NCBI RefSeq assembly: GCF_011250645.1
Contig: NZ_JAANNO010000013.1
Span: 53,056 to 90,781 of the forward strand
Direction: 5' to 3'
From: Motilibacter aurantiacus
Lineage (GTDB): Bacteria; Actinomycetota; Actinomycetes; Motilibacterales; Motilibacteraceae
Length of the DNA: 37,726 nucleotides
In this document: positions 1-37,726 of the stretch, piece by piece
Numbering within the stretch: position 1 is the first letter of the stretch
How the letters are laid out: each line of letters begins with the position of its first letter
The notes under the pieces: generated by a model
The model's input: only the letters and a program-made list of their open reading frames with translations
Database searches by the model: none
What the model was told of the DNA's origin: nothing
Made by a program: the position numbers and the translations under genes

Positions 1-1
1 G

Positions 2-1144
2 TATGTGAAGCAGTGGCCGCACCGGGTGTGGGCGGTCGAGGGCGCGAACGGCACCGGCCGGCCGCTGGCCCAGCGGCTGATCGCCGACGGCGAGCGGGTG
101 GTCGACACCGGGCACGGGCGCAAGACCGACGCCACCGACGCGCACTCGATCGCCGTCACGGCGCTGCGCGTGCACACCCTGCGCGAGGTGGGCGTGCGTG
201 AGGAGATCGCGGTGCTGCGGCTGTTGACCGACCGGCGCGACGAGCTGTCCCGGCAGCGGGCGCAGGCGTTGAACCGGCTGCACCGGCTGCTGCTCGAGCT
301 GATCCCGGGTGGGGCGCCGCCGCACCTGTCCCCGCTGCAGGCCAAGACGCTGCTCTCGACGGTGCGGCCGCGTGACGCCGCCGGACGCACGCGGCGCGAG
401 CTGGCGGTGGAGCTGCTCGGCGAGGTCGAGGGCATCGACCGCAAGCTGACTCCGCTGGTGCGCCGGCTGCGCGAGGCCGTCAAGGCCGAGGGGTCGCGGT
501 TGATGGACGTGTTCGGTATCGGGCCGGCCGGCGCCGCGCGGATCCTGGCCGACGTCGGTGACGTGGCCCGGTTCCGAACCAGGAACCACTTCGCGTCCTG
601 GACCGGGACCGCGCCGATCGAGGCCTCCAGCGGCGACACGAAGCGCCACCGGCTGTCCAGGGCGGGGAACCGGCGGCTCAACCACGTGCTCTACATCGCC
701 GGCATCTGCCAGATCCGGCACGACACCCCCGGGCGGGCGTACTACCGGCGCAAGCTCGCAGAGGGCAAGACCCCGCTGGAGGCGATGCGCTGCCTGCGCC
801 GCCGGCTCTCCGACGCGGTCTACCGCCAGCTCGTCGCCGACGCCGCCGCCCGCGGCCCTGCCGACGAGGATGGGGCGGGCCCGGGAGGGCACTCGGGGGC
901 GACTACAGAGTCCAGCGCGGCCGACCTGTCCCCGGACATCGGCTCTTCGGACCAGCCACTTCCCGAGCCCGCAGCCCAGACGCTAGACCCACCGCGAACC
1001 ACAGGAAAGGGCCGCGTGGTGTCGGCACAGGCCGCCCCTCGCCGGCGCGCCCGAGGCGTCAACGTGGAGCGCCCCACCGGACGAACGACGTTGACGCCGA
1101 CCAGCGCCGGCGCACCCCCGCAGGCCTCGACACCACGCCCTTGA
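2..1144 (+). CDS. IS110-family transposase, N-terminus cut by window edge
   Basis: DEDD transposase/recombinase of the IS110 family, which inserts DNA using a RuvC-like domain plus a C-terminal Transposase_20 domain with a nucleophilic serine. About 380 residues are visible. The first catalytic Asp lies before the window, but the Glu (AVEGANG) and the Asp pair (KTDATDAHS) of the RuvC-like fold are present. The C-terminal domain is recognisable from GIGPAGAARILADVG and FASWTGTAPIEASSGDTKR, and ASSG should hold the catalytic Ser. After the domain there is an unusual low-complexity tail of roughly 100 residues rich in Gly, Ser, Pro and Arg. Family known from its motifs; the start is outside the window, so whether the copy is intact cannot be told. 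Confidence 0.93.
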   Translation, partial: YVKQWPHRVWAVEGANGTGRPLAQRLIADGERVVDTGHGRKTDATDAHSIAVTALRVHTLREVGVREEIAVLRLLTDRRDELSRQRAQALNRLHRLLLELIPGGAPPHLSPLQAKTLLSTVRPRDAAGRTRRELAVELLGEVEGIDRKLTPLVRRLREAVKAEGSRLMDVFGIGPAGAARILADVGDVARFRTRNHFASWTGTAPIEASSGDTKRHRLSRAGNRRLNHVLYIAGICQIRHDTPGRAYYRRKLAEGKTPLEAMRCLRRRLSDAVYRQLVADAAARGPADEDGAGPGGHSGATTESSAADLSPDIGSSDQPLPEPAAQTLDPPRTTGKGRVVSAQAAPRRRARGVNVERPTGRTTLTPTSAGAPPQASTPRP

Positions 1145-1425
1145 CACTGAGGGGAGCCATGAGCGCAAGGTCATCGGCTACGACACCTGATACGAGGAGT
1201 CGACAGACAAGGGGAGTTTGAGACGCGGAACGGCAGCGTGGATGGAGTGACGATCACCTGGCAGCGCGGGTCCTAGGAGTCTTTCGCATGGGAGCGACAT
1301 GACTTGGCATCAAGCCTCGTGAGCCCGCGTGTTTCGCGCCCACGTGCCGGTCTCCCGGTTGTAGGGGATCCGCCCTGTCCGGCCCCCATAGTGTTGCGCA
1401 TGCCGCATTACTGTTCGGGCCTTGA
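1145..1425. other. Intergenic stretch after the transposase
   Basis: No convincing gene. It should include the right end of the IS110 element, but this family often lacks clear terminal inverted repeats and I cannot place the boundary. Short open frames here lack good codon bias. A fragment reading RKVIGYDT followed by a stop at about 1165-1190 may be the remnant of a gene disrupted by the element, but this is weak. Confidence 0.4.
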
Positions 1426-3126
1426 GTGGGTAAGATCCTTGTGCGCAGCAGACGGACGTCCTGTACGTCCCCAGGCAGGTGTGAGACTGCTACTGCCGGG
1501 CAGCACACGCCGGACGCTTGCAGGGAGGGGGTTGTCATCCGTTACGCCTTGGTCGTCGCCACGAGCGAGTACGAGGATGAGCGGCTCGGAAAACTTCGTG
1601 CGCCTGCGCGAGACGCGACGGAGTTTGCTGCGGCGTTGGCACACCCGGAGATCGGTGACTTCCAGGTCAACTCGATAGTCAATGAACCCCGACAAGTCAT
1701 TGAAGAGAGTATCGAACACTTCTTCGCCGGTAGGACTCCGGAGGATCTCCTCGTCGTCCATTTCTCAGGGCACGGGCTGAAGAACCAGTATGGGCGGCTC
1801 TATCTCGCGGCCAAGAATACGAACTTGGACCGCCTTGCATCCACATCCGTGTCCGCGTCATTTATCGAAGAACGGCTTTCAGAGACTAGGTCCCGAAAAG
1901 TTGTCGTTCTGCTTGACTGCTGCTACAGCGGGGCATTCGCACGAGGCTTCGTTCCGAAAGGCACTGACAGCGTCGACGTGCTACAGCAGTTTTCAGGTCG
2001 TGGACGGGTAGTGATCACTGCTTCGACGGCTATGGAGTACGCTTTCGAGGAGGCCGATCTTTCAATTGAAGCTGGCTCTCCGTCGATCTTCACGGGTGCG
2101 CTGGTGCGTGGCCTGGAGACGGGAGAAGCCGACATTGACCAGGATGGGCACGTCTCGGTAGACGATCTGTATCAGTACACCTTCAGTGCAGTGCGCGAAC
2201 AAACTAGTGCTCAAACACCTACCTTGAAGATCATGGATTTGGAAGGTAGTTTGCGTATTGCCCGGGCGCGCCAAAGGGAGCCTCTCAAAGCGTTTCGCGC
2301 GGCACTGACGACTCAATCTACTGACGCGCCGAGATATGACACGGGTGATGTTTTCTCCTCCCGGTCCGCTGTTCAAGTGTATCGAGGCTTTGACCGCGTG
2401 CTGCAAAGAAAAGTTCTTATTGTGCTCCCTAATGAGAAGGCTCCGGGAGAGCTCGCGAGAGCCGCGATGAAGCGCGCGGGGGTTGCGGCAGCAAAGGTGC
2501 GCCATTCGGCGGTTCTGACCGTGCATGACGCTGCTCTGGATGCTAGGCCGCCTTACCTGGTACTTGAGTACGTCGACGCCGTGGCTGCGTCAGATCTCCT
2601 GTCGAATTCTTCCTCTGGCCTGCCGGAATTCTTGGTCGCAGACTTGGGGGAGCAGGTATGTCGCGGCCTGCAGGCCATACATGACGCCGGTATCGTGCAC
2701 CGCAACATAAAACCCCTCAACATTCTATGGACTCGTGAGGGGCGGGTGAAGATTTTCGGCTTCGATCTCGCACTGTCAGACGCTGACGTCAAATCACCTG
2801 GGGGCGTCGTCGGAACAGCCGGCTACCTGTCACCGGAGCAAGCGAGAGGGGAGCCGGTGGATGGACGCAGTGACATCTATTCCCTGGGGTGTGCATTGTA
2901 TGAATTGCGCAGCGGGCGGCCGCCGTTCACGGGCACCTCTCCCGTGAGTGTCGCTTACCAGCACGTCCGAGAGGAGCCTGCCCGGCTTGGCGTATTGATG
3001 ACGGGGGTATCAGAAGCCTTCGACCTTTGCATAATGCGTGCCCTACGCAAGAAGCCGGACGACCGCTTTCAATCCGCCGATGAAATGGCAGAAGGACTCG
3101 TTAAGTGTGCCGAAATGGAGAACTGA
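1426..3126 (+). CDS. Caspase-like protease fused to a C-terminal pseudokinase
   Basis: Two-domain protein of up to 566 residues. The N-terminal caspase (peptidase C14) domain shows the catalytic His in HFSGHG (His116 from the GTG at 1426) and the catalytic Cys in DCCYSG (Cys166). A linker around residues 210-300 leads to a protein-kinase fold ending near residue 560 (GTAGYLSPEQARG, DIYSLGCALYEL). The kinase is degenerate: the VAIK lysine is Val (KVLIVL), HRD is HRN (425-427) and DFG is GFD (445-447), although the Lys and Asn of HRNIKPLN remain. I infer a sensor or scaffold pseudokinase controlling a protease effector. The first 35 residues from GTG 1426 or 1441 do not look like domain sequence; see the Shine-Dalgarno entry at 1522. 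Base composition is lower in GC than the flanks. It overlaps nothing and is followed 2 bases later by the EACC1-like gene, so they are one operon. Confidence 0.88.
   Translation: MGKILVRSRRTSCTSPGRCETATAGQHTPDACREGVVIRYALVVATSEYEDERLGKLRAPARDATEFAAALAHPEIGDFQVNSIVNEPRQVIEESIEHFFAGRTPEDLLVVHFSGHGLKNQYGRLYLAAKNTNLDRLASTSVSASFIEERLSETRSRKVVVLLDCCYSGAFARGFVPKGTDSVDVLQQFSGRGRVVITASTAMEYAFEEADLSIEAGSPSIFTGALVRGLETGEADIDQDGHVSVDDLYQYTFSAVREQTSAQTPTLKIMDLEGSLRIARARQREPLKAFRAALTTQSTDAPRYDTGDVFSSRSAVQVYRGFDRVLQRKVLIVLPNEKAPGELARAAMKRAGVAAAKVRHSAVLTVHDAALDARPPYLVLEYVDAVAASDLLSNSSSGLPEFLVADLGEQVCRGLQAIHDAGIVHRNIKPLNILWTREGRVKIFGFDLALSDADVKSPGGVVGTAGYLSPEQARGEPVDGRSDIYSLGCALYELRSGRPPFTGTSPVSVAYQHVREEPARLGVLMTGVSEAFDLCIMRALRKKPDDRFQSADEMAEGLVKCAEMEN
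1522..1539 (+). promoter_or_regulatory. Strong Shine-Dalgarno before a possible ATC start
   Basis: The sequence AGGGAGGGG ends at about 1530, six bases before an in-frame ATC codon at 1537-1539. A start there would give a protein beginning RYALVVATSEYED, the point where caspase-like domains normally begin. The canonical in-frame starts (GTG 1426, GTG 1441) have poor ribosome binding sites. Either a rare ATC start is used or an ancestral GTG in the GTTGTC just before it was mutated. Confidence 0.4.
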
Positions 3127-3128
3127 CA

Positions 3129-3506
3129 ATGAGCGACACAAGGCTTCACCTAGTGATCATGGACGAAGATCGGTCCTTGCTTGAGGCAGAGGACCTGGCC
3201 ATTCATCTCCTGCGTGAGCTGCATGAGCTCGACGGCGTAGAGGCGGCGCGTATCTCCAAGTCATCCACTCCACCAGGGGCGAAGTCGGGTGCCGCGGTCG
3301 AGGCGGCTGAGCTGCTTGTGACACTGATCTCGTCGGGCTCGTTGACTGCGCTTGTCGAGCTTATGACCTCTTGGCTGGGGAGGAATCAAGGCGTCACGGT
3401 CGCCCTGGAAGTCGATGGAGATAAGATCGAGGTCACAGGTGCCTCGAGAGCCCAGACTCAGCAACTCATCGATTCCTGGCTCGCTGCCCGTATGAGCGAA
3501 GAATAA
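3129..3506 (+). CDS. EACC1-like effector-associated constant component
   Basis: Small protein of 125 residues resembling the effector-associated constant component 1 (EACC1) family, which sits beside variable effectors in actinobacterial and other bacterial conflict systems. What is seen: an N-terminal beta strand with an acidic loop (LVIMDEDRSLLEAEDL), a helix, a glycine-rich stretch PPGAKSG, then the helical signature ELLVTLISSGSLTALVELM followed by a short beta unit (VTVALEVDGDKIEV) and a final helix. ATG at 3129 has GGAG eight bases upstream and lies 2 bases after the protease-pseudokinase stop codon, so the two are translationally linked. In such systems the constant component is thought to regulate or recruit the effector; its exact biochemistry is unknown. 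The assignment rests on pattern recognition, not a search. Confidence 0.75.
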   Translation: MSDTRLHLVIMDEDRSLLEAEDLAIHLLRELHELDGVEAARISKSSTPPGAKSGAAVEAAELLVTLISSGSLTALVELMTSWLGRNQGVTVALEVDGDKIEVTGASRAQTQQLIDSWLAARMSEE

Positions 3507-3986
3507 CCGGGGGGAGTATGACATCGACGCCTCGAAGACGTGAGGCTCTCTGCGTATGTCGCGGCCAACCTCGCCGGGGCGGCCAGAAGTTCCGCGACTT
3601 ATGCGGGCGACGCCTTCTTTGGGAGCAAGATCCGGCCGGCCTAAGCAACGCGCAAGCGATACCAGGGCGAGCCTGTGCCGTGGCGAGAAACTAGACGAGG
3701 GGGGCCGATTTGGCAAGCGTGCATTCGTCTCGGAACAGGGGCCCCGCGCGAAGGAAGGCTTGATGCCCAACTGTTTTGGCGGGACGTCGGAGGTCCTTTG
3801 AAGTCCCTCCGCTTGCACACGGTTCCGCATCGCATCTGGCGCACGACATCCAAGTAGGCCGGATGTTCTGCTCGGGAAACGCCTATTCCTTCTTCGTGGG
3901 TCGTGCTCCAAACTCGCTCTTCGGCACGAGCGGATGTGGCGAGCCGCGAGCATGACTGCGCGCCGCAGCCCTCGTCCGCGCTGCCA
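3507..3986 (+). other. Gene-poor stretch after the EACC1-like gene
   Basis: About 480 bases without a confident gene. Two tiny frames deserve mention. One runs 3518-3694 (58 residues, Arg-rich, with GGGGAG only one base from its ATG). The other runs 3540-3644 (34 residues from a GTG, beginning VRLSAYVAANLAGAAR) and looks like an alanine-rich amphipathic helix, but has no clear ribosome site. Either could be a remnant of a third component. Composition is lower in GC than the rest. A palindromic GGGGCCCC lies near 3737-3744. Confidence 0.3.
3915..3933 (+). repeat. Hairpin-forming repeat, copy 1
   Basis: CGCTCTTCGGCACGAGCGG. It differs at one base from the sequence at 4268-4286. The two copies flank the small gene at 3997-4266. 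This copy can form a five-pair CGCTC/GAGCG stem. Confidence 0.7.
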
Positions 3987-4021
3987 GGATGGGACCGTGG
4001 GCTTCGAGCCGGGTCCCATCC
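3987..4021 (+). promoter_or_regulatory. Hairpin enclosing the start codon of the small gene
   Basis: GGATGGGACC (3987-3996) and GGTCCCATCC (4012-4021) form a perfect ten-pair stem around a 15-base loop whose first three bases are the GTG start codon. The left arm also overlaps the AGGA ribosome binding site at 3986-3989. A stem here would hide the ribosome site, so translation may be controlled or self-limited. Regulation is inference; the repeat is seen directly. Confidence 0.5.
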
Positions 4022-4266
4022 TTGACCAACCGCTGATCGATCTCCTTGTTCAGCGCGACGGTGTTCCGTCCATTGTGGTTCTGCAGGATGGACGGCGCCT
4101 GGTCGTGCACAACATCGCGTGGGGCTACGACGCTGACGACTCTTACGCGCACGTCACCTCCAACGTCAGCCCCGACGTCCCAGGCAGCTCCGTCGACTTC
4201 TTCCACACGGACAAGGTGACGGAGATCTTGGATGGGTCAGGGCGGAGCATCTACCCCACGACCTGA
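3997..4266 (+). CDS. Small conserved-looking protein of unknown function
   Basis: 89 residues from a GTG with AGGA seven bases upstream. The frame could extend upstream to 3934, but those residues are Arg/Pro-rich and non-protein-like. The protein begins with PGPILDQPLIDLLVQRDG, followed by what look like beta strands (PSIVVLQDGRRLVVHNIAWGY) and an acidic C-terminal half with VDFFHTDKVTEILD. No signal peptide, membrane segment or known motif is visible, and I do not recognise the family. It is bracketed by near-identical hairpin repeats and its start codon lies in a hairpin loop. It sits alone between the caspase module and the flavoprotein gene. Confidence 0.6.
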   Translation: MGFEPGPILDQPLIDLLVQRDGVPSIVVLQDGRRLVVHNIAWGYDADDSYAHVTSNVSPDVPGSSVDFFHTDKVTEILDGSGRSIYPTT

Positions 4267-4286
4267 CCGCTCTTCGGCAAGAGCGG
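4267..4286 (+). terminator. Hairpin directly after the stop codon; repeat copy 2
   Basis: CCGCTCTT, loop CGGC, AAGAGCGG: a perfect eight-pair stem starting at the base after the TGA at 4264-4266. There is no T-run, as is usual for actinobacterial terminators. Bases 4268-4286 repeat the sequence at 3915-3933. Confidence 0.65.
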
Positions 4287-4290
4287 GCGG

Positions 4291-4306
4291 CCCGCGCGTT
4301 CGCGGG
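4291..4306 (+). terminator. Second small hairpin
   Basis: CCCGCG, loop CGTT, CGCGGG. It lies five bases after the first hairpin, so the pair probably acts as a tandem terminator. Confidence 0.45.
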
Positions 4307-4457
4307 CACCTCCTGTGGGCCACGCACCAGGGCGTGGGCGGCGCTCGGTCGACCGATTTGCCCGAGCCGCGGGTCATGACCCCTGGAGTGGTGCAAGGGG
4401 GCGTCGGGGTGACCGAGTTGCGCGCAGGTGGCTGCGGGCCTTGCCAGCAGAAGGGGT

Positions 4458-5630
4458 GTGACACTGGGACTCGTGACGCTCGCCTGGGACGTCGTGATCG
4501 TCGGTGCGGGGCCGGCTGGGTCCTCCGCTGCCCTCTCCGCCCTGCGCTGCCTACCCGAGGCTCGTGTCCTGCTTCTCGATCGCGAGGAGTTCCCCCGCGA
4601 CAAGGTCTGTGGGGACGCGGTTGGTCCCCGGAGCTTCGACGCGCTGAGCGCCCTGGGGCTGAGGAGAGAGTTTGCTGACTACGAGCCGGCCTCGCGGATG
4701 GTTTTGGGGTCGAGGTCGAGCCACGCTGAGCACCCGCAGCGTGGGGAGTTCCGGGTGGTTCCCCGACGCGTCTTCGACGCACGGCTCGTTCACGCAGCCG
4801 TGCAGGCTGGAGTGGTGTTCGAGCGCCGACGAGTGCGGACGATCGAGTCGACGGACGAGGCCGTGACGGTAGATGGGGAGTTAATGGCGCATGTCGTCAT
4901 CGGTGCTGACGGGGCGGAGTCCGTCGTAAGAGGCGCGATGACCACTTCCAGGCCCCGGGCGACGGCCACGGCGGTCGCGATCCGCGGGTACGGACCCACC
5001 TCGGTGCCCACTCCCAGGATCATCTCCAAGAGCCGTGACTGGCCGGCGTACGCTTGGGAGTTCCCGATCGGGGATGGGACCTCCAACGTCGGCTACATCG
5101 ACGTCCCGCGCCATGGCCGGCCCATCACGAAGGAAACGCTGCTTGCCGGGGTGCGCGAGCTGCTGCCGGTTGCTGCCGAGCGCGTCGAGACATGGCGAGG
5201 CCATCGCCTCCCCCTGGCTACCGCGCGCCCAACGCTTCCGGACGGGCGCGTGCTGCTGGTGGGTGATGCGGCTTGCTTGGTGAACCCCTCGAGCGGCGAG
5301 GGCATCCTCGACGCCCTTGTGTCGGGCACCATCGCGGGTGAGTGCGCCCACCTCGGCGCGGAGGCGGGCACCGCGTACAGGCGTCGTCTCCGGGAGGTCA
5401 TGGGGCGGCACCAGCGGGACGCGTGGGTCGGTGCTCAGCTGTGCCGGGTGCCGGTGCTCGCGTCGTTGGGCTTGCAACTGGCGGAGGTGGACCGACGGTT
5501 CTTCGACGCCACGCTCGAGCTGACGCTCGGTGACGGGCGCATCAAGCCGCTGGTCACCGGACGGGCGCTGGCACGACTCGGAGCCGTCCGAGCGCGCGAG
5601 AGGCTCAGCATCTCCCGCAAGCTCACCTGA
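4458..5630 (+). CDS. Geranylgeranyl reductase-family FAD-dependent oxidoreductase
   Basis: Flavoprotein of about 390 residues of the geranylgeranyl reductase / p-hydroxybenzoate hydroxylase-like superfamily. These enzymes reduce isoprenoid or other lipid double bonds, or hydroxylate substrates. Seen: the N-terminal dinucleotide fold DVVIVGAGPAGSSAA; the family signature FPRDKVCGDAVGPRS; VIGADGAESVVR; and the second FAD-binding motif VLLVGDAACLVNPSSGEG with the Gly-Asp pair that contacts the flavin ribityl chain. No membrane segment is visible. The start is uncertain: GTG 4458 follows AAGGGG closely, GTG 4473 gives a shorter N-terminus with a weaker site, and GTG 4428 is also in frame. It converges on the membrane-protein gene and their ends overlap by 8 bases. 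The substrate cannot be told from sequence. Confidence 0.88.
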   Translation: MTLGLVTLAWDVVIVGAGPAGSSAALSALRCLPEARVLLLDREEFPRDKVCGDAVGPRSFDALSALGLRREFADYEPASRMVLGSRSSHAEHPQRGEFRVVPRRVFDARLVHAAVQAGVVFERRRVRTIESTDEAVTVDGELMAHVVIGADGAESVVRGAMTTSRPRATATAVAIRGYGPTSVPTPRIISKSRDWPAYAWEFPIGDGTSNVGYIDVPRHGRPITKETLLAGVRELLPVAAERVETWRGHRLPLATARPTLPDGRVLLVGDAACLVNPSSGEGILDALVSGTIAGECAHLGAEAGTAYRRRLREVMGRHQRDAWVGAQLCRVPVLASLGLQLAEVDRRFFDATLELTLGDGRIKPLVTGRALARLGAVRARERLSISRKLT

Positions 5631-6813
5631 CCCTGGCGACCCCAACGTCCCCGGGCTCCGTCACCGGCAAGGCGAGGGCCGCCTTGGCGGCGCCGTACTG
5701 CCGCGCCACCGCGCTCAGCCAGTCCGCTTCGCTCCAGAGATCAGCCCCGCCTTCCACCGCGCGCGGCGCCAACGCTGTCGCTCGTACCACGAGGCACTGC
5801 ACTCTCGCCGTCGCCGCAGCTGACAGTGCGGCTGCATGGTGGAACGCAGCTGCGTCCTCGGCCGGCACCCCCGCCCGTTGCACGAGCTGCCACAGACGCG
5901 ATTCATCGGGCAGGTAGCCGCGCAGAGCGAGCTCCGCGTCGCGGATCTCTGTGACCCGCCGGTGGAGGCGCCGCTGGACGTCGAGCACACGGTGGCTTCG
6001 CGGTGGGACGACACCCGGTGCGGCTGCCACCAGATCACACCACAGCGGACGCAGCGCGCGTAGCGCACGTGCGGCCCGCAGCGTACGAAGAAGCCGTGGT
6101 CCCCAGTCCGGCAGCGTCGCGCCCACGGCGAGCAGCGTCGTCGAGGTGTGCAGGTTCATCGCCATGACCAAGTCCGTCTGCCCCCAAAGAGTGAGCGGCG
6201 TCCCCACGAAGGCCGACGCGTAGAAGAGCGCGTCGAAGCCGACCAGCACGAGCGCGCCGTACCCAGCACCTGCGACCAGGCGCATGCCGACGCGGGCGTC
6301 GTGGCTCATCGCGTCTCCGAAGCGCCGCGCGGGGCCGATCGCGTCGAGCGCTGCCACGACCAGGGCCGCGTGGTGGATCGCGCAGAAGGCGACGTAGCGC
6401 GGGTGCTCCGCGGCGACGTACACGTACTTGGGATCGTTGACTGTCGTGTTGGCCCACGCCCACACGACGGCTTGTAGGGCAAGGATCGGCGGAAGCGCGA
6501 CGTACCGCCGCCGCGCCAGACGGAGCGCGACCTCCGATGCGTGTCGTTGGTAGAGCAGCAGGTTGCGTGCCGGCCAGATCATCGCCAGCCCGAGAGCTTG
6601 CGCAATCAGAGCCGCGACGTTGGGCGTGTCGGTGGCGTCGCCGAGCCAGCGGTACATCGGTGGGCAGTACGCCGTGCTCGCCAGCGCCAGGCAGACGAGC
6701 ATCCCCGGCAGTGCGCGTCCGGCTGGCGTCGACGGTGCTCGTCGCAGAGCGGCGAGCTTGTACGTCGCGGCGACCCACACGATCGCCGGTGGCACGAGCT
6801 CGAGCGCGAGCAC
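5623..6813 (-). CDS. MAB_1171c-family multi-pass membrane protein (putative transporter)
   Basis: 396 residues. The N-terminal half has about six or seven hydrophobic segments (for example VPPAIVWVAATYKLAAL, VALIAQALGLAMIW, YVALPPILALQAVVWAW, YVAFCAIHHAALVVAALDAI, YGALVLVGFDALFYASAF). The soluble C-terminal half has the arrangement HRVLDVQRRLHRRVTEIRDAEL, matching my memory of the DUF6545 region of MAB_1171c-type proteins. That family is commonly found next to XRE regulators and ImmA-type proteases in actinomycetes, as here. The GTG start lies 7 bases from the protease stop codon, so the two are cotranscribed. Its cargo is unknown and 'transporter' is only the family label. An alternative reading is a membrane sensor. 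Confidence 0.82.
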   Translation of the reverse strand: MLALELVPPAIVWVAATYKLAALRRAPSTPAGRALPGMLVCLALASTAYCPPMYRWLGDATDTPNVAALIAQALGLAMIWPARNLLLYQRHASEVALRLARRRYVALPPILALQAVVWAWANTTVNDPKYVYVAAEHPRYVAFCAIHHAALVVAALDAIGPARRFGDAMSHDARVGMRLVAGAGYGALVLVGFDALFYASAFVGTPLTLWGQTDLVMAMNLHTSTTLLAVGATLPDWGPRLLRTLRAARALRALRPLWCDLVAAAPGVVPPRSHRVLDVQRRLHRRVTEIRDAELALRGYLPDESRLWQLVQRAGVPAEDAAAFHHAAALSAAATARVQCLVVRATALAPRAVEGGADLWSEADWLSAVARQYGAAKAALALPVTEPGDVGVARVR

Positions 6814-6820
6814 GACGACG

Positions 6821-7306
6821 TCACAGCCGCCTGGAGTCGCGCTTCAGCGCCGCCTCGAGCGCCGACAGCGCAGGGGCGCGTTCCATCGACGCCTCGACGT
6901 AAGCGACGAGCAGGTCCGCCATCTGCTCGGCCTCGCGCTCCTCGTCCGTCGCGTACGCCTCCCTCGCGAGCATCACCGTCGCCGCGCCCGGCGCGAGCAA
7001 CAGCGGAGCCAACACCGCGGCCGGGGAGGAGCGGTGGCCGGAGGTCATGTGACCGAGCTCGTGGGCGATGATCTGCGCCTGGTGTCGCGGGCTCGTGTCG
7101 CGCTCGTAGAACACGTAGTCAAGCTCGCTAGTCGCGACCCAGGCGCCAGTCGGTCCACCGGGCGGCAGCGAGAGGGGACGCAAGCGCACCGGACGCTCGC
7201 GTAGCCGCTCGACGTGGTCGACGACGTCCACCATGCTCGTGACCACGTCCGGGAGCGCGAGCTGGCGCAGCCGCGTCTCACAGCGGTGCCGCAGCGAGCG
7301 CTTCAT
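6821..7306 (-). CDS. ImmA/IrrE-type zinc metallopeptidase
   Basis: 161 residues. The zinc site is visible as HELGH, with a downstream helix DEEREAEQMADLLVAY that should supply the third ligand. A hydrophobic stretch around PAAVLAPLLLAPGAATVML lies between them. The ATG at 7306 is chosen because AGGAGG sits about five bases upstream; an upstream extension to 7363 is possible but unlikely. ImmA-type proteases cleave a partner XRE repressor, and a candidate partner is encoded immediately upstream on the same strand. Its location inside a conjugative-element neighbourhood suggests control of that element or of stress genes; this is inference. Confidence 0.88.
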   Translation of the reverse strand: MKRSLRHRCETRLRQLALPDVVTSMVDVVDHVERLRERPVRLRPLSLPPGGPTGAWVATSELDYVFYERDTSPRHQAQIIAHELGHMTSGHRSSPAAVLAPLLLAPGAATVMLAREAYATDEEREAEQMADLLVAYVEASMERAPALSALEAALKRDSRRL

Positions 7307-7387
7307 CCGCGCCTCCTGTGCGCGAGCCGACGTCGCACGCTCGATCGGTCCGAGGCCGACCATCGAGCAGGGCTCATTCTGCGCCCG

Positions 7388-7855
7388 CTAGTCGCCCGGT
7401 GTCTCTCTCCCAGAGGCGGCTTCTTCGTCCTGTCGGATCTGCTCGACCATCCGCGCCACTGCTGCGCGTCCCTCGGGTGACAGCTCCGCGACGTGAAGCG
7501 CCACAGCCCGGACGTCCTCGTCGCGGAGCGCTGCGACGAGGTCGAGCTCGTCGGTCACCTGGGCGGCGGCGGAGTCGTCGAGGAAGTAGGCCATCGGCAC
7601 GCCGAAGAATTGGGCGATGGCCTCGAGGTGCTGCATCGTCGGGTTGGTGCGCTGACCCTTGCGCAGGTACATCAGATAGGTCGGAGAGATCGTGGGCCCG
7701 CCCGCGCGTTCGATGCCGGCCGCTACCTCGCGGAGGCTGAACTCGCCCCGGTCACGGGGGTGGACCTGCCGGAACAGGTAGTCGAGCTTCTGCGCGAGCG
7801 TCCGAGGCTCAGGAGAGGCGTTCGTGCCGTCGCCTGCATCCTCGAAAGTGACCAC
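7388..7855 (-). CDS. XRE-family helix-turn-helix regulator
   Basis: 155 residues from the GTG at 7855. An HTH_XRE domain at about residues 18-95 shows FSLREVAAGI, TISPTYLMYLRKGQRTNPT (recognition helix) and HLEAIAQFFGVPMAYFLDD. A helical C-terminus (VRAVALHVAELSPEGRAAV) follows and could dimerise or be the ImmA cleavage region. ATG starts at 7900 and 7966 are also in frame, but the extra residues are Arg/Ala-rich. It lies 81 bases upstream of the ImmA-type protease on the same strand. Together they resemble repressor/antirepressor pairs of integrative elements such as ImmR/ImmA. Predicted DNA-binding cytoplasmic repressor. Confidence 0.87.
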   Translation of the reverse strand: MVTFEDAGDGTNASPEPRTLAQKLDYLFRQVHPRDRGEFSLREVAAGIERAGGPTISPTYLMYLRKGQRTNPTMQHLEAIAQFFGVPMAYFLDDSAAAQVTDELDLVAALRDEDVRAVALHVAELSPEGRAAVARMVEQIRQDEEAASGRETPGD

Positions 7856-8043
7856 TGCCCTGCTCTCTCGTCGCGCTGCCTGCCGCCCAGATCGTTCCAT
7901 GGGGCACCCCGAGGCGGGACGTCCGGCAGGGCGTCCATTGAGGTTGACGGCGACGTTGCGGTCCATGAGACGAGGTGAGCGGGGGAGAGCGGCGCGCCTG
8001 AGGTCTACTCGAACAGGTGTACGAGAGATGTCATCCTGAGGCA

Positions 8044-8304
8044 ATGGCGGGTGGGCAGGGGTGGAAGCCAGGGCGGCGCCCGCTCGTCGAGTGCGTCGCA
8101 CCACTACCTCGGCGCCCTGTCCCGCGGCACTGCTGGGTCGAGGGGCTGCTCGACTACCCGGGCAGATGGCCCGGGCTCGTCGTCGCGCGCGAGCGCGACG
8201 CGGCTGGGCTGTGGCACGGTCGTGTCGTTTTCGTCGTGTCGCGCAACTCTGAAGTGGTCCTGATCGAGATGTGGCTCGACTTCGTCCATCTGCGCCCGAG
8301 TTGA
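8044..8304 (+). CDS. Small unknown protein with RHCWVEG motif
   Basis: 86 residues from ATG 8044, preceded by a GAGG site (8037-8041). It shows PRHCWVEGLLDYPGRWPG, then beta strands LVVARER, WHGRVVFVV and EVVLIEMWLDFVHLRPS. I recall similar small proteins (Cys-Trp-Val near the middle, ending in HLRP) from actinobacterial mobile regions, but know no function. It is divergent from the XRE gene, so the 7856-8043 interval probably holds promoters for both. It is the first gene of a plus-strand series reaching the relaxase. Confidence 0.6.
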   Translation: MAGGQGWKPGRRPLVECVAPLPRRPVPRHCWVEGLLDYPGRWPGLVVARERDAAGLWHGRVVFVVSRNSEVVLIEMWLDFVHLRPS

Positions 8305-8480
8305 GCACTCGCGCTCGACCCCCTGCCGGGAGCTCGCCCAATCCGTGCCCGGCCTTGTGTCCGCGTGCCCGTCGCTGTTAACTGCAGTGGACAGCTGGCG
8401 ATGGAGGTTGCGGTGCAGACGGATACCGGACGACGAGAGCGCGCTCTCCTGGAAGCACTGCTCGAGCGGCACGGTCAGGC

Positions 8481-8732
8481 ATGGCCGGTGACCGTGCTCG
8501 TGCCGTGTCGCGTGCCGCGGCGGAGCTGCCGCACCACCTCGCGGTCGCCGGCGAGCCTGCTGTTGACGCCGAGGCGGATCTGTCCGACGCGCTCGGCGCC
8601 ATTAATGCAACACGCATGCGTCTCGCCCGCCTGGCGTCATCAAGGGCGGCGGTCTCCACCGCGACGGGATGCGCGCGAGCGGCACGCCTCTTGGGCGAGG
8701 CGCAGCGGTTCCTGCGCGACGAGCCGTGCTGA
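8481..8732 (+). CDS. Small helical protein of unknown function, possibly frameshifted at its 5' end
   Basis: 83 residues from ATG 8481 with good third-position GC, mostly alpha-helical (DALGAINATRMRLARLAS, CARAARLLGEAQRFLRDE). The start has only a weak AGG upstream. A much better ribosome site, GGAGG (8403-8407), precedes GTG 8413 in another frame. That frame reads protein-like as RRERALLEALLERHG and loses this character near 8490. One original gene 8413-8732 broken by a single-base change is plausible, as are two overlapping genes. Its stop overlaps the GTG of the next gene by 7 bases, indicating coupling. Confidence 0.5.
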   Translation: MAGDRARAVSRAAAELPHHLAVAGEPAVDAEADLSDALGAINATRMRLARLASSRAAVSTATGCARAARLLGEAQRFLRDEPC

Positions 8733-10132
8733 CGTACGGCGACGGCATACGCGAGCTGTGCGCTTCGATGTCCCTCCTCGTCGCCTCCGGGCCGCCCACT
8801 CCCGCTCAACGGCTGACGGTCTCGCAGACCGAGCGCGCTGCCGCAGCGCGCGACGCAATCGTCGGTGAGGTGCGCGGGTTGGCCGTGTCCCTGACCCAGC
8901 TGCAGCCCGACACCACCGTCGTGCTGAGCCCCGAACACCTGGTGACGCACCCGGCACACGTGATGACACGCGCGTTACGAGAGCTGCCGAAGGCCGGGGA
9001 CCCGGACGGGACCCGCGCTCCGAGCGAGCTGCTGGGCAGGAATCACGACCCACTGACAGCCGCGTGGACCAACGCCGGCAGATCTGCGGTGTCGCTCGAG
9101 CGCTGGAACCACGCGATCGCGCGCCTCAGCGGAGACGCAGCGTGGAGCGCTCTGCGCGACGTGGCCGAGCTCGCAGACTGCATCCCCTATCTGGACGAGG
9201 ATCTCGCGATGCAGTCCACGCCGGACGTGTCCGAGCGGCTTCGCTCACCGATCTCTTGCGCTTCTCTCCGCCTTGCCGTGCAACAGCTACGCCAGCAGAC
9301 GGCGGGTCTTCCGGCAGCGGGCTATCTCGACGGGCTGCCGACGACGGCAACGCCGGAGGTCGTCGTCGTGCGGGGACCCGCCGACATCGCCGATGCCACG
9401 CGCAGGATGACGGCCGTCCTTGCGGCGCGGGGACCGAACATCCCGATGGACGACGTCGTCGCGGCGGCGGAGCTCCTCCTCCATGGCGTACACATGACTG
9501 CGCGGGTTGCAACGCGGCGCTTCTTGCCAGCGGAGGAAGCTCGCGTCGTTGAAGAGTTCAAGGTTGCCGTGGACCCGCTGCGCGAAGCCATCGCCAGACA
9601 GGGGCAGACGGTGACGCTGTCCAAGGGTGATGTGCGCGTCCGGCACCTCGGGTACGAGCTGTACAAGCAGCTGCGACAGGTGGGCGAGTCGGGCGAGACC
9701 GCGGACCTCATGCGCAACTGGCTGCGCGAAGTGCCATCCCTAGCCTTGGCTGTTCGTGGCGGCCTCGTCGCATCCGGCGCTGCCGGCCGGTTGCTCGAAC
9801 GTGCCGATTACGACGTACGCGCGCACGGGCGGGTGCTGCACTGGGTCAAGGTGACGCCGGCGCAGCTGCACCACCTGCCGCTGCTACGCGTGTTCGGCGC
9901 GGTGACCGAGAAGGTCACGGCAGCAGCACGCCGCTTGCCGAGCGAACGCGCAGCAGACCACGCGACGCCGGAAGGGTGCACGCCGGGCATTCCACAACTG
10001 CGCCACGCCCTCTTCGCCCGGGAGCTACGGCATCCACCGAAGCCACTCGTCGTGCCGCGCGAAGCCGCTGACAGCCTGCCGCTCTACGGAAGCCCACAGG
10101 CGACAGCGCGAGGACCAGCCCGGTGGGCTTAG
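8726..10132 (+). CDS. Large helical protein of unknown function
   Basis: 468 residues from GTG 8726, chosen because it overlaps the upstream stop (GTGCTGA). Mostly helical and charged, with no signal peptide, membrane helix or catalytic motif that I recognise. Segments include LEPs of the type ELLGRNHDPLTAAWTNAG, DVAELADCIPYLDEDL, MTAVLAARGPNIPMDD and VVAAAELLLHGVHMTARVA, with a Pro-rich C-terminus. A middle segment after residue 190 (LPTTATPEVVVVRGPADI) may be an interdomain linker. It sits between coupled small genes and the relaxase module, so a role in mobilisation or in accessory defence are both possible; neither is shown. Confidence 0.65.
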   Translation: MLTYGDGIRELCASMSLLVASGPPTPAQRLTVSQTERAAAARDAIVGEVRGLAVSLTQLQPDTTVVLSPEHLVTHPAHVMTRALRELPKAGDPDGTRAPSELLGRNHDPLTAAWTNAGRSAVSLERWNHAIARLSGDAAWSALRDVAELADCIPYLDEDLAMQSTPDVSERLRSPISCASLRLAVQQLRQQTAGLPAAGYLDGLPTTATPEVVVVRGPADIADATRRMTAVLAARGPNIPMDDVVAAAELLLHGVHMTARVATRRFLPAEEARVVEEFKVAVDPLREAIARQGQTVTLSKGDVRVRHLGYELYKQLRQVGESGETADLMRNWLREVPSLALAVRGGLVASGAAGRLLERADYDVRAHGRVLHWVKVTPAQLHHLPLLRVFGAVTEKVTAAARRLPSERAADHATPEGCTPGIPQLRHALFARELRHPPKPLVVPREAADSLPLYGSPQATARGPARWA

Positions 10133-10200
10133 CAGCCGCGTCGGCGCGGCGCTGGTAGGGATCGAACCGGTTGCTGAACTTTACGTGGGAGGACGAAGCC

Positions 10201-10602
10201 ATGGCGCAAGATAGAGCCGCGCGACGATCGGCGGAGAAGGTGGCACGCGACGTACTCGTGGGGCCCATGGTCGAGGCTGTTGGCGTACTTGCTGAGGCGG
10301 CCGCAGACCGCGAGCGTCGCGCTCAGGGGCTGGAGTCTGCGCGGGAGCGCGGCCGCGAGCTTGTGCAGGCCGCCCGCCTGAGGGCGAGGGAGCTCGTGCA
10401 GCAGAGCGGCAAGGAGATCCGCACCGCCGATGAGGCGTACGCCGCCAGCCGTGCCGGAGCGCTCGAGCGGGGGTGGTCCGACGCGGCGCTGACGGGCATG
10501 GGGTACCCCCCATTAAAGGCACCACGAGGTACTCAGCGACGGGCGTCACGTCGGACCGTCGCCACGCCGCCTGCTGCCACAACCGATTCGAATGCGGCGT
10601 AA
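10201..10602 (+). CDS. Small coiled-coil-like protein of unknown function
   Basis: 133 residues from ATG 10201 with GGGAGGA about eight bases upstream. The first 75 residues are a long charged, Ala/Arg/Glu-rich helix (for example ADRERRAQGLESARERG, LRARELVQQSGKEI) typical of a coiled coil. Then comes a short domain with EAYAASRAGALERGWSDAAL and TGMGYPPLKAP, and a Thr/Ala-rich tail. No known family recognised. It is the last gene before the oriT-like repeat. Its WSDAALTGMGYPP segment could contact DNA or a partner, but that is a guess. Confidence 0.65.
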   Translation: MAQDRAARRSAEKVARDVLVGPMVEAVGVLAEAAADRERRAQGLESARERGRELVQAARLRARELVQQSGKEIRTADEAYAASRAGALERGWSDAALTGMGYPPLKAPRGTQRRASRRTVATPPAATTDSNAA

Positions 10603-10909
10603 GACCTCGCACGGCGCGCCGGGCGCACGCACTACCTCTTCTCCAAGGCGGTACCTGCGGCAGGCCAGCGATGGTGAATCGTAGGAACCGGGTCCGCAGG
10701 CGGAAGCAAGATATGCGTCTGGAGTCCAGACCGCTACCCGCTGGCGCGGGCAGCGGTCCACACTCCAGCCTCGTTGCTTCCCCCTTGCGTCCCACTCCGC
10801 AAGTCGCGCACCTGGGGGAGCGGCCGACCCGGCGGGGTCGGGAGGAAGAGGCGAAGGGGCGTGCCGACCGGGCGCGGTCAGCACGAACAGGACAGGAGAG
10901 CGAAGGGCA
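10603..10909. other. Non-coding region upstream of the mobilisation genes (origin of transfer candidate)
   Basis: About 300 bases with no convincing gene. Its centre (10702-10781) is a nested inverted repeat. The part next to the mobilisation gene is purine-rich and carries the ribosome site GGAGAG before ATG 10910. The placement directly before a MobC-like gene and a relaxase is typical for oriT. Confidence 0.6.
10702..10781. repeat. Nested inverted repeat, oriT-like
   Basis: Outer arms GGAAGCAA (10702-10709) and TTGCTTCC (10774-10781). Middle arms CTGGAGT (10719-10725) and ACTCCAG (10762-10768). Inner arms ACCGCT (10730-10735) and AGCGGT (10752-10757). Central CCCGC (10737-10741) and GCGGG (10746-10750) around TGGC. 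Only the CCAG/CCAC spacers and one A/C pair mismatch. The outer arms extend imperfectly with CGCAG and CTTGCG. Such repeats flank relaxase nicking sites. Confidence 0.6.
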
Positions 10910-11347
10910 ATGAAAGGGCAGGGCGAGACGCTGGAGGGCAGCAGGCCGGCCCGCTCGCGCGCCGCCTCAGCCAAGGATCGGATGCACCTGTTTCCGGGCC
11001 GCTCGCACAAGCTGCAGCCCCGGTTCAGCGATGAGGAGATGGCGGCGGTCAAGCAGGCGGCGAAGGCGTCGGGGCTCACTCCGACGGGCTACACGGCGGC
11101 CGTGACGGTGGCCGCCGCGACGAACACCGTGCCCCCGACGGCGTCCCTTCCGCGGCAAGCGCTGGCCGAGCTGATGGAGGCCCGGGCCCAGGTCCGCATG
11201 TTCGCCAGCAACGTCAACCAGGCCGCCAAGGCGCTCAACTCAGGCGCGGACGAGCCCGAGTGGCTGGCCCGGGCGGTCGAGCTGACCAACGCCGCCGTGC
11301 GCAGGCTGGACGCCGCGACGACGCAGATCGTGTCCAGGCTGCCGTGA
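10910..11347 (+). CDS. MobC-like relaxosome accessory protein
   Basis: 145 residues from ATG 10910 with GGAGAG upstream. The core begins at about residue 35: LQPRFSDEEMAAVKQAAKAS, then GLTPTGYTAAVTVAAA. This is the strand-helix-helix pattern of ribbon-helix-helix-type relaxosome proteins. A second part, ALAELMEARAQVRMFASNVNQAAKALN, matches the conserved region of bacterial MobC proteins. These proteins bind oriT and help the relaxase melt and nick it. The oriT-like repeat lies just upstream, and the next genes are a small membrane protein and the relaxase, each overlapping by GTGA. Start choice is good; the N-terminal 30 residues look disordered. Confidence 0.85.
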   Translation: MKGQGETLEGSRPARSRAASAKDRMHLFPGRSHKLQPRFSDEEMAAVKQAAKASGLTPTGYTAAVTVAAATNTVPPTASLPRQALAELMEARAQVRMFASNVNQAAKALNSGADEPEWLARAVELTNAAVRRLDAATTQIVSRLP

Positions 11348-11538
11348 GAACGGTCCTGCGCGAGGGCGTTTCGATCGCCGCGGTGGCGGTGCTGTTCGCG
11401 GCCATCTGGACCGTGCTCAGCGTGCTGTTCACCGACGCGACGTGGCGGGACGAGGCGCCCTTCGGGCTGGCTCTGGGTCTCGCCGTCGCCGTGGCCGAGG
11501 CGGTCCCGCGGTGGCGCCGGCGGCGGAGCCGACCGTGA
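11344..11538 (+). CDS. Small two-helix membrane protein
   Basis: 64 residues from GTG 11344, which overlaps the MobC-like stop as GTGA. Two hydrophobic segments are visible, VSIAAVAVLFAAIWTVLSVLF and FGLALGLAVAVAEAVP, ending in an arginine-rich tail (RWRRRRSRP). Its stop overlaps the relaxase start (GTGA), so the three genes are one translationally coupled unit. Likely a membrane anchor or relaxosome-to-membrane adaptor; this is inferred from position only. Confidence 0.75.
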   Translation: MRTVLREGVSIAAVAVLFAAIWTVLSVLFTDATWRDEAPFGLALGLAVAVAEAVPRWRRRRSRP

Positions 11539-13178
11539 TCACGAAGCGGATTCTCGGCGGGCGAGTGGCCGGGCTGGTGCACTACCTGTACTCCGAGTCG
11601 CCCGCCCAGCAGGCCGAGCAGGGAGGCCGCTCGCGTCATGAAGACCCGCGCTTGGTCGGCGGCTGGGACGCTGTCGAGCACCTGGAGCCGGGGCGCACGG
11701 CGCGCGGAGTGCGGGACTTCCGCGACCTGATCGCGGCGCTGGAGGCCCCGTGCAAGGCGGCGAGCGTTGGGCCGGAGGCCAAGCCGGTCTACCACCTGGT
11801 GCTGCGCAACCACGCCGATGACCGAGTCCTCACGGACGCCGAGTGGGGCGAGATCGCGGCCGACATGATGGACCGCACGGGCATCGCGCCGGCCGGAGAC
11901 CCACTCGGCGCGCGCTGGATAGCGGTGCGTCACGCCGACGATCACGTGCACGTCGTGGCCACGCTGGTGCGCCAGGACGGCAAGCGGGTTCGCCCGCAGA
12001 ACGACTTCGCCCGATTGCGCGAGGGCGCCCACGCGGCCGAGTCAAGGTACGAGCTGTCGGTCAAGACGGCGCCTGCCGACCGCACCTCCGAGCCGCCGCC
12101 GACGCGCGCTGAGACCGAGCAGGCCGCGCGGAACGGCCGCAAGGAGGTCCCGCGAGACACGCTGCGCCGCGCCGTCCGCACCGCAGCTGCCCAGTCCGAG
12201 AGCCTGGAAGAGTTCGTGGCGAAGCTAGGAACGCAAGGCGTACGGGTGCGTCTGCGCGAGTCCGAGCGCAACCCCGGCGAGGTCACCGGGTACTCGGTCG
12301 CGCTCGAGGACCAGGTCGACAAGGACGGCAAGCCCGTGTACTTCGGAGGAGGGCGGCTCGCGTCCGACCTCACCCTGCCGAAGCTCCGGGCCCGCTGGAA
12401 TGCGCCTCAGCTGGACGAGTCGACCCCCGGCGACGAGGCCGTCGCTGCGTCGCGCGGGCAGGCCGAGCCGGGTGACGCGAAGACCCCGGGACCGCAGTAC
12501 GGGGCGACCGGCCGGCGGCTGCACGGGCCGTACCGGCCGTCGCCGGAGGAGCGACGCGTGGTGCTGATGAGCGCGGCCGCCGCTGCGAAGCAGGGCGCGG
12601 AGCACATCAATCGGGCCGTCGCTGGAGGAGACCTGGCGGGCGCGGCAGACGCCGCATGGGCGGCGTCGGACTTCCTGACGTCGGCCGCGCGAGTGCTCGA
12701 GGCGCAGCGGCCGGGGCCGTTGACGGCCGCTGCGCGTCGGTTCGAGCGCGCCGCCCGCGAGACGTACGGCCGAGTGCCGGCGCCCTCAGGGGCGGGTCAC
12801 AGCCTGCGCGCCGGCGCCCGCGCACTGTCCGCTATCCGGCGCACGATGGATCAGGAGACGCGCCAGGTGTTGGCGCTGATGGCGCAGATGTACGCGCTCC
12901 TGTCGTCCGTGGAGCGGATGCGCGAGCAGCAGCAGCGGGCCGCTCAAGCGGCGGCGGCACGGGAGGCCGCGTACGAGCTGCGGCGCGAGTACCAGCGGAT
13001 CGTGGTCAGTGGCCCCGCGGGACCGAGCGCCGCCCGACAGGCCTGGGAGGACCGCCGGGCCGCCGATGTCGCAGCTGCACCGGCCCCGACCACGCCCACA
13101 ACACCCGCACCTAGCGCCGACCAATGGCCACCCCCCACGCCCTGGGAGCGTCACCGCGGCCCACAGCCAGGCCGCTAG
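11535..13178 (+). CDS. MOB-type conjugative relaxase
   Basis: 547 residues from GTG 11535 (GTGA overlap with the gene before). The N-terminal relaxase/mobilisation nuclease domain spans about residues 1-170. It begins VITKRILGGRVAGLVHYLY, with a candidate catalytic tyrosine in that first segment, then PVYHLVLRNHADDR. The metal-binding triad is HADDHVH (His133, His137, His139). It would nick one DNA strand at oriT, stay covalently attached and pilot DNA to the coupling protein. Middle and C-terminal regions are helical, including a Gln/Arg-rich coiled coil (RMREQQQRAAQAAAAREAAY), and the C-terminus is Pro-rich. The coupling to the MobC-like gene and the oriT-like repeat supports the role. The exact MOB class (MOBP-like) is inferred. 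Confidence 0.9.
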   Translation: MITKRILGGRVAGLVHYLYSESPAQQAEQGGRSRHEDPRLVGGWDAVEHLEPGRTARGVRDFRDLIAALEAPCKAASVGPEAKPVYHLVLRNHADDRVLTDAEWGEIAADMMDRTGIAPAGDPLGARWIAVRHADDHVHVVATLVRQDGKRVRPQNDFARLREGAHAAESRYELSVKTAPADRTSEPPPTRAETEQAARNGRKEVPRDTLRRAVRTAAAQSESLEEFVAKLGTQGVRVRLRESERNPGEVTGYSVALEDQVDKDGKPVYFGGGRLASDLTLPKLRARWNAPQLDESTPGDEAVAASRGQAEPGDAKTPGPQYGATGRRLHGPYRPSPEERRVVLMSAAAAAKQGAEHINRAVAGGDLAGAADAAWAASDFLTSAARVLEAQRPGPLTAAARRFERAARETYGRVPAPSGAGHSLRAGARALSAIRRTMDQETRQVLALMAQMYALLSSVERMREQQQRAAQAAAAREAAYELRREYQRIVVSGPAGPSAARQAWEDRRAADVAAAPAPTTPTTPAPSADQWPPPTPWERHRGPQPGR

Positions 13179-13222
13179 TCCGAACCAACTGAGTCGGCGC
13201 CGCGCCACCCAGGCCAGCCATC

Positions 13223-13239
13223 GCCGCCCGATCGGCGGC
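13223..13239 (+). terminator. Small hairpin after the relaxase gene
   Basis: GCCGCC, loop CGATC, GGCGGC, about 45 bases after the relaxase stop and before the sigma factor gene. No T-run. Probable terminator of the mobilisation operon. Confidence 0.45.
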
Positions 13240-13395
13240 ATGACCGGATGATCGGAAGCGCCGACACCCGGATCTACAGAAGCTGCGCGGGGGCGACGAC
13301 CGGCGGTCTGGGCTGCTAGTCATGTCGTGGTGGTGCGGTGCAACCTGGCGGTGGCCGGGGTGCGTGTGGGAGGTGTGGGAGCGACGGGGGCGCCG

Positions 13396-13887
13396 GTGAC
13401 GGCCGAGGGGGGCTTCGACGAGTTCGTGGCGGCGGCGTCGCCGCGGCTCGTGCAGCACTTGTCCCTGGCGCTCGGTGATCCGTCGCGGGCGCAAGACTGT
13501 GCGCAGGAGGCGTTCGTTCGGGCGTGGCAGCGCTGGGCGCGGTTGACCGCGGAGGGATCCGACCCGTACGCGTGGGTCCGGACGGTGGCCTGGCGGCTCG
13601 CGGTCAGCGACTGGCGTAAGGCGGCCGCGCACCTGCGGGCACTGGTTCGCCACGGCCCCGCGCTCGACGTGGCCGAGCCCTTACCGGACGGGGTGGCGAT
13701 CCGGGACGCGCTCGCCAGGCTGCCCGTCGACCAACGCGTCGCGCTGGTCCTGCACTACTTCGCCGACCTGCCGGTGCGCGAAATCGCCGACGTCCTGCGG
13801 GTGCCCGAGGGGACGGTGAAAGCGCGGTTGTCGCGCGGGCGCAAGGCGCTGGCCGGGCTGTTGAGCGAACTGGAGGAGGCACGGTGA
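13396..13887 (+). CDS. SigE-family ECF-type sigma factor
   Basis: 163 residues. Region 2 is seen as FDEFVAAASPRLVQHLSLAL and AQDCAQEAFVRAWQRW, with a promoter-melting part WVRTVAWRLAVSDWRK. Region 4 is IRDALARLPVDQRVALVLHY, LPVREIADVLRVPEGTVKAR, a helix-turn-helix that reads the -35 element. GTG 13396 is chosen because it sits right before the conserved start and has GGGGG upstream; the frame is open to 13327. Its end overlaps the next gene (GTGA), which encodes a membrane protein with a large outer domain, so the pair resembles sigma factor and anti-sigma or sensor partner. Targets are unknown. Confidence 0.9.
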   Translation: MTAEGGFDEFVAAASPRLVQHLSLALGDPSRAQDCAQEAFVRAWQRWARLTAEGSDPYAWVRTVAWRLAVSDWRKAAAHLRALVRHGPALDVAEPLPDGVAIRDALARLPVDQRVALVLHYFADLPVREIADVLRVPEGTVKARLSRGRKALAGLLSELEEAR

Positions 13888-15200
13888 GCGAGCCCACCGA
13901 CGAGCAGTTGCGCGGCCTGGCCGAACGGTTGCACGGCGAGCCGTTGACCGGCCTCGGGCTCGAGGGCCCTGCGGTCCGAAAGGTGGCCCGCCGACGCCGA
14001 ACACGACGCGTCACGGCCGCCGCGGGCGCTGCTCTTGCCGCGCTGGCCGCCGTCGCCGTCGCTCCCACGCTCACTGGAGCGGATCGGGTGACACCCGGGC
14101 CGGCGGCCGTCGCCACTCCGGCAGCAAGTGCCGCCGGGTGTGCCGATCCCGAGGGCAGGCACGCGCGCTGGGCGCAGGTGCCCGAGCTCCCGCAAGCCCT
14201 CGCGCTGCAGACCGCAGACTTTCGTGACCCGTGGCGGGAGGACTCCGTCACGTCGGACGTGTCGGTCCGGTCGCCGGAGGGCCGCTCGCCTGAGCGGGCT
14301 ATCGGGGTCGGGTTCATGTCGGACGCCGACCCGACCTGGCAGGTGTTCTCGTCCGTGCTGCAGTACCGGGCTGGGCAGAGTACAGAGGCGTACCAGCGCA
14401 TCCTGGAAGAGGAGCTCTGCCTCCGCGACCGGCAGCGGACCACCGTCGTGTCCACGTCGACAACCGGTGGGGTCGAGGTTCAGGTCCTGCGCCGCGACAT
14501 CGCCAACGTGAGCGGCGCCCCCGACGTGGCGATCGTGGCCGTGATCCGCGCCGGGGACCGCATCGCGCGGGTCAGCGCCAGCACCATCGAGCCGGCCAGC
14601 GGCCCGCTCACCGGTGACGTGAACGCCTGGGGCCAACAGTTGGCCAACGCTGCCGCGGCTCGCCTCACCGCCCAGCAGCCCCGCGAGATCGGGCCGGCGC
14701 CCCGGGTCGTCGCGGCTCCACCGGACGGCTTCCTACAGGCCGGCGACATCGGCCCCGGATGGCGCGTGGGCGCTCAGAACGGCGACCGCCGTGCGGTGCC
14801 AGCAGGCGTGATGGGACGAGCGCCAAGCAGTGACTGCGACCGAACGCTCACGTTCACCGGCAGCGGCGGCACCGCGCAGACCTACCGGAAGAACGGTGCC
14901 ATCATCGAACGGCGCAGGAGCGCTCGGCTCGTCAACCTGCCGATCGCGGAACAGGTCGTGCGGTTCGACAAGGAGCAGGCCCGCGCCTACCTCACGGCCC
15001 TCACCACGACCTGGATACGCTGCAACGGAGGCACCGTCGAGGCCGTCAGCGGCGTGAGCGACGAGGCGTACGTGCTCGTCAAGGAAGGGGTCGCGACCGT
15101 CGTCGCTCGCTCGGGTGACCGGCTCGTCCAGTTGAACGCCGTCCCTGTCGGCGCCGACCCCGCGCGGCTACTCCAACTGGCCGCCGAGCGAGCGCTCTGA
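13884..15200 (+). CDS. Membrane-anchored sensor-like partner of the sigma factor
   Basis: 438 residues. Short cytoplasmic N-terminus (EPTDEQLRGLAERLHGEPL), a basic RRRRTRR stretch, one membrane helix at about residues 43-63 (VTAAAGAALAALAAVAVAP), then a large extracytoplasmic part. The outer part appears to be two related halves (about 90-235 and 255-437). Each contains a Cys pair and each ends in a helix of the type QLANAAAARL or LLQLAAERAL, resembling PknH-type sensor domains. The GTGA overlap with the sigma factor implies stoichiometric expression. Probable regulator of that sigma factor; no classical zinc anti-sigma motif is visible. Confidence 0.7.
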   Translation: MSEPTDEQLRGLAERLHGEPLTGLGLEGPAVRKVARRRRTRRVTAAAGAALAALAAVAVAPTLTGADRVTPGPAAVATPAASAAGCADPEGRHARWAQVPELPQALALQTADFRDPWREDSVTSDVSVRSPEGRSPERAIGVGFMSDADPTWQVFSSVLQYRAGQSTEAYQRILEEELCLRDRQRTTVVSTSTTGGVEVQVLRRDIANVSGAPDVAIVAVIRAGDRIARVSASTIEPASGPLTGDVNAWGQQLANAAAARLTAQQPREIGPAPRVVAAPPDGFLQAGDIGPGWRVGAQNGDRRAVPAGVMGRAPSSDCDRTLTFTGSGGTAQTYRKNGAIIERRRSARLVNLPIAEQVVRFDKEQARAYLTALTTTWIRCNGGTVEAVSGVSDEAYVLVKEGVATVVARSGDRLVQLNAVPVGADPARLLQLAAERAL

Positions 15201-15224
15201 CGGCGGCATGTGCGCGCATCCTGT

Positions 15225-15237
15225 TGTCGAGTCGACA
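15225..15237. promoter_or_regulatory. Short palindrome upstream of the lipoprotein gene
   Basis: TGTCGA-G-TCGACA is a perfect 13-base palindrome about 70 bases before the lipoprotein start. It could be an operator. No consensus I know matches it well. Confidence 0.25.
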
Positions 15238-15308
15238 GGGTCACCTGCAGTGATCCTTGAGTACGGCAGCTCATGCGTCGGCGCCGGTCAGGCGGCCAGG
15301 ATGTCGGC

Positions 15309-15731
15309 GTGACCTCCTTCCGCCGCACCCGTGCGTCGCGCCGCTTCCCGAGCCTTTGGCTCGGTCTGGCCCCTCTGATGGTCGTCGTGGGGTGTTCCTC
15401 GGGGGGCGACAGCGTCGCCGGTGGCTCGACGTCGGCTACTCCTCGGCCGGGCCAACTTGCCCTGTCGACCTTGTCGAGCAAGCTGAGCTGCGAGAACGTC
15501 AACGTCGACACGGATCAGGTCTTCAGCCGTGAGAGTGGGACCTGCACCTCAGGGGCGGATGAGCTAGGTCTGTACACCTTCGTCGACCGTATGAACCGTG
15601 ACCGATGGATCGAGGCGGTTCACGGGCTCGACATCGGGACGCTTGTCGTGGGGGACGCATGGGTGATTGCCGTTGACGGCGACGAGATCGCGCGTCGCGT
15701 CCAGCAACTGGTCGGGAGCGAGATCCGCTAG
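15309..15731 (+). CDS. Small putative lipoprotein
   Basis: 140 residues from GTG 15309, with AGGA about seven bases upstream; ATG 15273 is an alternative. N-terminal signal peptide with a basic start (RRTRASRRF), hydrophobic core (LWLGLAPLMVVV) and lipobox-like VVGC followed by SSGG, predicting lipidation at that Cys and an outer-face location. The mature part begins with a Ser/Thr-rich linker and a small domain with two further Cys (KLSCENVNV, SGTCTSG) likely paired in a disulfide, then ending GDAWVIAVDGDEIARRVQQL. Function unknown. It follows the sigma/sensor pair, so it may belong to that regulon. Confidence 0.7.
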   Translation: MTSFRRTRASRRFPSLWLGLAPLMVVVGCSSGGDSVAGGSTSATPRPGQLALSTLSSKLSCENVNVDTDQVFSRESGTCTSGADELGLYTFVDRMNRDRWIEAVHGLDIGTLVVGDAWVIAVDGDEIARRVQQLVGSEIR

Positions 15732-15866
15732 AGAGCGCGCCCGGCGTCCCGACATCGGCATGACCGTGCATCTACTGGATGCGTTCCGCGGCGCTGAACA
15801 GCCCGCGGCTGCCCCAAGCGTGCGTGGCTGCAGCAGCAGTGGTCGAGCGGGTCTGGGGCAGCAGGA

Positions 15867-15896
15867 GGCCCTCGGAACTGACCAGTTCCGGGGGCC
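15867..15896. terminator. Strong bidirectional terminator hairpin
   Basis: A 13-base-pair stem (15867-15879 with 15884-15896), containing one T-G wobble, around the loop GACC. It lies between the convergent lipoprotein gene and the end of the 13-kb transfer operon, and can serve both directions. Confidence 0.75.
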
Positions 15897-15927
15897 TGAT
15901 GCGTGCTGCTGGGGCGCCCACGTCGGG

Positions 15928-17178
15928 CTATTGGAGGCGTCGTCCGGAGGCCGCGAGCTGTGCGGTCGCGGGCGCCGGAGCGGGAGTGGCCGGAGGTGCC
16001 GTGTCGAGGCTGGGAGCGCCGGAGAGGGGGGCGGGGTAGGCGGCTGCGGTCAGTGAGGCGGCGCTGGCACGGTTGGTCAGCGGCTGCGTGGACGGCTCAC
16101 CGCTATCGGCTCGCCCCCGGGCATCAGCCCCGCCGGCGTCTACGGCGAGGTACTCGCGCATGAGCAGGTCGTGGTCCAGCCCGTGCGCCGACGCGAGCTC
16201 GTTCATCTGCCAGCTGGCCACCCCCGGGGGAAGGTCAGCGAGGATTGGGGCGACGGCGCGAGCGGCCGCCACGCGCCCCTCGGGCCACTGAAGCCGGTCC
16301 CGGTAGCGGCTCATCGTGTCCTCGAGGACGGCCGCGACGAGGGGCCGGGTCGCGGCCGCGCGCAGCGATGCCGCGAGCGTCGAGGGGCCGTATTGACCCA
16401 GCAGGTCGGACGGGTCGTGGCCCGGGACGCCGGGCGCCCGGTCGGGGTGCAGGCCCGCTGCGCGCAGCAGGGGGTACGCCGCGATGGCGGCCGCGCGGCC
16501 GGGCTCGTCCTCGTCGGGAGCGACGATCAGGCCCCGGCCGGTGGCCGAGGCCGCGAGCAGGTTGGCCTGGTGCTGGGTCAGTGCGGTGCCGCCGGGGGCC
16601 ACCCCGTAGAAGCTGCCGGGGTCGGTCGAGGTGACGGCGAGGACGTCCCACCGGCCCTCGACGAGGACCGGGGTGGCCCCTGCTGCGCGGCCGTCGAGCT
16701 CGGGCATCGAGCCGAGCCCGAACGTGTGCTCGCCCTTGCGGTAGATCGGGGTGACCGGGGAGTCGAGGTAGCGCGGCGGCGCGCCCTCGGCGCCAGCCCG
16801 GGGGTCCAGGGACTGCCCGCTGAAGCCGACGACGCGCCCGAGCTCGCCGGCAGGGGCGGCGCTGGTGATGGGGAACATGACCCGGTCGCGGAAGCGGTCG
16901 ACGACCGTGTTGCGCGAGGTCTTCATGCCGAGCCCGGACTCCAGGAGCTGCTCGTTGGTGTAGCCGAGGCCGCGCAGGTGGTTGGTCAGCGCCGTCCAGG
17001 ACGGGGCCGCGTAGCCGACCTGGTACTTGCTGAAGGTCTCGGTCGTGACACCGCGGCGCTCCACCTCGGCGAAGAACCGAGCGACGTCGCGGTCCTTAGC
17101 GCCGCCCCATCCGCGGGTGTAGAAGCGTCGGGCCTGGTCGTGCATGGCGTAGAGCTGAGCGTGGTCGGTGGGGCTCAT
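15928..17178 (-). CDS. DnaG-like primase lacking the zinc-binding domain
   Basis: 416 residues. It corresponds to the catalytic core of DnaG: QARRFYTRGWGG, FSKYQVGYAAPSWTALTNHL, then the signature DRFRDRVMFPIT. The TOPRIM fold has the Glu in VLVEGRWDVLAV and the acidic pair in APDEDEPGRAAA. The usual N-terminal zinc finger (about 100 residues) is absent. The C-terminus is a Pro/Ala-rich tail with the motif AAAYPAPL 31 residues from the end and a basic GRRLQ ending. Last gene of the transfer operon, 34 bases after the 96-residue gene. Primases of conjugative plasmids can be sent to recipients to start complementary strand synthesis, so export is plausible. That role here is inferred. Confidence 0.87.
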   Translation of the reverse strand: MSPTDHAQLYAMHDQARRFYTRGWGGAKDRDVARFFAEVERRGVTTETFSKYQVGYAAPSWTALTNHLRGLGYTNEQLLESGLGMKTSRNTVVDRFRDRVMFPITSAAPAGELGRVVGFSGQSLDPRAGAEGAPPRYLDSPVTPIYRKGEHTFGLGSMPELDGRAAGATPVLVEGRWDVLAVTSTDPGSFYGVAPGGTALTQHQANLLAASATGRGLIVAPDEDEPGRAAAIAAYPLLRAAGLHPDRAPGVPGHDPSDLLGQYGPSTLAASLRAAATRPLVAAVLEDTMSRYRDRLQWPEGRVAAARAVAPILADLPPGVASWQMNELASAHGLDHDLLMREYLAVDAGGADARGRADSGEPSTQPLTNRASAASLTAAAYPAPLSGAPSLDTAPPATPAPAPATAQLAASGRRLQ

Positions 17179-17212
17179 GAACCGGGACCTACTTCCTGAG
17201 TCGGGGGTGCTT

Positions 17213-17503
17213 CTACGGGCGGGGCGAACGGGGTGGGGGAGGGCTGCCGCCCGCGCTGAGCGGGCCAGCGCCGTCGGCGGGTGCGGCCGCTGGGGCCGCG
17301 CTGCCCAGGGGCAGCGGGTAGGCGGCGGCAGCCAGACGCGGGGCCGGCGAGGGGTCGGCCTGTGCCTCGCGGAGCGCGGCCTGCACCGGCTCGAGGATGG
17401 GCAGCGGGGCCGTGTCGGCGTCGGCGCCGAGACGGCCAGGGGCCGCCATGTCGGCGGCCCCTGGGTCGTCGCAGTGCGGGTCGTCGTCGTGCGGGTCGGT
17501 CAC
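17213..17503 (-). CDS. Small disordered protein sharing the AAAYPxPL motif
   Basis: 96 residues from GTG 17503, overlapping the stop of the preceding large gene. Highly acidic N-terminus (DPHDDDPHCDDPG), one short helix (LPILEPVQAALREAQ), then RLAAAAYPLPLGS and a 30-residue Pro/Ala-rich tail ending RSPRP. No fold expected apart from the helix. It looks like a stand-alone version of the C-terminal region of its two neighbours. It may be an adaptor or a secreted substrate. Unknown family, but the gene is well supported by the overlap and the shared motif. Confidence 0.7.
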   Translation of the reverse strand: MTDPHDDDPHCDDPGAADMAAPGRLGADADTAPLPILEPVQAALREAQADPSPAPRLAAAAYPLPLGSAAPAAAPADGAGPLSAGGSPPPPRSPRP

Positions 17504-20061
17504 GGGCGGGCGGCTCGCCGGCGAGGCGCTGCAGGAGCCGGCGCGGCCGGGGTGTGCGCCCCAGGAGCGGCTGTCACGGCAGCGCCGGCGGCGTCGGCCG
17601 GAGGCGCCTGCCCGGCAATGGCAGCGGTCGTCCCGAGACTGGCGCGGGCTGCCTGCGCCCCGGTGGAGTTGACCGGCTGCGGGTACGCCGCAGCCGCGAT
17701 CTCGGCCGCGGTGGCCTGGCGGTCGCGGGCGCCCGTCAGGTCGAGGTCGGCGGCCGCCGCCGGAGGGCGCGCCGCCTGGACGCCCTCGGCGTGCTCGTCG
17801 ACGCGGGCGGTCGTCGGGTTGTCCGGGATGGCGGCGAGCGCCCGGGAGGTCGCGTCGCGGGCCTCGCCGTTGTGCTGCAGCGCCGCCGCGGTGTCACCGG
17901 CGGCGTCGGCCGCCGCCAGGGCGGACGTGTCCACGGCGCTGCCCGGGACGGGCGAGGGGAAGACAGGCGGCTCGGGGGCCGAGGCGCTGTCGAGCGGCGC
18001 GCCGGAGGCGGTGTGCTCGAGGTAGGGGCCGACGGTGGCGAGAGCGTCCTGCGGGGAGGTGCCGCGCTCCACGAGCCGGTCGTAGCGCTCGGCGACGTCG
18101 GGTCGGTCGCTCCGCATCCGGTCCACGGCATCAGCCACCGGGCCCGGCCCGGCCTGGGCCGCTTGCCCGGCAGGCAGGGCGGAGGCGGCGCCGGCCGTCA
18201 CCGCGGAGGGCTGACCAGTGTGCGGGCCGCGGACGACCTGCCCGGGGATCGTCACCCCGTTCGGGCTGCCGGCGGCACCGGCCTGGGAGGGGAAGTACGG
18301 GACGGCCCGGCGCATCGCGTCGGCCTTGCTCTGCCCGTCGGCGTTCGCGGCGTCGTAGCGGGCCATCGCCTCGGGGGCGAGGTCGCGCATCCGCTGCTCG
18401 GCCGCCTCAGCGACGCCAGAGAGCGCGTTGGCGATCGGGGCCGGCAGGTCGGTCTCGGTGTGCACCTTGGCCCACACGTTCGCCGCCTGCTCGAGCGTCG
18501 AGCCCGGCAGCCGATCCGCGAGCCCGCCGATCTCACCCAGCACGCCGTTCGCATGGGCCCATGCGGCATCGCGTTCCTGCGCGGCCTCGGCGACTCGGCG
18601 AAGGCCCTCCAGCACGTTGGGGCCCGTCTCGCCCCCGGCCGAGGCGCCGTCCCCTCCGGCGGCCCCCGGAACGCCCGGGCCCGCATCGGCGCTCCTGTCG
18701 GTTGCGGGTGGCGTGGTGGGGCGGGTGTCGGCGCGGTCGTGGATGCGCCGGGTGTCGATGAGGTTGCCCAGAACCTCGTGCATGGCCCGGGCCGGTGAGT
18801 GGGTGCCTTGGGCGCGCAGGACGTCGTACATGGCCATGTTGTCCGGGGTGATCTCGCGCAGCCGGGCCTCGGCGGCCGCCAGGTAGGGGGCGCGCTGGTC
18901 TGCGGGCAGCGTTGCGTGGGCCTCACGCCACATGCCGATGGCCTCGCCGGCGGTGGCGGTGTGGAGCACGGCGAGCCGGTCTTCCAACGCGGCGAGCGGG
19001 CTCGGCGTGGCGAGGACGGCTCGTGCCTGCTGGGTGTGGACGGTCTGGTGCGTGCCGTCGTCGTCGACGAGCCCGGCGGCGAACCCGATGCGGGCGATGG
19101 CGTAGCCGATCGGGTCGCTGTCCTTGCTGGCCACCATCGAGCGGCGCCAGCGGTCCATGGCCTGGCCGGGGTCGCCGCTCTCGGCGAGCGCCTTCCGGTA
19201 GAGGCCCATGACGTGCGGGTTGAGCTCGGTCAAGCGCTGCTCGGCCCGCTGCAGGTAGGGGCGGGCCACCGCTTCCGGCAGCGTGGTCCGAGCGTGGTCC
19301 CACACGCTGAGCGCGGTGGCGATGGTCGCGTCGGGCAGGCCCGCGGAACGGCTCCGTAGGGCCTGCAGCACTTGCGGGTCGACCGGACGCGGCGCGGGCA
19401 CCGCCTCGTCTGCAGCGCCGGCCGTCGGGCCGGTGACGGTGGCCTCGGCCTGATCGGGCATGACCTTCGTAGCGGCCTGGTCCACGAGGTGCGGGAAGCG
19501 TGCCGTCTGCCGGTCGGCGTCGGACAGCAGCACGACGTCCCCGGTGGTCTCGTCCGGCGCGAGCCCGGCCCGGGTCGGGGCCGGGTCACCGACGCGAGCG
19601 GGCGGGGCGTCGAAGTAGGGCGCCACGCGCATCATCGCCTCGATCGGTTCCGCGCCCTGGGCGCGCAGCCGGTCGTAGCGCTCCATGACGTCGGGGCGCA
19701 GCTCGCGCAGACGGTTCTCCGCCGCGCTGGCCGCGCGCTCGGCCTCGGGGTCCGGCCGCCACCCCTGCGCGGCGGCCCAGGCCCGGCCTGCGTCGAGCAC
19801 GGTCGTCTCGCCGTACGCCTGGGGGTCCAGCAGCGGCGCCCACTCGGCCTGAGCCGCGCCGCGCCGCGCCTCGAGCTCGGCGCGGGCCGCGTTGGCCTCG
19901 GCCTGGTCGCGCTCAGCCCTGGCCGCGGCCCGGGTGGCGGCGATCTGCGCGGCGGCTTCGGACGCCATCGTGGCGATGCTGACGAACTGCACGATCTTGG
20001 TGCCGGTGGCCGCGAGCGGCTCCTCCGTCGGCGGCTGCATCTCCAAGTGACCATCAGACAC
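17500..20061 (-). CDS. Large five-repeat protein of the transfer operon
   Basis: 853 residues from GTG 20061, with GGGAG a few bases upstream; the frame continues upstream without protein character. After a helical coiled-coil N-terminus (residues 30-75) come five copies of a roughly 35-residue module at about 115-150, 274-310, 398-436, 555-590 and 646-682. Its consensus is RLRxLxPxxM, then YDxL, a Gly, and AMxxxxPYF. In copies 1-4 a helix beginning with Trp (VWDHARTTLP, MWREAHATLP) precedes the module. The C-terminal 180 residues are Ala/Pro-rich, with AAAYPQPV 56 residues from the end and a basic RRRAARP ending. No enzyme motif. Perhaps a scaffold or a DNA- or protein-binding transferred protein. 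Confidence 0.8.
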   Translation of the reverse strand: MSDGHLEMQPPTEEPLAATGTKIVQFVSIATMASEAAAQIAATRAAARAERDQAEANAARAELEARRGAAQAEWAPLLDPQAYGETTVLDAGRAWAAAQGWRPDPEAERAASAAENRLRELRPDVMERYDRLRAQGAEPIEAMMRVAPYFDAPPARVGDPAPTRAGLAPDETTGDVVLLSDADRQTARFPHLVDQAATKVMPDQAEATVTGPTAGAADEAVPAPRPVDPQVLQALRSRSAGLPDATIATALSVWDHARTTLPEAVARPYLQRAEQRLTELNPHVMGLYRKALAESGDPGQAMDRWRRSMVASKDSDPIGYAIARIGFAAGLVDDDGTHQTVHTQQARAVLATPSPLAALEDRLAVLHTATAGEAIGMWREAHATLPADQRAPYLAAAEARLREITPDNMAMYDVLRAQGTHSPARAMHEVLGNLIDTRRIHDRADTRPTTPPATDRSADAGPGVPGAAGGDGASAGGETGPNVLEGLRRVAEAAQERDAAWAHANGVLGEIGGLADRLPGSTLEQAANVWAKVHTETDLPAPIANALSGVAEAAEQRMRDLAPEAMARYDAANADGQSKADAMRRAVPYFPSQAGAAGSPNGVTIPGQVVRGPHTGQPSAVTAGAASALPAGQAAQAGPGPVADAVDRMRSDRPDVAERYDRLVERGTSPQDALATVGPYLEHTASGAPLDSASAPEPPVFPSPVPGSAVDTSALAAADAAGDTAAALQHNGEARDATSRALAAIPDNPTTARVDEHAEGVQAARPPAAAADLDLTGARDRQATAAEIAAAAYPQPVNSTGAQAARASLGTTAAIAGQAPPADAAGAAVTAAPGAHTPAAPAPAAPRRRAARP

Positions 20062-20135
20062 GGGGTTCTCCCAACGAGCGAAGGACGATCGGCATGAGCG
20101 CGGAGCAGGGGCGCCCGCGGAAGGCAGGGCGCCGG

Positions 20136-20357
20136 TCAGAAGCCGCAGCGGTTGCGGCGGGCGAAGACCAGCCAGCACCCGGACAGCAGGGCGCAGACCG
20201 CCAGGACGACGAGGCAGAGGACGAGCAGCACGTCCGCGCTTGTCTCAGGGGTCGGGCCGGTCGTCAGCGGTACCGCCGGGGAGAGCGTCACGAAGGCGTA
20301 GCCGTCGCCAGGCGCGACCGCCGGCGACACGAGGTCGGCCGTCACGGGGTCGGCCAT
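20136..20357 (-). CDS. Small single-pass membrane protein
   Basis: 73 residues from ATG 20357, which shares its A with the TGA stop of the DUF4913 gene (TGATG). After an N-terminal soluble segment (PVTADLVSPAVAPGDGYAFV) there is one strong membrane helix (VLLVLCLVVLAVCALLSGCW), then a basic tail (FARRNRCGF). Likely N-terminus outside and C-terminus inside by the positive-inside rule. Possible part of the transfer channel; unknown family. Confidence 0.7.
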   Translation of the reverse strand: MADPVTADLVSPAVAPGDGYAFVTLSPAVPLTTGPTPETSADVLLVLCLVVLAVCALLSGCWLVFARRNRCGF

Positions 20358-20968
20358 CACGACGCGGGCCCGGTGGCCATCGGCGCCCAGTGCCCGGGCG
20401 GGGCCGGACGCGAGGGCAGCGGCGGGGGTGGGTTGTGGCCGGAGGCGCCGCACGCCGCGAACGGCCCCGACGCGCTGAGCAGGACCGGCAGGTGATGGTC
20501 GACCTGCCCGAGAAAGATCGGGCCGCCGTTCTCGGGCTGGCGCCGCGAGGTCTCGAACGTCCGCCACAGCCCCTCGAGCCGCAGCACGGCCTCGGGGTGG
20601 TCCCACCATCGGTCGCACCACAGCGCGTTGCCGCCGAGGGTGCGGGCGAAGGCGATGACGAAGAACTCGTTCACGAAGTCCTCGACGTCGCGGTAGTAGG
20701 TCTCCCACTCGTCGCCGGCCTCGACCGGCGGCTGCGCGGGCAGTGCCGGCCGCTCCATCGGAGCGGCGCCGGGCCCATGAAGCGCCTTGTTGACTAGCCC
20801 GTCGAGGTCGTCGACCTGGTTCTGGATGTGGAACAGCCAGGCAGCGGCCTCCCGCAGGTCCGCCAGCTCCGGCACCCTGTCGAAGGCCTCGCTCAACGAC
20901 GTGCCGGGCTCGTCGCGTGCGGCGCCCTCGTCCGGCGGCTCGGCGTCGGCCGTCGGCCCGGCGGTCAT
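20357..20968 (-). CDS. DUF4913-domain protein, operon copy
   Basis: 203 residues. The core (about 95-165) reads WETYYRDVEDFVNEFF, NALWCDRWWDHPEAVLRLEG, then LWRTFETSRRQ, followed by DHHLPVLLSASGPFAAC, the pattern of DUF4913. This domain is typically found in actinobacterial conjugative elements beside the coupling protein. The start ATG overlaps the stop of the coupling-protein gene (ATGA). Acidic N-terminus, Pro-rich C-terminus. Function unknown; its position suggests work with the coupling protein or the relaxosome. A second copy lies at 31274-31825. Confidence 0.85.
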   Translation of the reverse strand: MTAGPTADAEPPDEGAARDEPGTSLSEAFDRVPELADLREAAAWLFHIQNQVDDLDGLVNKALHGPGAAPMERPALPAQPPVEAGDEWETYYRDVEDFVNEFFVIAFARTLGGNALWCDRWWDHPEAVLRLEGLWRTFETSRRQPENGGPIFLGQVDHHLPVLLSASGPFAACGASGHNPPPPLPSRPAPPGHWAPMATGPAS

Positions 20969-22803
20969 GCCGCCGCCCCTTCGGCTGCGGCCTCGATGCG
21001 TGCGTCCGCGGTCGCGGTGGCCGTTCCGATCTCCTCGGCGCGCGGGCCTTCGAAGAAGGGGATCGACCGCACCAACGCGGGCCGGGCTCCGGTCGAGAAC
21101 ACCAAGGTGCGGAACTTGGGCAGCGCCCGGACGTCGGCGGCGGTGAGGATGCGGCGCGTCTGCACCGACCGCGAGCGGTTGGACTTGCCGTCGCCACGGC
21201 TCACCGAGACCGAGGTGTAGTCGTAGTCGCCGACGAGCTTGGACAGGTCATCGGCGAAGTTGGGGTCGTCGATGCCGGACCCCACGATCTTGAGCGTGGC
21301 TGCGCCCCAGAGCGCCTTCATGCCTGTCTCGCCCCAGACTCCGACGCCTTGGGCGTAGGACTGGAGCACCGTCACCGGGATGATCCCGCGGCTGCCTAGG
21401 TGGGAGTAGAGCTGCGGCAGGTCCCCGATGCGGCAGATGTTCGCGGCCTCGTCGAGCACGACCAGCATGGGGGCGTCGAGTCGCCCGCCGGGGCGGCGCT
21501 CGGCCGCCGCGACGGCCTCGCGCAGCACACGGTCGGTCAGAGCGGCCACGAGAGGGGCGGCGGAGCCGCCGCCGTCCTTGCTCAGCAGGTAGAGCGTCTG
21601 ACGCGACGCCGGGAACGCTTTGGCGTCGAACTCCTCGATGGAGGCGGCGTCCTGCCCGGTCGGCGGGGTGACCCACGCCGTGATCTCCGGGTTGCGCAGG
21701 CAGGCCAGCGCGGAGCGGGCGTTGAAGAAGACGCCGGACCGCGTCTCCTCGGCCATCGTTCGCGTGCCGTCCAGCGAGGAGGCGATGGCGTCCCAGCCGG
21801 CCTGACGCAGCAGCTGCGCGGGGAGGGGGCTGTTCTCCTGCGTGACCCACGTGTAGACGTCGGCCAGGGTGCCGCCGGAGACGGCGGCGGCCAGCAGCAG
21901 CGAGGCGACGAGCTCGGCGCCGGACTGCTTCCAGATGTCGTCCTTGTTGTCGGTGCCGGTGGCGTTGATGAAGTGTGCGGCGAGCCGCTCGGCCTCTTCG
22001 ACGGTGGTGATGGCGCGCAGCGGGTCCCACCACCAGGTCTGCGGGGCGCGCACGATCTGCTGCGGGTCGAAGGCCCACACCCGCTCGCTGGTGTCGCTCG
22101 CGCGCAGCGCGGCCGTCGCCGTGTACCCGTCGGGCTTGTTCGAGGTCTGTACGACGGCGCCGGGCGCCTCGAGCGTGAGCGGGATCGCGTAGGAGGAGGT
22201 CTTGCCGGAGCGGGGGGCCATGAACATGAGGACGACGTCCTCCCAGGACCCGCGGATCAGGCGCCCGGCCGGGGACAGCCGGCCGATGGTGAAGCCGACC
22301 TGCGCGCCCTGGAGGTCCTTGGGCTTGATCCCGGACAGCGAGGGGCGCAGCTTGCTGGCGCGCTTGGCCAGCTCGGGCTGGGTGAGGTGCTTGACGTCCT
22401 CGACGGTGGCCATGAGCCGGCCCGGGTCCGGTGCGCGGCGCGAGGCTCTGGTGAACGAGCGGAGAATCACGTACGCCGGTACGGCGGCGGCGAGCAGGAC
22501 GACGACGGCGACACCGACGAGCGTGCGCGGGTCGGTGCCGGCCCACACGCCCTGGCCCGTCACGTAGGTGTCGGGGTGGCGTGCGAAGTCGACCACGAGC
22601 AGCGGCGAGAACGGGCCGGGCCGCCAGGCCCAGCCGTGCCCGTCGGAGTGCGAGCCCCAGGCGCCGGTGAGGCCGCCAGCGACCCACAGGGACGCGGAAG
22701 CGCCGACGACGAGGGCGAAGGCGCCGAGCAGCAGGACGATGCCGCCCTCGCCGCCCCCGGCGCCGCGCGGGGAGATGGTCGGGGTGGGCCGAGCGGTCCC
22801 CAT
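20965..22803 (-). CDS. VirD4/TraD-type conjugative coupling ATPase
   Basis: 612 residues from ATG 22803 (TGATG overlap with the VirB4-like gene). Two N-terminal membrane helices (GGIVLLLGAFALVVGASASL and LVGVAVVVLLAAAVPAYVIL) are followed by the ATPase. Walker A is MAPRSGKTSS (about residue 205), Walker B is MLVVLDEAANICR, and further conserved stretches are LYLLSKDGGGSAAPLVAALT and YSHLGSRG. This hexameric ATPase connects the relaxosome to the transfer channel and pumps DNA. Conserved TraD/TcpA-like features are complete and no frameshift is visible. Compare the broken copy at 29454-31277. Confidence 0.93.
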   Translation of the reverse strand: MGTARPTPTISPRGAGGGEGGIVLLLGAFALVVGASASLWVAGGLTGAWGSHSDGHGWAWRPGPFSPLLVVDFARHPDTYVTGQGVWAGTDPRTLVGVAVVVLLAAAVPAYVILRSFTRASRRAPDPGRLMATVEDVKHLTQPELAKRASKLRPSLSGIKPKDLQGAQVGFTIGRLSPAGRLIRGSWEDVVLMFMAPRSGKTSSYAIPLTLEAPGAVVQTSNKPDGYTATAALRASDTSERVWAFDPQQIVRAPQTWWWDPLRAITTVEEAERLAAHFINATGTDNKDDIWKQSGAELVASLLLAAAVSGGTLADVYTWVTQENSPLPAQLLRQAGWDAIASSLDGTRTMAEETRSGVFFNARSALACLRNPEITAWVTPPTGQDAASIEEFDAKAFPASRQTLYLLSKDGGGSAAPLVAALTDRVLREAVAAAERRPGGRLDAPMLVVLDEAANICRIGDLPQLYSHLGSRGIIPVTVLQSYAQGVGVWGETGMKALWGAATLKIVGSGIDDPNFADDLSKLVGDYDYTSVSVSRGDGKSNRSRSVQTRRILTAADVRALPKFRTLVFSTGARPALVRSIPFFEGPRAEEIGTATATADARIEAAAEGAAA

Positions 22804-24602
22804 CAGGCCACCGCCCCAGCGCGCTCGGCGCCGGCATTGGTCAGGTCGAGCGTGGGAGCGAGCCCGCTGCCGGCGGCCTTGGTCAGGTCGGTCACCCAGC
22901 GCTTGTTGGTGTTGTGGACCGCGCTGCGCCGCTCGGCTCGGGTCAGCTGCAGCTGGACGGGGATGCCCGGCCGCTGCCCGACCTTGATGAGCAGCTTGCC
23001 GCGACCGGGCGGCTCGCTGCCCGGCCTGGCGTCCCTGTCCCCCTCCTCGGCGTCCTGAGCAGGGCCCTCGCCCTCGTCCCAGCCGCGCGGCGTGGACCAG
23101 GAGGTGACGGTGTCGACCTCTGCGTCGGTGAAGCCGACGACCTCCGCAAGCTCCTTGAGCTCGGCGGGGGGCAGCCCGGCCACGACGACGATCCCGGCGC
23201 GCTCGACCAGGCCCTTGGCCTTGGCGATGTCGGCCGGGTCCTGCATGGACTTCAGGTCCGCCATCGAGTGCGAGCAGTACGCCTGCCCCACTCCCTCCTG
23301 GCGGTTGAGCCGTGAGACCGAGTCGACCCGGTCGACCATCCCGGCGCCCGAGCGCAGCACCCGCCACAGTTCGTCCAGGACGACGAAGTAGCGCCGCTGC
23401 GGGGCGAGACCGGCGTCGGCGAGCTCGTTGGCCGCCTCGACGGCACCGAACCCCTCGTTCCAGCACGCCAGCAGCACCGCGGCCTGCAGCGCGGTGTCGT
23501 TCGCGGAGATGCCGGACACGTCGACGCATACGGCGGTGGAGTCCAGGCGGATGCGCTCGGTGGTGGGGCGGGCGAACACCGAGCCCAGCGGCCCCTCGAT
23601 GAGCGCCAGCAGCGACCTCTGCAGCGGCTCGACCGCGACCCGGTAGCGCTCGACGTCGCCGCGGTCCAGTGTGGGGAGCCGCACGACCGGCGGCCCCTCC
23701 TCGAGGACGGCGACGAGGTCCGAGAGCAGCGGCGCCTCGGACGTGCCCTCGTAGGCGGCGGCGTCGGCGCGGCGCTCGGCCAGCAGCCGCAGCGCGGCCG
23801 ATAGGACGGTCCGCTCGGTGTCGGTGGTGGAGGACTGGCGGGCGAGCAGGATCAGCGCGTCGACCATGTTGAGCCGGCGGCCGTGGGCCTCCTCGCGCAA
23901 GCGGTCGGCGCGCCGGTGCATCCCGGCCGCCTGGAGCAGGTCGGCCGCCTCGTCGAGCGCGCCGGCGTCGAGGACGTTGAGCGAGCCGAGGCCGCGGCCG
24001 AGCCGGACGACCTGCCCGCCGAGCTCGCGCACGAGGTCGGCGTAGTCGGGCTTGAGGTCGCCCAGCACGAGCGGTGTGACGCCCTGCGCCGCGAGGCCGA
24101 GGACCTGGCGGCGGATGAGCGTGGACTTGCCGAGGCCGGGCAGGCCGAGCACGAACATGGAGGGGTTGGAGATGAGCTTGGCGCGCTGGAACCAGTTGAT
24201 CGGGTCGCAGCACACCGTCGCCCCGGTCGAGAGCGACGGCCCGATCGGGACTCCGACCATCGGCGTGGACGCGCCGACGACGAACGGGTAGAGCCCGCAC
24301 GCCTGCACGGTCGTGCCGCGCCACTCGGGGGGAGCTTCCACGTAGGACGCGCGGCCCAGCCCGCGACCGGCGAACCCGCGCGCGGTCAGCCGCGCAGGCT
24401 TGGCCAGGCTGGCCGGGGCGGCCTTCGGGGTCTTGTTCACCTGCTTGGTGGCGTTGCGCAGCTGGCGCTTGCTCGTCGCCTTTGCAGTGGCGGTGATGCA
24501 GGTCGAATCGCGACGGGAGGCCCGCCGGTGGCGGCGCGCGCCGCTGATGCGGGACGACACCACAGCGCCGGCCTCTTCCAGCGATGTGAGCTTCTTCGAC
24601 AT
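22803..24602 (-). CDS. VirB4-like transfer ATPase
   Basis: 599 residues. The basic Lys/Arg-rich N-terminus (first 70 residues) is followed by the ATPase core. Walker A is FVLGLPGLGKSTLIRR (about residue 155) and Walker B is YFVVLDELWRVL (about 415), with downstream conserved GVGQAYCSHSMADLKSM. VirB4-type ATPases power pilus assembly and substrate transport. It lacks the long N-terminal VirB4 domain, which may be supplied by the SCO6880-type neighbour. ATG 24602 has AGGGGA upstream and follows the SCO6880-type stop closely. Sits at the inner membrane. Confidence 0.9.
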   Translation of the reverse strand: MSKKLTSLEEAGAVVSSRISGARRHRRASRRDSTCITATAKATSKRQLRNATKQVNKTPKAAPASLAKPARLTARGFAGRGLGRASYVEAPPEWRGTTVQACGLYPFVVGASTPMVGVPIGPSLSTGATVCCDPINWFQRAKLISNPSMFVLGLPGLGKSTLIRRQVLGLAAQGVTPLVLGDLKPDYADLVRELGGQVVRLGRGLGSLNVLDAGALDEAADLLQAAGMHRRADRLREEAHGRRLNMVDALILLARQSSTTDTERTVLSAALRLLAERRADAAAYEGTSEAPLLSDLVAVLEEGPPVVRLPTLDRGDVERYRVAVEPLQRSLLALIEGPLGSVFARPTTERIRLDSTAVCVDVSGISANDTALQAAVLLACWNEGFGAVEAANELADAGLAPQRRYFVVLDELWRVLRSGAGMVDRVDSVSRLNRQEGVGQAYCSHSMADLKSMQDPADIAKAKGLVERAGIVVVAGLPPAELKELAEVVGFTDAEVDTVTSWSTPRGWDEGEGPAQDAEEGDRDARPGSEPPGRGKLLIKVGQRPGIPVQLQLTRAERRSAVHNTNKRWVTDLTKAAGSGLAPTLDLTNAGAERAGAVA

Positions 24603-24627
24603 GGCGTTCCCCTGTTCATGGAAGGGC

Positions 24628-26325
24628 TTAGAGGCCGTTGCGGAAGACGTCGGGCATCGCGACGTGCTTGGCCAGCACGACGCCCACGCCGAGGGCAGCG
24701 GCGAACGCGCTGTCCTGGGAGCCGAAGCAGCGGCGCAGTTGCAGCCGGGAGGAGGCGCCGAGCTGGTCGACGATCTCCGCGGCCTGGCCGAGCCGCTTGG
24801 GGTCGGACACCGTGACGGTGACCATCACGGACTGGCGTACGAGCCCGGCGCCTGCGGCCTGCTCCTCGGCGGTCTGCCGGGTGGCGCGGATCGCCGCCGT
24901 CTCGCCGGCGGCGGCCTGCCCGCGGCGGGCCGTGGCGAGGGTGTTCGCCGTGCGGACGTCGGCGTCGGCGATGGCGGCCGCCTCATAGGCGGCGTAGGGG
25001 CGGTAGACCACCGTGACGCGCTTGCGGTCCACGCCGGGGTGCGGGGCGAGCAGCCGCTCGAGGACGGAGGACTGCACGGCGCCGATCGGCGGCCTGGTCG
25101 TGGCGTAGGTGACCGAGGTGCCGCTGTCGTGCCGGTACGCGCCCCACGAGGCGACGGCGGCCACCGGGCCGGCGCTGTCCCAGGTGATGCCGGTGTCCTC
25201 GCCGGCCGCGCGCGCCTCCTCGACGGCGATGGCCGCCGTCGGGTCGTAGGCGACCCGGACCATCTCCGCCAGCTCCTGCGGGCGCATGGCCCGCACCGTC
25301 CCGGCGCCGGTGGCGGCCAGGTGCTCCATGAGGCCGGGAAGGCGCTGGCCGATCTGGACGGCCATCTCAACAGTGGAGCGGACGTTCTGCGGCGGGTTGG
25401 CCGGCCTGGGCAGCGAGGACGGCATCAGGTCCTCGTCGAGACCCGCGTCCGTGGGGTCCTCGCCGCGCTCGTAGGCCGCGAGCTCGCGGGCGGCCAGAGC
25501 CTTCGTGGACTCGCGCGGCTTCCTGGACTTGGCCTTCTTGCCGCGCCCGGTCAGGCCCTCTTCCTCGACCGTCGCGGGCTTGCGCGCGCTGAAGGTGAGG
25601 GTCACCCAGCCGCGGACGGTGGCGGCGCCGGCCGGGAACGTAGAGGCTGCCTCCTCCATCATCTCCCGCGCGAGGCCGGGCGCTCCGGTGCGGACCGTGC
25701 GGCGGACCTCGGAGGCGAGCCGGGTGCCCGGGTCCGGGGCCGTCTCGATCGTCGTGGTCACGGCCTCCAGGCCCGGCTCGTGCGCGAGGTCGGACAGGAA
25801 GCGCCCGTACTCCGCGACCCAGGAGTCGACCGTGTCGGTGTCGACGAGCTGCCCGCCCTCGGGCGCGACGGAGAGCACGACCGCGTAGTGACGCGCCGCC
25901 GGGATGGACACCATCGCGAACCGCTCGCCGTACGCGGTCTGCGCCTCGAACACTTCGCTGCGCGCGAGCAGGCCCGGCAGCCGGGCCGAGCCGAACGCGA
26001 TCGGCGAGACCAGCGCGGACAGGTACCTGTTCTGGCCCTTGCGCTTACCTTGTGCCCACGCGACCCGTGTCGTGAGCGTCTGCCAGCCGTTGCGCCCAGC
26101 GCGGTTTCGGTACTTGATCGGCGCCAGCAGCGCGATGAACAACAGCAGCGTGGCGCCTGCGGCAATGAACCCGCGGCCGAGCTGGACGAGGACGGTCATC
26201 ACCAGGCCGACGAGGAGCAGGCCACTGCCCAGCGTCCCCAGCCCGAACACGCCGGGCGAGCGCGGGACGACGAAGTTGCCGTAGGTGCGCGGCCCCTCGT
26301 TCCCGTTGACGGTGGAAGCAGACAT
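24628..26325 (-). CDS. SCO6880-family transfer protein
   Basis: 565 residues from ATG 26325, with GAGGG about seven bases upstream. Two close membrane helices at about 30-80 (LGSGLLLVGLVMTVLVQLG and FIAAGATLLLFIALLAPI) are followed by a long soluble region with conserved-looking RAGRNGWQTL, FAMVSIPAARHYAVVL and the alpha/beta segment VDRKRVTVVYRPYAAYEAA. Family named from SCO6880; it recurs in actinobacterial type IV secretion clusters between VirB6- and VirB4-like genes, as here. It has no Walker motif and appears to correspond to the N-terminal domain of VirB4, split off; that equivalence is inference. Confidence 0.82.
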   Translation of the reverse strand: MSASTVNGNEGPRTYGNFVVPRSPGVFGLGTLGSGLLLVGLVMTVLVQLGRGFIAAGATLLLFIALLAPIKYRNRAGRNGWQTLTTRVAWAQGKRKGQNRYLSALVSPIAFGSARLPGLLARSEVFEAQTAYGERFAMVSIPAARHYAVVLSVAPEGGQLVDTDTVDSWVAEYGRFLSDLAHEPGLEAVTTTIETAPDPGTRLASEVRRTVRTGAPGLAREMMEEAASTFPAGAATVRGWVTLTFSARKPATVEEEGLTGRGKKAKSRKPRESTKALAARELAAYERGEDPTDAGLDEDLMPSSLPRPANPPQNVRSTVEMAVQIGQRLPGLMEHLAATGAGTVRAMRPQELAEMVRVAYDPTAAIAVEEARAAGEDTGITWDSAGPVAAVASWGAYRHDSGTSVTYATTRPPIGAVQSSVLERLLAPHPGVDRKRVTVVYRPYAAYEAAAIADADVRTANTLATARRGQAAAGETAAIRATRQTAEEQAAGAGLVRQSVMVTVTVSDPKRLGQAAEIVDQLGASSRLQLRRCFGSQDSAFAAALGVGVVLAKHVAMPDVFRNGL

Positions 26326-26407
26326 GGGTGAACCCTCTTTCGCGTGACGGAGTGCAGACATTCGAGCGGGGCCGAGGCGGAAGCAGGCACGACGGCAGGG
26401 CCCGTCG

Positions 26408-26433
26408 GCCGCCCGGCCAGAAGGCCGGGCGGC
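26408..26433 (-). promoter_or_regulatory. Strong hairpin between VirB6-like and SCO6880-like genes
   Basis: GCCGCCCGGCC, loop AGAA, GGCCGGGCGGC: a perfect 11-pair stem inside the operon, in the 137-base gap between two transfer genes. No T-run on either side. It may act as an attenuator or RNA-processing/stability site rather than a full terminator. Confidence 0.5.
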
Positions 26434-26462
26434 GCGGGGCCGGGCGTGAGCTGAGGTGGGAG

Positions 26463-27602
26463 CTACGAGGCAGAGCCAGCGGCGCTTCCAGCGGCGCGCC
26501 TCGCGGCGCCCGCGGCCTGGGTCGCGCCCTGCGCGACAACCACCCACGGGGCAGCCGCGCCAGCGGCCTTGCCGAAGCCACCGGCTCCGGCGGCCTTGGA
26601 ACCGGTCGGACCCGTGACCGGGCCGGGCCTGTGCGTGCCACCACCACCCGAGGCCGACAGGCGCCCGCCGCCCCCGCCGGGGCCGCTCGCCATCCTCGCG
26701 CCGGTCGCCACCGACATCCCGACCGCGGTCATGGCGCCGCCCCCACCGCCGCTCGAGGTCGCCGCGGTCACTGCGGGGACGGCGAGCTTCATCAGCGGCA
26801 CGATGGCCAAGACCGACAGGACCATGAGGAACAGGCCCACGAACACCTGGATCGCGGAACCGCCGTCACCGACCAAGAAGAACGCGGCGGCGTAGACGAT
26901 CGCGGCGGCCGGCTTGTAGAGCAGGAACGCGACGATCCAGGCGACGGCCCTGTCGAACGAGGCCTTGCCCCGCTCGGTGATCGAGGAGGCCGCCAGCAGC
27001 GGCAGCAGCCCGCCCAGGATGGTGAGCACGGCGAACCGGGCCATCATCAGGAACATCTGCCCGAACGAGGAGACGATTCCGAACAGCCCGAGCACGAGGA
27101 TCAGGCCCGAGCCGAGCCCGGAGCCGCTCGCGTTCAGGCCCGTCGTGATCATCCCGAGCCGGTCGGCCAGGTCCCCGTCGGCGCCCTGGTCGATGATCCA
27201 GACCGAGAAGGCGTCGGAGGCCCGGCCCAGCGCGTTGATCGTGAACACGCCCGCGCCCACCACGAACAGCCACCGGAACAGGCCCTTCACCGCCTCGGTC
27301 CCGTGCCGCAGGTCCTGGGTGAACGCGATCCGCGTGGCCTGCACTGTGATGGCCAGCACCGCGATCGCGAGCGTGTACCAGTGCGTCGACCGCATCAGCT
27401 CGAAGACCGGGCCCGACGTCGTGCTCAGCTGCGGGGCGTCGATCTCGGTCCAGAACGTCAGCGAGAACTCCAGAGCCTTCGCAAACCCCTCACCCACCTT
27501 GCTCGCCGCCGCGTCGAACGCGGAGCCGGCCGTCTTCGCGACCGCGTTGGTCGCCGCATCGCAGCCGCCGCCGATGACGGGCAGGTCACAGATGTCCGGC
27601 AC
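26463..27602 (-). CDS. VirB6/TrbL-like multi-pass membrane protein
   Basis: 379 residues from GTG 27602, whose G overlaps the TAG of the VirB8-position gene. The N-terminus has PVIGGGCDAATN, then about six membrane helices (for example TLAIAVLAITVQATRIAF, GLFRWLFVVGAGVFTINALG, LILVLGLFGIVSSFGQMFL, VGLFLMVLSVLAIVPLMKL). This is followed by a Gly-rich, low-complexity C-terminal third (SSGGGGGAM, GGGGGRLSASGGGG). VirB6/TrbL proteins form the inner-membrane part of the DNA transfer channel. The glycine-rich tail is a frequent feature in actinobacterial versions. Confidence 0.82.
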   Translation of the reverse strand: MPDICDLPVIGGGCDAATNAVAKTAGSAFDAAASKVGEGFAKALEFSLTFWTEIDAPQLSTTSGPVFELMRSTHWYTLAIAVLAITVQATRIAFTQDLRHGTEAVKGLFRWLFVVGAGVFTINALGRASDAFSVWIIDQGADGDLADRLGMITTGLNASGSGLGSGLILVLGLFGIVSSFGQMFLMMARFAVLTILGGLLPLLAASSITERGKASFDRAVAWIVAFLLYKPAAAIVYAAAFFLVGDGGSAIQVFVGLFLMVLSVLAIVPLMKLAVPAVTAATSSGGGGGAMTAVGMSVATGARMASGPGGGGGRLSASGGGGTHRPGPVTGPTGSKAAGAGGFGKAAGAAAPWVVVAQGATQAAGAARRAAGSAAGSAS

Positions 27603-28360
27603 TAGACGCCTCCCCACGGGATGTAGCCCGCGGTGCTCGACACGCCCTGTCGGGTAGGGCTGGTGCCGCCGTCGGGCTGCAGCTCGAGCCGCCAGTCCCC
27701 GTTCGACCACCGCACGGTGGTCGTGACCGCCGCCATGTTGCCGCTGGCGTAGCGGTAGACCATGCCGATGACGGCGACATCCTCGGTGTAGGTGACGAAC
27801 TTGAAGCCCGCGACCTGTCCGTACTGACCAGGCTGCGGGGAGTCGTCGGTGACCTTCTCGCGTAGCGGGATGTAGGCGTCCTTTCCTTCTCCGGGCAGGA
27901 CCTGCTGCTCGACAACGTCGCGCCAGCCGTCGCCCGGCGTGATGAGGTAGCGGAAGCCGAGGTGAGCGGCGGCCAGGAGGGCGCCCGTGGGGGTATGGCT
28001 GTAGCCGGCGTAGACCGGGCCGTCGATCCGGGTCGGGCCATCAGCGTCGCTGACTGGCAAGGCCACGCCCTGGAACAGCTCCCACCGCACCCCCTTCGGC
28101 GCTGTGCTGGGCACGGCGGACGGACGCGGGACGGGCGTGATCGAGGAGGAGGGAGCCGCCGAGGCCACAACGGAAGGAGCGGCGGGCAACGTCGCCCTCT
28201 CCTTGTCGTCGTCGCGCACTGCGGCGAATGTCCCGACAGCAAGGACCAGCAGCGTGGCCAGCGTTGCGACAGCAAGCCCCGCCCGCGTCCGCCTCGTGTT
28301 CACTCCAGCCTCCGAGTCCACTTCGGGCACTTGAAGGTCCAGCATCCCCTGACTTCCCAT
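27602..28360 (-). CDS. VirB8/TcpC-position bitopic membrane protein
   Basis: 252 residues from ATG 28360; ATG 28345 with AGGGG is an alternative. Short N-terminus, one membrane helix (AGLAVATLATLLVLAVGTFAAV, about 26-48), a Ser/Pro/Ala linker, and a periplasm-side domain (about 90-252) containing DGPVYAGYSHTPTGALLAAA, VEQQVLPGEG and VRWSNGDWRLELQPDGG. The topology and position match VirB8/TcpC proteins, which form the inner-membrane assembly platform. The sequence match to VirB8 itself is weak, so the call is mainly from context. Confidence 0.65.
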   Translation of the reverse strand: MGSQGMLDLQVPEVDSEAGVNTRRTRAGLAVATLATLLVLAVGTFAAVRDDDKERATLPAAPSVVASAAPSSSITPVPRPSAVPSTAPKGVRWELFQGVALPVSDADGPTRIDGPVYAGYSHTPTGALLAAAHLGFRYLITPGDGWRDVVEQQVLPGEGKDAYIPLREKVTDDSPQPGQYGQVAGFKFVTYTEDVAVIGMVYRYASGNMAAVTTTVRWSNGDWRLELQPDGGTSPTRQGVSSTAGYIPWGGV

Positions 28361-28369
28361 CCGGGTCTG

Positions 28370-28768
28370 CTAGGACAAAGACGTCACGATCGGGCCCGCG
28401 GCGGCCAACACAACCAGCCCGGCGCAGACCTTGCCGAACGCGGCCATCTGCTCGCCCCCGTCGTCGCCGCGCTTGTGCGCGAGCATGAACTTGATCCCGA
28501 CGACGATGAGCCCGACGACCCCCGCGACGGTTCCGCCCCACCCCGCCCAGTTCAGAATCGTCTGGAAGTTGTCCGTCCCTGGCGGCCGGGTGTTGTTGAC
28601 GGAGATCGCTGAAGCCGGTCGAGCGAGCACCAGAGTGGCAAGGGCGAAGACGAGCGTGGCGCCCGTGCTGCCCAGCACAGGGGCTCTCCACGGGCGTCGG
28701 GGAGCGCACCACCTCAACTGGGCGCGGCGCCTCGTCGTTCGTGTGCGACCGAAGCTTTGTACTTCCAT
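28370..28768 (-). CDS. VirB2/TrbC-like pilin candidate
   Basis: 132 residues from ATG 28768 with AAGGGG upstream. A long basic N-terminus leads to a signal-like hydrophobic stretch (LVFALATLVLARPASA) with an AxA cleavage site, then a short mature protein with two membrane helices (GWGGTVAGVVGLIVVGIKFML, and CAGLVVLAAAGPIVTSL) around a short acidic loop. This is the architecture of VirB2/TrbC pilins. First gene of the transfer operon, followed 9 bases later by the VirB8-position gene. The long basic leader is unusual. Confidence 0.72.
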   Translation of the reverse strand: MEVQSFGRTRTTRRRAQLRWCAPRRPWRAPVLGSTGATLVFALATLVLARPASAISVNNTRPPGTDNFQTILNWAGWGGTVAGVVGLIVVGIKFMLAHKRGDDGGEQMAAFGKVCAGLVVLAAAGPIVTSLS

Positions 28769-28832
28769 GCGAGCGGCCCCTTCCGATTCGCGGGAGAGCT
28801 CTACAGGTCTCCCTGTCCATACAAGTTGACGA

Positions 28833-28861
28833 AGCATGGCTCCAGTTCTCGACGCTGTCAA
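28833..28861 (-). promoter_or_regulatory. Candidate promoter of the transfer operon
   Basis: On the minus strand, TTGACA (28861-28856) and CATGCT (28838-28833) are separated by 17 bases, giving a perfect -35 and a -10 with three of six consensus matches. It lies about 65 bases before the pilin start. Confidence 0.45.
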
Positions 28862-28866
28862 CTGCC

Positions 28867-29454
28867 ATGGACACGGTGGGTGGGAGCGGCTTAGCGTGTT
28901 GGTTCAAGGGCTTTGGCCAGGTCGAGGCGGCGAACGCTCTGGCCGACGCCGGGCTCGAGCCCCAGCGCCGGTTCTTCGTCGTCATGGACGAGCTGTGGCG
29001 CGTCATCCGCGCCGGCCACGGCATGGTCGACCGCGTCGACGCGCTCACCCGCCTCAACCACAACCAGGGCGTCGGGCAGGCGATGATCTCGCACTCACTG
29101 GCCGATCTGCGCTCAATGGACAACGACGCCGACGTGGCCAAGGCCAAGGGGTTCGTGGAGCGCGCCGGGCTCGTCGTGCTCGGCGGGCTTCCCCGCCAGG
29201 AGCTCGACGAGGTACGCGAGGTCGTCGACCTGTCCCGCGCCGAGGTCGACACGATCACGAGCTGGTCGACGCCGCCGGGCTGGAAGGCCGGCGAGGCCCA
29301 CCCGGGCCAGGGCCGCTTCCTGATCAAGTCCGGGCAGCGCGCCGGCATCCCCGTCCAGCTGCAGCTGACGAACGCCGAGCGAAACGCCGGCGGCCTCAAC
29401 ACCAACCGCCGCTGGAACCTGGACAAGACCACCGCTCCCGGGATGGTCGGCTGA
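28867..29454 (+). pseudogene. Truncated second copy of the VirB4-like ATPase gene
   Basis: About 190 residues equivalent to the C-terminal third of the VirB4-like protein at 22803-24602 but on the opposite strand. Homology begins abruptly at about 28891 with LACWFKGFGQVEAANALADA, then FFVVMDELWRVIRAG (Walker B) and GVGQAMISHSLADLRSM. The Walker A part is missing and the upstream DNA does not resemble the gene. An ATG at 28867 could start translation, but has no ribosome site. The end overlaps the traD copy (TGATG), as in the intact operon. Sequence is clearly diverged from the operon copy, so this is not a recent duplication. Confidence 0.85.
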
Positions 29455-31277
29455 TGGCCACGGTCGCGCCGAAGGGGTCCGGCGGTGGGGGGTCGGCCTG
29501 TTTGATCCCTGGCGCTGCGGTTGCCCTGCTCGGAGCGAGCGCCGCTGTGTGGGTGGGCGGCGGCCTTGCGTCGATGCTCGGCGGACACGGATGGAGGTCG
29601 GCCCCGTGGTCCCCCGGCTTCGTACTGAGCGTGGTCAAGCAGGGGCCGGACGCCTTCTGGCCGGGAGTCGACCCGCGGGTGCTGTACGCGGCGACGATCG
29701 CCGTCCTGCTGGTCGTCGCGGTCCCGCTGGTGTGGCTCGGTGTCAAGGTGGCCCATGCGTTGGGGGGGCCGACCGACGTCGCGGCCTCGCTGGCCAAGCC
29801 CAAGGACCTGCAGGCGCTCTTGGTGCGGACCCGCCGCCAGCAGGCGGTACGGCTCCGCCCCTCCCTGGCTGGGACCGAGCCGAGGAACCTGCGCCCGGCC
29901 GACATTGGCTGGGTCCTCGGCGCTCTGCGCAAGGGCGCCATGCCGCTGCTAGCCGGCTTCGAGGACGTGGGCGTGGCCATCATGGCGCCGCGCAGCGGCA
30001 AGACGACGGCCTATGGTGTGCCGCTGGTGCTGGACGCGCCCGGGGCTGTCATCGCCACGTCGAACAAGGCCGACCTGTGGCCGGGAAGGCAGCACTGCGC
30101 GCGCAGGACACGGGGGAGCGGGTCTGGGTGTTCGACCCCCAGGGCATCGCGCACGCCCCGCGGACCTGGTGGTGGAACCCGCTCGCCGCCGTCAACAGCG
30201 TCGAGGAGGCCGAGCGATTGGCCTCGCACTTCGTGCTGACCGTCGAGGGCAAGGACGGCGATATCTGGGGTCCGGCCGGCGCCTCTCTGCTGTCGACGCT
30301 GATCATGGCAGCGAAGGTGTCCGGCGGGACGCTGCTCGACGTCTACACCTGGCTCAACGACGACTCCGACCCGACGCCGGGCACGCTGCTCAAGCAGCAC
30401 GGGCACCCGCTGTTGGCCAAGGAGTTCGAGGGCACCCGAACGATGGCGCACGAGACGCGCGCCTCGGTCTACTTCACCGCCCGCACGGCGACCAAGTGCC
30501 TGCGCAACCCGCAGATCACGTCCTGGGTGACGCCTCCGCTGCCCGGCGAGGACGTCGAGGAGATCGACACCGCCGCGTTCCCGCTGTCTCGGCAGACGCT
30601 CTACCTACTGTCCAAGGACGGCGGCGGCTCGGCCGCCCCTCTTGTGGCCGCTCTGACAGACCGGATGATGCGTGAGGGCGTGCACGCCGCCGAGCTGCGC
30701 GGCGGTCGGCTCGACCCGCCGATGATGGTGCTGCTCGACGAGGCCGCGAACATCTGCCGTATCGGCGACCTGCCCTCGCTCTACTCGCACCTGGGCAGCC
30801 GCGGCGTGATCCCGCTGACGATCCTGCAGTCGTACGCCCAGGGCGTTGGGGTCTGGGGCGACACCGGCATGAAGGCGCTCTGGGGCGCGGCGACGGTCAA
30901 GGTCATCGGCTCCGGCATCGACGACGCCTCGTTCGCGGAGGACCTGTCCCGGTTGATCGGCGACCACGACGTGACCGTGGCGTCGGTGTCCTACTCCGAC
31001 GGTCGCCGCACGCGGTCCCGGTCCCCGCAGCAGCGGCGCGTCCTGCCCGCCTCGGAGATCCGCGCCCTGCCCAAGGGCCGCGTCCTGGTGATGACGACCG
31101 GCGCCAAGCCGGCGATGCTGCGCGCTGCCCTGGTACGAGGGGCCGCGCGCCGAGCAGATCGGCGCCGCCGCGAAGGCGGCCGAGGCCGAGCTGGTCGGCG
31201 CGGCCCGCCGCGACGCCGTTCCGGCCCAGCCTCGACTGGACGACACGGTCGTCCTCGACGACGTGGTGCGGCCATGA
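29454..31277 (+). pseudogene. Frameshifted second copy of the TraD-type coupling protein gene
   Basis: Starts at ATG 29454 and would end at TGA 31275-31277. Frame 1 gives two membrane helices, then VAIMAPRSGKTTAYG (Walker A) up to NKADLW. At about 30079-30081 one base is missing, and the match continues in another frame (KAALRAQDTGERVWVFDP, LVVALTD-type core, MMVLLDEAANICRIGDLP as Walker B). A second shift at about 31121-31126 moves to a frame reading WYEGPRAEQIG and ending at the ATGA overlap with the DUF4913 gene. The two shifts, located by comparison with the intact copy, would prevent a full protein. They could be true mutations or sequencing errors. Confidence 0.85.
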
Positions 31278-31825
31278 GCGAGGAGCAGGGCTACGACCCC
31301 GGCGCTGACTTCGGCCCTCCGCCCCCGGCCGATCTGACCGAGGCCGGGCGCCGCATCGTCGCGCTCGAGGCGGCGCTGGAGTACGTGACCGAGCTGCTGG
31401 CCGCGAGCGCCGAGGGAGCGGTCCCCGCAGCCGCCGGCGCGGGCGGTCCCGTTGACGACGAGGAGTGGGAGCCCTACTACGGGTCCTTGGAGGAGTGGGT
31501 CACGGACCTGTTCATCGTCGCGTTCCCGCGCAACGTGGGCCAGCAGAACAAGTGGTGCCCGCAGTGGTGGGACCACGCCGAGGCGATCATGCGCCTGGAG
31601 GTCCTGTGGCGTAGCTGGGAAGGCGCCCGGCTCGACCCGGTCAACGGCATGGCGGCCTGGATGGCCCAGCAGCTCGACCATCACCTGCCGATCCTCCTCT
31701 CCCCGGACGGGCCGTTCGGGCAGTGCACTCCCGACCGCCACCTCGCCTACAAGCCACTGCCAGTGAAGCCCCCGCCCCGCGGCTGGTTCAGGGAGCCGCC
31801 CGAGCACGCCGGCGACGTCGCCTGA
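31274..31825 (+). CDS. DUF4913-domain protein, second copy
   Basis: 183 residues from ATG 31274 (ATGA overlap with the traD copy). Core WEPYYGSLEEWVTDLF, NKWCPQWWDHAEAIMRLEVL, then LWRSWEGARLDP and DHHLPILLSPDGPFGQC matches DUF4913 and the operon copy at 20357-20968. The N-terminus differs from that copy. It keeps an open frame although the two genes before it are broken, so it may still be made from its own or upstream transcripts. Function unknown. Confidence 0.85.
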   Translation: MSEEQGYDPGADFGPPPPADLTEAGRRIVALEAALEYVTELLAASAEGAVPAAAGAGGPVDDEEWEPYYGSLEEWVTDLFIVAFPRNVGQQNKWCPQWWDHAEAIMRLEVLWRSWEGARLDPVNGMAAWMAQQLDHHLPILLSPDGPFGQCTPDRHLAYKPLPVKPPPRGWFREPPEHAGDVA

Positions 31826-31994
31826 CCCGGCCAGCTTCATCCCTTGACCCGACCGAGCTAGGCCTTCGGCCCCATCTTTCCGCGGGCTCGCGGCACTACC
31901 AGCGACCGCCAGGCACCATGTCCGCGCGGACTCGACGGGGGTCCACGGGAGCGTTCCTGCACAACCTCGCTTCCCGCATCACAGAAGGAAGATC
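31826..31994 (+). other. Short intergenic region before the secreted protein gene
   Basis: No gene seen. It has TTGACC near 31843, a small GGCC-TTC-GGCC hairpin near 31861 and the ribosome site AGAAGGAAG just before ATG 31995. Confidence 0.4.
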
Positions 31995-32771
31995 ATGGGT
32001 CGCACACTTCTCGTCACCCTTTCGGGGACGGCTCTCCTCGCGACGGTAGCCGTCGCCCCGACCGCCTCGGCGGCCACCTCTGCCTGCGACATCGGCCCGG
32101 CCATCGCCAACACTCGCGTGCTGGCCACCTCACCGATCATCGCCGGCAAGGTGGACAGCGGCGTCGTAGTAGAAACGACCGTCTCCACGCCGGCCGAGTG
32201 CCGGGAGGTCACCCAGGTGTTGATTAGCGCCGCATCGCCGGACGCCGACAATGGCACGGGCACAGCCAACACGACTGCAGACCTTGTGAGCGGCGACGAC
32301 CACAACGGCGTGTATCGCGCAGCGCTGCGAGTGGACAACAACACGTCGGCCGGCCTCTACAACGTCAGCGTCTCGGCCAGGGACTTCTACGACAAGCGGA
32401 CGACTGCGTTCAACGCTGCGAGCTACACGGTCGTGCGCTCCACCTCGGTGGCCCTGCGGGCCAAGAGCTACGCGGTGAAGCGCAACACCGCGGTGACCCT
32501 CACCGGGACCCTGAGCCGTACCGCGCACGACCCCGACGACGTCGACCCGACGGTGCTGCCGGCGGCTGGGGAGGCGGTCAGCATCTACACCGCTGCGAGC
32601 AAGAGCAGTAAGCAGTGGAAGCCGGTCGGGCAGGCCATCACCACCCGCACCGGCTCGTTCACGATCAAGGCCAAGGTCGGGAAGCTCGCGGCCTTCAAGG
32701 CCGTCTACGAGGGCAGTGACACCCTGGCCCGTTCCAGCTCCTCGGCCTTCCTCGTGACGGTCACGCGATAG
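31995..32771 (+). CDS. Secreted Ig-like beta-sandwich protein
   Basis: 258 residues from ATG 31995 with AGAAGGAAG upstream. Signal peptide RTLLVTLSGTALLATVAV with AxA cleavage (PTASAATSA). The mature part holds two Ser/Thr-rich beta domains: about 30-145 with two Cys (SACDIGP, PAECREV), and 146-258 with VALRAKSYAVKRNTAVTLTG and FKAVYEGSDTLARSSSSAF, resembling surface Ig-like or repeat domains. No anchor or catalytic motif seen, so it is probably exported. Function unknown. Followed by two strong hairpins. It has no evident link to the transfer genes beside it. Confidence 0.75.
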   Translation: MGRTLLVTLSGTALLATVAVAPTASAATSACDIGPAIANTRVLATSPIIAGKVDSGVVVETTVSTPAECREVTQVLISAASPDADNGTGTANTTADLVSGDDHNGVYRAALRVDNNTSAGLYNVSVSARDFYDKRTTAFNAASYTVVRSTSVALRAKSYAVKRNTAVTLTGTLSRTAHDPDDVDPTVLPAAGEAVSIYTAASKSSKQWKPVGQAITTRTGSFTIKAKVGKLAAFKAVYEGSDTLARSSSSAFLVTVTR

Positions 32772-32789
32772 CCCTCGCGCGCAGCGACG

Positions 32790-32823
32790 CCGCTCCCGCC
32801 TCGTCGGACTGGAGCGGGAGCGG
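32790..32823 (+). terminator. Inverted repeat after the secreted protein gene
   Basis: CCGCTCCCGC (32790-32799) and GCGGGAGCGG (32814-32823): perfect 10-base arms with a 14-base loop. First of two hairpins ending the gene. Confidence 0.55.
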
Positions 32824-32836
32824 AGCCAGGCAGCAA

Positions 32837-32871
32837 CGGAAGGTCCTCACCCGACGGGTGGGGACCTTCCG
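32837..32871 (+). terminator. Strong terminator hairpin
   Basis: Arms 32837-32852 and 32856-32871 (16 pairs, one T-G wobble) around the loop GAC, followed by CTCTCCTT. The best terminator-like structure in the window. Confidence 0.8.
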
Positions 32872-32921
32872 CTCTCCTTGCCTTCGATTCGGATGGAATC
32901 GGGGGCCGTGAGCCCCGACGC

Positions 32922-33581
32922 ATGATGGAGGGCGTGCCCGCCCCGGTCCTGCGCCCGATGCTCGCGTCCTCGACGCGGCAGCCCGCGCACGCTGTGGGGG
33001 AGGGGTGGGCTGTTGAGGTCAAGCTGGACGGGTGGCGCGCCACGGTCACCGTGGATGACCGCGGCCTGCGGGTGCGGTCGAGGACCGGCCGGGAAGTGAC
33101 CGCGGCGCTGCCCGAGCTCGCGGGCCTGGTGCCCGCGCTGGGCGGCCGGACGCTGGTGCTGGACGGCGAGCTCGTCGCCGGCCGGGGCACGGCCGCCGAC
33201 TTCTACGCGCTCGGCCCCCGGATGGCCCGGCGGCGCGCCCCCTCCACCGGCTGCCGCGTCACGTTCGTGGCCTTCGACCTGCTCTGGCTGGACGGGCGTG
33301 ACCTGTGCGCCCAGCCCTACGGCGAGCGGCGGCGCCAGCTCGAGGAGCTGGCGTTTCAAGGGCCGTGCTGGCAGACGTCGGCGAGCTTCGACTGCCCGGC
33401 CGAGGACCTGCTGAGCGTGTGCGAGGAGCGCGATCTGGAAGGCGTCGTGGTCAAGCACCGCGACAGCACCTACCGTCCGGGCGCCCGGTCACGAGACTGG
33501 GTCAAGCTCAAGACCGCGCACTGGGCCTCGGTGCACGCGCCGCGGCGCCAGCCGGGCCGGGAGAGGCGCCAGCGCGCGTAG
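32922..33581 (+). CDS. Minimal ATP-dependent DNA ligase (adenylation domain only)
   Basis: 219 residues. It contains all nucleotidyltransferase motifs: I with the adenylated lysine (VEVKLDGWRA), a following DGELVAGRG, III (VTFVAFDLLWLDG), IV (LEGVVVKHRD) and V (DWVKLKTAHW). The OB-fold domain that normally follows in ligases is absent; only a short basic tail (PRRQPGRERRQR) follows motif V. LigD/LigC-type ligases repair DNA nicks, and mobile elements carry small versions. Start ATG 32922 (or 32925); the site is unclear. Adenylation domains without OB can form enzyme-AMP but usually seal nicks poorly, so partner-dependent function is possible. Confidence 0.85.
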   Translation: MMEGVPAPVLRPMLASSTRQPAHAVGEGWAVEVKLDGWRATVTVDDRGLRVRSRTGREVTAALPELAGLVPALGGRTLVLDGELVAGRGTAADFYALGPRMARRRAPSTGCRVTFVAFDLLWLDGRDLCAQPYGERRRQLEELAFQGPCWQTSASFDCPAEDLLSVCEERDLEGVVVKHRDSTYRPGARSRDWVKLKTAHWASVHAPRRQPGRERRQRA

Positions 33582-33660
33582 TCACCGCGAAAGGGTGAAC
33601 GGGGCGACTGGCAACGGTCAGACGGGTACGGTGCTCGCCGATCGTGGAGAGGTGGCAGCA

Positions 33661-34566
33661 GTGCGGATGACGGGGGCGCTCGGAGCGCTGGCCCTGGTGG
33701 CAGGCCTGGCCGGCGCCGGGCTAACCGGCACGGGGCTGGCGGCGGCCGCCGGGCCGGCGGCGGGCGGGGAGTGCCGCATCACCTGGCCCGACGGCTCCTA
33801 CAGCATGGTGCCCTGCACGACCCCCGAGCCGCCTGCATCCGGCGGCGTCGTCGGGGCACCGAGTACGCCCGCGCCGACTCCGGCCGCCGGCGGGGAGTGC
33901 CGCATCACCTGGCCCGACGGCTCCTACAGCATGGTGCCCTGCACGACCCCAGAGCCGCCCGGTGGCGTGGTCTGGGGGCCGGGGACGCCGGCGCCGACCG
34001 GCCCTTCCGTGCCGGCGCCGCAGCCGACGCCGCTGCCGACCTACCCGGCGTCGGTGTCGGCGGTGTTCGTGAACGGCACGCCGACGGTCGGGCGCATCCT
34101 CGGCTGCTCCGCGGACACCCTGTACGCCGAGGCGGTGGCCTACAGCTGGCTGCGCAACGGCCAGCCCGTCGCAACGGGTGCCACCTACCGCGTGTCCGCG
34201 GCCGACGCCGGCCATCGGCTCGCCTGCCGCGCCGCGGCGTCCAACAAGGACGGCGGCGGCACCGCCGACAGCCCGGCGGTGCTCGTGGCCCGCCAGGCGC
34301 TACGCAACACCCAGCGCCCGACGATCAGCGGGGCCGCCCGGGTGGGTGCGCTGCTGAAGGCGACGCCGGGACGGTGGGCGCCCGTGGCCGCCGGCCACCG
34401 CTTCGTGTGGCTGCGCGACGGCAAGCCCATCGCGCGCGCCACCCGTGGGTCCTACCGGCCTACCGCTGCGGACCGCGGCCACTCGCTCAGCGTGCGGGTT
34501 ACGGCCAGCCGCACTGGCTACAGCCCGCTGACTGCGGCCTCGAAGGCCGTACGAGTCCGCAGCTGA
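33661..34566 (+). CDS. Secreted protein with duplicated segment
   Basis: 301 residues from GTG 33661 with GGAGAGG upstream. Signal peptide (MTGALGALALVAGLAGAG). Then two near-identical 24-residue segments (GGECRITWPDGSYSMVPC, then TTPEPP), separated by a Pro-rich linker. Each has two Cys likely forming a disulfide. After a Pro-rich hinge come two beta-sandwich Ig-like domains ending about residue 301, the first with LGCSADTLYAEAVAYSWLRN and LACRAAASNKDGG, the second with FVWLRDGKPIARATRGSY. These resemble extracellular Ig-like modules of actinobacterial surface proteins. Function unknown, expected outside the cell. Confidence 0.75.
   Translation: MRMTGALGALALVAGLAGAGLTGTGLAAAAGPAAGGECRITWPDGSYSMVPCTTPEPPASGGVVGAPSTPAPTPAAGGECRITWPDGSYSMVPCTTPEPPGGVVWGPGTPAPTGPSVPAPQPTPLPTYPASVSAVFVNGTPTVGRILGCSADTLYAEAVAYSWLRNGQPVATGATYRVSAADAGHRLACRAAASNKDGGGTADSPAVLVARQALRNTQRPTISGAARVGALLKATPGRWAPVAAGHRFVWLRDGKPIARATRGSYRPTAADRGHSLSVRVTASRTGYSPLTAASKAVRVRS
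33763..33833 (+). repeat. 71-base direct repeat, copy 1
   Basis: One base differs (C versus A near its end) from 33889-33959. The copies start exactly 126 bases apart, so the duplication is in frame (42 codons), and each encodes a GGECRITWPDG-type segment. Confidence 0.85.
33889..33959 (+). repeat. 71-base direct repeat, copy 2
   Basis: Second copy of the repeat at 33763-33833. Confidence 0.85.
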
Positions 34567-34636
34567 GCTACGCGAGCAGGGAAGCCTCACAGCCGTCCGC
34601 ACGAGGGGCGCGCGACCCGCGGCACGAGTGGGCGCG

Positions 34637-34654
34637 CGACGTCAGCGGCATGTG
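34637..34654 (+). repeat. 18-base direct repeat, copy 1
   Basis: CGACGTCAGCGGCATGTG, repeated exactly at 37678-37695. Lies in the gap between the secreted protein gene and the EEP gene. Contains palindromic GACGTC. Confidence 0.7.
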
Positions 34655-34669
34655 CGGATGCGCGGCTAG

Positions 34670-35647
34670 TCAGTTGAGGCCGAGGCGAGCGACCAGGGGC
34701 AGGTGGTCGCTGCCGACGGCAGGGGCTGTGTAGGCGTCGATCGCGTGCACCCCATTGGGAAGCAGGACGTGGTCCAGTTCGAGCAGGGGCGGTATGAGCC
34801 GGCGATCGGCGGGCCAGGTCCCAACATGTCCATGGCCGCGGGCGCCCATTGCGTCGCGTAGCCCGGAGCGAAGCAGTTCGCGGAACGGGGCGTGGTCACG
34901 ACCCGCGTTGAAGTCGCCCACCAGAACCGCTGGCTCGTCACGTTGGGCGCGGGCCAGGGCGAGAAGGTCGGCGGACCAGTAGCGGTGCAGCTCCGAGTGC
35001 GGGGGCCAGGTGTGGACGACCTGGACCGTGAGGGGCCTGCCGGCGACGTCCACGGTGAGGCGGGGCCAGCGGGCGCCGGGGTAGTCCGCGAGCTCTGCGG
35101 ATAGGACGGGCAGTCGGGTCCAGAGACCGCCTCCTTGGAGGTGGCGCTGGTCGGTGCGTAGCAGTCCGGCGGTGAGCCCATGGGCGTGCAGGACCTGGGT
35201 GAGGGCGGTCCGGTAGGCGGGCTTGACCTCTTGGAGGGCGAGGACGTCTGGTTGCTCCCGCGTGAGCAGCCGGTCGAGGCCCACGATGTCGAGGCCGCTG
35301 CTGCCGACGTTCAGTGAGACCAGGGTGAGCGTATGTGCGCGGGCGGCCGAGGGGACCGGGTCCGCGGGCGGAAGCGCTGGCCAGAGCCACAGGAGGTGCG
35401 CGGCGACGTTCACGGCGGCGGCGAGCCCGAGGGCGCGGCGTCTGGTCAGAGCGGCGAGCACGAGCACGGGGTACGCCGGCAGCATCGCCAGCGGAAGCAG
35501 TGCCAGTGCGAGTGCGGTGCGGGGCCCGCCGTTCACCCCGGCGATGCGGATGGCCGCGACGGCGAGGGCGGGGAGCAGACCCAGCCAGCCCAATCCGAGG
35601 AGCGCACGGCGGATGATCACACCCCGCCGAACGCTGGACCAGGGCAC
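34670..35647 (-). CDS. Endonuclease/exonuclease/phosphatase family protein with membrane anchor
   Basis: 325 residues. The N-terminus has several hydrophobic segments (LLGLGWLGLLPALAVAAIR, ALALALLPLAMLPAYPVLVL, ALGLAAAVNVAAHLLWLW), probably three membrane helices. The EEP catalytic domain from about residue 105 shows TLVSLNVGSS, VLALQEVKPAY, VLVGDFNAGRDH, LDHVLLPNG and SDHLPLVARL, with the metal Glu, Asp and His residues expected of the fold. Such membrane-anchored EEP proteins may cut nucleic acids or phosphorylated lipids outside the cell; the substrate cannot be told. Start GTG 35647; an internal GTG near 35620 with GGCGGGG upstream is an alternative. Confidence 0.85.
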   Translation of the reverse strand: MPWSSVRRGVIIRRALLGLGWLGLLPALAVAAIRIAGVNGGPRTALALALLPLAMLPAYPVLVLAALTRRRALGLAAAVNVAAHLLWLWPALPPADPVPSAARAHTLTLVSLNVGSSGLDIVGLDRLLTREQPDVLALQEVKPAYRTALTQVLHAHGLTAGLLRTDQRHLQGGGLWTRLPVLSAELADYPGARWPRLTVDVAGRPLTVQVVHTWPPHSELHRYWSADLLALARAQRDEPAVLVGDFNAGRDHAPFRELLRSGLRDAMGARGHGHVGTWPADRRLIPPLLELDHVLLPNGVHAIDAYTAPAVGSDHLPLVARLGLN

Positions 35648-35703
35648 TTCGCTCCGACGAGGCTAAGACGCGATCCGCGGCATGTCCGGAGGCGGCTCAA
35701 GTA

Positions 35704-37647
35704 TTGCTGCTGGCTTGCTGTCGGGCTCGTTCCGGGTTTGTGGCTGTGGTGGTGGGCCGTCCGGGTGAGGAAAGGGCGCTGGCCGGCTCCGACGGGGGGC
35801 GACGGTCAGCATGGGTGGATGCGTCTGGCGTTCGGGGTGGGGCTTTGACCGCGGCGGCAGCTCTGCGGTGGCGGCCCGGCGGGAATCTGCGCGGGCCGTT
35901 GGCGCGGGCGGTGGTGGCTTCGGCGCGGGATGCGGTCCGCCTGCTGCGGGCGTTGGACTTGGCCGCGAACAGCACCGGTGCCTCTTCCTCCGGGGCGCTG
36001 CTCGGGCGGGGGTGGTGGTCGTTGGCCGCACCGCTGGTGGGGGCGGTCCCGGACGACGTGCTCGCGGTGTGGGAGCAGGTCGGGCAGGCGCTGTTGTTGG
36101 TCCCGCTGGGCGACGGTCGCTGGGAGTTGCTGGTGCGGGACGGGGCCGGTGGGCGAGAGGTGCTCGACGACGCGGACGCCCGCAGGGCGGTCGGCGGATG
36201 GGTGGCCGAGCACAGTGCTGGCCTGCCGCGCCCGCGGGCGGTGCGAGTGCCGAAGGCGCCGTTGCCGGACGGGGCGCCGTTGTCGGACCCGGCCGCCATG
36301 TTGCTGCGAGAGGCCGGCATGCCGCTGCACACTGGGTTGCCGGACTCGCGTGCGCTGGGCGGCAGGGGGGCGGGCGGGGGATGGAACGCTCCCGCCTACG
36401 CAGGTGACCTGCTGGTCGCACCGGCGGTGCACCCGTGGGTGCTGGGGGTGATGAAGGACGGCGAGCGGCTCGGGTTGTGGGACCGGGACACGCCGCAGGC
36501 TCCGATCCAGGTGTGGTCGAGCTTTCGGGACCCGGCCGCGCCGACCCCGGAGCAGTTCACCGCTGAGCAGTTGGCCCCGCTGATCGAGGCCGTCCGGCTC
36601 GACGGCCATCTCGCCTACCGCAGGGTCGGTACCGGCGAGCTCGAGCACGCGGAGCTGCTGCACTGGAGCCCACTGGGCCACGCGACCGTCTTCTACGACG
36701 CGTGGAAAGGGCCGGGCACCGGCGACCGGACCCGCCGCGGCCTGACCGTCGTCCATTCCGCCATGGCACAAGAGCTGGGCTTGGACGTCGCGCCCGGCAC
36801 GTGGGTCGAGGTCGAGCTGACCGACTGGGCCACGGCCAAGGCCGTGGTGTCCGCGCGGCCAGATGGCCGGTGGGAGGACGCGCCGTCGGGCGCGCCGAGG
36901 GGCCTGCGGGCAGCGCTGGTGTGGGCGCGGGAGCGCCTCGGCACTCCGGCGCCTGCGCCGCCGTCGCGGATGTCCGCGGAGGAACAGGCCTGCTTGCAGG
37001 AGGAGATGCAGGAGACGCTGCGTCGCGTCAGGCGCGAGGTCCGCGCGATGCAGAAGGCCGAACGGGAAGCCCGGGCCGCCGCCTGGAGTGGCTCCCGCCC
37101 CCAGGTCACCGCGGCACCGGAGCCTGCGGTGACTGGCAGCCCGGTTGATTTGGTCGCCGTCTGGGTCGGCGGCGGGGCGGCGGAGGGCGAGCACGCCGTC
37201 GAGGTCCTGGAGAGCGTCGCGGGCGATGGCGCTGAGATCGTCGTGGACGGCAAGTGGCGGCTGGTCAATCTGGCCCTGGAGCCGGCGGCGTACGCGCTGG
37301 CTCAGCCGGTCCTGGCCGCGGGGGCGCACGCCTGGCACCTGTCGTACCACCCGGACATGCACGCCGCGCAGGTGCAGCTCGCGGCCGCGGGCGAGGTCAC
37401 CGCGACAGTCATCTTCAGTGCGCCCGGCAGCCCGCTCCTGCGGGCAGGCATGCGGGACATCCTGTGGAGCGAGCAGGACGTCGCCGCCACCGTGGCCTGG
37501 GCCGCATCCCTCGGGCGCGCCCTCACCGCCGACTACGCCCGCGCGCTCCTCGCCCCAGCAACAGGCCTGGACGCCGAGCCGCTACGCGCGGCGCTGACCC
37601 TGCTCGACAACATCGGAGCGGCCGGCACATCAGCGCTCAACTCCTGA
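35704..37647 (+). CDS. Large protein of unknown function
   Basis: Up to 647 residues. The start is uncertain: TTG 35704 opens the frame, while GTG 35815 would give 610 residues with a purine-rich stretch upstream. No signal peptide is clear. The sequence is rich in Ala, Trp and charged residues, with segments such as LLLVPLGDGRWELLVRDG, HPWVLGVMKDGERLGLW, WSSFRDPAAPTPEQFTAEQL and LLHWSPLGHATVFYDAWKG. A coiled-coil stretch around residues 430-460 (ETLRRVRREVRAM) precedes a C-terminal domain with AYALAQPVLAAGAHAW. I do not recognise the family. Good third-position GC supports a real gene. It follows the divergent EEP gene. Confidence 0.7.
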   Translation: MLLACCRARSGFVAVVVGRPGEERALAGSDGGRRSAWVDASGVRGGALTAAAALRWRPGGNLRGPLARAVVASARDAVRLLRALDLAANSTGASSSGALLGRGWWSLAAPLVGAVPDDVLAVWEQVGQALLLVPLGDGRWELLVRDGAGGREVLDDADARRAVGGWVAEHSAGLPRPRAVRVPKAPLPDGAPLSDPAAMLLREAGMPLHTGLPDSRALGGRGAGGGWNAPAYAGDLLVAPAVHPWVLGVMKDGERLGLWDRDTPQAPIQVWSSFRDPAAPTPEQFTAEQLAPLIEAVRLDGHLAYRRVGTGELEHAELLHWSPLGHATVFYDAWKGPGTGDRTRRGLTVVHSAMAQELGLDVAPGTWVEVELTDWATAKAVVSARPDGRWEDAPSGAPRGLRAALVWARERLGTPAPAPPSRMSAEEQACLQEEMQETLRRVRREVRAMQKAEREARAAAWSGSRPQVTAAPEPAVTGSPVDLVAVWVGGGAAEGEHAVEVLESVAGDGAEIVVDGKWRLVNLALEPAAYALAQPVLAAGAHAWHLSYHPDMHAAQVQLAAAGEVTATVIFSAPGSPLLRAGMRDILWSEQDVAATVAWAASLGRALTADYARALLAPATGLDAEPLRAALTLLDNIGAAGTSALNS

Positions 37648-37677
37648 ACACACGGCGGCCCGGAAGGGGTCACGGCA

Positions 37678-37695
37678 CGACGTCAGCGGCATGTG
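37678..37695 (+). repeat. 18-base direct repeat, copy 2
   Basis: Exact copy of 34637-34654, about 30 bases after the end of the large unknown gene. Confidence 0.7.
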
Positions 37696-37726
37696 AGTGC
37701 GTGTGGGCGGGCGTGAGGAGCGTCTG

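Follow-up and report, generated by a model that had tools for sequence, protein, structure and literature searches.

A candidate docking tag in the C-terminal tails of three proteins encoded beside the coupling protein of an actinobacterial SCO6880-class element

Three neighboring genes on the minus strand of a 37,726-nucleotide stretch of Motilibacter aurantiacus DNA (hereafter, the window) encode a primase, a 96-residue protein and a repeat protein that share the motif AAAYPxP[LV] in their C-terminal tails. The motif is kept in the orthologs of these proteins and is rare in control genes, so that comparison supports a tag for docking at the transfer machine. Judging from the sequences, we give an even chance to the proposal that this tag recruits accessory proteins to that machine, probably for export together with DNA.

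Gene neighborhood and the shared tag

The window encodes an SCO6880-family protein (24628..26325, minus strand, 565 amino acids with an inferred start; profile NF042935, 474 bits against a cut-off of 60), a VirD4/TraG-type coupling protein (20965..22803, minus strand, 612 amino acids with an inferred start) and a MobA/VirD2-type relaxase (11442..13178, plus strand; PF03432, 38.3 bits), which together identify an SCO6880-class conjugative type IV secretion system (T4SS). The coupling protein is assigned by profile matches, its longer open reading frame (ORF) scoring 110 bits with TraG-D_C (PF12696) and 93.6 bits with T4SS-DNA_transf (PF02534). The next gene encodes a putative VirB4-like ATPase (22803..24602, minus strand, 599 amino acids), assigned from its operon position and from weak NCBIfam matches of 38 and 33 bits, both far below the cut-offs; a NikA/MobC-like relaxosome accessory protein (10910..11347, plus strand; PF21983, 28.8 bits, cut-off 27) is encoded next to the relaxase. 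The tagged genes sit just downstream of the genes for the coupling protein and for a DUF4913 protein (20357..20968, minus strand; PF16259, 85.3 bits), the latter being directly upstream of them.

The primase (15928..17178, minus strand, 416 amino acids) is of the plasmid DnaG type, with both the N-terminal part of the catalytic core (DNAG_N, PF08275, 87.9 bits) and a Toprim domain (Toprim_2, PF13155, 38.7 bits), and its orthologs are 84, 47 and 41% identical to it. The 96-residue protein (17213..17503, minus strand), whose GTG start overlaps the stop of the upstream gene, consists of little beyond the tag and the tail. The repeat protein (17500..20061, minus strand) has 853 amino acids when read from a GTG inferred via orthologs, with the longest ORF extending to 20178. 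No Pfam family was matched by either of the latter two proteins, and a search for plasmid-borne homologs of the repeat protein yielded none at E 1e-4.

The earlier note, which had been made from the window sequence, placed the three motifs correctly on the minus strand: AAAYPAPL at 16024-16047 in the primase, AAAYPLPL at 17306-17329 in the 96-residue protein and AAAYPQPV at 17671-17694 in the repeat protein, respectively 31, 30 and 56 residues ahead of the stop. The short Leu/Ile-Ala lead that it described is likewise present, as L or I followed by x-A (SLTAAAY, RLAAAAY and EIAAAAY). Its account of the tails is accurate for their length of 30-56 residues but not for a terminal Arg, the last residue being Gln, Pro and Pro (RRLQ, RSPRP, RRRAARP). 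All three tails are nevertheless Arg-rich close to the C-terminus and thus have the basic C-terminus of T4SS signals; tag and tail together make up 38-64 residues rich in Ala and Pro. An AlphaFold model of the window primase suggests that its tag-bearing tail is disordered (pLDDT about 26-32 for residues 351-416, in a model that is poor as a whole, with a mean of 47 from 4 sequences).

When the last 80 residues are shuffled with their composition preserved, the exact pattern AAAYP.P[LV] arises with frequencies of 8e-5, 1.2e-4 and 6.5e-5 for the three proteins, which multiply to about 6e-13 on the assumption of independence. The codons differ among the three copies, and two of them have surrounding DNA that is just 71% alike over 38 nucleotides; the tags are therefore unlike recent copies, and recent duplication of a single tail is ruled out. 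Across the 4.59 Mb of the same genome, there are 5 occurrences of AAYPxP followed by a codon whose second letter is T, compared with 3 for the pattern written backwards; three of the five are the window tags, and the remaining two are 123 and 152 residues away from a stop. This genome-wide count is weak on its own, and the case accordingly rests on position and conservation. The relaxed pattern [AST][YF]P, located 25-75 residues before the protein end, was found in 3 of 77 predicted genes of contig C13 (the primase, the repeat protein and an unrelated gene at contig position 13360) and in 3 of 41 genes in a 60-kb part of contig C9 (a second primase and two unrelated genes), in both cases with a simple gene finder that misses the small tagged genes.

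Conservation in related elements

Five loci, namely the window, a second element of the same genome and elements of three related genomes, encode the same three proteins. [AST][YF]P is present in all 15 orthologous tails, and its aromatic residue is the sole Tyr, Phe or Trp in each of them; since the five loci are related, these are not 15 independent events. The count includes the tail of the G002 primase, which is in a different frame from the body of the protein, and that of the repeat protein of the second element of the window genome, whose start and end are in different frames from each other. Around the tag, the tails diverge while the tag stays, with the consensus [LI]AAx[AS][YF]PxP[LVM]. 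The size of the smallest protein (hereafter, the mini-protein) spans about 67-96 residues across the five loci, the orthologs outside the window having about 67-91 amino acids with starts inferred by eye.

Absence from orthologs, or abundance in unrelated cytoplasmic proteins, had been named in the earlier note as what would speak against a tag. Neither was observed: the 15 tails all keep it, and its strict form occurs in none of 333 control genes. Across 3.8 Mb of DNA, overlapping loci included, the strict regular expression recovered 12 of the family's 15 tags, a single protein of a Micromonospora zamorensis plasmid and five further ORF matches, four of them in ORFs of fewer than 90 residues. 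No tag is present in five DnaG-like matches of chromosomal type from these genomes (L010 and L012-L015). In three elements (window, G003 and G001) the relaxase, a protein that has to be translocated, also lacks it, so that, of the several substrates including the relaxase to which a T4SS signal would be common, the tag marks three accessory proteins only. In another genome of the same family (G004), the stretches read contain SCO6880 and a DUF4913-like gene, recognized by eye, with no tagged neighbors.

The earlier note had suggested a search of T4SS loci. The strict tag was found in 0 of 626 genes of 40 other SCO6880 stretches, chosen out of 57 places. The regular expression used for M. zamorensis matched 16 of these 626 genes as against 10 of 333 control genes, showing no enrichment; a looser expression combined with a disordered-tail filter matched 13 of 626 compared with 4 of 333. 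Pairwise C-terminal likeness within T4SS loci did not exceed that in controls. A universal tag of all SCO6880 systems is ruled out by the lack of enrichment in the 40 stretches. More distant primases were read at 15 loci, and all 13 whose end was readable are untagged; MobF relaxase-primase fusions were rejected as carriers, no tag being present at the Pimelobacter and Nocardiopsis ends or in Nocardioides and the other loci read. We also considered a general rule of Pro/Ala-rich basic tails, which fit 36 of the 545 genes from T4SS stretches and 10 of 296 controls (Fisher p = 0.056). It was dropped because 25 of the 36 cluster in four loci of one genus and several control matches look like false ORFs; [AST][YF]P lies within range in one of those 25 (L148).

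Looser tags on other actinobacterial plasmids

Looser tags of the same shape are found on SCO6880-class plasmids in primase, FicT, one ArdC-like protein and one giant helicase protein. On the M. zamorensis plasmid, tails with [AST][YF]P occur in 7 of 25 coding sequences of the transfer module and in 3 of 92 elsewhere (one-sided Fisher p = 7e-4), in a comparison that was not blind, the tails having already been seen by the time the module limits were set, and that left out 8 of the 125 annotated coding sequences of the fetched stretches as short or cut. The seven include the ArdC-like protein and a 5177-residue UvrD-helicase protein; the relaxase of this plasmid has no tag. For one of the tagged proteins, all three homologs read on Streptomyces and Kitasatospora plasmids stop before the tail, which thus looks like an added module. 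In Amycolatopsis AA4, a toprim protein and its neighbor, which adjoin DUF4913 and VirD4, have R[TQ]VSAYGYPRSTR[DE]MLA in common near their ends.

Among plasmid FicT proteins, four of the seven tails read contain RAS[YF]P or SASYP, and each of the four plasmids concerned is of the SCO6880 class; FicT is untagged on the other three plasmids, of which one (Kocuria) has SCO6880, and none of four more distant FicT-like proteins from genomes is tagged. ArdC as a general tagged class was rejected, with 0 of 6 genome matches tagged and untagged copies also in Saccharopolyspora and Miniimonas. A gene-finder scan for [AST][YF]P in 14 plasmid loci recovered FicT and a 138-residue Miniimonas protein (RAASFPSAP), the remaining matches being scattered and not tail-like or falling in doubtful short ORFs. 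Because this finder came up blank for Glutamicibacter, where the annotated FicT is tagged, such scans evidently miss genes.

From these tails we infer that the looser tags are probably the same thing as the tag of the window family, which they resemble in position (about 31-44 residues short of the C-terminus), in tail type and in T4SS class. As a question apart from the function of the tag, it is quite possible that the [AS][YF]P tails of Micromonospora, FicT and Amycolatopsis are unrelated to LAAxAYPxPL, considering that beyond the window family the common part is little more than a small residue and [YF]P, that PxP[LV] is mostly lost, and that one M. zamorensis tail alone fits the strict expression.

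A model of tag function and its alternatives

The earlier note had proposed a docking or translocation tag. Docking is supported by the comparison, with the untagged relaxases and the unenriched 40 stretches on the other side. In the model that we favor, the host element is conjugative or mobilizable and has an SCO6880-class T4SS, and [LI]AAx[AS][YF]PxP[LVM] would be a short linear docking tag within a probably disordered C-terminal tail. The primase, the repeat protein and the mini-protein, made beside the coupling protein, would be recruited to a VirD4-DUF4913 entry point, with DUF4913 as the first candidate receptor or adaptor in view of its adjacency or fusion to VirD4. We infer that the tag probably binds the coupling machinery and that the tagged proteins are probably exported, the most likely purpose being to send them into the recipient alongside the DNA strand; the mini-protein could be a competitor, a sensor or a pilot at the same receptor.

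Among the alternatives, functionless shuffling of tails appears very unlikely. On that view, recombination or drift would act on the Ala/Pro-rich tails of plasmid genes with high GC content, and their likeness would be low complexity that they have inherited. Two M. zamorensis tails are near-duplicates over about 46 residues, and some loci have many Pro/Ala/Arg tails nearly without the tag, as such shuffling would produce; yet a lone aromatic residue and proline are kept in every family tail while the remainder has diverged, and the differing codons and low DNA likeness of the window copies also argue against it. Least likely, in our assessment, is a processing or turnover signal, whereby a protease would cut or recognize A-x-A-[YF]-P and trim or destroy the proteins: some protease sites resemble A-x-A followed by an exposed tail, but C-terminal degrons are unlike an internal tag located 30-56 residues from the end. 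Docking on the donor side, with the tag gathering the three proteins on a relaxosome, partition or coupling hub and no export, is unlikely but a more serious contender. It fits the same conservation data, the adjacency of the tagged genes to DUF4913/VirD4 and the untagged relaxase, and a nearly tag-only mini-protein of 67-96 residues would suit an assembly regulator. Against it, the kinds of proteins tagged on other plasmids (primase, FicT and ArdC) are transferred in other systems: known conjugation substrates include relaxases, the SogL primase, ParM and FicT (PMC8406263), and both ArdC of pSa and the TraC1 primase are transferred (PMC5512222).

Docking for export can be extended, tentatively and with more doubt than confidence, to the proposal that in some SCO6880-class systems a portable small-small-[YF]-P tag loads unrelated payload for co-delivery with DNA, with VirD4-DUF4913 as the receptor and, in some of them, a mini-protein gating it. 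The payload would then comprise a primase, a FicT toxin, an antirestriction factor and a giant helicase, on a disordered and basic tail. If the docking tag is real, a readable actinobacterial tag would make it possible to list the protein cargo of uncharacterized plasmids from their sequences and to test it with a single reporter, and the nearly tag-only mini-protein would offer a small handle for identifying the receptor. The authors of the VbhT study considered most T4SS signals to be very short and notoriously hard to predict, and expected more toxins of toxin-antitoxin systems to travel by conjugation (PMC5675462). We found no description of such a tag in the literature searched, a scope that mostly excludes subscription journals; the phrase 'translocation signal' has 0 occurrences in a 2025 review of T4SS nomenclature.

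Comparison with known systems

The XVIPCD of Xanthomonas bacterial-killing T4SS effectors is described as a modular C-terminal element for VirD4-dependent recruitment that is common to different effectors, much as is proposed for the window tag; it is also described as spanning about 120 residues with several motifs, unlike the approximately 10 conserved residues of the tag and the 38-64 residues of tag and tail. The BID of Bartonella is a folded domain, whereas actinobacterial FicT has a short tail in which Pro, Gly, Ser and Thr are abundant and RAS[YF]P or SASYP lies about 35-43 residues from the C-terminus. No BID match was detected in the three window proteins with Pfam at E 0.01, in a copy of Pfam that may not include the BID model. 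In the FIC-BID arrangement of Bartonella VbhT and Beps, a FicT of toxin-antitoxin type carries a C-terminal extension and is encoded on a transfer-system plasmid with a VbhA-type antitoxin (PMC5675462); the same holds for actinobacterial FicT. The basic signals of the Agrobacterium VirF/VirE2 type are C-terminal as well, with a consensus Arg motif and a short tag that suffices (PMC10025392), in contrast to the predicted signal of the window, which is a conserved aromatic-proline core 30-56 residues before the end. The gene order is familiar from the transferred primases SogL of ColIb and TraC1 of RP4, for which the portions of the sources consulted mention no tag of the window kind: there, as in the window, the primase gene lies beside transfer genes, and the window primase is, on sequence grounds, a candidate substrate.

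Tagged proteins of the transfer module

The motif AAAYPxP(L/V), which the earlier note had read near the C-termini of three consecutive proteins (16024-16047, 17306-17329 and 17671-17694) and taken for a translocation or docking tag, is present in all three, on the minus strand and at exactly these positions. The first carrier is a DnaG-type primase (416 aa, minus strand, with DNAG_N and Toprim matches). The second, the 96-aa protein, and the third, a long repeat protein, match no Pfam or NCBIfam family. The tails are Arg-rich; their description as ending in Arg did not hold, the last residues being Gln, Pro and Pro. The order of transcription is SCO6880-family protein, VirB4-like ATPase, VirD4-type coupling protein, DUF4913 protein, repeat protein, 96-aa protein and primase. 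The GTG start of the 96-aa gene overlaps the stop codon of the repeat-protein gene, so these two genes are probably coupled.

A NikA/MobC-like gene and a relaxase gene (10910-13178) lie on the strand opposite to the tagged genes, and between relaxase and primase (13327-15200, plus strand) what by eye resembles an ECF-type sigma factor gene precedes a gene for a membrane-anchored, regulator-like protein. A second, partial transfer module (28741-31825, plus strand, opposite to the first) comprises a C-terminal fragment, judged to be VirB4-like from its resemblance to the first copy, together with a VirD4-DUF4913 fusion (29549-31825, plus strand) that has the window's second DUF4913 copy at the VirD4 end. 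An IS110-family transposase is located at 5-1144 (plus strand).

In shuffles of the C-terminal 80 residues, the exact motif appears with a frequency of about 1e-4 per protein. Recent duplication is an unlikely source of the three copies, given that their codons differ and that, for the copies in the primase and the 96-aa protein, the surrounding DNA shows 71% likeness over 38 nt. Genome-wide, the pattern occurs five times, three of these in the window, compared to three occurrences of the backwards control; thus, the count is unremarkable, and what is remarkable is the place and conservation of the motif.

Conservation in related elements

Relatives of the primase were detected in all five genomes of the family examined. 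The transfer-type primases are 84-85% identical in G003, 47-48% in G001 and G002, and 41-43% in a second element of the window's own genome (contig C9); G004 yields only a more distant, chromosomal-type match. The tag is kept in the orthologs: all three neighboring proteins carry it in all five loci, namely the window, the second element and the elements of G001, G002 and G003. The primase tags are TAAAYPAPL, AATAYPAPL, AAAAFPAAA, AAAAFPTTA and ARTAFPTPL, those of the small proteins AAAAYPLPL, AAVAYPLPL, AAAAYPVPL (twice) and AAVSFPVPL, and those of the repeat proteins AAAAYPQPV, AAIAYPQPV, SALAYPEPM, AAVAFPEPM and AATSFPHAV. The core [AST][YF]P is found in 15/15 tails (two of them from genes with a frame change upstream of the tail, counted as they stand), and its aromatic residue is the sole Y, F or W from just before the tag through the C-terminal end; the five loci being related, these are not 15 independent observations. 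The small proteins (~67-96 residues) have, by eye, little in common beyond the tag, so the small gene is in effect a free-standing tag.

The two frame changes, in the primase of the G002 locus and the repeat protein of the second element, may reflect either sequencing error or decay. Next to the tagged genes of the second element, a small protein (L019, about 14600-15004) ends in SAELTAAAGRAGHS..., which resembles the first half of the tag but lacks the aromatic residue.

Tag-like tails in other plasmids

Among the CDS of the Micromonospora zamorensis plasmid, 7/25 in the transfer module vs 3/92 others have [AST][YF]P at a distance of 25-75 residues from the end (one-sided Fisher p = 7e-4; not a blind test, because the tails had been seen beforehand, and with a control-gene background of 10/333). 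Two of the seven are encoded near SCO6880, one adjoins VirD4, two are beside the relaxase, one is ArdC-like and one is a UvrD-helicase protein of 5177 aa. A near variant, QGFPRL, is present in the toprim protein. For one tagged protein (18926-19900), the search lists homologs in 53 other plasmid records. The three that we read (Kitasatospora, S. globisporus, Streptomyces QHH-9511) all stop short of its tail, an indication that this tail was added as a module. In the search, the S. globisporus alignment extends beyond the stop codon of that homolog, where there is no [YF]P; the S. anulatus and S. zaomyceticus rows, outside the three homologs read, align equally far. In Amycolatopsis AA4, the toprim protein, encoded beside DUF4913 and VirD4, and its neighbor share a SAYGYP variant 43-44 residues from the end.

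Two different transfer-region proteins of M. zamorensis (L105, 5133-6308 and 6614-7072) have near-duplicate 46-residue tails, as if a module had been copied. A 2502-aa helicase-primase-like protein of Micromonospora sp. NBC_00821 (L209, 6890-14398) has a tag-like end, ATAFVPITRAVP..., that lacks both YP and FP.

FicT toxins, accompanied by a VbhA-type antitoxin, have tails with RAS[YF]P or SASYP in plasmids of Miniimonas, Xylanimonas, Glutamicibacter and Cryobacterium, all four of which carry SCO6880 and DUF4913. The FicT tails of Gulosibacter, Cellulosimicrobium and Kocuria contain neither form, and a tagged tail was found in 0/4 more distant FicT-like proteins from genomes.

Distribution among SCO6880 loci

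A strict regex, [LI][AST][AST].[AS][YF]P.[PA], run in six frames over 3.8 Mb of DNA (overlaps included), recovers 12/15 family tags and matches one M. zamorensis plasmid protein (L105, 6614-7072), 47 residues from its end. The five other matches are all in ORFs read without annotation, four of fewer than 90 residues and one (L101) with the match 238 residues from the stop. Among predicted genes there were no matches in 40 other SCO6880 stretches (0/626) or in controls (0/333). In the same stretches, the M. zamorensis regex revealed no enrichment of [AST][YF]P (16/626 vs 10/333 in controls), a further loose search, filtered for tails, yielded 13/626 vs 4/333, and pairwise C-terminal likeness in T4SS loci, taken overall, was not above that in control loci. 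The tag is absent from the relaxase in each of the elements of the window, G003 and G001, from all 13 more distant primases with a readable end (15 loci; two run off the contig piece), and from ArdC in 6/6 genome matches and two further plasmids read. G004 encodes SCO6880 and, by eye, a DUF4913-like protein, without tagged neighbors in the stretches read. Given these negative results, the tag belongs to some elements and not to the whole SCO6880 class.

Four SCO6880 loci of one genus (L146, L148, L150 and L151, from G020, G095, G052 and G124) contain arrays of proteins with Pro/Ala/Thr-rich tails and R-x-R type ends; STYP is in range in 1/25 of these proteins (L148, 8671-9180). Upstream of SCO6880 in L129 (from G124), the proteins at 20-343 and 603-1673 have in common a 30-residue Thr/Pro-rich C-terminus ending in QTPPAPGRTR, and the longer one also contains GTFP, 69 residues before the end.

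Possible function of the tag

The kinds of protein that are tagged are informative for the mechanism. ArdC of pSa and the TraC1 primase of RP4 are stated to be transferred proteins (PMC5512222), and VbhT, a FicT protein with a C-terminal secretion domain, is reported to travel with its plasmid (PMC5675462). The tag would dock accessory proteins onto the coupling complex, with export as the likely purpose; a docking tag with probable export is the simplest reading, which we consider evenly poised. The first candidate receptor is DUF4913, a choice prompted by its position between VirD4 and the tagged genes and by its fusion to the VirD4 end in the second copy. At the same candidate receptor, the mini-protein could act as a competitor, sensor or pilot.

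The signals of most T4SS are described as very short and hard to predict (PMC5675462). The literature seen, which mostly leaves aside subscription journals, describes no such tag in Actinobacteria; C-terminal T4SS signals are already known as a kind, and the tag is therefore a new variant of these.
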